Shown piece by piece: positions 1-64,000 of a stretch of 64,000 nucleotides of DNA. Within the stretch, counting starts at the first letter, position 1; each line of letters opens with the position of its first letter. A program made the translations under genes and the position numbers. The stretch lies in NCBI GenBank assembly GCA_036874045.1, contig CM072347.1, positions 3,846,501-3,910,500 of the forward strand, read 5' to 3'. The notes under the pieces are model-generated. The model did no database searches and was not told the DNA's origin. It was given only the letters and a program-made list of their open reading frames with translations. The stretch comes from Cymodocea nodosa (lineage: Eukaryota; Streptophyta; Magnoliopsida; Alismatales; Cymodoceaceae).

Positions 1-594
1 CATGGGCATATTTAGAAAACTTTGCAAAAAGAACTACACAGTGGGAAAACTCGGCTGAAGCTATTGCAGATAAAAAAATATTGCCAAGAGGAATGCATGA
101 AATAGATTCAAGTACTATGCTTGAGGTGAAATTAAATGAATTAACAAAGAAAATAGAAGAGTTATCATTAAATCAAAAGCTAGCAGAAAAGAATGCAAAC
201 ATAAATTATTTAGTTATTATTTATGCTAGAAACCAAAGAGATAACTTGGGAAATTCTTATAATCCTAATTGGAGAAATCACCTGAATTTATCTTGGAGAA
301 ACAATAATTTCCAGGGAGGAGAAAATGTAAATGAGAAGAATATAAGTTATGAAGCATTACTGGAACAAGGATCTAGAATAGAGAAATTAGAGAAGATAAT
401 CCAACAATTAAACAATCGTCTAGATTTTGTATTTGGAAATGCTGCAATTCAAAAGTAGAATAGAAATATACCACTTAGACAGAAGGAACCAATGGAAGTT
501 AGACCTATTGGAGGATTGCCAATGCAAGCAATACCTAACCCTATCAATAGAACTGTTAATGAAATTGATACCTCTTCTAGGAGGGTAGCTGAAT
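1..594 (+). pseudogene. gag capsid-type region, C-terminal part (gypsy copy 1)
   Basis: The translation matches the end of Athila-type gag: a WAYLENFAKRTTQWENS-like stretch, a charged coiled-coil-like segment, then the hallmark NSYNPNWRN followed by LSWRNNN, and a second leucine-rich helical stretch (IEKLEKIIQQLNNRLDFVF). The same protein is seen on the minus strand at 21109-22309 in copy 2, where the capsid core is also present. In both places it is followed by an F-box gene, not by protease and RT, which is unusual for gag. Gag would form the particle core. This copy is a fossil with about one interruption. Confidence 0.8.
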
Positions 595-786
595 GAAGCA
601 GCATATATGAAGCCACTATCTGTGTATATATATGTTTTTATTTATAGTTAATAGTATCGTAGAGTTAGTCCTTAACTCAACGAACTTAGTCCGTTGAGTT
701 ATGCCTTAACTCTACGAAGGTGTGTAGTAGTTATGTTAATTTTTTGTCCCTACTAAATTTTTGTTTGTGTTACACAGAATCGACAA
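595..786 (+). other. spacer between gag and F-box gene with AGTTA/TAACT arms
   Basis: Noncoding, about 190 bp. It holds two imperfect inverted pairs built on GTTGAGTTA and TAACTCAACG around 660-715. These are the same units found in the gypsy LTRs and in the inverted-repeat arms of copy 2. An equivalent spacer, with TCGACAAATGG just at the F-box start, occurs in copies 2 and 3. Confidence 0.55.
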
Positions 787-1926
787 ATGGAATTGATGCA
801 ATTACTGTTGTATGCACTAAGGGAAGTACTGAGTAATTTATCAACTAAAGATCTATGTAGGTTGTGTTGTGTATCAAAAGAAATTAAAGATTGTATTGAA
901 GAAAATTTTTTTCAAGGACTACAAGATGCAAAAATGACTAAGATTAGAGATGGATTCATATGGAGGTCATTTAATCGTAGTTCAATTAACCATGAATATC
1001 TTGCTATGGAAGAAACTACTGGAATTCCACCTAATACATTAGAAGGAATAAATCATATTATGGGGATAGATGAAGGATTAATTATATACAAGACGAGACC
1101 AAAGTATGCAAGTTTATTATTACCTGATATTTTGATAAGAAATCCTATAACATGAGAAGAATGGAATATAGGAAGACCTAATAGATTTGAAGTATCAATT
1201 GTAAATTGTGGGCCAGCTTTAATATTTTCTAATAAAAATTCTGCAATTCCTGAAAAATTATATTATTGGAGACCTACAGGAAATTGGGGTGAAGATTTAT
1301 GTTTAAGTGTGTATAATTTTCTGAATAGATCTTGGAATGAAAATATTATGATATATCTGGGTCGGAAATCATTAATTAACCAAACACATGTCATACTTGA
1401 TGGATACATATATCTAGTCACAAATATATCAATATCATTTGGATCTGATTTATACATAGTGAGCATAGACAGTTATGATGAAAATATAGAAATTTTACTT
1501 ATACCGAGAGAAATAGCTAAACCACCATCTGTGGAATTTAATAAAATTCAAATAGGAGTGTGGTATAATGAAGAAGATGATCCTACTTTATGTTTGATAA
1601 GATGGTGGGATGAATTGATGAAATTTCAAATATGGATTATGAAAGACATTAATGAATGAAAGTGGGAAGAGGAATATATTGAAATAGATGTAGAAATAGA
1701 AACTGCTACATTACCCTGGAACCAAAAAGGATCCCTTTCTGCATTTCATATTATTAATGGTAATACACTTGTATTTGGAATTTATAATATATTACATGTT
1801 TACAAATTAAGAAGGAACAAGAACTGCATTAAAATAGAATTAATAGTAAGAAGAACTATGCCTAAAAAGTTTGCTTGGACTGATACATTTATTCCATTCG
1901 TTCCTACTTTTCAATCATGTTCTTAA
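787..1926 (+). pseudogene. F-box/F-box-associated protein gene carried by gypsy copy 1
   Basis: About 380 codons. Residues about 8-45 resemble an F-box (LREVLSNLSTKDLCRLCCVS then KEIKDCIEE), the part that binds SKP1 in SCF ubiquitin ligases. Downstream are the usual marks of plant F-box-associated regions: NPIT near residue 120, SVYNFLNRSW near 175, VILDGYIYLVT near 200 and LMKFQIWIMKD near 280. The start was chosen because the same ATG after TCGACAA is shared by all three copies in the window. It lies between gag and the 3' noncoding tract on the element's coding strand. I infer capture of a host gene by the element. The copy is nearly full length with about two interruptions. Its substrate cannot be told. 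Confidence 0.7.
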
Positions 1927-3676
1927 GTTGTGATTTTATGTGTTTAATGTTGTGTGTATTATATGTTTATTTTTAGAAAAATTTTAGTTTTTATGTTTAT
2001 TTTATAGAAAAAAAAAACAAAATATCAATCCAGTTTGTTGGTATCTATTCTGGGAAACCAACTAGCTTGCTTGTGAGCCACCAAAGGTATAGGAGCCTAG
2101 GTTCCACACAAGACATTGATTTATCAATATCTGTTAAATGTTATTTTGTTTTATATTCTATGTTTATCTGTGAATGAAAAGTTTTCCAGAGTCAAAAATC
2201 GGAATATGCAGAAAGAGATACAAACGAAACAAGGTATGTAATTGATTACTTATCTTGACTTTTAAATCAAAGAAATTGTATTCATGTCTGCTACAATTAC
2301 TATGTTTATTGTCAATTCTTTTACATTGAGGACAATGCAAAATGTAGGTATGGGGGGGAGGTAATTAAAGTAACAGTCATGTAAGTTTGTTAATTAAAGG
2401 AATTAAAATGGTACTGCAAAGTTTTGTGGAAATTGAAAATTTTTATGAACTTGCTGTAACTATTCGATAATTGAGACTATAAAATTTTTATAACCTATAA
2501 CTGCTTGAATGTTATATTTAGTAGGCTATATAAGATGCTATAGAATTTACTCTTTATGCAAATCTGGATATAGTATCTTATGTTTTTTTTGAATTTCATG
2601 AGTTTAACAGTTTCACGATTTTAAAATGAAATTAGAATGCTTAATGAAAAATCAGTAAATTATCTGAAGTCCTGAAAGAGCTGAGATGTGAATTCTAGAT
2701 TAAATGAAACACATATGATTAAAGATACATTTCATTTGACTGATTGAACTTGTAGAATGATTTATGTGTAGATCTTATTAAACTACAGAAAAAGTATGAG
2801 CTCATTGTTATGGATTCATATTTTCAGTAAATGATAGAAGCAGGACTATATTAGATTGGTGATTATTACATTTGTATTAATGAAATACGTACATATATAG
2901 TATGTGATTAATGCTTTGTTTTGTGTATATTTTGATTAGAAAAAAAAAGAAGAAAAAAAGAAAAAGAAAATTTTTTTTTAAGAGTTTATTGACTTGTTTG
3001 ATCACGAGCCTTTTGTACTAGAGCAAATAGGTATGTAAGGATTGTTGACCTGAAAAAGGACTCTTGAAATCTAGCAACTTAAGATCCTGATCAAATCCGA
3101 AATTGTTGACTGAAAGCTCATTACATGGGTACATTAGAAAGCTCTTGTATGATTCAAGCTTATCAAATTAACTTTTAAAGTATAAAATATATATATATAT
3201 ATATATACATATACTATTCTGAAAAGATACAAGTGTTTTGTGAAATACAGATATCTTATGAATCGAGTATATTTTCTGTTATCTAGAATTGCTGTAATAT
3301 GAATCTGGAATTGACTTTTGAAGTTGTTTAATGGAGATACAATTCTTTATTCTAATTGTCTTAATCATATTGAATTGGATTGTACTTTGATTCATATGTT
3401 GTTGAAATTTCTTCTAGAAATCTTATTGGAAAATTCAGGATGGCAGATGATGAAAGATGAACAAACGATAATATAATTAACACCTATGTGATGATGATAT
3501 ATTTTGTATGTAATTTACATATATTCTAAGTATATTTGCAGGTTGATTATTGAAACATATAGAATATATATTTTTATGCTGAATAGAAGAAAAAAGAAAG
3601 AAGAAGAATTAATTCTAGCGCTTTTTGAAAGACGAATTAATTAGACCTTAGTTTGCTAAGGGACTAGCAAAATTTA
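1927..3676 (+). other. 3' noncoding tract of gypsy copy 1
   Basis: About 1.75 kb without a supported gene. It aligns in order with the reverse complement of 39896-41647 in copy 3, and its last 0.85 kb with 18718-19568 in copy 2, so it is a conserved part of the family. It contains an (AT)n run near 3187-3210 and A/T-rich low-complexity DNA near 2940-2985. Open frames here are short and not kept between copies. Confidence 0.7.
2325..2361 (+). other. internal polypurine hallmark of Athila-type elements
   Basis: ATTGAGGACAATGCAAAAT runs into TGTAGGTATGGGGGGGAGG. Plant Athila elements are known to carry a GGACAATGCAA...TGTGGGGG hallmark in the internal region. The same site is at 41191-41228 on the minus strand in copy 3. 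It lies about 1.3 kb before the terminal polypurine tract and may act as a second plus-strand priming site (inference). Confidence 0.65.
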
Positions 3677-3689
3677 GGTACGGGGGAAG
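3677..3689 (+). other. terminal polypurine tract (copy 1)
   Basis: GGTACGGGGGAAG lies directly before the LTR start TGTTTAGAATG. It matches the reverse complements beside the 3' LTRs of copies 2 (18704-18717) and 3 (39882-39895). It primes plus-strand DNA synthesis in this family. Confidence 0.8.
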
Positions 3690-5947
3690 TGTTTAGAATG
3701 AAAAAGTGCATATTATTAACGGTTAAATGATGGTTAATTGCATAATATTTAGCTTATCATATAAGAATTAAGCTATTATATTATAATTGCACTGTTATAT
3801 GTTTTAATTAGAATTATTACTTAATTTTGGGAAATTAATGTTAATTTAGTACATTTCTGAACTATCGATAAGTTGTAAGCTGTGAAATTCTTAAGTATCC
3901 GAATTTTTTGATATTTCGAACAGTTATGTTCAACATATCGAACATATTTCGTACAGTTATGTTTAACATACTGAACATATATCGGATAGTTATGTTTAAA
4001 TTGCCAAACAATTATGCTTTAAAAGAATATTTTATTATTTCCTAAAGTACACGTGTCAAAACCATAATGCATGACTTTTGTGAACTTTCGGTGAGTTATC
4101 TCTAACTATCTTAAATTGCAACTGAGCTTCGGATAGTTATATGTGTAACTCTCCGAAATATCTTTTTATTTATAAAATAGTTGTGGACACGTGTCATGTT
4201 CTAGGAAAGTGACTTAAGTGGATTTTCGGTGAGTTATCTGTAACTATCCGAAATGCATCTAAGTATCGGATAGTTAGCTCTGTAACTCTCTGAAATGTTT
4301 ATTTTATGATTAAATTGTTGTTGACACATGTTGAGATCTAGTAAATTTATTTAAGTTATATATAAGTGAGTTATCTCTAACTATCCGAAATGCATCTGAG
4401 CATCGGATAGTTAAGTTTGTAAGTATCCGAAATACACCTAAGCATCGGATAGTTAAGTTTATAAGTATCCGAAATGCACCTGAGCATTGGATAGTTAAAT
4501 TTATGCACATGTTTTATAGTTAAATCAACGAAGAAAGTCCGTTGAGTTATCTATAACTCCACGGACTATTTATTTTCTAATATGCCATTGTAGCGGTTGT
4601 AGAAATAGGATAGTTGGAAGAAAAACCACGACTGCACGTATCGTGCAGGGAGAAGAAAGCATCGTCGTTGATATGAATGAAGCAAATCCAACCGACCATT
4701 CAAGCAGAAGCAATTACTACTAAAGAAATATAAAAGAAAAGAAGAAAAAGAAGAAAATGGTGTGTGATCGATGGATGGCCAATGTGTACAGAGGAGGAGC
4801 ACTGAGCTTTCTGCAGACAGTGTCGGCAATTCTCTGAAGTACCACACCAACCATCGTTACCACCATCATATCCACCATAATCACCAACCATCGGAGGTCT
4901 GTGAGAATACTTTCTTGATGTCGGGTCAATTCCGAGCAAAACACAGTGCCTAACAACCATTGTGAGGAGTGATCGCGTCGCGGGAAGGGAAGTCATTTTC
5001 ACCAAGCGCCGACTCATATTTCAGGAGATCGTAAAGCTTTTAGCCTTGGCTTCGGGTTGATGCCTATATGTTGAAGAGGAGATCATCTTGCAATTCTAGA
5101 CTCACGATTCTATAGGGAGAGGAGATAGAATTGTAAGTGGTTTAATTTTCAATGTGTAATCGCGTTGCAAGTAGTGATGGAAGTATTTACTGTCAAGTGA
5201 GATTACTTTATATTTCACCTTTCGCTCATTTCCATGTTCATATTAAAACAAAAATACCAAAGAAATAGTTTATCTTTGTTTGTATGTTGTATTTGAGTGT
5301 TGTATTGTTTGTGTCGTATCGTGATTAATGTTATATTTATCAGTGTTGTGATTGTTTTATGTTAGTTTTAGTTTTACAATTTACTAAAATTGGTTCGTTC
5401 AAAAGACTTAAAGATTTTAATGGTTACTGTTTGAATTATCTGAATGTTAGTATGCTTAATGATAAATCCAGTGTTTACTAACATTAAAGAGCTTAATTGA
5501 TGTTATTTACAATATGTGGAATCGCCCAATGGTTGGCCGAATTTTTTTGTAAATAACAGTATTAAAAAGAAAAGACAGGCTTGTGGAGTTAACTTAAGTC
5601 CATGAGGTTAGTTTGTTGAGTTAGCCATAACTCAACGAACTTTGTCCGTTGAGTTAACTGTAATTCAACGGAGAGCTTATTGAATATATAAATTTGATTG
5701 TTAACAAATGAACAGTTCTCAAGTTCTTCAGCAATTCCTTGTGAGATCAACTTGTACTTGCACACTAATACAATAGACACTGTGCACTTGCAGTTAAAGT
5801 ACAAATTGGAATTAATATCTAAATTGTATTAAAGGTTGTTTGTTTACTTCTAAAAGAAAAAGAATAGGCATAAAGCTAAATTAACTAAGTAAAAACAGAA
5901 GTAACAAATCAAAGTTTTTCTGGTATCGTGCTAGAAAAAACCAAACA
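3690..5947 (+). repeat. 3' LTR of gypsy copy 1 (long, A-type U3)
   Basis: 2258 bp from TGTTTAGAATG to AACCAAACA. It is collinear with the reverse complements of 16467-18703 and 33201-35437. The U3 half (about 3890-4500) is packed with CGGATAGTTA / TAACTCACCGAAA pairs, CTTAAGT and CACGTG sites. A middle segment near 4600-5100 is kept in all gypsy LTRs here. The next bases, ATAAC, should be one half of the target duplication; the other half is outside the window. Confidence 0.85.
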
Positions 5948-6490
5948 ATAACATAGTTCAGAACTTAATTCTATATCCTGTTCTTCAATATTTGTTATTA
6001 GTTTGCCTTCCACTTTTATTAAATTGCTGTAAAAAGTTGGAACTAATCCATTGATATAAAAAAATGTATTTTCTTCTTGAATAATTTTGTTTAGCCCTTG
6101 AAATTCAAATAAACTATAAATTTCCTACAGTTTTCTCCAATCTAAAGGTCCGCTAAATAGTATATCAAAGGATTTGTAGACTTTGTATTTCTTATAAGCT
6201 TGGTGATTTCTAAAATACATTGGAGAATTGTTTGTCTCAAAAAATTTGCTTGTTACTAGAAGTGGTGGCTAGACTACTATTTCTACTAGTCTTTGAACAA
6301 ACTCTTCCATTTGTTCTGAAAATCATCTTCTCTATGTTCTTCAACCATTTCTTCTCGATGTTCTTCTACAATCACAGGAGGAGTTTTTTCTCTTTACCCT
6401 ATCTGTCTATTTTCTTCCAAAAATGCTTCTGTAATATCTTCACTCATTGGCTACACAATATTCTCAAAAATATCTTAAGATTACTATAGT
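5948..6490 (-). pseudogene. diverged 'putative plant transposon protein' fragment
   Basis: On the minus strand, short stretches such as LFEFQGL, GLVPTFYSNL and EGKLITNIEEQD align in order with LFEFQGL, NLVPCFYVNL and EGGLISNVEEAD of the better kept gene at 23567-27435. The family looks like the plant domain named 'putative plant transposon protein' (Pfam Transposase_32), whose role is unknown. The fragment is cut at 5948 by gypsy copy 1 and is worn. It is much more diverged from the copy 2 gene than the gypsy copies are from one another, so it came from an older or different element. Whether it belongs to copia element B next to it is not clear. Confidence 0.5.
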
Positions 6491-7709
6491 TAGTAATCTT
6501 AAATGATAAGTTTACGAATCTCTTCATAAGTTATGCCCCTAAGTTTATGAACTTACTTCATATATTTAGAAAGTTTCAATTATAACTTACATAGATATTT
6601 CTTCATAAACTTAAAATCCTAACATGACAAGGTTTCGTAATATTTAACTTAATAACTTTACGAGGTTCATATAAGTTAACCTTAGCTTGTTATTTAGGTT
6701 TTTCAGAAAATAAACTAAAAAGTGTACTTAGATTGCTAAGTCAAATAATGTGTAGCTAATCTAATTGATTTTCTAAGATTCCTCCCCCTACACATGTGCA
6801 TTAGATTTAAAACAAAAAACAAACTTCAAATGCTTGAAAACAGAAATTCAGAAATATTAAAATACTGAAATGCTAAAAGATTTAATATAATATAACATGT
6901 TATTTTTGTTCAACATTTCATGTGCTTCTAATCTTCATTTCAGATTAGAAAACTTAAAGTTCCAAATAATAAACCAAATATTATCTGATATATAGATTTC
7001 TTAAGCATAACCAAGTAATTTCGAATTTTCAATCTCATATATAAGTATAAACAGTGTATCTTCATGAAGCACAATCAGAAATTGATATATGTTAGTGCAT
7101 CTGTTAGTAATAAGTTAATCATTTGAACTATTGCACCAACATTTTTTTCAAAGCATATACTAAGTCCTTTATCAACCAGACTTTCTATTATACCATTGTA
7201 TTGAACTTTCAATTAACAATCCTAAATTAAACAAGACCTACATTGTTAGATTTCAAGACATCCGTTTGTACCTAATTGCTCAAGTATAATAGATCTATGA
7301 GATTGATTTTCTTTTAATAAAATACATCATTTGGACTTTGTCTATAAATTTTTAGAACATAAAGCATAGACAAAAGTAAAATGATGCCAAATGTTAGATA
7401 TCAATTTTGAATAATATGAAATAAGATATAGATATTTATAACATTATATGAAGAATTTCAGTTTTCAATTCTTTAATCATACATAAGACATCTAACAATT
7501 AGTGTTTAATTTGAAATATATCTGAACTTGAGTTTTTTTAATTCTAGATTTTCAGCACATTTAATGTTAAAATTTTAAATGATACTATATAATTATCAAA
7601 TTATATAAAATCATGAAAATAATTAACATTAACAATATCAATAAAATAAAAAATCTATTAAAACATTAAAACACTTAAAATCGAGATGCACTAGACAACA
7701 TTTTAAATA
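6491..7709 (-). other. 3' noncoding tract of copia element B
   Basis: No gene seen. It is very AT-rich. The reverse complement has a purine tract TAGGGGGAGGAATC near 6780-6794, close in sequence to the upstream purine tract of element C at 50793-50806. No LTR with a TGTTAG start was recognised between it and the gypsy LTR. Confidence 0.5.
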
Positions 7710-10644
7710 TCTAACAATTTGCATACACCTAAATTTCTTCTAAATTGTAGAGAAAAAATTTTCATCTAACGACTTAGTAAATAGGTTAGCTAATTATTCA
7801 GTTGTAGGGATAAAATTTAATTTAATCTTTCTTGTAAAAACATTATCCTTTAAGAAATGATGTCTTACTTAATATGTTTTGACTTAAAGTGCAATATAGG
7901 ATTTTTAGAGAGACTGATAGTAGAACTACTATCACACAATTTTAATTTGTTTCGAATGTATTCCAAAATCTTTTAGGGTTTGCCCAATCTATAAAACTTA
8001 AGCACAACATAATGAAGCTGCAACATATTCATCTTCTGTAGTAGACAAAACTCCAAAATCATTATACAATTTTGTTTCTTGTTGAACCAAGAAACAAAAG
8101 AATTTCCTAATAGTTGACGTGTTCCACTTGTGCTCTTTTTATCTAATTTGCTACCAACATAATCAACATCATTATACCTTATAAGATCTATAGACCTGTC
8201 TTTAAAATAAAATAGACCATAACTAGGAGTTCCCTGTAGATATCTAAAAATTCTCTTAACAACATTTAAATGAGATATTTTAGGATACACTTGATATCTT
8301 GCACAAGCATACACACTAAATATAATGTCTAATCTACTAGCTATTAAGTATAATAATGACCCAATCATACTCCTATATTTCTTTTGGTCTATTGGTTTTC
8401 CTATAACATCTTTGTCTAGCTTTAGAGATGTACTCATAGGTGTGGCTTTAATTTTAGTATTAATAAATTCAAACTTTTTAAACAACTCTCTCGTATATTT
8501 TTCTTTATTTATAAAAATTCCTTTAACAATTTGTTTAATTTGCAAGCCAAGAAAATAATTTAACTCTCCCATCATACTCATTTCAAACTTGTCAAACATG
8601 TCCTTAGTAAAAGCTTTGCACATATTTTCATTTGTTGATCTGAATATGATGTTATCAACATAGATTTGTACAACAAAAATATCATTCTTAGATTTTTTAA
8701 TAAATAAAGTAGTGTCTACTTTACCCATATTAAAATTTTTCTTAATAAGAAATTTTTTTAATCTTTCATACTAAGATTTAGGGACTTGCTTTAATACGTA
8801 GAGAGCCTTTTTCAATTTAAATACATAATTAGGATATTTTTCATCTTCGAATATTGGTGGTTGTTTAACATAAACTTCTTTTTTAATATAATCATTTAGA
8901 AATGCACTTTTAACATTCATTTGATATAATATGAAGTTCATATAACAAGCAAAGGCTAAGAATATTCTAATAGCTTCTAATCTAGCAATAAGAGCAAAAG
9001 TTTTGTCATAATTTATACCTTCTTCTTGATTATATCCTTGAGCTACTAGTCTAGCCTTACTTCTAACAATATGTCCTATTTCATCAAATTTGTTTCAAAA
9101 TACCCATTTAGTTCTTGTAACTTGATGATTTGGAGGTAATGGTACTAATTCCCAAACATTGTTTCTAACAAATTGTTGCAATTCTTCTTACATTGCCATT
9201 ATCTAGTATTCATCTTCTAATGCATCAGAAACAATTTTAGGTTCAATCTGAGAAATAAACACATAAGCACCAATAATATTTATCCTAGACCTAGTCATTA
9301 CACCTTGATTAGAATCACCTATAATTAATTCTGGTGGATGACTAGATGAGTACCTCCAATTTTTGTTTTTATGAACTTCTTCACCTTGCATATTTTCCTT
9401 TTTAGGAGCAATCTCAAATTGTAATTCATCATCTAAGATATTTTTATCAACTTGATCTAAATTATCAGCATGTGTTTCATCAAACACCACATGAAGAGTT
9501 TCCTCTAAAGTTTTAGTATTCATATGAAATACTCTATACCACATGAAGAGTTTCCTCTAAAGTTTTAGTATTCATATGAAATACTCTATATGCTTTACTC
9601 CTAAGTGAATATCCAACAAAGATGCCTTCATTTGATTTTGCATGAAACTTATCTTTGCTTACCTTAATATTTAAAATAAAGCATCTACGTCTAAAATGTT
9701 TCATATATGAAATATTTGGAACTCTTTTATGCTAGATTTCAAATGGTGTTTTATTCAAAAATGGTCTTAAATGAACTCTATTAATCACATAACATGCTAT
9801 ATTTACTACTTCTACTTATAGAAAACAAGGTAGACTATTCTTATTAATCATAGTCTTAGCCATTTCATGAAGTGATCAATTCTTTCTTTCAACAACTACA
9901 TTTTGAGAGGAGCCTCTAGGAAATGAATGCCTATGATCTATGCCTAAGTCCTCACAAAATTTGTCCATCTTAGAATTTTCAAATTCTGTTCCATGATCAC
10001 TTTTAATTTTCTTAATATGTAAGTCTTTTTCATTCTAAACTTTATTGCAAAAGACTTTAAATACATTAAAAACATCCAATTTATGTGCTATAAAATAAAC
10101 CCATGTAAATTAAGAATAATCATCAACTAAAACAAGTGCATATCTACTACCACCTAAGCTTTGAGTTCTAGTTAGACCAAATAAATTCATATGTACAAAT
10201 TCTAGGACTCTCTTACTAGATACTTGATTTACTAATTTAAATGTGGTTTTATGTTGTTTACCTAATTCACATGCATTACATATATGATCTTTAGCAAACT
10301 TTAATTTAGGTAAACCCTTAATAAGTTATGCTTTGCTAAGTTCCTTAATAACTTCATATTAGCATGTCCTAACCTTCTATGTCATAGTCATGCATCTTTA
10401 GATTTAGCAATTAAACATGACTTTTTATCTTGAGTACTAGAAGGTAATTTCAAGATAGTTACAAAGCCTTTTCTTTTTGCCTTAAATTTAATGGAATTAG
10501 AATAATTTTCAATAATAAGACATTTATTATTTTCAAAAATAACTTTATATCCTCTGTCTTGTAATTGATTTACACTAATAAGATTAAAACTCAAGTTATC
10601 AACTAGCAAAACATCTGAAATAAATATAGAGTCAGTAACACGTT
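7710..10644 (-). pseudogene. copia pol of element B: pre-integrase, integrase, RT, RNase H
   Basis: Minus-strand order: GAG-pre-integrase (10388-10609: DNLSFNLISVNQL, a typical copia stretch), integrase (about 9545-10390), a linker rich in acidic residues (9203-9544), reverse transcriptase (about 7973-9200, with YVDNIIF as the catalytic YVDD-type box and FEMSMMGELNYFLGLQI), and RNase H (to about 7710, with CDSSSTISLSKNP then HFKSKHI). Together these copied and integrated the element. The reading is broken many times. Text similarity to element C is clear but the two are far apart, so B is an older relative. Confidence 0.75.
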
Positions 10645-11921
10645 TGTTAGGAATTTTGTTTTGATGATGAATATTTTATTAAAGTTTATAAATAAGTCTA
10701 AATAATATTTTTTAAGTATAATAGTCACATAATTAAATGTTGATAAGTTATCAGAAAATTTCATTTAAATTCTGGATAGTTAACTCTCGAATAGTTAAGG
10801 TTTTCGGATAGTTAAAGTTTTTGGATAGTTAAGTTTTAGATAGTTAAACTTTTGGATAGTTAACATTTTGATTTAGTCAAAGAGTTATATTAAAAACTTG
10901 TATAGTTAAGTTATCTACACGTATGTTTTTAATGTTTTAAGTTTTCACATGTTTTCCATGTGTGTTCATTAATGAAAATCGAAGAGTTAGATAACTATTC
11001 AACTTTTTATATGCATGAATGGATAACTGTTTGAATTTTATAAAATGACTAATGAATAGATAAGTTTTCTTTTTTCAGTCATGTGTTTTGTAGGTGCAAA
11101 AACTCAAAGAGTTACAGATAAATGTTCAAGTTTTTACTAGACTTAAAGGATAAGTGTTTGACTAAAGCGGTGACTTAAAAGATATTTCTACAAATCTCCA
11201 AGAAGATAAAGTTTTAATAGATCTATAATATAAGATCGTGGATATTCAAAATGATAGTGGAGATAGTGGAAATTCAAAATAAGAAGTAGACATAGTGGAA
11301 ATTCAAAAAGATAGTGGAGATCATGGATAATTTGAATTTGAAATTAGTACATGGGATTATAGATTATAGATTAAGTAGATGAACATGTTGAACGTGAAGT
11401 CATAGTTCGACTACTATAAATAGAGGGTACGAGCTGCATTACAATCATCTCAATCTTAAATACCAAGTCTGAGTATTAACTCTCATTCCAATCCTAAGTC
11501 AGAATATTCAAATCCAGAAAAATTCTCCAACATCAAAAGAAATTCAAATTCCAAGCAATTTCAAAAAAGGAGCTGCAACACAAGAAGTCTAGGAAATTTG
11601 ACAACTAGAGAAGAAGAGATACAAAAGCTGAGCAAAAGGAAGGAAAAGAAGTTATGTGCATAAAGATCAGGTTTTATACAATTCAAATTAGTTTAGAATA
11701 AGGATTTTATTTTCTTTTTAAATTGTATCTCGGACTTTATTGTATTAGAACCGACAAATAGGAAATTGTGCTAAAAAGTAATTGTAAATTCTTTCTTTAA
11801 GTTAATAAAGATTAGAATTTCATTTGTGAGTGGTTTGTGCTCTTGTTTTATTTGCTAGTAATTTTTAAATTGCTAAAGACACAATTCAACCTCACTCTTA
11901 TGATACAACAATCCTACAACA
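10645..11921 (+). repeat. solo LTR of a third copia family inside element B
   Basis: It starts TGTTAGGAATTTTGTTTTGA and ends near CCTACAACA. No internal copia coding or primer site follows, and element B protease sequence resumes on its right, so it reads as a solo LTR. The U3 part (10770-10930) has five or more GGATAGTTA units, the same word found in the gypsy and element C LTRs. A TATA box lies at 11414-11424. No clean 5-bp target duplication was seen. The right end could instead be 11910. Confidence 0.65.
11414..11424 (+). promoter_or_regulatory. TATA box of the solo copia LTR
   Basis: CTATAAATAG stands out in U3, followed within about 30-60 bp by the C/A-rich stretch usual for an LTR transcription start. 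It gives the plus orientation of the solo LTR. Confidence 0.6.
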
Positions 11922-13235
11922 TACCTTGCCAATACTAAGAATTTTGCTTTTCTCTAAATTGCCAAATGTGACAATACCTTGTTTGCACTCTTGAATGTCT
12001 TCAAGTAATTCTTTTGTTCTTGTCATATGACTTGAGATTCCATTGTCCATCACACATCTCAACTTTTTCACCTACATAAAAGGTAAAATCACACTTCTTG
12101 GAACCTAAATCTGTTTGGGTCCAGAAATGTTAGAAGTTATAAACTGTAATAACATTACTACTCTTAGGAACCTATTTTTGAACTATTTTAATCTTTTTCT
12201 TCCAAACTGATTTTGGTTCTAGATTACTAAGATAATTTTTTCTATTATAATAAGCCTTAGAAATGTTATTAGTATTATTAAGGTTATTTAACTTTTTCTT
12301 ATAATTTCTATAATAGCTAGAATAATTAACACTTCTATTTTCAGACTTACTATAAGAACTAAATTTCTTGAAATTATATAATTTCTTTTTAGATTTATAA
12401 TTGTTCATTTTAGCATTTACAAATCTAACAAAATTAATTTTTGAATTTTCAATGGTGCTTACATGATGATCAAAACCTAATCCATTTTTACTTTTAACAG
12501 GAAGCTAAGTTCTTTCTAATTTATTTAGTGTTGTCTTATTAGTTACTCATTTTATCAGATTTTTATTAGCTTTAACTAATTTTTCTTCAAGATTTTTATT
12601 TTCTAATTTTAGATTTAAAATTTCAGATGTGGTTTCCTTATACAATCTAGAAATTAAATCTAACTTAGAAGAAAACTTTTCAACATCTACAAATAATTCA
12701 ATAATAGAAACATGTTTCTTTAATTCTAAATTTAACTCATCTGATTGATCATGTAGAGATTTATTTAATTATTCTAACTTAGAAATTTGAGATTTATAAG
12801 AATTTTCTTTTAATTTTAACTTCTGAAACTTTGAAGCTAATCTATTATATTCATGAAGAAGCCTAGTATATATACTATCATAGAAAAACTTACTTTAGAC
12901 GTAGATGCCATGAAAGCTACATTAGCAAGATTTGCTAATTCTATATCTAAGTCTAAGCTTGAGCTTAAGTTGGAGGAATCTGATGTCTTCATAATTTAAA
13001 GAGCTCTCATCGTCAAATATTGCTTGCAAAGCCTTCTTCTTAAATTTTTTCTTAGAAGATTAAAACTTAGACTTGGATTTGCTCTTCTTTTTTTAAATTT
13101 CTTATCAGATTTCTTTTCCTCTTTTGACCTTGAGGGATAATTAAATCTGAAGTGTCCCTAGACATTGGTTCTTGTTTTTACTTAAAAAAAGTGTTGTGTA
13201 AGTGGTAAAAATAATGAAGCCCAAACTAAGCTTAA
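11922..13235 (-). pseudogene. copia gag tail and protease start of element B
   Basis: The minus-strand reading has a short stretch leading into protease (IGKV near 11940), a basic asparagine/lysine/tyrosine-rich segment (12172-12408), coiled-coil-like acidic text near 12600-12850 comparable to 16160-16400 of element C, and a knuckle-like GHFRFNYPS near 13140. It is badly broken. The last 229 bp are duplicated on the far side of element C. Confidence 0.55.
13007..13235. repeat. 229-bp flank of element C, left copy
   Basis: This stretch of element B, from CTCAT...AATATTGCTTGC to ACTAAGCTTAA, ends at the first base of the left LTR of element C and is found again at 52752-52980 just after the right LTR. 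By eye the copies differ at roughly 6-9 positions. Copia integration normally duplicates about 5 bp, so this is an atypical junction. Confidence 0.85.
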
Positions 13236-13439
13236 TGTTAGAACCTGAGTATTTTGATAATGCAAAACCTATGTGAGGAAATATATTGTATTTTACAGAT
13301 TTGTCAATACAACATAAGATCAGAAGGCAGATGGTATAAATTCCAAGCAGCAAACAGATTGCAGTTAATCCCAGAATATGTTGCTATAGAAAATCAGATA
13401 GTTACAGATCAAAGTATCTGAAGAGCAAGTTTACAACAG

Positions 13440-14420
13440 CAACAGCAAGACTATCGGACAGTTAGAATGATAACTATCCAAATTTACAAAGCCTTTAGAG
13501 AGTTAAATAACCGGACAGTTAAGAAGGATTGAATGATCGGATAGTTAAGGAGTTAACTATCTGGAAGCCTAAATGACTTTTTTAGAGAGTTACAAGTATA
13601 ACTATCCGAAAGTTAAGTTATTCAATTAACCACGTGCAGAAATACAAAACGGAAGCTTAAAGGACTTTTCAGAGAATTAGATAACTATCCGAGTTTTCTT
13701 TTCGGAGAGTTAGATAACTATTCGAGTTTTTCGGTGAGTTACAGGTATAACTTTCCGAAACTTAAGTCATTTTATTACGCACGTGCAGAATGGAGAAACC
13801 AGTAGTTAAAAGCTTAAAAGGAAAAATCAGAGAGTTAGATAACTATTCGAAATTTCAAGAGAGTTTCGGTGAGTTACAGTTTAACTATCTGAAACTTAAG
13901 TCATTGAATTTGCCACGTGCAGAATTCCAGACAAAAGCTCATATAAGTTTTTGGAGAGTTAGAAAGATAACTATCTGAAATTTCAAGAGAGTTTCAGTGA
14001 GTTACAGTTTAACTATTCGGAACTTAAGTTATTGAATTTCCCACGTGTAGAATTCCAAACAGAAGCTCAAATGGATTTCTAGAGAGTTAGAAAGATAACT
14101 ATCCAAAAAATGGAAAGTTTCAGTGAGTTACATTCTTAACTATCCGAAACTTAAGTTATTCTTTTATACACGTGTAGAATTGAAGAGACAACAGTCAGAG
14201 ACTAAAAAGAAATTTCAGAGAGTTACAGTAGTTAACTATCTGAAAGTCAAGAGCTCTTTTTGGTGAGTTAAAATACAAGTCTCCGAACACTTGACATTTC
14301 ACGTAAGCAACTTAAAATCCTCACATGACACAAATAATAGGATATGAGTAAAGAATCGGTAAGTTATGGATGCATTTCGGTAAGTTATTTATATAACCAT
14401 TTGAAAGCCAAGGATTATCG
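13440..14420 (+). promoter_or_regulatory. tandem U3 cassette array in the element C LTR
   Basis: Repeated order: TTTCGGTGAGTTACAG, a short gap, TAACTATC..GAAA, CTTAAGTCA, a gap of about 15, CACGTGCAGAATTCC. A clear unit is 13864-13922. CACGTG is the plant G-box (bZIP/bHLH sites), and the TAACT/AGTTA core resembles MYB sites. Enhancer function is inferred from position upstream of the TATA box. Confidence 0.6.
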
Positions 14421-14537
14421 GAAGGTTACTTACTGAACATCAGACAGAACGGTAACTTACCATATTTAGGTCTGATTATTTAGCAAGTACAGCAGAATAC
14501 ATCCGTTGAAAGAAAGAATGTGATCGTTATACCTTTT

Positions 14538-14553
14538 GGTATAAATATGAGGA
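14538..14553 (+). promoter_or_regulatory. TATA box of element C left LTR
   Basis: GGTATAAATATGAGG, the strongest TATA match in this LTR, just downstream of the cassette array. It is kept in the right LTR at about 52245-52259. Confidence 0.65.
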
Positions 14554-15049
14554 GTTTAAGAGAAGATGATATAGAGATAACGAATATACAATATACAGTG
14601 AGCTACACAAAAATTTCAGTTACACTCAAGTCTACAAATAGTCAAGCATACTCAAAAGATCTACTGCAGAAAAAGCTCTGTGTGCCAAAAACTCTGATTG
14701 AAAGATTCAAGTGTTGGTTCATGAGTTTCTACCTGAAAGCTTAAGAAAGAAAGGTTGGTTTTAGAGCTTATACCTGAAAGCTCTAAGTGTTGGTTCTTGC
14801 TTCAACCTGAAAGCAAGTGTTGTAAGTATCTGAATACTTAGTGAAGCCTAAGTGAATCTTGGGGGTGGACTAGCCAAGTTGGTGAACCACCTAAAATTTA
14901 CTGTGTTATTTTTCTCCTACTGCTTTTAAATCTTTTAGATTCATCTCATTTCATATTTGTTAAATCATTCGATTCAAACTTAAAAGATTTAAAACTTACA
15001 TACATTCACCATTCACCCCCTCTCTAGTGAGCCTACTGATCCTAACAAT

Positions 15050-15065
15050 TGGTATCAAAGTTAGG
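15050..15065 (+). other. primer binding site of element C (tRNA-Met type)
   Basis: TGGTATCAAAGTTAGG, two bases after the LTR end. It is close to the TGGTATCAGAGC site complementary to initiator tRNA-Met that Ty1/copia elements use. Confidence 0.85.
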
Positions 15066-15098
15066 TTAATCTTTCATAAGATTTAACCATCTGGATTT

Positions 15099-16466
15099 AT
15101 GGCTCAATTTGCTGAGGGACAAAACATCCACAAACCTCCTTTATTCGATGGTTCCAATTATAACTATTGGAAGAATAGAATGGAGTGCTTCCTTAGGAGT
15201 TCAGATGTCAAACTCTAGAAGATTGTTGTTCTTGGAACTACACTTCCAACTAGTGATGTTATGAACTGGTCTGAGGAGGATGAGAAAATCATCTAGTTGG
15301 ATGCTAGAGGGCTAAATGTCATATATTGTGCACTAACTGTTAAATAATATAATAAAATATCTGCATGTAAGTCTGCTCATGAGGCTTGGAAAATCCTTCA
15401 AATTACTCATGAAGGTACAAGCCAAGTTAAGGATACAAAAATCAGTATCCTGTTGAGAAAACTAGAACTATTTAAAATGAATGAAAATGAAAACATAACT
15501 GAAATGTTTTCAATATTTACTGAAATCATTAACAGTCTGAAAGGCTTGGGAAAGGAATTTTCTTCACGCGAACAGGTACAGAAGATCCTAATGAGCTTAA
15601 CTATTGAGTGGAAACAGAAGTCCACATCTATTCAAGATTCCAAGGATCTCAACAATTACATAGTTGAAGAACTGTTGGGCAATCTTCTGGCCCATGAAGT
15701 TCAAATGAAGGACTGGAAAGAGCAAGAAGGAGCTGTTGAAAAAAAAGCTAAGAAGAAAAAGGAAATAGCACTTCCATCTACAGAGGAAGCTCCAAGCTTA
15801 GATGATGATGAGATCATGTTGCTAGCAAGGAACTTTAGAAAGTTCATGAAGAAAAAGAATAAGCTTAGCTCCTCTAAAAGAATTGTTCCTATATGTTTCA
15901 AATGTAAAAGGCAAGGGCACATACAGACCTTCTGTCCATTTCAGATAGAAGAGGATCAAGGAGATAAGAAGAAGAGATGGAAGGACAAAAAGAAGATGGC
16001 TCTCAAAGCTACGTGGGATGACAGTAGCTCTTCAAACAGTTCATCAGATTCTGAAGATGAAGCTGCAGCCAATGTGTGTTTTGCAGCACAAGAGGTATGC
16101 TCCTCTTCCTCTAGTTCAGAAAATGAGCATGATGATTTAGACATTAATAGTCTTTTATCAACTATAGATAATTTATATGTGAAGTGTAGAGAATTTAAGA
16201 AAGAAATTAAAAGGTTAAATCATTGCTTAGAATATTCATTTGCTGAATTAGAATCAACTATAGTTGAAAATAGAAATCTAAAATCAAACTTGGATAAGTA
16301 TAGTTGTGTTAACTGTGAATTAAAAGAAGAAAATAAAAACTTATTAACTACAATATCTAATTTCAAAGACATCATATGTAAATTTACTCAAGGTCAAAAA
16401 GGATTAAATAAAATAATAGGATCTCAACGACCAAATGGAAATAAATATGGCCTAGGGTATGCTACA
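15099..16466 (+). pseudogene. copia gag of element C
   Basis: It starts MAQFAEGQNIHKPPLFDG with NYNYWKNRME, the usual DUF4219/UBN2-type copia gag start. The core continues to about 15720. A lysine-rich stretch precedes the CCHC zinc knuckle CFKCKRQGHIQTFC (about 15895-15937). Then come a serine/acidic tail (about 16020-16130) and a coiled-coil-like segment (to about 16400), both typical of SIRE-like gag-pol. Gag packages the RNA. The region is cut at 16466 by gypsy copy 2, and the coding text resumes at 35438. The front part has a few interruptions. Confidence 0.8.
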
Positions 16467-18703
16467 TGTTTGTGTTTTCCTAGCACTACACCAAAGTATC
16501 TGATTAGATCTCCAATAACGTACTAGAAATACTTGGATTTGTTACTTCCTTTTTTTTAGTTAATTTATCTTTATGCCTATTCTTTCTTTTAGAAGTAAAC
16601 AAACAACCTTTAATACAATTTAGATATTAATTTCAATTTGTACTTTATCTTCAAGTGCACAGTGTCTATTGTATCAGTGTGCAAGTACAGGTCGATCTCA
16701 TAGGGAATTGCTTAAAAGTTTAGAACTGTCCGTTTGTTAACAATCAAATTTATATATTCAATAAGCTCTCCGTTGAATTCCAATTAACTCAATGGATAAA
16801 GTTCGTTGAGTTATAGTTAACTCAACGGACTAACCTCGTGGACTTAAGTTAACTCCACAAGCCTATCTTTTCTTTTTAATACTGCTATTTACAGAGGAAT
16901 TCGGCCAACCATTGGGCGATTCCACAGATTGTAAATAACATCAATTAAGCTCTTTAATGTTAGTAAACACTGGATTTATTATTAAGCAATACTAACATTC
17001 AGATAATTCAAACAGTAACCAAAAAAATCTTTAAGTCTTTTGAACGAACCAATTTCAGTAAACTGTAAAACTAAAACAAACATAAAACAATCACAACACT
17101 AACAAAGATAACATTAATCACGATACAACATAAACAATACAACACTCAAATACAACATACAATATAGATAAATTGTTTTTGGTATTTTTGTTTTAATTTG
17201 AACATGGAAATGGGCGAAAGGTGAAATGTAAAGTAATCTCACTCGATAGTAAATACTTCCGACACTACTTGCAACGCGATTACACCATTGAAAATTAAAC
17301 CACTTACAATTCTGTCTCCTCTCCCTATAGAATCGCAAGTCCAGAATTGCAAAATAATCTTCTCTTCAGCATACAGGCATCAACCCAAAGCCAAGGCTAA
17401 AAGCTTTACGATCTCCTGAAATATAAGTCGGTGCTTGGTGAAAATGGTTTCCCTTCCCACGACGTGATCACTCCTCACAGTGGTTGTCAGGCACTGTGTT
17501 TGGCTCGGAATCGACCCGACATCAAGAAAGTATTCTCACATACCTTCGATGGTTGGTGATTATGGTGGATATAGTGATGGTAACGATGGTTGGTGTGGTA
17601 CTTTGGAGAATTGCCGATACTACCTATAGAAAGCTCGGTGCTCCTCCTCTATACACACTTGCCGTCCATCAATCACACCCGCACTTCTTTTTCTTCTTTT
17701 CTTTTATATTTCTTCAATAGTAACTGCTTTTGCTTGAATGATCGGTTGGATTTCCTTCATTCATATCAACAGCGATGATTTCTTCTCCCTACGCAATACA
17801 TGCAATCGTGGTTTTTCTTCCAACTATCCTATTTCTACAACTGCTACAGTGGCATATTAGAAAATAAATAGTCCATGGAGTTATAGATAACTCAAAGGAC
17901 TTTCTTCGTTGATTTAACTATAAAACACATGCATAAATTTAACCATCTGATGCTCAGATGCATTTCGGATACTTATAAACTTAACTATCCGATGCTTAGA
18001 TGTATTTTGGATAGTTACAAATAACTCACCGATATATAACTTAAGTAAATCTACCAAATCTCGACACATGTCAGTAGTAGTTTAATAATAAAATACCCAT
18101 TTCGGAGAGTTACAGGTCTAACTATCTGATGCTTAGATGCATTTTGGATAGTTACAGTTAACTCACTGAAAGTCCACTTAAGTCACTTTACCAGAATATG
18201 ACACGTGTCCTCAGTTATTTTATAAATAAAAAGAGATTTCGGAAGGTTACACATATAACTATCCGATGCCCAACTGCAATTTCGGATAGTTAGAGATAAC
18301 TCACCGAAAGTTCACTTAAGTCATGCATTATGGTTTCGACACGTGTACTTTAGGAAATAATAAAATATTCTTTCAAAACATAACTATTCGGCAATTTAAA
18401 CATAACTATCTGACATGTTCGGTCTGTTACACATAACTGTCCGAAATATGTTCGGTATGTTAAACATAACTGTCTAAAATATCAGAAAATTCGGATACTT
18501 AAGAATTTCACAACCTGCAACTTACCGACAGTTCAGAAATGTACTAAATTAACATTAATTCCCCAAAATTAAGCAGATTCTTTAATTAAAGCATATAACA
18601 GTGCAATTATAACGTAATGTCTTAATTCTCATATGATAAGCTAAATATTATGCAATTAACCATCATTTAACCGTTAATAATATGCACTTTTTCATTCTAA
18701 ACA
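16467..18703 (-). repeat. 3' LTR of gypsy copy 2 (A-type U3)
   Basis: 2237 bp. On the plus strand it reads TGTTTGTGTTTTCC to TTCATTCTAAACA. Its partner is 33201-35437. The U3 part, at the right end (about 17935-18530), carries CGGATAGTTA / TAACTCACCGAAA pairs with CTTAAGTCA and ACACGTGT. It abuts the CTACA target copy on the left and the polypurine tract on the right, which fixes the minus orientation. Confidence 0.9.
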
Positions 18704-18717
18704 CTTCCCCCGTACCC
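18704..18717 (-). other. terminal polypurine tract (copy 2)
   Basis: The plus strand reads CTTCCCCCGTACCC, so the element strand is GGGTACGGGGGAAG directly before the 3' LTR. Confidence 0.8.
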
Positions 18718-19568
18718 AAATTTTGCTAGTCCATTAGCAAACTAAGATCTAATTAATTGGTCTTTCAAAAAGTGCTAGAATTAATTCTTCTTCTTTCTTT
18801 TTTTATTTTGTTCATCATAAAAATATATTCTGTCTGTTTCAGTAATCAACTTACTAATATACTTAGAATATATGTCAATTACATACAAAGTATATCATTA
18901 TCACATAGGTGTTAATTATATTATCGTTTGTTCTTCTTTTCATCATCTACTATCCTGAATTTTCCAATAAGATTTCTAGAAGAAATTTTAACAACATACG
19001 AATCAAAGTACAATCTAATTCAATATGATTAAGACAAGTAGAATAAAGAATTGTATCTCCATTAAAACAACTTCAAAAGTCAATTCTAGATTCATATTAC
19101 AGTAATTCTAGATAACAGAAAATATACTCGATTCATAAGATATCCGTATTTCACAAAACACTTGTATCTTTTCAGAACAGTATATATATTTTTCTTTTTC
19201 TTTTCTTTTTTTTCTTTTTTTTCGTACTTTAAAAGTTAATTTTACAAGCTTGAATCATATAGGAGCTTTCTAATGTACCCATGTAACGAGCTTTCAGTCA
19301 ACAATCCTAGATCTGATCAGGATCTTAGGTTGCCAGATTTCAAGAGTCATTTTTCAGGTCAACAATCCTTACATACCTATCTGCTCAAGTACAAAAGGCT
19401 CATGATCAAACAAGTCAATAAACTCTCAATTTTTTCTCTTTTTTCCTTTTCTTTTTTTCAATCAAAATACACACAAAACAAAGCATTAATCACATACTAT
19501 ATATGTACGTATTTCATTAATACAGATGAAGTAAAACACCAATCTCATATAGTCTTGCTTCTATCATT
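18718..19568 (-). other. 3' noncoding tract of gypsy copy 2
   Basis: Collinear with 39896-40738 of copy 3 up to TTCTATCATTTA, where similarity stops at the inverted-repeat arm. It contains C/T- and A/T-rich low-complexity runs near 19190-19215 and 19430-19460. The open frame at 19273-19581 is not kept in copies 1 or 3 and is not supported. Confidence 0.65.
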
Positions 19569-20172
19569 TAATATAATATAAGGTCACTCCGTTGAGTTAT
19601 CTGTAAATCAACGAAGTTAGTCCGTGGAGTTAGCAACAGTAACCGACTGTGTTCTGTTGAGTAATCTATAACTCAACGAGGTTAGTTCGTGGATTAAGCA
19701 GAACGGTTATTCTTTTAACCACAAACGAAACTTCGTCAGTTTAGCGGTTACCAAAATTTGAAATTAGTAGTGGTACACGTACCCATTAAAACAGGAACTA
19801 CGATGCACGTTGCAAGACATGTTCTTGCAACGAGATTTATTCACTTTAGGGATGCGCAGTATATATATGAAATAGAATGTTATTTACGAGTTACCAGCAC
19901 TTTAAGAGAAAGGAGAAAGCGTTGGAGAAACTGGAAGGAGAAGCAGCTGATTCAACCTTCATCCGACAACAAATATTTATAGAATGGAAAGCTTCAGACT
20001 GGTATGTAATTAATCTTCTATTATTTATTTATGAGCACATGGACTCGTTCTCTAAGCACTAAATGATTAGTAAGAACACCTATCTAGGAATTTTCATTGC
20101 AGAGGGGTATTGAAAAATTTTCTGAACTAAACTTTAATGAAATTCTTTGGGGTGTAGCTAACCTTTCTTTAA
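19569..20172 (+). repeat. left arm of a 604-bp inverted repeat
   Basis: TAATATAATATAAGGTCACT at the outer edge to CTAACCTTTCTTTAAA at the inner edge. The reverse complement is at 22310-22913. By eye identity is near 90% along the whole arm. It replaces the second half of the F-box gene and the first part of the 3' noncoding tract seen in copies 1 and 3, so this arm looks like the displaced one. Inside is a further small palindrome around TTGCAAGACATGTTCTTGCAA. Confidence 0.85.
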
Positions 20173-20939
20173 AATTTGAATTTTATTGAATTCTGCAGAT
20201 GGTGGTTTAACTATATCACTCGGTATAGGTAAAATTTCTATATATTCATCATAACTGTCTATACTCACTATGTATAAATCAGATCCAAATGCAATTGAAA
20301 TATATGTGACAAGATATATATATCCATCAAGTATGACATGTGTTTGGTTAATTAATGATTTCTGTCCTAGATGTATCATAATATTTTCATTCTAAGATCT
20401 ATTAAGAAAATTATACACACTTAAGCATAAATCTTCACCCCAATTTCCTATAGGTCTCCAATAATATAATTTTTCAAGAATTATAGAATTTTTATCAGAA
20501 AATATTAAAGCTAACCCACAATTTACAGTTGGTACTTCAAATCTATTAGGTCTTCCTATATTCCATTCTTCTCCTGTTATAGGATTTATTATCAAAATAT
20601 TAGGTAATAATAAACTTGCATACCTTGGTCTCGTCTTGTATATGATTAATCCTTCATCTATCCCCATAATATGATTTATTCCTTCTAATGTATTGGGTGG
20701 AATTCCAGTAGTTTCTACCATAGCCAGATATTCATGGTTAATTGAACTACGATTAAATGACCTCCATATGATCCATCTCTAATCTTAATCATTTTTGCAG
20801 CTTGTAGTCCCTGAAAATATTTTTCTTCAATACAGTTTTTAATTTCCTTTGATACACAACACAGCCTGCACAGATCTTTGGCTGACAAGTTACTCAGTAC
20901 TTCCCTTAGTGCATCCAACAGTAAGTGCATCAATTCCAT
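20173..20939 (-). pseudogene. F-box gene of gypsy copy 2 (front two thirds)
   Basis: The translation matches the copy 1 gene from the start (MELMHLLLDALREVLSNLS) through NPITGEEW, SVYNFLNRS and VILDGYIYLVT, then ends at the inverted-repeat arm. The F-box and most of the FBA-like middle are present; the part equivalent to LMKFQIWIM onward is not. The gene lies 170 bp after gag on the same strand, as in copy 1. It has about two interruptions besides the arm. Confidence 0.75.
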
Positions 20940-21108
20940 TTGTTGATTCTATATAACACAAACAATAATTTAGCAGAGACAAAAATTAACATAGCTACTG
21001 CACACCCTCGTGGAGTTAAGGCTGTTGAGTTAAGGACTAACTCTACGATACTATTAACTAAAAATAAAAACAAATATACATACAGATAGTTGCTTCAAAT
21101 ATGTTGCT

Positions 21109-22309
21109 TCATTTAGCTATCCTCCTAGAAGAGGTATCAATTTCATTGACCGTTCTATTGACAAGATTAGATATAGCTTGTATTGGCAATCCTCTAGTAG
21201 GTTTACCTTCCATTGGTTCCTTCTGTCTAAGTGGTATATTTCTATTTTGATTTTGAATTGCAACACTTCCAAATACAAAATCTAGACGATTGTTTAATTG
21301 TTGGATTATCTTTTCTAATTTCTCTATTCTAGATCCTTGTTCTAGTAATGCTTCATAACTTATATTCTTCTCATTCATATTTTCTCCTCCCTGGAAATTG
21401 TTGTTTCTCCAAGATAAATTCGGGTGATTTCTCCAATTAGGATTATAAGAATTTCCCAAGTTATCTCTCTAATTTCTAGCATAAATAATATCTAAATCAT
21501 TTATATTTGCATTCTTTTCTGTTAGCTTTTGATTTAATGATAACTCTTCTATTTTCTTTAATAATTCATTTAATTTCACCTTAATCATAGTATTTGAATC
21601 TATTTCATGCATTCCTATTGACAATATTTTTTTATCTGCAATAGCTTCAGCCGAATTTTCCCACTGTGTAGTTCTTTTTGCAAAGTTTTCTAAATATGCC
21701 CATGCTTCTTCACTACATAACTTTAAAAATCCATTTTGACAAGTAGATTCTAATAAAGATTTCGTTGAAACATCTATGCCTTCATAAATTATACCTATTA
21801 ATTGTGCTTTACTCATTGCATGATGTGGACATTGAGTCAATAAATCTTTAAATCTTTCAAAATATTTCTAGAATGATTCACCATGTTTTTGGCTACACAT
21901 TAATATTTCTTTCTTCTTTTTAATCATTTGATGTGTTGGATAATATTTTTCCAGAAAAATAGAGTAAAATTCAGTCCATGTAGAAATTGAATCAGGTGAC
22001 AGAGTATATAACCATCTCTTAGCTATGTCTTTTAAAGAAAAAGGGATATATCTAAGTTTAATAGCATCTATACTTATGTTCGGCATTTTCATCATTTGAC
22101 AAACTTCATTAAATTCTCTAAGGAAATAATAAGCATTTTCTCTTTCTAATCCATGAAAATGTGGCAATTGACTAATATAATTAGATTTCAGTCTAAACCT
22201 ATCTCCCTCAAAGTTTGGCAATCAAATACATGAAGGTTCATCAACTAATTCCCGATACAGAATTTCTCCTAATGGTTTTTCTACTAGAACAACCATCTCT
22301 ACGTTCTCT
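21109..22309 (-). pseudogene. gag capsid-type region of gypsy copy 2, downstream of pol
   Basis: Minus-strand text: LPNFEGDRFRL, HFHGLERENAYYFLREFNEV, IPFSLKDIAKRWLY, STWTEFYSIFLEKYYP, CPHHAMSKAQLIGIIYEG, then SYNPNWRNHPNLSW and a leucine-rich tail. This is the retrotransposon capsid domain (Retrotrans_gag family) in its Athila form. In this element it lies after integrase and the PTPD gene, and directly before the F-box gene. Whether that order is the family's native plan or came with the inverted-repeat segment is open, but copy 1 shows the same gag/F-box junction. The copy has about three interruptions. Confidence 0.82.
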
Positions 22310-22913
22310 TTTAAAGAAAGGTTAGCTACACCCCAAAGAATTTCGTTAAAGTTCAGTTCAGAAAATTTTTCAGTACTCTTCTGCAATGAAAATTCCTAGG
22401 TAGGTGTTCTTACTAATCGCTTAGTGCTTAGAGAACGAGTTCATGTGCTCATAAATAAATAGCAGAAGATTAATTACATATTAGTCTGAAGCTTTCCATT
22501 TAGTAAATATTTGTTATCGGATGAAGTTGAATCAGCTGCTTCTCCTTCTAGTTCCTCCAAAGAATTCTCCTGTCTTTTAAAAGTGCTAGTAACTCGTAAA
22601 TAACATTCTGATTTATATATATAATGTACATCCATAAAGTGAATAAATCTCGTTGCAAGAACGTGTCTTGCAACATGCATCGTGGTTCCTATTTTTATAG
22701 GTACGTGTACCACTATTAATTTTAAATTTTGATAACCACTAAACTGATGAAGTTTCATTCCTGGTTAAAAGAATAACTGTTCTGCTTAATCCACGAACTA
22801 ACCTCGTTGTGTTATAGATAACTCAACGGAACACAGTCGGTTACTGTTGCTAACTCCATGGACTAACTTCATTGAGTCACAGATAATTAACGGAGTGACC
22901 TTATATTATATTA
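22310..22913 (-). repeat. right arm of the 604-bp inverted repeat
   Basis: The reverse complement of 19569-20172. On the minus strand it leads into gag without a break, so it is probably the native leader of that gag region. The outer edge ends GGTCACTCCG/CCTTATATTATATTA. No matching target duplication is seen outside the arms. Confidence 0.85.
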
Positions 22914-23566
22914 TTGACCTCGTGGAGTTACGGTTAACTCAACGGACTCACTTCGTTGAGTTAATACTTAGCAACTTCTAAGTTTACTCTTGTAAATTTC
23001 TCTCTGCTATTTTTTTTTTTTTTCATTCTACTAACTGAAATAAAGTTAAATCTATGTCATTAATGCATCATTCTAATCAAAATTCATTTAAATCTGAACA
23101 TTATATAAAGATTTAACTTATAGGTCATTTTATATTATGCGGAATTTACATTTTACCTTACAACATGTAGAAATTTTAAGCATTTATCTTGTCATTCAGC
23201 AAATTGTAAATCTATTACATATTCATTCATAAAGTTCCACAAATTATATAATATTCAATAAATTCCATTCATTTCACATCCAAAACACATATGAAAAGTA
23301 CATCTGAAAAATTATATTCATTAATATGAATCAATTTACATTACAAATACATCATGCATTTTCATACAATTATATAAGTAGACGAATAATACAATTTAAT
23401 CTCTATTCCTAAGTTCATCTACTTCCTTCTGGAGTTTTTCTAATTGAAGTTCTAATTGATTAATTCTTTCTACAGCTCCTGTAATGCCTCTAGAAGGTAT
23501 AGCTATCTCTGCAACTACAAAATTTCTGTATTCTTTCATTGAAATGGTTCTTGATCTGATCCTTTT
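22914..23566 (-). other. spacer between PTPD gene and gag leader
   Basis: Noncoding. The first 75 bp (CTCGTGGAGTTACGGTTAAC, then CTTCGTTGAGTTA) align with 42826-42900, the spacer before the F-box gene in copy 3. The rest is AT-rich with no gene seen, with helix-rich coding-like text appearing only near 23400-23560. Confidence 0.55.
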
Positions 23567-26500
23567 TTATGTCCATTTAGTAAAATCGATATAGTCCACC
23601 ATCAGTAATAGAATCAAATCTCCATAAAACAATTTTTTCTTTACTGCTTTCAGCTTGGAGATAAAAATTGTAGACCAATTTATTTGAACCCTGTTCACAA
23701 CTGCATATGTGGCCCATTTGACAAATTGACTTAATTCTATGTCATGGCCCTGTCTTTGATAGACATTTTTAATCAAAATGTTAGCTACCATGTGTGCCTT
23801 ACCACTTAAATGCTTCAATCTATTTAATAAAGGTACACCAGGATTTATAGCTAAACAATCTTTGATTTCTTGTTCAGTCCACTCGATGGCAGTTGTATCT
23901 TCCAAAATTTTTATTCCTTCATTCTTCAATCCAAAAATGTTGTGGAGAAGCTCTGGTGTTATCTATACATCAGCTTCCTCCACGTTTGAAATTAATCCTC
24001 CTTCTCTTTCTCTTAAATTTACATAAAAACAGGGCACTAAATTCTCATATACTACATGCCCTCTCTCTTGAGAAATGAATTGCAGTAGGCCTTGGAATTC
24101 AAATAGATCTTTGATTTCTTGCATTCTATCCCAATTTACTAGTCTACTATAAATAATATCATAACCCCTTATTTCTTGGTATTTGGTATAAACTTCCCGA
24201 CTACGAAAATGTACTTCATTCAAAATTGTTGTTTCAGTCGAGTTAGGAAGGTGACTTTGTTGTTCTAAAGGGGTTTGTACTTGCTCTTCCTCTAACATAG
24301 GCTGCATTTGAACATTTTCTACAGATTTCTGAATTTCTGTTTCTATTTGTGGTGGTGAGCCGGCAGAACTCTCTACTCTGTCTTGAATTCTTTCCATATA
24401 TTGCTGAAGAGTTTCTTGCTCTTTAGTGGAATTTGTGAAATTATTTTTGTCCAAATGGCTTCTTTCATTCTCTTCATTTTCTACTCTTTCTTCTTCCTCC
24501 TGACTACCAATCTGTTCTGTTACTATTCTTTCTGATTCTATAACAGATTAGGATGGAGTCACGGGCAATTTAGTTTCTACCCTAATTTCTGTTTCTTCTT
24601 GTACTGGCTGTAGACTAATTTCAACCTGATTTTTTTCTTTTCTTTGCTCTTGCTGCTGCAGCTCCTCTTGCTCCTCCTTAGAATCAGGTAGCAGGTTAAT
24701 AAAAATTTGCTTCACAGGTCCTGTTGACAATGGTATCTCAGATTTAATTTCTCCATATGCAAGCACTTTTTCTTTTCCTTTCTTTTTTCTGATTAGTTGT
24801 GCATGTTCTTCATCTTCATCTTCTGAAATTAAATCTACAAAAGTAGGCTTTGCAAGCCTTCGAGCCACAGGTACTGGTTCTTCCTGTTTAACTTTTTCTA
24901 TAACTACTGGTCTCGAAGGACCAGCTTCATCTCCTATTGCAGTAGGTTTGGCAGTAACTGCTGTTTGATGCTGCTCAACCTTTATTTTGTATTGGGCCCT
25001 CATCTTTTCTTCGGCTCTTCTTCTCTTAATGGCATCATATAAAATATGTACCTTAGCCGTAGCTATTTCTTGAGTATCACCTTGGTCTCTTGCTGTTTTG
25101 ACCAAGCTAGTAAATTCTTTCTCTTCTTCTTCAGTTCTCGACCAAACAAAGGCTAATCATGGCAATGGCTCTATTGGCTGAACTAGAGGTCTTGACTGCT
25201 ATTCCTCAAGAACAGGTCTTTCAATAGTCGATTCTTCCTGTTCTCTTGCTCGTTGCTACTCCCATATTGCCTAGCTTCCTCGACCAGCAATGCGTTTCTT
25301 AAACCACAATCTAGCTTTACATTGAATTAGCTCTAGGGCTACTTCATTGTTTGGCCGGATTTTTCTTTCTTGGCTAACTACAATTTCAGTTGCCACTCTA
25401 ATCCGTGTCTCCATTATCTGTGGTATTTGTATTTCTAACTCAACTAAAACTTTCCTCAAGTTAAAGAGTTCTAACTCTACCTTTTGTAGCTCTTTCTCTC
25501 TTGTTGTATTCTGGATCTTTTACCGTGTGTGCTGTTTAGAATGAAAAAGTGCATATTATTAACGGTTAAATGATGGTTAATTGCATAATATTTAGCTTAT
25601 CATATGAGAATTAAGCCATTATGTTATAATTGCACTGTTATATGCTTTAATTGAAGAATCTGCTTAATTTTGGGGAATTAATGTTAATTTACCACATTTA
25701 TGAACTGTCGGTAAATTGCAAGCTGTGAAATTCTTAAGTATCCGAAAATGCATCTGAGCATCGGATAGTTATACCTGTAACTCTCTAGAATGTTATTTTA
25801 TGTTTAAACTACCGCTGACACGTGTTGAGAGCTGGTAGATTTACTTACGTTATAACTCGTTAAGTTAGTATAACTGCACGCGTTGAGTTACATGAAAATA
25901 CACTAAGGCAACGCGTTAGGTTAGCGTTATAAACTTAAGTTGTTATTTTTGCACGTGTTTTATAGTTAAATCAACGAAGGAAGTCCGTTGAGTTATCTGT
26001 AACTCCACGGACTATATATTTTCTAATATGCCACTGTAGCGATTGCAGGAACAGACAGTTGGAAGGAAAAATCACGTTTGCACGTATCACACAGGAATTC
26101 AATCGCGCAGGGAGAAAGAAATCATCGCCGTTGATCTGAAGGAAGGAAATCCAACCGACCATTCAAGCAGAAGCAATTACCACTAAAGAAATATAAAAGA
26201 AAAGAAGAAAAAGAAAGAAAGAGTGTGATCGATGGATGGCCAGTGTATACAGAGGAGGAGCACCGAGCTTTCTGCAGACAGTATCGGCGATTCTCCGAAG
26301 TATCACACCAACCATCGTATCACCACCATAATCACCAATCATCGGAGGTCTGTGAGGATACTTGCCTGATGTCGGGTCGATTCCGAGCCAAACACAGTGC
26401 CTGACAACCACTATGAGGAGTGATCACGTCGTGGGAAGGGAAGACATTTTCACCAAGCGCCGACTCATATTTCAGGAGATCGTAAAACTTTTAGCATTGG

Positions 26501-27435
26501 CTTCGGGTTGATGCCTATATGCTGAAGAGGAGATCATCTTGCAATTCTGGACTCGCGATTCTATAGGGAGAGGAGACAGAATTGTAAGTGGTTCAATTTT
26601 CAGTGGTGTAATCATGTTGCAAGTAGTGTCGGAAGTATTTACTGTCAAGTGAAATTACTTTACATTTCACCTTTCGCCCATCACATCAAAACAAAAATAC
26701 CAAAAACAATTTATCTTTGTTTGTATGTTGTATTTGAGTGTTGTATTGTTTGTGTTGTATCGTGATTAATGTTATCTGTATCAATTTTATGATTGTTTTA
26801 TGTTAGTTTTAATTTTACAGTTTACTAAAATTGGTTCGTACAAAACAACTTAAAGATTTTAATGGTTACTGTTTGAATCATCTGAATGTTAGTATTGCAT
26901 AATGATAAATCCAATGTTAACTAGCATTAAAAAGCTTAATTGATGTTATTTACAATCTGTGGAATCGCCCAATGGTTGGCCGAATTCCTCTGTAATTAGC
27001 AGTATTATAAAGAAGAGACAAGCTCGTGGAGTTAAGTCCACGAGGATAGTCCGTTGAGTTATCAATAAATTTGAATATAAATTTGAATTGTTCACAATCA
27101 AACATTTCTTAAATTTGTCAGCAATTCCCTATGGGATCGACCTGTACTTGCACACTGATACAATAGACACTGTGCACTTGTAGTTAAAGTACAAATTGGA
27201 ATTAATATCTAAATTGTATTAAAGGTTGTTTGTTTACTTCTAAAAGAAAGAATAGGCATAAAGATAAATTAACTAAGTAAAAATAGAAGTAACAAATCCA
27301 AGTTTTTCTAGTGTAGTGCTGGGAAGACGCGAACATGTGCCATTCTTCAGATTCCTTCAGAAACTGTGCGGTGTCCACTGCATCTTCCCAAAATTCAAGC
27401 GTCATTTTCCTCATCGTGGAGTTACCCAACAGCAC
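23567..27435 (-). pseudogene. 'putative plant transposon protein' (PTPD-like) gene of gypsy copy 2, holding a solo LTR
   Basis: Minus-strand coding text from MLLGNSTMRKMTLEFWEDAV near 27435, broken by a solo LTR (25533-27335) and resuming at 25527. Next come a helical, probably coiled-coil stretch (25270-25460), a charged linker with a basic patch KKKGKEK (24548-25105), and a C-terminal globular part (23567-24454: DLFEFQGLLQFI, NLVPCFYVNL, HMVANILIKNVY). The last part resembles plant Transposase_32-type domains of unknown role. It takes the place, after pol, where Athila elements keep an envelope-like ORF. It has about four interruptions besides the solo LTR. The family call is from memory of motifs. 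Confidence 0.55.
25533..27335 (+). repeat. solo LTR of the gypsy family (mixed-type U3) with perfect target duplication
   Basis: TGTTTAGAATGAAAAAGTGC to GACGCGAACA, 1803 bp, in the plus orientation and flanked by TGTGC at 25528-25532 and 27336-27340. It is collinear with the other gypsy LTRs here. U3 has one CGGATAGTTA unit and then the block 25852-25956 (reverse complement of 39451-39556 of copy 3). A solo LTR with a clean duplication means LTR-LTR recombination removed the body of a full insertion. It lies in the PTPD-like gene of copy 2, so it is younger than copy 2. Confidence 0.92.
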
Positions 27436-27970
27436 GGAAGCGCTCTGATTTGTACTATTCTAGATTCTAAATGATTTACCGGATAATGCCCCCAAAACCC
27501 TAGGTTTTAGTTAAATAAGCCCTAAGTTTAGGCGGGTAATCGAGTCATTTCCTGAACCAACTATTACTATTTTATCCATGGTCTTAGCTACAGTACTCCG
27601 TTGAGTTATAGTTAACTCAACGGAATAAGCTCGTTGACTAACTCAAGACTCAACGGAGTAAGCTCGTTAAGTTAAGCGTACTCAACGGACTCCGTACAAA
27701 CAGATATAATAATAAAAATACTACAGATAACAGTTTTTCTATTTAACTTTTTTTTTTTATATACTATAACTCAACAAACTTTATCCGTTGATTTTTTTGT
27801 TTTCGTTTTTTGTTTTTTTTTTCTCAATTTAACCGATACTATGTTTCGGTCAGACCTAAATATTTTTTTTGGTTGAACCGATACTATATATATATATATA
27901 TATATATATTAATGTGTTTTTTATTTATTTATAAAACTTTTTATATATAAACATAAAAACTGATTTCTTA
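27436..27970 (-). other. spacer between integrase and PTPD gene with AGTTA/TAACT arms
   Basis: Noncoding. It holds several GTTGAGTTA / TAACTCAACG pairs (27595-27690), one unit related to the 42930-43270 tandem repeat (AACCGATACTATGTTTCGGT near 27835) and a (TA)n run at about 27886-27910. Confidence 0.6.
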
Positions 27971-30900
27971 CTAAGTAAAGATCGAGTAATCCTTTACTCT
28001 GACTTCTTCTATAATTCCAAAGGAGCTTTTTGGTGTTTTCAGAATAGGTCTAAGACTTTGTCCATTTACTTTAAATATATTCTAATTTTTAGGATTTTCA
28101 ATTTAAATAGCTCCATAAGGATAAATATTTCGAACTATGTAAGGTCCTCCCCATCTAGATCTTAATTTTCCTGGATGGTTATGGAGTCTAGCCATATAAA
28201 GATATACTTCTTGTCCTATTTCAAAACTTTTTGGAATAATTTTTCTATCATGCCAAAATTTAATTTTCTATTTCTCTTACAGTCTTCGAATAAGCTTCAT
28301 TTCTAAATTCTTCTAATTCAATTAGTTGCATTTTTCTATTTTCAACAGCTTGATTTAAATTAGTATTCAGAGTTTTTAATGTCCAATAAGCTTTATGTTC
28401 TATTTTAGCAGGTAAATAACAACTTTTTCCATATACTAGCCTAAAAGGTGATATACTTAAGCTCGTTTTATAAGCAGTTCTATAAGCCCAAAGTGCATCT
28501 ATCAATCTATTAGCCCAATCTATTCTAGTAGTATTTACTACTTTTTCTAAGATTAACTTAATTTGTTTGTTTGCCCAATCTATTAACTTTTTCCAAAGAA
28601 TTTTCCATCAAGTGTAATACGAAGTCGTTACTTTAATGTTAATTAAACGAGTAACACAAGTATATATATATATAACTTAACATTTCTAACTTAACGAGTT
28701 CCTCATGTGCCATTTTACGTGACAAGTACTGTAGCTAACTCAACGAACTAAGTTCGTGGTGTTATGCTAACTCAATGAACCAACTTAACCTTTCTTTCGG
28801 AAGGTTAAACGATAACTCACCGAAAACAGTTTAAGTTTCGGATAGTTACAGTTGTAAGTCATCGAAAAGCTCTTTATATCATAAAACTAGTGAGACACGT
28901 GTCAAGACCTGAAAACATGACTTAAGTTACCTTTTGGATAGTTACAGTTGTAAGTCTTCGAAAAAACTTTAACTCACCGATTCAGTGATAAAAAAATGTT
29001 TTTTATAATAAGAATTTTACCACGTGCAAGAAAAATAACAACTTAAGTTTATAACGCTAACCTAACACGTTGCCTTAGTGTTCAATATAGCAACTCAATG
29101 CGTTTAGTTATGTTAACTTAACGAGTTAAACATGTGCACCTCACGTGATACAATACAACATTCGTAACTTATAATTTCACCACGTGTATAACACTAACTT
29201 AACGAGTTATCACGTGACCTATTTTAACCTTTAAGCCTCTAACTTAACGAGTTCTCACGTAACCTCTATACAAACAAAACTCTAACTTAACGAGTTGTCT
29301 AAACGTGCACTATTCATGATACGGAAGATATAACTTTAAAACATATCATGCTTTTCAATAAAAACACACGTTAACTTAACGTTTAGTTAAATGAGAAATT
29401 AATGCAACGAAACGATTAGTTATTAACTTCAGATCCAATATAGACAAGTATTTATGCTAGTAAGCTTTTTCTGTATTAATTGATGATTTTAATTTCTTTT
29501 CACAACCAATAATAATTGAGCAAATATGATTATATTCATTCAGCACACATCATCAAAACAAAATACTCAACAATATTTCTCTTTGATATTCTTCTTATTT
29601 GTTGACATCTTAAACAACTTAAGCAATATTTATGAGCATCTTTGAATAGTGTTTGCCAATAAAACCCACATTGCAGAATTTTTGCAATAGTTTTCCCTGA
29701 ACCAAAATGCCCTCCACAAGCTTGGTCATGACAAAAAGACAATATGCTTGGATATTCAGTTTCTGGAACACACCTCCTTAAAACCAGATCAGGACATTTC
29801 TTAAATAAGTATGGGTCTTCCCAATAGTAATATTTTACTCTTGAGAAAAACAATTTCTTATCCTGTCTATTCCAATCCTTAGGTGTTAAACCAGTTACTA
29901 AGTAATTAACTATGTCTACATACCAAGGCATTGTGTTGATGGTCATTAATTGTTCATTAGGAAAATTATCCTTAATTTCAATATTTGATTTTTCTATTTG
30001 TAATCTTGATAAATGATCTACTACTACATTCTCACAACCTTTTTTATCTTTAATTTCTAGATCAAATTCTTGTAATAATAATATCCATCGTATCAATCTA
30101 GGTTTAGTCTCTTTTTTCTTTATTAGATGTTTTAAAGCTGAATGATCCGTGTATACTACCACTTTAGTTCCAATCAGATATAATCTAAACTTTTCTAAGG
30201 CAAACACAACAGCTAATAATTCTTTTTCAGTAGTTGTGTAATTAACTTGAGCATCATTTAAGGTTTTGCTTGCATAATGAATCACTCTAGGAGATTTTTC
30301 TATTTTCTGTCCTAACATTGCTCCTACAGCAAAATCAGAAGCATCGCACATTAATTCAAATAGATGGTTCCAATCAGGTGCTTGAATTATAGGAGTTGAA
30401 ATTAAGCTAGTCTTAAGTCTTAAAAATGCTTCATTGCAATTTTTATCAAAGTTAAATGGGACATCTTTTAATAGATTAGTTAAAGGTCTAGCTATTTTGC
30501 TAAAGTCTTTAATAAATCTTTTATAAAAACCAGCATGTCCTAGAAATGATCTAATATCTTTTACTAATTTAGGTTCTGGTAGATTGGAAATTACTTCTAT
30601 TTTAGCTTTATCTACTTCCAACCATTTCATAGAAACAACATGCCCTAAGACTATTCCTTGTTTAACCATGAAGTGACATTTTTCCCAATTTAAAAATAGA
30701 TTTTTTTCCACACAACGTTTTAATATTTGGTCTAAATTACTTAAACAAACTTCATATGAGTTGCCATATATAGTAAAATCATCCATAAATATTTCTAAGA
30801 AATCTTCAGTCATTCTAGTAAATATGCCCTGCATATACACCTTTGAAAGGTAGCTGGTGCATTGCATAATCCGAATGGCATTCTCTTAAAAGCATAAGTT

Positions 30901-33103
30901 CCATTAGGACATGTGAAAGTTGTTTTCTCTTGATCCTCTAATGCTACTGGAATTTGATTATAACTTGAATATCTGTCTAGGAAACAAAAATATTCTTGCC
31001 CTGCTAATCTTTCTAGCATTTAATCTATAAAAGGTAAGGGAAAATGATCTTTCCTAGTCACAGCATTCAGCTTTCTATAGTCTATACATACTCTCCAGCC
31101 TGATTGAATTCTAGTAGGTATCAAGTCTTGACTTTCATTCCTAATAACTGTTAATCATGATTTCTTGGGAACTACATGGATTGGGCTAACCCACGAGCTA
31201 TCAGAAATCAGATAAATTATGTCATTATCTAACCATTTCACTATTTCCTTCTTGACTACTTCTTTAAGGTTTGGATTTAATCTCCTCTCAGGAATTCTAA
31301 CAGGTTTAGCATTCTCTTCTAAATATATGTGGTGATAGCATAAAGTTGAACTTAACCCTTTTATATCAGTCATAGTCCATCCTATTGCTTCTTTATAACT
31401 TTTTACTACATCTTTTAATTTAGCTATTTGATCCTCTTTTAAATCTGAAGTAATAATGATTAGATAGGTTCGTTTATCTTCCAGAAATATATAGGTTAAT
31501 TCAGGAGGTAAATGTTTTAATTTTAAATGCTACTCATCAGAAGCTAGCACTTCTAATTGAACATCATCATTTTCTAAATTAATTTCTTCCTGATCTCCTT
31601 CTATATCTATGCTTTCACTTTCCTCTAAAGTTTCAGAATTGATTTGCCTATTTAATTCTTCTTGAATCACATCTTCCAACATATCTCCTTCATCCTCTAA
31701 AAAGTCTATGGTATGTAAGGACATTTCTAACTCCTCAAACCTTCCTAGTTTGAAAATATTTAATTGAGTATCCTCATTACCATATGCTAGCTTCATTACT
31801 CCAATTTTACAATTTATAACAGCCCTTGTTATTGCTAAGTCTATACCTACACCTAAGTCTATTAACATAACATTTATACCTGCACCTAAGTCTATTAAGG
31901 TTCTTTCTAGAATGGTATTTCCTATGGTGAATGATATAACAGAGATTCCAAGATCAGATAACTTTTTAGGAATTTGTAGCAGAAATAGGGAACTACTTTG
32001 CTCAGCTAAAAAGACTTTTCTAAGAACTTTTCACTATCTTTTCTTAGTACACCAATCCTTCAAAAATTTAGCACAAGGTGGCATTTTTTGCAATAGATCT
32101 AACAAAGGAACGTTAACTTGTACTTTGTCAAAAATTTCTCTGATTTTTTCTTATTTTTCAGGTATTATTTGTTGTAATATTTCAGGATAAGGTGGTAAAG
32201 ATTGTGATTTAAAATATTCTTTTTCTTTCGTTTGATTTGTTTGATCATTTTTAGCTTCATTAGCAGATTCAGATTGTTCTTCAATGATTTCTAGATTTTT
32301 AGCTATTACATTTTCATTATCATTTTGATTTTTACTCTTATCCACCTTCATATCATTTTCATTTTGAGTTCTTAGTGGTATATCAGTTCCAGATCTTAAT
32401 GTTACACATACATCTTCTAGATTTTCGTTACTCTTATGATGTTTTTGTATATCATTTTCGTAATTATGATCTTCAATTGTTTTTAGTTTTAAAGTGCATT
32501 CTTTAAATTCTCTTGCATTAATATTTTCTTTGGTTGTGTATTTTGCAAATTATGCAGGTTTATAACATTATAATTTTCATTGTCTTGTTGCATAACTTGT
32601 ATTTTCATTGTATATTCGTCTAATGCTTTTAATTTTCTTTCCAGATCATCTAATTTCATTGCACTCAATTTTTAATCAATTTTCATTATGGTTTTTTCAG
32701 TTTCGTAAATTATATCCATTTTAGGTTCTGAATATGTTTCCTTATAGTTTAATTGGTTGACTTCTTGTTGCTGACACATAAAGTATTCCAGTTTGTCAAG
32801 GTTTTGCTCTATACTACGCTCCAGTCTGTCATACCTATCCCAAACTTCTATGTCTCTCAACATATTACACATTCTATACTAACCATCAGTTGGGTAAACT
32901 ATAGGATTCTCATACTCGGCTCTATTATATTGAGGATAATTCATTTGTTGTTCATGGGATATAACCATCTGTAAACGTCTCAGTTTCAAACAGTCAGAAA
33001 TGTCATGTCTTTTAGAATTGCAGAATTCACATATGCTAATTACAGGTTTCAGAAATCTTTGAGCATAAGCATATGCCATATTCTCAATTATAGAAGAAAA
33101 CAC
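27971..33103 (-). pseudogene. gypsy pol region of copy 2: zinc-motif ORF, protease, RT, RNase H, integrase
   Basis: Minus-strand order: a short ORF with a zinc-knuckle-like motif CEFCNSKRHDISDC right after the primer site (32879-33103), a glutamine/acidic linker (31900-32870), protease-like text (about 31750-31870), RT (29900-31370: [28 protein letters not shown]; RNase H near [13 protein letters not shown]), integrase zinc-binding HH-CC ([10 protein letters not shown]), then after an inserted LTR piece the integrase C-terminal part (27971-28505: [10 protein letters not shown] and a GPYIV module). ALWAYRTA and KAYWTLK are Athila/Tat-type. No capsid domain is visible in front of protease. About seven to ten interruptions. 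Confidence 0.85.
28600..29572 (-). repeat. copia-type LTR piece inside integrase of copy 2
   Basis: It is absent from the matching place in copy 3, where about 330 bp of integrase sequence is found. Read on the minus strand it starts at 29572 with TGTTGAGTATTTTGTTTTGA, a copia-like LTR start close to that of 10645. It is rich in AACTTAACGAGTT, CACGTG and CGGATAGTTA units. The left edge is uncertain. No target duplication was found, which fits a truncated or rearranged insertion. Confidence 0.6.
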
Positions 33104-33176
33104 ACAACTCTCTAGCTATTAAAACAAAACAGCTCTAACAGTTGCTTATATTAATTCAATTCAATTCAAGTTAATT

Positions 33177-33193
33177 CCCTGGCAACGGCGCCA
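33177..33193 (-). other. primer binding site of copy 2 (tRNA-Asp type)
   Basis: The element strand reads TGGCGCCGTTGCCAGGG, seven bases inside the 5' LTR. This agrees with the 3' end of plant tRNA-Asp (TGGCGCCGTTGCCGGGG), the primer known from Athila elements. Confidence 0.85.
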
Positions 33194-33200
33194 TAAAACT

Positions 33201-35437
33201 AGTTTGTGTTTTCCCAGCACTACACCAAAGTATTTGATTAGATCTCCAATAACGTACCAGAAATACTTGGATTTTTTACTTCTTTTTTTTTAGTTAATTT
33301 ATCTTTATGCCTATTCTTTCTTTTAGAAGTAAATAAACAACCTTTAATACAATTTAAATATTAATTCCAATTTGTACTTTAACTGCAAGTGCACAGTGTC
33401 TATTGTATCAGTGTGCAAGTATAAGTCGATCCTACAAGGAATTGCTTAAAAGTTTAGAACTATCTATTTGTTAACAATTAAATTTATATATTCAATAAGC
33501 TCTCCGTTGAATTCCAATTAACTCAACGAATAAAGTTCGTTGAGTTATAGCTAACTCAACGGACTAACCTCGTGGACTTAAGTTAACTCCACGAGCTTGT
33601 CTTTTCTTTTTAATACTGCTATTTACAAAGGAATTCGGCCAACCATTGGGCGATTCCACAGATTGTAATTAACATCAATTAAGCTATTTAATGTTAGTAA
33701 ACATTGGATTTATCATTAAGCAATACTAACATTAAGATAATTCAAACAATAACCATTAAAATCTTTAAGTCTTTTGAACGAACCAATTTCAATAAATTGT
33801 AAAACTAAAACAAACATAAAACAATCACAACACTGATAAAGATAACATTAATCACGATACAACACAAACAATACAACACTCAAATACAACATACAATATA
33901 GATAAATTGTTTTTGGTATTTTTGTTTTAATATGAACATGGAAATGGGCGAAAAGTGAAATGTAAAGTAATCTCACTCGACAGTAAATACTTCCGACACT
34001 ATTTGCAACACGATTACACCATTGAAAATTAAACCACTTATAATTCTATCTCCTCTCCCTATAGAATCGTGAGTCCAGAATTGCAAGATAATCTTCTCTT
34101 CAGCATACAAGCATCAACCTGAAGCTAAGGCTAAAAGCTTTACGATCTCCTGAAATATGTGTCGGCGCTTGGTGAAAATGGTTTCCCTTCCCGCGACATG
34201 ATCACTCCTCACAATGGTTGTCAGACACTGTGTTTGGCTCGGAATCGACCTGACATCAAGAAAGTATTTTCACAGACCTCTGATGGTTGGTGATTATGGT
34301 GGATATGGTGGTGGTAATGATGGTTGGTGTGGTACTTTGGAGAATTGCTGATACTACCTGTAGAAAGCTCAGTGCTCCTCCTCTGTACACACTTGTCGTC
34401 CATCGATCACACCCACACTTCTTTTTCTTCTTTTCTTTTATATTTCTCCAGTAGTAACTGCTTTTGCTTGAATGATCGGTTGGATTTCCTTCATTCATAT
34501 CAACGACGATGATTTCTTCTCCCTACGCAATACATGCAATCGTGATTTTTCTTCCAACTGTATTGTTTCTACAACCGCTATAGTGGCATATTAGAAAATA
34601 AATAGTCCATGAAGTTACAGATAACTCAACGGACTTTCTTCATTGATTTAACTATAAAACACGTGTATAAATTTAACTATCCGATGCTCAGATGCATTTC
34701 GGATACTTATAAACTTAACTATCTGATGCTCAGTTGCATTTCGGATAGTTACAGATAACTCATCGATATATAACTTAAGTAAATCTACCAAATCTCGACA
34801 CGTGTCAGCAGTAGTTTAATAATAAAATACCCATTTCGGAGAGTTGCAGGTCTAACTATCCGATGTTCAGATGCATTTCGGATAGTTACAGCTAACTCAC
34901 CGAAAGTCCACTTAAGTCACTTTAACAGAACATGACACGTGTCCTCAGCTATTTTATAAATAAAAAGAGATTTCGGAGAGTTACATATATAACTTTCCGA
35001 TGCCTAGCTGCAATTTCGGATAGTTAGAGATAACTCACCGAAAGTTCACTTAAGTCATGCATTATGGTTTCGACACGTGTACTTTAGGAAATAATAAAAT
35101 ATTCTTTCAAAACATAATTGTTCGACAATTTAAACATAACTATCCGACATGTTCGGTCTGTTACACATAACTGTCCGAAATATGTTCGGTATGTTAAACA
35201 TAACTGTCCGAAATATTAGAAAAGTCGGATACTTAAGAATTTCACAGCCTGCAACTTACCGATAGTTCAGAAATGTACTAAATTAACATTAATTCCCCAA
35301 AATTAAGTAGATTCTTTAATTAAAGCATATAACAGTGCAATTATAACATAATGACTTAATTCTCATATGATAAGCTAAATATTATGTAATTAACCATTAT
35401 TTAACTATTAATAATATGCACTTTTTCATTCTAAATA
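33201..35437 (-). repeat. 5' LTR of gypsy copy 2 (A-type U3)
   Basis: 2237 bp, partner of 16467-18703, ending at the CTACA target copy (35438-35442). The clearest cassette lies at 34877-34946 on the plus strand: TTTCGGATAGTTACAG, TAACTCACCGAAAG, CTTAAGTCA, ACACGTGTC. Confidence 0.9.
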
Positions 35438-38024
35438 CTACACCACAGGAAATACCTTATTGTGGTGGAGTGATTCAATTTTATAGAGATGACACCACTG
35501 TGTTTGCCATCAAACGAAAATCAGGTCATATGTGGCTGCTAAGAGGCAATAAATTTAATGTTTTAAGGACTAACTCTACTAGACCCAAGAAGATTTGGAT
35601 ACCAAAAGCCTTAATTTCAGTATGATTTGCAGAATGACAAGGAGTTCCAAGCACATACAACAAAATGGATTGTAGACAGTGGGTACTCAAAGCACATGAC
35701 AGGTAGGAAAATTTTTCTTGATTCTGTTAAAAGCTTAAGTTCAGGATCTGTTAACTTTGGAAATAATGAAAAGTGTAAGATAACTGCAATAAGAAATATT
35801 ACATCTGAAAATGGTATAATTGAGAATGTCTTGCATGTCAATAGATTAAAACAGAATTTATTAATTGTATGACAGTTATGTGATAGAGGTTATACTATTT
35901 CTTTTAATGTTGAAAATTGTTACATTATTGATCCAGCTACGAATGAAATAAAATTTACTGGTATAAGAAATTGCTCAATTTATAGATTAAACTTTTCATG
36001 TAAAAATTCTGCAAGCAATTCCTGTTTGGTAGCAACTGGTGAAGATGATTGGGTGTGGCATAGAAGACTTAGCCACATCAGTATGAAGAATATCAAAAAG
36101 TTATCCAAGGGTGATCTTGTTAGGGATCTGCCTAAACTCACTTTTAAGAAAGATAAAGTGTGTAGTGAGTGTATGTTAGGGAAGTAGAAGAGAACTGCTC
36201 TTCACAGCAAAAATGTTTTTACCACCAAAAGGCCATTGGAACTGCTACATCTAGATTTGTTTGGTCATTCTCAAGTATCAAGTCTTAGGGGTCGAAAATA
36301 TACCTTTGTTATTGTTGATGATTTCTCTAGATTAACTTGGGTAATATTTTTGACACATAAAAATGAAACTTGCAATGAGTTCAGGAATTTCTACATAAGA
36401 GTTCAGAATCAGAAGGAACTAACAGTGAAGAAAAACAGAAGTGATATGGAGGAGAATTTGAAAACTATGAATTTGAAAACCTTTGCAATTCATTCAGAAT
36501 TCTGCATGAATTCTCCTATCCTAGAACTTCTGCTCAAAATGGAGTTGTGAAAAGGAAAAATAGGACATTGCAAGAAATGGTTAGAACTATGTTAAATGCC
36601 ACGGATCTACCTAAATTTCTCTAGGCAGAAGTTGTAGGAACAACTTGTCACATTTCCAACAGAACTCACATTAGATCTATGTTTAATAAGACACCATTTG
36701 AAATTTGGTTTGATAAGACTCCAAATGTTGGCTACTTTAAGACATTTGGATGCAAATGCTTTGTCTTAAATACAGGAAATGCTAAAGACAAGTTTGATGC
36801 AAAGTCTGAACCTGCCATACTTGTTGGTTACTCCTCTAGAAGCAAAGCTTACAGGGTATTTTTTGCTAAAGATAGAAAAGTAGAGGAAAGTATAAATGTT
36901 CAGTTTGATGAAGATCTGATCTAGAATTTCAAAAAGTTGAAGATTAAAAATGATAGTGAAAATGAATACTTTGAAGATGATAACTACAAGCAGAAACTCA
37001 AATCACAAGCGTCAGACCAGAATCACAACAATAGGTATCAGAATCATAACAGCTGGAAGTTCAGATCTGATCATACCGAGGAACAAATTATTGGAAATAT
37101 ATCTAAAAAGGTATAAACTAGAAGCAAAGCACAAGATATCTGCAATTTTTGTGCATTTGTATCAGAAATAGAGCCAAAATCAGTAGATGAAGCATGTAAG
37201 GATACCTATTGGACAATGGCTATGCAGGAAGAATTAAATCAGTTCTAGAAAAACAATGTTTGGGAACTAGTAGAAAAACTTGCAAGAAAATCCATTATTG
37301 GAACTAAATGGATTTTCAAAAACAAATTAGATGAAGAAGGTAACATTATCAGAAATAAAGCTCGACTAGTTGTACAAGGCTACAATCAACAGGAAGGTAT
37401 TGACTATGAAGAAACTTTTGCTCCTGTAGCCAAGATTGAAGCTATCAGAATGTTGCTTGCTTTTGCAAGTAGTATGAAGATAAGATTGTTTCAGATGGAT
37501 GTGAAGAGTGCCTTCTTAAATGGAGAAATTCAAAAAGAAGTGTTTGTTAAACAACCTCTTGGATTTGAAGATGAAGTCAAGTCGGATCATGTCTACAAAC
37601 TAAGAAAGGCTTTATATGGTCTAAAACAGGCACCTAGAGCTTGGTATGAGAAATTGAAAAAGTTTTAACTAAAAACAATTTCTCTATAGGCAAAGTAGAC
37701 AACACTTTGTTTATCAAAACTTTTGATGTGCATATTTTGATTGTACAAATATATGTTGATGATATAGTTTTTGGAGCCACTTCAGAAGAACTCTGTCATA
37801 GATTTCAAAATTTGATGAAAAATAAATTTGAAATGAGCATGATGGGAGAATTGAAGTTTTTCTTGGGATTACAGATTCATCAAGTTCATAATGGCATCTT
37901 TGTCAATCAAGAAAAATACTACAAAGAGATGTTGAAGAAATTTGGTTATGAAAACATCAAACTTGCAAATACTCTACTGAGTTCAAGCATTAAACTTGAA
38001 ATGGATGATTCAAGTGTTGTAGTG
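35438..38024 (+). pseudogene. copia pol of element C, first part: protease, integrase, RT start
   Basis: It resumes after copy 2 with the sequence that follows YGLGY on the other side. Protease is marked by WIVDSGYSKHMTG (35665-35705, the DSG-type active site), then GAG-pre-integrase (WHRRLSH near 36055), integrase (from HLDLFGHSQV near 36245, with a DDF motif), and RT (from about 37180: GTKWIFKNK, QMDVKSAFLNG, YGLKQAPRAWY, then YVDDIVFG at about 37753 as the catalytic box). It is cut at 38024 by gypsy copy 3. About six interruptions. Confidence 0.85.
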
Positions 38025-39881
38025 TGTTTGGGTTTTCCCAGCACTACACTAGAAAAACTTGGATTTGTTACTTCTATTTTTACTTAGTTAATTTATCTTT
38101 ATGTCTATTCTTTCTTTTAGAAGTAAACAAACAACCTTTAATACAATTTAGATATTAATTCCAATTTGTACTTTAACTGCAAGTGCACAGTGTCTATTGT
38201 ATTAGTGTGCAAGTACAGGTCGATCCCACAAGGAATTGCTAACGAATTTAAGAAATGTTTGATTGTGAACAATTCAAATTTATATTCAATAAGAACTCCG
38301 TTAAGTTACAGTTAACTCAACGGACTAAGTTCGTTGAGTTATGGCTAACTCAACGGACTATCCTCGTGGACTTAAGTTAACTCCACGAGTCTGTCTCTTC
38401 TTTATAATACTGCTATTTACAGAGGAATCGGCCAACCATTGGGCGATTCCATAGATTGTAAATAACATCAATTAAGTTTTTTAATGCTAGTTAACATTGA
38501 ATTTATCATTAAGCAATACTAACATTCAGATGATTCAAATAGTAACCATTAAAATCTTTAAGTTTTTTTGTACGAACCAATTTCAGTAAACTGTAAAATT
38601 AAAACTAACATAAAACAATCATAAAACTGATATAGACAACATTAATCACGATACAACACAAACAATACAACATACAAACAAAGATAAATTGTTTTTGGTA
38701 TTTTTATTTTGATGTGAACATGGAAATGGGCGAAAGGTGAAATGTAAAGTAATCTCACTTGACAGTAAATACTTCTGACACTACTTGCAACGCGATTACA
38801 TCACTGAAAATTAAACCACTTACAATTTTGTCTCCTCTCCCTGTAGAATCACGAGTCTAGAATTGCAAGATGATCTCCTCTTCAGCATACAGGCATCAAC
38901 CTGAAGCCAAGGCTAAAAGCTTTACGATCTCCTGAAATATGAGTTGGTGCTTGGTGAAAATGTCTTCCCTTCCCGCGACGCGATCACTCCTCACAGTGGT
39001 TGTCAGGCACTGTGTTTGGCTCAGAATCGACCTGACATCAAGCAAGTATCCTCACAGACCTCCAATGATTGGTGATTACGGTGGTGATAATGATGGTTGG
39101 TGTGATACTTCGGAGAATCGCCGATACTATCTGTAGAAAGCTCGGTGCTCCTCCTCTGTATACACTGGCCGTCCATCAATCACACACTTCTTCTTTTTTT
39201 CTTCTTTTCTTTTATATTTCTTCTGTAATAACTGCTTCTGCTTGAATGGTCGGTTGGATTTCCTTCCTTCAGATCAACGACGATGATTTCTTTCTCCCTA
39301 CGCGATTGAATTCCTGCGTGATATGTGCAAACGTGGTTTTTCCTTCCAATTGTCTATTCCTGCAACCGCTACAGTGGCATTTTAGAAAATATATAGTCCG
39401 TGGAGTTACAGATAACTCAACGGACTTTCTTCGTTGATTTAACTATAAAACACGTGCAAAAAATAACAACTTAAGTTTATAACGCTAACCTAACGCGTTA
39501 CCTTAATGTTCAATATAGCAACTCAACGCGTACAGTTATGCTAACTTAACGAGTTATAACTTAAGTAAATCTACCAGATCTCAACACGTGTACATCTGGA
39601 AATAAAATATTCTCTCTAAACATAACTGTTCGGCAATTTAAACATAACTATCTAAAATATCAGAAAATTCGGATACTTAAGAATTTCACAGCCTGCAACT
39701 TACCGGCAGTTCATAAATGTACTAAATTAACATTAATTCCCCAAAATTAAGTAGATTCTTCAATTAAAGCATATAACAGTGCAATTATAACATAATAGCT
39801 TAATTCTCATATGATAAGGTAAATATTATGCAATTAACTATCATTTAACCATTAATAATATGCACTTTTTCATTCTAAACA
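38025..39881 (-). repeat. 3' LTR of gypsy copy 3 (short, C-type U3)
   Basis: 1857 bp. The plus strand reads TGTTTGGGTTTTCCCAGC to TTCATTCTAAACA. It is collinear with the longer A-type LTRs, except that between CACGTGC and ATAACTTAAGTAAAT (39451-39556) a block with TAACTTAACGAGTTA and AACGCGTTA replaces the A-type units, and about 300 bp of further A units are absent. Confidence 0.9.
39451..39556 (-). promoter_or_regulatory. C-type U3 block shared with a copia LTR
   Basis: The same block is in the partner LTR (49441-49546), in the solo gypsy LTR (25852-25956, reverse strand) and, with about 8-10 differences, in the copia-type LTR piece at 29021-29128. It holds CACGTG, CTTAAGTTTATAACGC and paired GTTA/TAAC words. 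A cis-regulatory role is inferred from its U3 position. Confidence 0.6.
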
Positions 39882-39895
39882 CTTCCCCCATACCT
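39882..39895 (-). other. terminal polypurine tract (copy 3)
   Basis: The plus strand reads CTTCCCCCATACCT directly beside the 3' LTR; the element strand is AGGTATGGGGGAAG. Confidence 0.8.
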
Positions 39896-41647
39896 AAATT
39901 TTGCTAGTCCCTTAGCAAACTAAGATCTAATTAATTGGTCTTTTAAAAAGTGCTAGAATTAATTCGTCCCCTTTTTCTTTTTTTTCTTCTGTTTAGCATA
40001 AACATATATTCTGTATGTTTCAGTAATCAACCTGCAAAGATATTTAGAGTATATGTAAATTACATACAAAGTATATCATCTTCATATAGGTCTTAATTAT
40101 ATTATTGTTTGTTCTTTTTTTCATCATCTATAATCCTGAATTTTCCAATAAGTTTTCTAGAAGAAATTTTAACAACATACAAATCAAAGTACAATCCAAT
40201 TCAATCTGATTAAGACAAGTAGAATAAAGAATTGTATTTCCATTAAACAACTTCAAAAGTCAATTCTAGATTCATATTTCAGCAATTCTAGATAACAGAA
40301 AATATACTCGATTCATAAGATATCTGTATTTCACAAAACACTTGTATCTTTTCAAAACAGTATATATATATATATATTTTTTTGTACTTTAAAAGTTAAT
40401 TTGACAAGCTTGAATCATACAAGAGCTTTCTAATGTACCCATGTAACGAGCTTTCAGTCAACAATCCCAGATCTAATCAAGATCTTAGGTTGCCAGATTT
40501 TCAGAGTCCTTTTTCAAGTCAACAATCCTTACATACCTATCTGCTCTAGTACAAAAGGCTCATGATCAAATAAGTCAATAAACTCTCAAAGTCTTCTTCT
40601 TTTTTTCTTCTTTTTTTAAAACAAATGCACACACAAAACAAAGCATTAATCACATACTATATATGCACGTATTTCATTAATACAGATGCAGTAAAACACC
40701 AATCTCATATAATATTGCTTCTATCATTTACTAAAGATATGAATCCATAACAATAAGCTCATACTTTATCTGTAGTTTAATAAGATCTACACATAAATCA
40801 TTCTACAAGTTTAATCAATCAAAGTAAATGTATCTTTCATCATATGTGTTTCATTTAATCTAGAATTCACATCTCAGCTCCTTCAGGACTTCAGATAATT
40901 TTCTGATTAAGCATTAAATATTCTGATTTCATTTTAAAATCGTGAAACTGTTAAACTCATGAAATTCAGAAAAATCATAAGATATTATATCTAGATTTAC
41001 AAAAATAATAAATTCTATAGCATCTTCTATAGCCTTCTAAATATAACATTTAAGTAGTTTATAAAAATTTTACAGTCTCAATTATCGGATAGTTATAGCA
41101 AGTTCATAAAAATTTTCAATTTCCTCAAAACTTTGCAGTACCATTTTAATTCCTTTAATTAACAAACTTACATGGTTGTTACTTTAATTACCTCCCCCCC
41201 ATACCTACATTTTGCATTGTCCTCAATGTAAAAGATTTGACAATAAGTACAGTAATTGTAGCAGGCATGAATAAAGTTTTGTTTGATTTAAAATTCAAGA
41301 TAAGTAATTGGTTACATACCTTGTTCCATTTGTATCTCTTTCTGCATATTCCGATTTTTGATTCTGAAAAACTTTTCATTCCCAGATAAATACAGAATAT
41401 AAAACAAAATAACATTTAAAAGATATTAATAAATCAGTGTCTTGTGTGGAACCCAGGCTCCTATTCCTTTGGTGGCTCACAAGCAAGCTAGTTGGTTTCC
41501 CAAAACAGATACCAACAAACTGGATTGATATTTTGTTTTGTTTGTTTTTTTTTTCTTTTTTAAATGAATATGAAAACTTCAAAATTCTTTTTTTTCTTTC
41601 TAAAAATAAATGCAGAATACACAACATTAAACACATAAAATCACAGC
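39896..41647 (-). other. 3' noncoding tract of gypsy copy 3 with internal purine hallmark
   Basis: Reverse-complement counterpart of 1927-3676. The Athila-type hallmark (GAGGACAATGCAAAAT then a G-run) is at 41191-41228 on the minus strand. No gene is supported. A (TA)n run lies near 40364-40378. Confidence 0.7.
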
Positions 41648-42756
41648 TTAAGAACATGATTGAAAAGTAGAAACAAATGGAATAAATGTATCAGTCCAAG
41701 CAAACTTTTTAGGCATAGTTCTTCTTGCTATTAATTCTGTTTTAATGCAGTTCTTGTTCCTTTTTAATTTGTAAACATGCAATATATTATAAATACCAAA
41801 TACGAGTGTATTACCATTAATGATATGTAATGCAGAAAGGGATCCTTTTTGGTTCCAAGGTAATGTAGCAGTTTCTATTTCTACATCTATTTCAATATAC
41901 TCCTCTTCCCACTTCCATTCATTCATGTCTTCCATAATCCATATTTGAAATTTCATTAGTTCATCCCACCATCTTATCAGACATAAAGTAGGATCATCTT
42001 CTTCATTATACCACATTCCTATTTGAATTTCATTAAATTTTTCAGATGGTGGTTTAGCTATTTCACTTGGTACAAGTAAAATTTCTATATAATCATCATA
42101 ACTGTCTATGCTCACTATGTATAAATCAGATCTATATGCTATTGATATTTCCGTGACTAAATAGATATAACCATCAAGTATGACATGTGTTTGATTAATT
42201 AATGATTTCTGTCCTAGATATATTATAATGTTTTCATTCCAAGATCTGTTCAGAAAATTATACACACTTAAGCGTAAATCTTCACCCCAATTTCCTATAG
42301 GTCTCCAATAATATAATTTTTCAGGAATTGTAGAATTTTTATCAGAAAATATTAAAGCTGACCCACAATTTTCAGTTGGTGCTTCAAATATATTAGGTCT
42401 TCCTATATTACATTCTTCTCATGTTATAGGATTTCTTATCAAAATATCAGGTAATGATAAACTTGCATACATTGGTCTCGTCTTGTATATGATTAATCTT
42501 TCATCTATCCCCATAATATGACTCATTCCTTCTAATGCATTGGGTGGAATTCCAGTAGTTTCTTCCATAGCCAGATATTCATGGGTATTTGAACTATGAT
42601 TAAATGACCTCCATATGAATCCATCTCTAAACTTAGTCATTTTTGCAGCTTGTAGTCCCTGAAAATATTTTTCTTCAATACAGTCTTTAATTTCCTTTCA
42701 TACAAGTTACTTAGTATTTCCCTTTGTGCATCCAACGGTAATTGCATTAATTCCAT
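41648..42756 (-). pseudogene. F-box/F-box-associated protein gene of gypsy copy 3
   Basis: Minus strand. It is collinear with the copy 1 gene over nearly its whole length, with the same ATG after TCGAC and the same last residues (TFQSCS, stop). The long C-terminal half is open (205 residues: MYNFLNRSWNENIIIYLG, VILDGYIYLVT, DDPTLCLIRWWDELMKFQIW, ETATLPWNQKGSL) and many codon changes between copies are conservative. It follows pol after a repeat-rich spacer of about 0.6 kb. Of the three copies this has the best kept C-terminal half; the F-box end is less well kept, with about two or three interruptions in all. Confidence 0.72.
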
Positions 42757-42929
42757 TTGTCGATTATGTAAAACACAAATAAAAATTTAGTAGAGACAAA
42801 AAACTAACATAGCTACTACACACCCTCGTGGAGTTACGGTTAACTCAACAGACTTACTTCGTTGAGTTAACACTTGTGGCAACATCTAAGTTTCACTCAC
42901 GTAAGTTTTCTATTCTATGTTTTTTTTTT

Positions 42930-43270
42930 TTTACAGGTTTAACTGATACTATGCTTCGGTCAGACCTAAATATTTTTTTATTTTTTTACTTTTCTTTTGG
43001 TTGGACCGATACAATGTTTCGGTAAAATCAAATTTTTTCTGAAAATTAATATACAATTTTTTTTCCGGTTTAACCGATGCTACGCTTCAATCAGACCTAA
43101 ATATTTTTTTATTTTTTTACTTTTCTAACAGTTGGACCGATACTATGTTTCAGTAAAACCAATATTTTTTTCTAAAAATTAATATACAATTTTTTTCTTT
43201 TTTTTTTAAACATTCCGGTCATACCAATGCTACGCTTCGGTCAGATCTAAATATTTTTTAATTTTCTGAT
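42930..43270 (-). repeat. tandem repeat of about 125 bp between pol and F-box gene
   Basis: About 2.7 units. Each has GTTTAACCGATGCTACGCTTC, GTCAGACCTAAATATTTTTT, a T-run, and GTTGGACCGATACTATG followed by TTTCGGTAAAACC. One related unit is in copy 2 near 27835. It is followed by a (TA)n run near 43320-43362. Confidence 0.75.
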
Positions 43271-43400
43271 CATACCGATGGATCTAGTCGGTTGAACCGC
43301 AACTATTTTTATGTTTTATATATATTTTTAATGTTTTATATATATATATATATATAAACATAAAAACTGATTTCTTACTAAGTAAAGCTCAAGTAGTCCT

Positions 43401-46400
43401 CTACTCTAACTAATTTTCGTAGATGGTTATAGAGTCTAGCCATATAAAGATATACTTCTTGTCCTATTTCAAAGTTTTTAGAAATAATTTTTCTGTCATG
43501 TCAGAATTTAATTTTCTCTTTTTCTCTTACAGTCTTCGAATAAGCTTCATTTCTAAATTCTTCTAATTCAATTAGTTGCATTTTCCTATTTTCAACAGCT
43601 TGATTTAAATTAGTGTTTAGAGTTTTTAATGCCCAATAAGCTTTATGTTCTATTTCAGCAAGTAAATGACAACTTTTTCTATATACTAGCCTAAAAGGTG
43701 ACATACCTAAGTTCATTTTATAAGCAGTTCTATAAGCCCAAAGTGCATCTATCAATCTATTAGCTTAATCTGTTCTAGTAGGATTTACTACTTTTTCCAA
43801 GATTAATTTAATTTGTTTGTTTGCACTTTCTACTTGTCCACTTGTTTGCGGATGATATGATGCTGCAATTTTGTGGTTTACTCCATATTTCTTCATTAAG
43901 GCTTCAAAACTTCTATTACAGAAATGAGTTCCTCTATCACTAATAATAGCTTTAGGTATTCCAAATCTGGCAAATATATTTGTTCTTATAAATTGTATTA
44001 CCACTTTGTTATCATTAGTTTTTGTAGGAATAGCTTCTATCCATATAGATATATAATCCACCACCAACAATATGTAATTAAATTGATTAAACATAGGAAA
44101 TGGACCCATAAAATCTATTCCCCACACATCAAAGATTTCAACCTCAACAATAGGATTAAGAGGCATCATATTCCTCTTTGATATTCTTCCTATTTGTTGA
44201 CATCTTAAACAGCTTAAGCAATATTTATGAGCATCTTTGAATAGTGTTGGCCAATAAAACCCACATTGCAGAATTTTTGCAGCAATTTTCCATGAACCAA
44301 AATGTCCTCCACAAGCTTGGTCATGACAGAAAGACAATATGCTCGAATATTCAGTTTCTGGAACACACCTCCTTAAAACCAGATCAGGACATTTCTTAAA
44401 TAAGTAAGGGTCTTCCCAATAGTAATATTTTACTCTTGAGAAAAACAATTTCTTATCCTGTCTATTCCAATCCTTAGGTGTTAAACCAGTAACTAAGTAA
44501 TTAACTATGTCTGCATACCAAGGCATTGTGTTGATGGTCATTAATTGTTCATCAGGAAAATTATCCTTAATTTCAATATTTGATTTTTCTATTTGTAATC
44601 TTGATAAATGATCTGCTACTACATTCTCACAACCTTTTTTATCTTTAATTTCTAAATCAAATTCTTGCAATAATAATATCCATCGAATTAATCTAGGTTT
44701 AGTTTCTTTTTTCTTTATTAGATGTTTTAGAGCTAAATGATCCATGTATACTATTACTTTAGCTCCAATCAAATATGATCTAAACTTTTCTAAAGCAAAC
44801 ACAACAGCTAATAATTCTTTTTCAGTAGTTGTGTAATTAACTTGAGCATCATTTAAGATTTTGCTTGCATAATGAATCACTCTAGGAGATTTTTCTATCT
44901 TCTGTCCTAACACTGCTCCTACAGCAAAATCAGAAGCATCGCACATTAATTCAAATGGATGGTTCCAATTAGGTGCTTGAATTATAGGAGTTGAAATTAA
45001 GCTAGTCTTAAGTCTGAAAATGTTTTCTTGCAATTTTTATCAAAGTTAAATGGAACATCTTTTAATAGATTAGTTAAAGGTCTAGCTATCTTGCTAAAGT
45101 CTTTAATAAATCTTCTATAAAAACCAGCATGTCCTAGAAATGATCTAATATATTTTACTGATTTAGGTTCTGGTAGATTAGAAATTACTTCTATTTTAGC
45201 TTTATCTACTTCTAACCCTTTTTTAGAAACAACATGCCCTAAGACTATTCCTTGTTTAACCATGAAGTGACATTTTTCCCAATTTAAAACCATATTTTTT
45301 TCCACACAGCGTTTTAATATTTGGTCTAAATTGCTTAAACACACTTCATATGAGTTACCATATACAGTAAAATCATCCATAAATATTTCTAAAAATTCAT
45401 CAGTCATTCTAGTAAATATGCCCTGCACACACCTTTGAAAGGTAGCTAGCGCATTGCATAATCCGAATGACATTCTTTTAAAAGCATAAGTTCCATTAGG
45501 ACAGGTGAAAGTTGTTTTCTCTTGATCCTCTAATGCTACTGGAATTTGATTATACCCTGAATACCCATCTAGGAAACAAAAATATTCTTGCCCTGCTAAT
45601 CTTTCCAACATTTGATCTATAAAAGGTAAGGGAAAATGATCTTTCCTAGTCACAGCATTCAGGTTTCTATAGTCTATACATACTTTCCAACCTGATTGAA
45701 TTCTAATAGGTATCAAGTCTTGACTTTCATTCCTAATAACTATTAATCCTGATTTCTTGGGAACTACATGGATTGGACTAACCTACGAACTATCAAAAAT
45801 CGGATAAATTATATCATTATCTAACCATTTAACTATTTCCTTCCTGACTACTTCCTTAAGGTTTGGATTTAATCTCCTCTTAGGAATTCTAACAGGTTTA
45901 GCATTCTCTTCTAAATATATGTGGTGACAGCATAAAGTTGAACTTAACCCTTTTCTATCAGTCATAGTCCATCCTATTGCTTCTTTATAACTTTTTACTA
46001 CATCTTTTAATTTAGCTATTTGATCCTCTTTTAAATCTGAAGCAATAATGATTGGACAGGTACGTTTATCTTCCAGAAATATATAAGTTAATTCAGGAGG
46101 TAAAAGTTTTAATTCTAAATGCTGCCCATCAGAAGCTAGAGCTCCTAATTGAACATCATCATTTTTTAAATTAATTTCTTCCTGATCTTCTTCTATATTT
46201 ATGCTTTCACTTTCTTCTAAAGTTTCAAAATTGATTTGCCTATTTAATTCTTCTTGAATCACATCATCTAACATATCTCCTTCATCCTCTAAAAAGTCTA
46301 TGGTATGTAAGGACATTTCTAACTCCTTAAACCTTTCTGATTTGAAAATATTTAATTGAGTATCCTCATTACCATATGCTAACTTCATTACTCCAATTTT

Positions 46401-47942
46401 ACAATTTATAACAGCTCCTAATGTTGCTAAAAATGGCCTTCCCAAAATTAAAGATGTATCACTATTTTTATGCTTAATTTGTTGGGAATCCAAAATTACA
46501 ATATCAATTGGATATATAAAATTCTTGATTTTAATTAAGACATCCTCTATTTTTCCTCTAGGGTATCTTATACTTCTATCTGCTAATTGAATAACCGTAC
46601 TAGAAGGAGTTAAGCCTTCTAATCCTAAGGATGCAAATATATCACTTGGCATAACATTTATACCTGCACCTAAGTCTATTAAGGTTCTTTCTAGAATGAT
46701 ATTTCCTATGGTGCATGATATAACACGGTTCCAAGATCAGATAACTTTTTAGGAATTTGTGGCAGAAATAGGGAACTACTTTGCTCAGCTAAAAAGACCT
46801 TTCTAAGAACTTTTCACTCTCTTTTCTTAGTACACCAATCCTTTAGAAATTTAGCACAAGGTGGCATATTCTGCAATAGATCTAACAAAGGAATGTTAAC
46901 TTGTACTTTTTCAAAAATTTCTCTGATTTTTTCTTATTTTTCAGGAATTGTTTGTTGTAATCTTTCAGGATAGGGTGCTAAAGATTTTTGATTTCAAAGA
47001 CTCTTTTTCTTTCAGTTGACTTGTTTGATCATTTTTAGCTTCAATTGCAGATTCAGATTGTTCTTTAGTGATTTCTAGATTTTCAGCTATTACATTTTCA
47101 TTATCATTTTGATTTTTACTCTTGTCCACCTTCATATCATTTCCATTTTGAGTTCTTGGTGGTATATCAGTTTCAGATCTTAATGTTACACATACATCTT
47201 CCAGATTTTCGTTACTTTCATGATGTTTTTGTATATCATTTTCATGATTATGATCTTCAATTATTTTTAGTTTTAAAGTGCATTCTTTAAATTCTCTTAC
47301 ATTAGTGTTTTCTATTTGTTGTATATTTTGCAAATTATGCAGGTTTATAACATTATAATTCTCATTGTCCTGTTGCATAACTTGAATTTTCATTGCATTT
47401 TCATCTAATGCTTTTAATTTTGTTTCTAGATCATCTAATTTCATTGCATTCAATTTTTGATCAATTTTCTTTATGGCTTTTTCAGTTTCGTAAATTATAT
47501 CCTATTTAGGTTCTGAATATGCCTCCTTATAGTTTAACTGGTTGACTTCTTGTTGTTGACACACAAAGTATTCCAGTTTGTCCAGATTTTGCTCTATACT
47601 ATGCTCTAGTCTGTCATAGCTATTCCAAACTTCAGTGTCTCTCATCATATTACACATTCTATACTGACCATCAGTTGGGTAAACTATAGGATTCTCATAC
47701 TCAGCTCTATTATATTGAGGATAATTCATTTGTTATTCATGGGATCTAACAATCTGTAAATGTCTCAATTTCAAACAATCAGAAATGTCGTGTCTTTCAG
47801 AATTGCAGAATTCACATAAACTAATTAAAGGTTTCAGAAATCTTTGAGCATAAGCATATGCCATATTCTTAATTACAGAAGAAAACACACAACTCTGACT
47901 ATTAAAACGAAACAGCTCTAATAGTTGCTTATATCTATTCAA
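43401..47942 (-). pseudogene. gypsy pol region of copy 3: zinc-motif ORF, protease, RT, RNase H, integrase
   Basis: Minus order: short ORF with CEFCNSERHDISDC (47733-47942), linker (46965-47729), protease with downstream SDIFASLGLEGLTPSSTVIQ and LILGRPFLATLGAVIN (46380-46652), RT (44997-46000: [45 protein letters not shown] with the MDD box), RNase H (about 44700-45030: [16 protein letters not shown]), integrase (43501-44400: zinc [48 protein letters not shown]). The enzymes would copy and insert the element. It is the best kept pol in the window, with about six interruptions. The integrase end is shorter than in copy 2. Confidence 0.88.
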
Positions 47943-47979
47943 TTCAATTCAATTCACTTCGACTCAATTCAATTCAATT

Positions 47980-47996
47980 CCCTGGCAACGGTACCA
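47980..47996 (-). other. primer binding site of copy 3 (tRNA-Asp type)
   Basis: The element strand reads TGGTACCGTTGCCAGGG, seven bases from the 5' LTR, close to the copy 2 site. A short (AATTC)n run lies beside it at about 47936-47978. Confidence 0.8.
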
Positions 47997-48003
47997 TAAA
48001 ACT

Positions 48004-49871
48004 TGTTTGGGTTTTCCCAGCACTACACTAGAAAAACTTGGATTTGTTACTTCTATTTTTACTTAGTTAATTTATCTTTATGCCTATTCTTTCTTTTAGA
48101 AGTAAACAAACAACCTTTAATACAATTTAGATATTAATTCCAATTTATACTTTAACTGCAAGTGCATAGTGTCTATTGTATCAGTGTGCAAGTACAGGTC
48201 GATCCCACAGAGAATTGTTGACGAATTTAAGAAATGTTTGATTGTGAACAATTCAAATTTATATTCAATAAGCACTCCGTTGAGTTACAGTTAACTCAAC
48301 GGACTAAGTTCGTTGAGTTATGGCTAACTCAACGGACTATCCTCGTGGACTTAAGTTAACTCCACGAGCCTGTCTCTTCTTTATAATACTACTATTTACA
48401 GAGTAATTCGGCCAACCATTGGGCGATTCCACAGATTGAACATAACATCAATTAAGCTTTTTAATGCTAGTTAACATTGGATTTATCATTAAGCAATACT
48501 AACATTCAGATGATTCAAACAGTAACCATTAAAATCTTTAAGTTTTTTTGTACGAACCAATTTCAGTAAACTGTAAAATTAAAACTAACATAAAACAATC
48601 ATAAAACTGATACAGACAACATTAATCACGATACAACACAAACAATACAACACTCAAATACAACATACAAACAAAGATAAATTGGTTTTGGTATTTTTGT
48701 TTTGATGTGAACATGGAAATGGGCGAAAGGTGAAATGTAAAGTAATCTCACTTGACAGTAAATACTTCCGACACTACTTACAACACGATTACACCATTGA
48801 AAATTAAACCACTTACAATTCTGTCTCCTCTCCCTATAGAATCGCGAGTCTAGAATTGCAAGATGATCTCTTCTTCAGCATACAGGCATCAACCCGAAGC
48901 CAAGGCTAAAAGCTTTACGATCTCCTGAAATATGAGTCGGCGCTTGGTGAAAATGTCTTCCCTTCTCGCGACGCGATCACTCCTCATAGTGGTTGTCCGG
49001 CACTGTGTTTGGCTCGAAATTGACCCGACATCAGGCAAGTATCCTCACAGACCTCCGATGATTAGTGATTACGGTGGTGATAACGATGGTTGGTGTGATA
49101 CTTCGGAGAATCGCCGATACTGTCTGCAGAAAGCTCGGTGCTCCTCCTTTGTATACACTAGCCATCCATCGATCACACACTTCTTTTTTTCTTCTTTTCT
49201 TTTATATTTCTTCCGTAGTAACTGCTTCTGCTTGAATGGTCGGTTGGATTTCCTTCCTTCAGATCAACGGCGATGATTTCTTTCTCCCTACGCGATTGAA
49301 TTCCTGCGTGATACGTGCAAACATGGTTTTTCCTTCCAACTGTCTTTTCCTACAACCGCTACAGTGGCATTTTAGAAAATATATAGTCCGTGGAGTTACA
49401 AATAACTCAACGGACTTTCTTCGTTGATTTAATTATAAAACACGTGCAAAAAATAACAACTTAAGTTTATAACGCTAACCTAACGTGTTACCTTAATGTT
49501 CAATATAGCAACTCAACGCGTACAGTTATGCTAACTTAACGAGTTATAACTTAAGTAAATCTACCAGATCTCAACACGTGTACATTTGGAAATAAAATAT
49601 TCTCTCTAAACATAACTGTTCGGCAATTTAAACATAACTATCCGAAATATCAGAAAATTCGGATACTTAAGAATTTCACAGCCTGCAACTTACCGACAGT
49701 TCATAAATGTACTAAATTAACATTAATTCTCCAAAATTAAGTAGATTCTTCAATTAAAGCATATAACAGTGCAATTATAACATAATGGCTTAATTCTCAT
49801 ATGATAAGCTAAATATTATGCAATTAACCATCATTTAACCGTTAATAATATGCACTTTTTCATTCTAAACA
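48004..49871 (-). repeat. 5' LTR of gypsy copy 3 (C-type U3)
   Basis: 1868 bp, partner of 38025-39881, ending at the CAGTG target copy. Confidence 0.9.
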
Positions 49872-50553
49872 CAGTGGATCCAAAGCAATATAGAGGCATG
49901 ATTGGATCTTTGTTGTGCCTTTCAACTAGCAGGCCATATATTATGTTCAGTGTATGTTTGTGTGCTAGATTTCAAGCATCACCCAAGGAATCGCATTTGA
50001 AATTAGTCAAAAGGATTTTCAAATATCTACAAGGAACCAAAGATTTCAGACTATGCTACTCAACTGACAGTAATTTGATATTAACAAGCTATAGTGATGT
50101 AGATTATGCAGGCAGCAAATCTGACAGAAAAAGCACTAGTGATACATGTCAACCTCTTGGAAATTCTTTAATCTCCTAGTTTAGTAGGAAATAAAATTAT
50201 ATTGCATTATCTACTATTGAAGTTGAGTATATTGTAGTAGGACTGTGCTGTACTCAAATTCTTTGGATACAGCAAACTCTAGCAGACTATAGACTGAAGA
50301 TTCAGAATACAATCATATTTTGTGATAACAGTAGTGCAATCAGTCTATCTAAGAATACAGTACTTCATTCCAGAGCTAAGCATATCGAGATCAAACATCA
50401 TTTTCTAAGAGATCATGTGGAAAAAGGGAACATCTCACTTAAGTTTGTGCTAACAGAAAATCAACTTGCAGATATTTTCACCAAATCTTTAAATGAATCA
50501 ACTTTTAATCATATTAGAAGAAATCTAGGCATATGTTCTTTACAAGATCTTTA
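49872..50553 (+). pseudogene. copia pol of element C, last part: RT end and RNase H
   Basis: It resumes with VDPKQYRGMIGSLLCLSTSR, the usual copia RT end, then ARFQASPKESHLKLVKRIF and DYAGSKSDRKSTSDTCQPLG (RNase H). The RNase H reading continues to about 50553 through FCDNSSAISLSKN and SRAKHIEIKHHF, ending in a motif common in SIRE-like elements, LGICSL. A few interruptions. Confidence 0.85.
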
Positions 50554-50942
50554 AATATTTTTATTTATTCTTCCTCAAGCTCACCATATGGGAGCTTGTT
50601 TTCTGCTAACTTATATTCGTGTAGGATATATTCCATATCACCTTTTTATATAATGACAAAAAGGGGGAGAAGAATTTGGAAATTAGAGAAGTATATGGAC
50701 ACTTATAGTATTTCCAGCAAGAATAGAAAGAGAACTATTAAAAGGGGAAGAAAATCTCAACACACAGATAGAGGGAGAAGACAACACAAAGTCAGGGGGA
50801 GGAATCTCACCACTTCAGTATATTCATTGTAAATTCTTGTCTTATTTAGTTTTTATGTGACTGCATGTATAGAAATAATCTAGGGAGTGAAATACATGTA
50901 AATAAATGTAAAAGATTTTGTCATTATCAAAAAGGGGGAGAT
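50554..50942 (+). other. 3' noncoding tract of element C with three purine tracts
   Basis: AAAAAGGGGGAGAAGAA at about 50658-50674, CAGGGGGAGGAATC at 50793-50806, and the terminal AAAAAGGGGGAGAT at 50929-50942 beside the LTR. Several GGGGGAG tracts ahead of the LTR are known from SIRE-type elements. The same arrangement starts at 62923 in element E. Confidence 0.75.
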
Positions 50943-52754
50943 TGTTAGAACCCGAGTATTTTGATAATGCAAAACCTATGTGAGGAAATATATTGTATTT
51001 CACAGATTTGTCAGTACAACATAAGATCAGAAGGTAGATGGTATAAATTCCAAGCAGCAAACAAATTGCAGTTAATCCCAGAATATGTTGCTACAGAAAA
51101 TCAGACAATTATAGATCAAAGTATTCGAAGAGCAAGTTTACAGCAGTAGCAGCAAGACTATCAAATAGTTAGAAGGATAACTATCCAAATTTACAAAGTC
51201 TTCAGAGAGTTAAATAATCAGATAGTTAAGAAGGATTGAATGATTAGATAGTTAAGGAGTTAACTATCTAGAAGCCTAAAGGACTTTTTCGGAGAGTTAC
51301 AAGTATAACTATCCAAAAGTTAAGTCATTCAATTAACCACGTGCAGAAATATAGAACGAAAGCTTAAAGGACTTTTCGGAGAGTTAGATAACTATCTGAG
51401 TTTTCTTTTCGGAGAGTTAGATAACTATTAGAGTTTTTCAATGAGTTATAGGTATAACTTTCCAGAACTTAAGTCATTTTATTATGCACGTGCAAAATGG
51501 AGAAGCTGGCAGTTAAAAGCTTAAAAGGAAAAATCGGAGAGTTAGATAACTATCCGAAATTTCAAGAGAGTTTCGGTGAGTTATAGTTTAACTATCCGAA
51601 ACTTAAGTTATTGAATTTGCCATGTGTAGAATTCCAAACAGAAGCTCATATAAGTTTTCAGAGAATTAGAAAGATAACTATCCGAAATTTCAAGAGAGTT
51701 TTAATGAGTTACAGTTTAACTATCTGGAACTTAAGTTATTGAATTTCCTACGTGCAGAATTCCAAACAGAAGCTTAAATGAGTTTTCGGAGAGTTAGAAA
51801 GATAACTATTCGAAAAATGGGAAGTTTCGGTGAGTTACATTCTTAGCTATCCAAAACTTAAGTTATTCTTTTATGCACGTGCAGAATTGAAGAGACAACA
51901 ATCGGAGACTAAAAAGAAATTTCGGAGAGTTACGTTAGTTAACTATCTGAAAGTCAGGAGCTCTTTTCGATGAGTTAAAATACAAATCTCCAAACACTTG
52001 ACATTTCACGTGAGCAACTTAAAATCCTCACGTGACACAGATAACAGGATATGAGTAAAGAATCGATAAGTTATGGATGCATTTCGGTAATTTATTTATA
52101 TAGCGATCCGAAAGCCAAGGATTATCGGAAGGTTACTTACTGAACATCAGAGAGAACGGTAACTTACTATATTTAGGTTTGATTATTTAGCAAGTATAGT
52201 AGAATACATCCGTTGAAAGAAAGAATGTGATCGTTATCCCTTTTGGTATAAATATGAGGAGTTTAAGAGAAGATGATACAGAGATAATGAATATACAATA
52301 TATAGTGAGCTACACAAAAATTTCAGTTACACTCAAGTCTGCAAACAGGCAAGCATACTCAAAAGATCTATTGTAGAAAAAGCTCTGTGTGCCAAAAACT
52401 CTGATTGAAAGATTCAAATGTTGGTTCGTGAGTTTCTACCTAAAAACTCATTGTTGGTTGAGAGCTTCCACTTGAAAACTTAAGAAAGAAAGGTTGGTTT
52501 TAGAGCTTATACCTGAAAACTCTAAGTGTTGGTTCTTGCTTAAACTTGAAAGCAAGTGTTATAAGTATCTGAATACTTAGTCAAGCCTAAGTGAGTCTTG
52601 GGGGTGGACTAGTTAAGTTGGTGAACTACCTAAAATTTGCTGTGTTATTTTTCTCCTACTACTTTTAAATCTTTTAGATTCATCTCATTTCATATTTGTT
52701 AAATCATTCGATTCAAACTTAAAAGATTTAAAACTTACACGCATTCACCATTCA
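50943..52754 (+). repeat. right (3') LTR of copia element C, cut near its end
   Basis: TGTTAGAACCCGAG to TTCACCATTCAT. It aligns with the left LTR up to 15015; the last 32 bp of the left LTR have no counterpart. The cassette array is at about 51150-52120 and the TATA box at about 52245-52259. Confidence 0.88.
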
Positions 52755-52980
52755 TTATGAAATATTGCTTGCAAAGCCTTCTTCTTAAATTTTTTCTTAG
52801 AAGATTAAAACTTAGACTTGGATTTTCTCTTCTTTTTTTAAATTTCTTATCAGATTTCTTTTCCTCTTTTAACCTTGAGGGATAATTAAATCTGAAGTGT
52901 CCCTAGACATTGGTTCTTGTTTTAACTTAAAAAAAGTGTTGTGTAAGTGGTAAAAATAATGAAGCCCAAACTAAGCTTAA
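52752..52980. repeat. 229-bp flank of element C, right copy
   Basis: The second copy of 13007-13235. The junction with the cut LTR has a shared TCAT. After AAGCTTAA the sequence continues ATGATAAATCACC, which would be the original continuation of element B. Confidence 0.85.
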
Positions 52981-54600
52981 ATGATAAATCACCTAGAAAT
53001 TCTTTTATGTGCTCCTGTCTATCTTTTATTTCTTATCGTGCATGATCTAAAATAACTTCTAAATTATATGCTTAATTTAAATATTTCTTAATTGAATTAA
53101 AATAAACCATAGATACAAAAACACCATTCATCCCTCATTTGGTGTTACCATTTGATCTTAAAAAGGGTGAATAGTGAAAGAGAGGGAAGTGATAATGGAA
53201 ACCAATTATCCAAGCACATGAGATTAGCTCTCTACTAGTGTAGTTAGGAATCATCATGTTTGCCATGAAGCTTTTGAAACTTGGGTTGGAGCCTCAAGTC
53301 ACAACGTTACCATCTCATTTAGTGACTTCTTGGGTAAGATTAGCAACAACCAAGTGTAGAAGGTCAGGTGGTGAGGGTGCAAGCTATGAGATGAGGTGGT
53401 GGCAACTAAGGTAGGGGTTGTAGGGTGTGACCATATAGGCACTAGGGCATAGGTGTTATGGGTTATGCTATTGGGCTTGTGGACTAGGCTAGATTGACCA
53501 ATGAGTTGTCCTAGGCTAGGCTGACTAATGAGTCATACTAGGCTAGGTTGATTTGCAAAATAAACCAAGGTAGCCTATAGGCCTAAAATTTGTAAAATCA
53601 AAGGTTCAACTCAATATGATGTACTATGTCAGGTCAAGTTGACTTGCAGTGGTTCAACCTAATTGACATCTTTAGCCAAGTTAAGTATATTAAATTACAT
53701 ATCTTATTGTAAGTTTTTCAATGTGACTAATGGTCACATATATGATATTATATGATATATTAAATTTTTTAAATTGATACATTATGGTATTGGTTTGATT
53801 CATCTCAATTGACTTAAAGCTCAGACCACAAATTGAATAGAGCATATTTTAGTTTAATAAAATAGAAATTGAACTAAAACCTTTATGATGTTTGCCGAAC
53901 CATTAATGAATTTTTATTCAATTCAATCTGTGGATTTAAATTGAACCATGTGTATCCTTAAGATAATGTTATTGTTTTTTTCTAATCTATTGTATGGAAA
54001 GAATTTCTAGGTTTAAGCCTAAGTAATAATATTAGTGATACATATTGTCATGATGTCATTATACTCTTGACGATGACTTTCTTTCTTGATTATTTTAATA
54101 TATATATATTTTTTCAAATTTCAAACTTTCTTGACATGCTAGTTAGTTTATTATTCTTACTTTCTTTTGGTTTATTTGATTAAATAGAAATAACGTACTG
54201 TCTAGTGACTCTATTTCGAATATCAACTTTATATTTGAATTTATTTTTAATACAGTTACTTTTTGGTCAGTGTATTAATTTATCTTCAGGTGCTGTCTAT
54301 ATGGAATCGACATGTACCTTCAAATTAAAATCCCATTGGTTAAGTTTTAAATGTTCAAACTCCTAAAAGGTAATACGATGAAATTAAAGTCGAAGAAAGT
54401 TAGACTTCTTTTCCATCTTTGTTTGGCTGTTTTTGTAGTTTCATAGCCTAATTATTTTCAAATTCTTATGTTTTGAATTACCCTGACCTAGAGTTTTATA
54501 ATCTATTTTATTTTTAGCTTTGCAAAAAATAAAAAAAAAGACACTAAACATTTTACCTGTATATGATTAGTGAGATAAAAGAAATAATAAACTAATTTTA
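52981..54600. other. remainder of element B, then non-element intergenic DNA
   Basis: The first 100-200 bp may still be element B gag on the minus strand (RQEHIKEFLGDL), but no primer site or LTR was found. From about 53160 the sequence differs from all elements here: no AGTTA/TAACT cassettes, and more G in short runs. No gene was recognised. Confidence 0.5.
53484..53555. repeat. 27-bp tandem repeat (about 2.7 units)
   Basis: CTAGGCTAGATTGACCAATG, CTAGGCTAGGCTGACTAATG and CTAGGCTAGGTTGATTTG start successive units 27 bp apart. Confidence 0.75.
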
Positions 54601-54619
54601 TCATTTTTATATATAAAAA

Positions 54620-54838
54620 AAACACCCCTGAGGCTCAAGAACAGACAGCCCAGACGCTCGGCCAGCTCATCTCCCTCTCTAGTTGGATATGGTGCGATCT
54701 CTCCGCTGCTTCCCTTCGGCGACGAACGAGGCCTCTTTCGTTTTCTCCTCTTCCTTCTCTCGATAAGTCAAATCTAGAAGCGTACTCGTCTACTTTACTG
54801 CTATCCCTCGCTCTCTCTTCCGCCGCCGACACCTACAG
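54620..54838 (+). other. candidate first exon / 5' leader of a host gene
   Basis: A C-rich block, richer in CG steps than anything else in the window (CGGCGACGAACGAGG, CGCCGCCGACACC), with CTCTCT runs common in plant leaders. It ends in ACAG|GTGAGG, a good 5' splice site at 54838/54839. The only ATG reading of note (54688) is 26 codons long. A possible acceptor is TTTGATTTCCTAGAG at 55135-55147. I cannot name a product. It could be a live gene's leader or a gene remnant. Confidence 0.4.
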
Positions 54839-57800
54839 GTGAGGAATGGGAACTCTTCTCTTCATTCTTTCGGGTTTCTTTCACTTAACTAGATCTAGCA
54901 GACTGATATTGTAGTTGGTGAAGTTTTTCGGCCAAAATGGATACCTTGTTTTATGTTCTTTGTGTCTTTGGTTTGGGTTATATCGAAGTCGTGTCCCATG
55001 TCGTGTTTGTTTTGTTTAATCCTTGTAAAATGCATCAATAGACTTGTGTGTTATATATTTTTCTTGGATGGAAGCCAAATCATTATATTGGAATAGAAAA
55101 TAATCTGTATTCTGCTTGAGCTCCTAGTTTTCTTTGATTTCCTAGAGGCCTGGAACAACAAAGGAGAATAGGATTCGCGCAAGGATGCAGGAGATGAATG
55201 ATATAGCACTTCCGGAAATCTTTGTTAATATGAAACTGAACTTTGCCCTATAGTTTCCAACTTCATTTCTGAATATACCAGTAGGGCAACATGGAAGTGG
55301 AGAATATGGTGAGAAGGAAAATGCGAGAAGAAAGAAAAAATTATCATATGGAAAACCCATTACACCCTTTGCGATCCATAATCATGGGTAACCTGAAGAA
55401 GGTCTGACCAGAAATTGACAAGAAACTTGATGTTGGATCTTGATCACCTTGGATATATTCTTCTTGTAGCTATAAATCTTATTTAGGTATTCTATATCTT
55501 CCTTGCAAGGCACATCTTGACTCCACTAGCCATAGTTGGTTTCATGCTTGAGACCAACCACAACATAATGGTGTTGTTATTGTATCTAGTGTCATAAGTG
55601 GTATCCTTGGTATCTAAGGGATCTCATGGAGGTAGTGAAGCTTTTGATGGGTGGCAATATACATCTCAGAACTCTTATCTCCAAAGGGAGATAATTCTCA
55701 TTATTAAGTTTTTTGGAGGTCTTGCTCAAATTTCACCATGAGAGTGACATCTGATGACACATGAAACCACTGCAAAATAGCCTGTCCAGTTACTAAAGGA
55801 GGTCAAAAACTATTGCACAAACCATCCAGAGACACATACACACTATTTGAAAGTATAATCACATGTGGATGATGGGTATCTACACGACTACTGGAATGTT
55901 GTGACAGTGTAAAACATTGAGATGATCAGCAAAGAGGTTGTCTACGTCATTGAAAACACAAGTATAGATGCAGGAAGGTTCTGGACAATCCTTGGTGGCA
56001 TGAGAAGTGCCACCAAGGGTTGTGGGATGATGTAGCAAGGGATGTGGAGGAGCTTTATAGTTGTCACAGGGCTGGACAGTGGTGTGGGTAGGCAATGCTG
56101 GTGGGTGGGGTGGTTGGGCAGACATGGGTGGCAACATAGGCAGAGATGCTAGCGTGTGTGGCTGGTGGCAGGGGCTGCAGATCCTAGGGTTGATCCCTAG
56201 TCTTTGGTACCATATAGAATGGAAATAAGTTTTCATCATCAACACTAAACATGGTAACATATATATAGAGGGTAGATTAGACATCCAAGATAAATGAATA
56301 TGAGCGGCAGCCAAGAGGGGAGAGGGGAAGTACAATTCATCAAAGGGGATAGAGTGGGGAGTGTGATTCATGAGTTAGGGAGAGCCAAGAGAGTGATTGA
56401 TAGGTGGTTGGGTAGGGGGGGCAAGAGTTGTGATTCACAGGTTAAGGTGTGGGAGAGGGAGGGGGAAAACGGGCACTTGGAGTGTAGGTAGGGAACATAG
56501 GTGTGGTGGGGGTGGGGAACATAGGTGCCTAAGGTGAGGGGAGCATAGACAGGCCTTCCTTAAGGGTGCTCATAGCAAAAATGTGGTGGACACTAACATT
56601 TGCACTTTTCTATTTTAAAATATACACATTACTATTATTCCACTTGTATTTTGATGTTATCTTAAGAATATTTATATATTTTAATGTTATGTACAAAATA
56701 ATAAAGGCTTAAAGTATGCATAACTTTGGATATATATATATATTTGGGCATCTAGGTGACACCTTAGCCCATATTCATAAAGTACTTTTGCTTTCATTGC
56801 ATTGAGTTTAAGGTGCTTCTTTTACTCTTTTTGAATAAGTATTTTTTTAATAATTCATATTTTATATTTCGTAATTTATGGATAGCCATATGAATTCACC
56901 ACTAATAAATGAAGGCATCGTTTGGTTTAGATTTTGAGATTCTTTGATTATGAACAATCAAGATTATACACATTAGACAAGGAAAAACTTCTTCAATTTT
57001 CTGGTACTATGCTTAAGTTAGTCATTTGTTTCAAAGTTTTCATACACAAGATTTTGAGGATGCCATCTACACATCTACAAATGACACTAATTTCTCAATA
57101 ATTGGATAGAAGTCTGATTATTGCAATTTAGGGTTTTGTCTCATAATGGGATTATGCAACATATCCATGATTCTATGTATAATTTGTCATATCAAAGATG
57201 TTTCCTTCAGATTATGAAAATCTAACCTTGTACACAAACTTCTGTAATCAAGGATACCACAATCTGAACCAAATAATTTCTAAAAATATTGCAAACATTA
57301 GTGAAAAATGTCATTCAAGTTTTATAAATGCTTGAGAGGTGAATTTATATCATTGAATATAAATCCAATTAATAAGTAGGGATTTGAGGCTTCTAATTTA
57401 GGTCAACATGGCATTTGAAAATGCTGATTTTCTCTGTCTGGCATTCTGATGTGCTTAATTGAATAAATGTGCTGATTGTTCTACTTTTATTTCTTTGGAT
57501 TTTCAGATGGTTTTATTTTTTATTTTTTCAGGCTTGTAATTATTGTCACTGGCTGTACAATAGCTTCTCTGAGCATGGACGTATCTATGAAAACATCCCC
57601 ATTTATGCCCACAACATTGAACATAGCATGCACAAAATATTTCTCCATGCCTGTTTTGGTGTCATTGCCAAAGAACAAGTGCTTGCATGGGGCTTGTCCA
57701 AGAATAAAAAACATCTCGTTGGGAGGTATCAACACCTCTTCTTGTTCCTTTTCTTTTCTTCTTATACACCAAGCAGAGTTTTGCAAGTTTCTTTCTGTAA

Positions 57801-58080
57801 GATAATTTTCACAGTATACTTATCTATAATAACATATTCATATTCGGTCTCTGTTTACCAACAATTTTAATATATGGAAAAACCTTCTGTTTTTAAATTT
57901 CTACAATCATTATGAACTGAGACAGCATGAGTGATTGTATATTTTATGTTTTCCTAATAGTTACTGGTCCTTTATAATGGAATTACTGATTTGTATTGGT
58001 GCATGGCTTAATGCTGAAAAGTTGAATTGGTGGAGACCATTCACAACCAAAGAGAGGTGGTTGTGTTGTTGCTCACTCAC
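54839..58080. other. intron-like or intergenic host DNA
   Basis: After the splice-site-like GTGAGG the DNA is T-rich and intron-like to about 55147. 55148-55250 could be an exon (RPGTTKENRIRARMQEMND reading) but stops soon. 55860-56560 is G-rich on the plus strand (GGTGGGGTGG and AGGGAGGGGG runs). Around 57520-57790 three frames are open at once, and none gave a family I know. A TATTTTTTCAG acceptor-like site lies near 57530. No gene is claimed. Confidence 0.4.
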
Positions 58081-58378
58081 TGTTGAGATTGTTTGGTGGT
58101 TAGTTACTTGTGTTGGAAGATTTAGATCATGGCTGTTATATTTAGTATGTAGAACATATTCTTCAGGTTCATGTGTTGTGGATTTCGTGGTGAACGTGTG
58201 TTTGTGGGTCTTGAACACCAAAAACTCTATATATGTGTGTTGTAAGGTTTTTTAATTTAAGTTGAATGAAATTTTCCTTACAGAAGTCTTTTCTTCTCTT
58301 TCTTCCTCCACCTCCCTTGTTCTCACACAGCTCTTTGAGTCTTCATCTAGAATTGATATTTTGATCCTCTGTTTATCA
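58081..58378 (+). repeat. 5' LTR of copia element D
   Basis: The right edge ...TTTATCA at 58378 is fixed by the primer site. A TATA-like CTCTATATATG lies near 58218-58230. The left edge is a guess at TGTTGAGATTG (58081); TGTTGGAAG (58111) is an alternative, since no partner LTR is in the window. Confidence 0.5.
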
Positions 58379-58381
58379 ATC

Positions 58382-58397
58382 TGGTATTAGAGCTAGG
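58382..58397 (+). other. primer binding site of element D (tRNA-Met type)
   Basis: TGGTATTAGAGCTAGG, three bases after the LTR end, close to the TGGTATCAGAGC complement of initiator tRNA-Met. Confidence 0.8.
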
Positions 58398-58419
58398 TTT
58401 TCAGGTTGATCGATATAGA

Positions 58420-59280
58420 TGTTGATTTGTAGTTCTCCTAGCTTGTGCCTCCAATCTTCAATGCAAAAAACCACCAGCATTGTGTGGTCTGAATGTAGGC
58501 ATTTCTGGAAGGGCTTGACCTCTAGGAAGCCATTGTGATCAATCATGAAGTTCCAGTTGTTCCAGAAAATCTGACTATAGCTCAATTGAAGAATGCAAAG
58601 GAGAAGAGGGTTCGAAAGGCAAAGGTGAAATCGGTTATTTTCTTTGCCATTTCTTCAACAATCTTTATGAGAATCATGGCGCTGTCGTCAGCAAAGGAGA
58701 TTTGGGATTTCTTGAAGATGGAGTATGCAGGAGACAAACAAGTCAAAGGGATGAAGGTCTTCAATCTCATACATGAATTCGAATTGCTTTAGTTGAAAGA
58801 CACCGACATTATCAAGGAGTACTCGAACAAACTTGTTACACTTGCAAACAAGATACGTCTTTTGGGTACCCAATTTACAGATTCACGTATGATAGAGAAG
58901 ATTTTAGTAACTGTCTTGGAATGGTATGAGGCCTCGATCACGACTCTTGAGAATGCCTGTGACCTGTTGCAAATCACGTTGGCGGAGCTAATGAACACAT
59001 TAGAGGCTCAGGAGCAAAGACGTATGATGAGACAGGGATCTGAGGTTGAAGGTGCTATGTTTGCTAAAAATGCAAACAAAGGGAAGAAGAAGAATGCAAA
59101 CTAGATAGACAAGGAAGAGATGTCCAACTCCAAATGATCTCCTCAACGTAAAAGCTATCTCCCATGCAAATACTGCAACAGGAAGGGTCACAATCCTTTT
59201 AAATGCTGGAGGAGATTGGATGCACAGTGTGTGTAATCAACTAGGTCATGAGGCAGTGATTTGCAAGGCTAATAAGGCAA
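58420..59280 (+). pseudogene. copia gag of element D
   Basis: The UBN2-type gag core reads ALSSAKEIWDFLKMEYAGDK, MKVFNLIHEFELL and YSNKLVTLANKIRLLG. It is followed by a basic tail and two zinc-knuckle motifs: CKYCNRKGHNPFKCW at about 59162-59206 and a second C-rich one (LGHEAVICK) at about 59240-59270. Packages element RNA. It has about three interruptions and the start is uncertain. Confidence 0.75.
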
Positions 59281-61011
59281 AAGTTGACAAAACTTTGTAG
59301 AAATCTACTTAGACTGCAAAGGAAGATGAACATCTATTTCTGGCAACTGTTACCAACTTCAATTCTAAATCTTGGCTGTTGGATTCCGAATGCACAAACC
59401 ATATGACATATGACAGAAGTTTGTTTGTCAATTTATATTCTACTGAGGTAACTCAAGTTAGAATTGGTAATGGTGAGAGGTTGCCTGCAATTGGTTGAGG
59501 AACAATCACCTTAACTACCAACAATGCTAGATATTTTCTGTCTGATGTCTTGTTAGTTCCTAAGCTTGATAAGTGTTGGTCAACTAATGGAAGATGGATA
59601 TAAATTGCATTTTGAGGATCATTGGTATCACATTTTTGATAATCACAGTGGCAAGTTATTTTCTGTGAAAATGACTAAACGTTCATTCTCATTGAATGTA
59701 AAAAATTCAGTTGTTAATTATATGGGGCAGCATTGTTTGGAAGATTAGTGGCACAGATGCTTGGGGTATTGCAACTCAGACCGATTAATTCTATTGGCTA
59801 AAATCAGTGATGAGCAGAAATTTAAAGAAAAGGATGGAAATTGTAAAGTTTGCAAATTGGGCAAGCTGTGCAGGCATTCTTTCAAGCCTTCAGAGTGGAG
59901 GGCTACAACAAAGTTGAACCTGGTTCATTCAGACGTTGTAGGTCCAATGAGCACTGCCACACTCAAAGGTAACATGTATTTTGTTATTTTTGTAGATGAT
60001 TATACTTGTATGTGCTGGATCTACTTTACAAAGATGAAGTCTGAGGTATCTGAAATATTTAGTCGGTTCAAAAGATTTGTTGAAAATCAAAGCAATTGTA
60101 AAATGAAAATGGTGAGAACTGACAATGGATGTGAGTATGTATGTTTAGAGTTTGGAAAAATTTGTGAAGAATCAGGTATTCTGCATCAGCTCACTACACC
60201 ATATTCCCCTCAACAAAATGGTGTAAGTGAATGAAAAAATTGAACTATTCTTGACATGGCATGATTACTGCATGAAAAGCACCTCTCCAAAACATTTTGG
60301 GTAGAGGTAGCCTCCATGCAGTTTACTTGCAGAATCATCTTCCTACAAAGGCCTTGGATCTGAAAACTTCATATGAAGCTTGGTTTTGGCTTTAAACCTA
60401 GCTATCAACACATGTGCTTCTTTGGATGTGTGTGTTATGTTCATGTGCCGAGGGCAAAATGTGATAAATTGGATCCAAGAGCAGCTTTAGCTATATTTAT
60501 TGTTTATAGTGAGGTGTCAAGCTTATCGAATTTTTTATCTAGCTTTAAACAAAGTGGTTGTATCTACTGATCTGAAGTTCTTCGAGGATGACGAATGGAA
60601 GTGGAAGCAGCAGAGTTCTGAAGATCGAGTCTCACATTTATTAACTGATCAACCATTGGTTCCATCTATTGAAGACTCTACAGTTGAAGATGATGATATT
60701 GAAGATGGTGAAGAAGTGTCTGTAAGAGAGACAAGATCATTGGTTGACATTTATGCTCAACCTAATGTGGCTAATGTTGAACCGATTTCAGTTGAAGAAG
60801 CTTTGAATGATCCTTGCTAGAGAAAGGCAATGGAGGAAGAGATTGATACTATTCAGAAAATAGGGACTTGGCAATTGGTTAAACTAGATGAGAAGAAGGT
60901 TATTGGAGTGAAGTGGATATTCCAAATTAAATTGAAGTCAGATGGGTTTGTATATAAATACAAAGCAAGACTAGTAGTTAAGGACTACGTGCAAGAATAT
61001 GGAGTGGATTA
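59281..61011 (+). pseudogene. copia protease, integrase and RT start of element D
   Basis: Protease near 59370 (WLLDSECTNHMT, DSG-type site region), pre-integrase with CKLGKLCRHSF, integrase 59900-60234 (HSDVVGPMST, FVDDYTCMCWIYF, VRTDNGCEYV, YSPQQNGV: the D, D, E core), an acidic linker (60570-60790), and the RT start 60800-61011 (WIFQIKLKSDG, KARLVVK). The end is set by the insertion of element E. About four interruptions. Confidence 0.82.
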
Positions 61012-62922
61012 TGTTAGGAACGTATGACTTCACCAGAAGGGGGGTGAATGGTGAACAGTGTGAATTTAAGATTATTTTTTTACTTTACTAACTAATTTGA
61101 TTAATTAGTTTGTACAAGTAATAATCAGATATAAATATCATGCACAGCGGAAATAAAGTAAGAAACACAAAGGAATTTTAGGTGGTTCACCAATTCGGCT
61201 AGTCTACCTTCAAGGGTCACTTGGACTTCACTAAGTGTCTCAACACTTACACACTTGCACACTTACTTTTAGGTCGAAGCAAGAACCAACCACACAGAAG
61301 TTTTCAGGTATAAACTCCAGAAAATCAACACTCAGAAGTTTTCAGGTATAAACTCTAGAAAATCAACCTCTTGAGTTTTCAGGTCGAAACTCAAACCAAC
61401 AATTGAATGAAGCTTTAAGGTTGAAGCCACGAACTAAATGATCCTTCTTGGATCAGACTTTCAGCACATGGAGAGTTTTAAGAATCTTCTTGTAAATTCA
61501 ACTTTCAATCGATTCCTTGTTAAACTAAATTGAGTTTTTTTCTATATCAATAATTGATCTGCAATGTGTACTGTATTTCTGTATGTAATTGTATCTAAAA
61601 TCTCACACTTTAGCTCTACTAAATATTGAATGATCTGTCTGTATTTATGCTTGAATATCCAACGATCATATTTTCTCCTCAACGGATTTATTTTGTTGTA
61701 CTTGATTTGACTTCAGTCTCAAATATGGTAAGTTACCGTTCAGAAAGATATTTCAAGATATCCTTTCGATTTTCTTAACCTTTCAGATAGTTAGTTGTGT
61801 AACTCTCCGAAGAATGTTTGTAACTCACCGAAAGATCACTTAAGTCTTTCTGCAATGTAGGATTCCAGATCGTATAATGCGAACTGTCATTCAATCGGAT
61901 ACTTGCAATTGTAACTTACCGAATAGTTATTTAACTGTCGGATAGTTAGCTACAGTAACCTTCCGTTAACTTTCCAATTGCTTTAATTCAGCACGTGCAT
62001 AAAAGACTGACTTAAGTTTCGGATGGTTATATCTGTAACTTACCGAAACGTTTCAAGATTTCGGATAATTATCTTTCTAACTCTCTGAAAATTTATTTGA
62101 GCTTCTATCTGGATTTCTGCATGTGGGAAATTCAATGACTTAAATTTTAGATAGTTAAACTGTAACTCACCGAAACTCTTTTGAAATTTCGGATAGTTAT
62201 CTAACTCTCCAATTTTTCCTTTTAAGCTTTTAACTGTCGGCTTCTCCATTCTGCACGTGCGTAATAAGATGACTTAAGTTTCGAAAAGTTATACCTGTAA
62301 CTCACCGAAAAACTCGAATAGTTATCTAACTCTCCGAAAAGAAAACTCGGATAGTTATCTAACTCTTTGAAAAGTCCTTTAAGCTTCCATTCTGTATTTC
62401 TGCACGTGGTTAATTGAATGATTTAACTTTCGGATAGTTATACCTGTAACTCTTCAAAAAAGTCGGATAGTTATCTTTTTAACTCTCCGAAAAGTCCTTT
62501 AAGCTTCCAGATAGTTATCTTTCTAACTCTTCGAAAAGTCCTTTAAGCTTTCGGATAATTAACTCCTTAACTTTCTGATCATTCAATCTTTCTTAACTGT
62601 TCGATCATTTAACTCTCCGAAAATTGTCGGATAGATATCTTTCTAATTGTCCGATCATTTAACTCTCTGAAACAGTCGGATAGATATCTTTCTAACTATC
62701 CGAAAGACTTGCTGCTGCTGCTGTAAACTTACTTCTTCGGATACTTTGATCTGTAACTGTCTGATTTTTTGTAGCAGTATATTCTGAGATTAACTGCAAC
62801 CTGTTTGCTGCTTGGAATTTATATCATCTGCCTTTTGATCTTATGCTGCACTGACTTATCTGTGAAATACAATATGTTCCCTCACATAGGTTTTGCATTA
62901 TCAAAATACTCGGGTTTTAACA
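61012..62922 (-). repeat. 3' LTR of element E
   Basis: The plus strand reads TGTTAGGAACGTATGAC to CTCGGGTTTTAACA, 1911 bp. The U3 half has at least eight CGGATAGTTAT / TAACTCTCCGAAA pairs plus CACGTGC and CTTAAGT sites, more than in element C. A TATA-like GCATAAATACA on the minus strand is near 61640-61650. Confidence 0.85.
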
Positions 62923-62936
62923 ATCTCCCCCTTTTT
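62923..62936 (-). other. terminal polypurine tract of element E
   Basis: The plus strand reads ATCTCCCCCTTTTT; the element strand is AAAAAGGGGGAGAT directly before the 3' LTR, identical to element C. Confidence 0.85.
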
Positions 62937-64000
62937 TGATAATGACAAAATCATTTACATTTATTTACATGTATTTTACTCCCTAGATTATTTCTATACA
63001 TTCAGTCACACAGAAACTAAGTAAAGCAAAGATTTACAATGAATATAATACAATAAAGTTAATTTCTCGCCTTGTCTGTGTGTTGGGAAAGCTCTCCTTG
63101 CCTTCTATGTAATTTTCTATATTCTTCTCTCTCTTATTGTTATTAGATAAAAGGAGTTCCACAATTTTCTTTTGCTGAATTTTCTTCTCCCATTTTTGTC
63201 ATTAAATTTGTATCTGATGATATACCAATTTTCTGATCTCTACAATCCTGTCAGATATCATCTTGTGAAAAGAATCAAATGCATCAATATCTTCAAATAC
63301 CAATTTTTGATTTTCCATCAAATGTAGACTGTTGGTGTGTAGATCTCAATTGTTGAGATATTTTCATCACTACAGTCTATTTTCTTCTTTTCCTTTGATG
63401 TTGTGCTACTTTTCTTCTTTCTTATTCGAGCACAGTATCAATTGAAGTGTCAATTTCCTTAATCCTTGTCTGATGTCAGTTGTTGACATTCTATCATCTG
63501 AGAAGTCAGTAATTGCTCTCTTGATTTATGATATTTTTTTCTTTATTTTCGTATAATTACTGCATCATCTGTAAAAACTGAAAATAGTGAAATGCCAATA
63601 GTTAATATAGCAATTTATAAATATGCAGTTAATATTTGTAATTTCTACCACATACTCTCCCTATCTATATGGAGGTTTTCTGATTTATAATAGTAAGCTA
63701 TAGACTCTCCCCTTATATGCATGCCTTCTTTATACACTTTTATTTTGTATTGAAGTAACATTCTGAATTCTCTTTATATAGTAGGTTCTCCCCCTACTTA
63801 TATGCTTTTCCTTGCAGACAAATTTGTTGCACCTGTTCTACAAAATGAATGTCATATATGATACCAATTGAATTAAATATCAATTGTTAATCAAAAACAT
63901 CATAAAAGATTTTCAATCAATTAGCTTCTGACTCCAATTCGTTTATCTTCTCTTGGATCTTTGTTTCAAGTGGTTCTTCTATTTGTAGAAGATAATTTGA
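62937..64000 (-). other. 3' noncoding tract of element E
   Basis: The first 130 bp match element C. Beyond that it differs, with several C-runs on the plus strand (CTCTCCCCTTATATGC near 63700, TTCTCCCCCTACTTATATGC near 63786) that are purine tracts on the element strand. No gene was recognised. Confidence 0.6.

Follow-up and report, generated by a model that had tools for sequence, protein, structure and literature searches.

A repeated, ordered U3 cassette common to Ty1/copia and Ty3/gypsy LTRs in Cymodocea nodosa

The window, by which we mean the whole 64,000-nucleotide stretch of Cymodocea nodosa DNA analysed here, holds a copia element interrupted by two gypsy elements, A and B, as indicated by self-comparison, Pfam matches, and boundary reading. 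The LTRs of the copia element (copia C) lie at 13236–15047 and 50943–52754, both on the + strand. Gypsy A (16467–35437) is nested in it and is flanked by the target site duplication CTACA (16462–16466 and 35438–35442), while gypsy B (38025–49871, − strand) displays an imperfect duplication, TAGTG/CAGTG. LTR divergence (K2P) was 0.080 for copia C, 0.065 for gypsy A, and 0.040 for gypsy B, values that agree with the nesting of both gypsy elements in the copia.

The 5′ LTR of copia C reads TGTTAGAACC...GATCCTAACA, and a TGGTATCA-type PBS begins 2 bp past its end. A gag domain (PF14223) was detected at 15453–16526. Pol pieces of the interrupted element (Pol_BBD, gag_pre-integrs, SH3, and RVT_2, by Pfam) occupy 35615–38087 (+), with an rve match that falls under the curated cut-off. 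Three AGGGGGAG polypurine tracts (50662, 50794, and 50933; feature 50662–50942, +) precede the 3′ LTR, the last of them starting 10 bp upstream and followed by AT and then by the TG of the LTR at 50943. Palindromic repeated motifs with a CGG-CCG core are also present, and most of their arms (10 of 12) fall within the first half of the 5′ LTR. Copia C carries published Sirevirus hallmarks and is classed on them as Sirevirus-like. Its 3′ LTR lacks about 32 bp at the 3′ end, and a third LTR of the family lies at 61916–62922 (−), with a AGGGGGAG PPT at 62932. Where a 5-bp target duplication would be expected, a 221-bp direct repeat (13015–13235 and 52760–52980) flanks the element; this repeat is less diverged (98.6% identity) than the copia LTR pair (92–94%), and TTATG follows the shortened 3′ LTR.

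Gypsy A and B both encode RVT_1, RT_RNaseH, and integrase in the order typical of Ty3/gypsy, between a pair of LTRs. Direct reading revealed a PBS-like string, TGGCGCCGTTGCC, which may be of the tRNA-Asp type, as in the Athila/Tat lineage; no Athila Pfam match was found among the ORFs scanned. The LTRs of gypsy A span 16467–18704 (3′, −) and 33201–35437 (5′, −), the latter with a candidate TATAAAAG near LTR position 996, downstream of its array. Gypsy B has related LTRs (38025–39881 and 48004–49871) with reduced arrays (CACGTG at 39451, 39585, 49441, and 49575). Two further gypsy LTRs on the + strand carry the cassette words on the − strand: one from another copy (3688–5948, array at about 3900–4560) and one of the gypsy B type (25533–27335). 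The window also includes a fragment of another copia-type LTR family at 28600–29572 (−), and the start of a solo LTR, TGTTAGGAATTTTG, at 10645–11400 (+). A copy of the 28600-type family elsewhere, L011, is a solo LTR with the 5-bp target site duplication CATGC.

Two other features of these elements are recorded here. An ORF at 757–1155 (+), inside a gypsy repeat and about 2.5 kb before its LTR, encodes an F-box domain (PF00646, E = 1.8e-7). Homologous DNA lies at about 20174–21704 (−) and, in part, at 42697–42870 (−), with the domain detected in the 757–1155 copy only; the region before a gypsy LTR often holds env-like genes. A second word family, TAACTCAACG/CGTTGAGTTA plus TAACTTAACGAG, is found in gypsy LTRs, on their U5 side, as well as in the copia LTR of the 28600 type (16784–16855, 27615–27689, 48278–48366, and 29100–29300). 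A stretch holding it aligns between gypsy locus L053 and copia L011 in the same orientation, with 76 of 97 columns identical.

The U3 arrays of these Ty3/gypsy and Ty1/copia LTRs are built from a cassette of fixed order: CGG..CCG palindromes enclosing AGTTA/TAACT, followed by CTTAAGTCA and finally by CACGTG. Ten units, chosen by hand to represent gypsy, copia C, the copia family L025/L026/L027, and the copia of the 28600 type, follow the order palindrome, palindrome, ACTTAAGTCA, gap, CACGTG. Rows from L027 and L011 are shortened and their palindromes degenerate. The original prediction placed the same words in the same order at 13864–13922 (copia) and 34877–34946 (gypsy), and these words are indeed present, except that its CGAAA reads CTGAAA in the unit at 13864 and is intact in the unit at 13730. 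Compared with dinucleotide shuffles of the window, AGTTACAG occurred 27 times against 2.55, CTTAAGTCA 11 times against 1.08, and CACGTG 32 times against 2.63, an enrichment of 10- to 12-fold that none of 100 shuffles reached for any word. Repetition within LTRs was likewise borne out by Tandem Repeats Finder, with periods of 137 (gypsy) and 128 (copia). In the copia 5′ LTR the array covers 13537–14293 (+), with CTTAAGT(C/T)A at 13761, 13895, 14023, and 14150 and CACGTG at 13631, 13780, 13914, 14042, and 14169; the arrays of the 3′ and third LTRs lie at about 51289–52034 and at 62703–61916. The gypsy A array covers 34600–35260 (CACGTG at 34660, 34799, 34936, and 35074), with its counterpart in the 3′ LTR at 17879–18500; both read on the + strand, against transcription on the − strand.

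Some details of the prediction had to be amended. The gap between CTTAAGTCA and CACGTG, given as 15–20 in both elements, is 16 in gypsy and 10 in copia C. The solo LTR at 10645, said to hold a simpler form of the cassette, does carry single direct arms (GGATAGTTA), but nothing beyond them. Opposite directions of the cassette relative to transcription hold for the compared pair but fail as a superfamily rule: the cassette runs in reverse in gypsy and in the L025–L027 copia family, and forward in copia C and L011. Superfamily-specific orientation was therefore rejected. In the 28600–29572 fragment, CTTAAGTCA (28926) and CACGTG (28901) lie on the − strand with a gap of 16. A TATA-like string was found downstream of the array in all seven LTR sequences checked, where the L026 and L027 LTRs were taken without defined 3′ ends; other such strings also occur before or inside several arrays.

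The arrangement is strict throughout the genome. The pattern CTTAAGTCA-N8-25-CACGTG gave 13,841 matches (6918+6923) against 8 (7+1) for a backward-pattern control, and flipped CTTAAGTCA with CACGTG gave 18 (8+10) against 7 (6+1), six of the 18 containing TGACTTAAGTCA, a string that matches the word in either direction. High-copy families dominate these counts, which thus measure strictness of arrangement, not number of origins. Gaps of 11–15 yielded only 79 matches (control 2). Among 100 matches listed, all from contig C1 and tallied by eye, the gap was 16 in 56, 10 in 39, 9 in four, and 15 in one. A survey with relaxed words and gaps of 9–12 and 15–17, in sampled sequences that included loci picked for gaps 11–15, retained 107 of 129 instances after duplicate removal. 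The gap was 16 in 44 and 15 in 10 gypsy instances; 10 in 33 copia C instances, with 9, 11, or 12 in seven; 16 in seven and 15 in one of the L025/L026/L027/L054 family; and 16 in three of the L011 family, one of which, in L008, sits within gypsy sequence. One instance falls in an LTR-like stretch of L005 that matches the named families over only about 42 bp. There, on the − strand at about 324–354, a further LTR-like family displays CTTAAGTCA-N16-CACGTG with palindrome arms that seem different. The sampled loci come mainly from contig C1 of this one genome.

The family sampled at L025 and L027 is Ty1/copia. L027 has two AGGGGGAG tracts and an AT|TG junction, as in Sireviruses, and L025 has the AT/TG junction with a tract one G shorter. 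Beside L025, locus L074 encodes gag, pre-integrase, IN, SH3, and RT in copia order, on the − strand as the LTR implies, at 29–66% amino acid identity. Beside L027, locus L040 holds RT and SH3 pieces (47–59%), 6–9 kb from the LTR.

Shared words and shared descent were separated by array comparisons. The gypsy and copia C arrays reached a local alignment score of 48, against a mean of 23.2 (sd 2.4, maximum 32) in 200 shuffles. Across all array pairs, L044 gypsy–L027 scored 111, window gypsy–L054 94 (219 of 319 columns identical), and window gypsy–L011 89 in inverted orientation (128 of 176), against shuffle maxima of 30–35. In 13 of 18 gypsy–copia pairs the score stood clear of the highest among 60 shuffles by more than 5 points; the five that were not raised involve copia C (two) and the 10645 family (three). 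As predicted, the rest of the LTRs looks unrelated: the parts downstream of the gypsy and copia arrays scored 24 and 25 against about 24 when shuffled, and three of 30 downstream pairs, one of them copia–copia, exceeded the largest of 60 shuffles by 1–2 points, while one equalled it. Common descent of whole LTRs was rejected, since these parts are near chance. The 10-mers common to at least four of five LTR families numbered nine (shuffle mean 0.07, maximum 1), whereas common 7-mers among the five were at the null (618 against a mean of 650). Individual pairs varied, and 9-mers common to gypsy and the 10645 family stayed below the shuffle maximum (70 against 81).

A stricter control kept every word and shuffled the spacers (300 shuffles, 11 pairs, with L011 and copia C in inverted orientation only); because the letters of AT-rich spacers were shuffled in place, this null is a lenient one. 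L044 gypsy–L027 copia, in the same orientation, scored 111 against a null mean of 38 and maximum of 54 (0/300), a post hoc test, since the choice of L044 followed the anchored-spacer comparison, in which its spacers had already matched. Window gypsy–L011, inverted, scored 89 (mean 57.7, maximum 86; 0/300). Weaker signals came from L044–L054 (67, 1/300), window gypsy–L054 (94, 3/300), and L044–L011 (57, 4/300). Little or nothing beyond words was found for window gypsy–L027 (17/300), L026–copia C (21/300), window gypsy–L026 (28/300), L026–L011 (155/300), gypsy–copia C (176/300), and L011–copia C (258/300). When 16-bp spacers were anchored, gypsy and the L025/L026/L027/L054 family (seven distinct spacers) reached a best match of 11.0/16 against a null of 6.8 (0/500). 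The single L011 spacer matched gypsy at 3/500 (best) and 0/500 (mean), with the downstream flank at the null. For copia C, the first 10 bases gave 25/500 (best) and 6/500 (mean), while the last 10 and the downstream flank were at the null. By blastn, the L027 array matched gypsy loci L044, L008, and L043 over 144–247 bp at 68–72%, and the sequence to either side of these L027-like arrays is that of the gypsy LTR, in its proper order. The spacer, alignment, and blastn results imply that gypsy and two copia families have array DNA in common beyond the words.

Based on these findings, we propose, as the explanation we consider moderately probable, that a U3 enhancer module has been exchanged between superfamilies with its internal order kept and its orientation to transcription variable; factor binding and activity are predicted from sequence. 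The common words keep a fixed order and spacing and lie upstream of a candidate TATA box; the spacers of gypsy resemble those of two copia arrays, in one case in inverted orientation. The cassette would be a modular enhancer array of tandem palindrome-palindrome-CTTAAGTCA-CACGTG units, which host transcription factors most likely recognise. We take CACGTG to be a G-box, a bZIP or bHLH site, and AGTTA/TAACT is probably a MYB-type site. Recombination or repair involving nested or adjacent copies may have moved an array segment between Sirevirus LTRs and gypsy LTRs, followed by local tandem duplication, and the words were presumably kept because they promote transcription whichever way they face. 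The spread across superfamilies that had been predicted is supported, mainly through families outside the window: L044–L027 and window gypsy–L011 beat 300 of 300 controls. The pair on which the prediction was built, gypsy–copia C, has nothing in common but the words and their order, and selection by the same factors, or an exchange too old to see, fits it better.

Pure convergence, in which each LTR family built its sites independently for one host factor complex needing that order and spacing, would explain that pair, and it suits the near absence of the flipped arrangement and the low gypsy–copia spacer identity. Word and spacer identities were 0.80 and 0.39 for gypsy–copia, 0.74 and 0.42 for copia–copia, and 0.88 and 0.63 within families. 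Nevertheless, gypsy spacers and flanks match copia L027/L054, and gypsy spacers match L011, beyond the words, and as a general account we regard convergence as rather unlikely. A satellite or small mobile element inserted in many LTRs would fit the tandem units inside them, but all 30 sampled forward-pattern loci, several overlapping and all from C1 at 2.3–5.2 Mb, lie within LTR sequence (21 gypsy, four copia C, one L011 family, three L025–L027, and one L014, assigned by a short match), and Tandem Repeats Finder gives 2.5–2.8 copies of the long units. The widespread satellite indifferent to LTRs, against which the prediction had set itself, is the least probable reading.

A role in RNA, with the inverted repeats forming transcript hairpins for packaging, dimerisation, or small-RNA production, would draw on the palindromic arms, and Sirevirus palindromes in maize are reportedly linked to hairpins and small RNAs. 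It is disfavoured, and in our view highly improbable, given that cassette orientation to transcription is opposite in different families and that the inner two arm bases pair less than in shuffles: 38 of 132 against a mean of 70.3, with pairing at or above the observed in 1000 of 1000 shuffles (66 distinct palindromes from few families, the instances not independent). The typical palindrome sets an AT arm opposite one with TG or AG. There is no support for a strict avoidance of identical arms, as CGGATAGTTA-N2-7-TAACTATCCG, with identical AT arms, occurs 1101 times genome-wide. For this reason, and given the non-independent instances, the pairing bias is no more than a lead, one that points toward a mixed pair recognising DNA and away from an RNA stem.

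Returning to the exchanged module, a bolder form of it is that the U3 array is a compact enhancer that moves laterally, that it has passed between Ty1/copia and Ty3/gypsy on more than one occasion, one of them with inversion, and that both superfamilies share and depend on one host input; this we advance tentatively, with slightly less than even confidence. A cassette of fixed grammar common to two superfamilies would mean that retrotransposon regulation is exchangeable as a module. Such a cassette could bring both superfamilies into activity together, in a given tissue or under a given stress, and could spread one enhancer through the host genome in thousands of copies (13,841 core matches here). 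The cassette would also offer a natural experiment on the spacing and orientation rules that an enhancer tolerates.

The usual view takes LTR promoters to be specific to a family, and the BII boxes of Tnt1 are reportedly arranged in tandem. As far as the accessible parts of the sources go, Tnt1 BII boxes bind defence-induced factors (PMC3316501), the Tto1 LTR is activated by the MYB factor NtMYB2 (as cited in PMC6762207), and the copia LTR of tomato Rider, responsive to ABA and drought, carries MYB sites and an ABRE-like site (PMC6762207). In the same parts, Tnt1 and Tto1 are single copia families with no sharing across superfamilies described (PMC3316501, PMC6762207), and Rider is one family with single scattered sites, without an ordered repeated cassette or a gypsy counterpart (PMC6762207), unlike the case reported here. 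Among titles and abstract openings of the open-licence literature, which is weak evidence, we found no description of a single cassette occurring in the LTRs of gypsy and copia alike; no report of Sirevirus-type boxes in gypsy elements appeared in the open-licence literature searched, and none of the matches listed for a text search on the cassette words was, judging by its title, a paper on transposons.

The closest known system is the repeated motif (RM) of Sireviruses. In the accessible part of its description, RM boxes include many palindromes with a CGG-CCG core, such as TTTTCGGACWTRTCCGAAAA of Osr9 (Bousios et al. 2010, PMC2829016). They start 200–400 bp into the LTR, upstream of the TATA, in elements with multiple AGGGGGAG tracts and an AT/TG junction, and are termed Sirevirus-specific relative to classic Ty1/copia, the comparison being within Ty1/copia (PMC2829016). 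The cassette is reminiscent of these boxes in its CGG-CCG palindromes upstream of a TATA-like string, and the window copia has the AGGGGGAG tracts and AT/TG junction. The gypsy array may work like RM boxes, although its host element, with gypsy pol and LTRs, is no Sirevirus. CGG-CCG boxes as such are already known in Sireviruses. Unlike the RM as described in that part of the source, the cassette has arms that reach into AGTTA/TAACT, holds a fixed order with CTTAAGTCA and CACGTG, and is also present in Ty3/gypsy LTRs.
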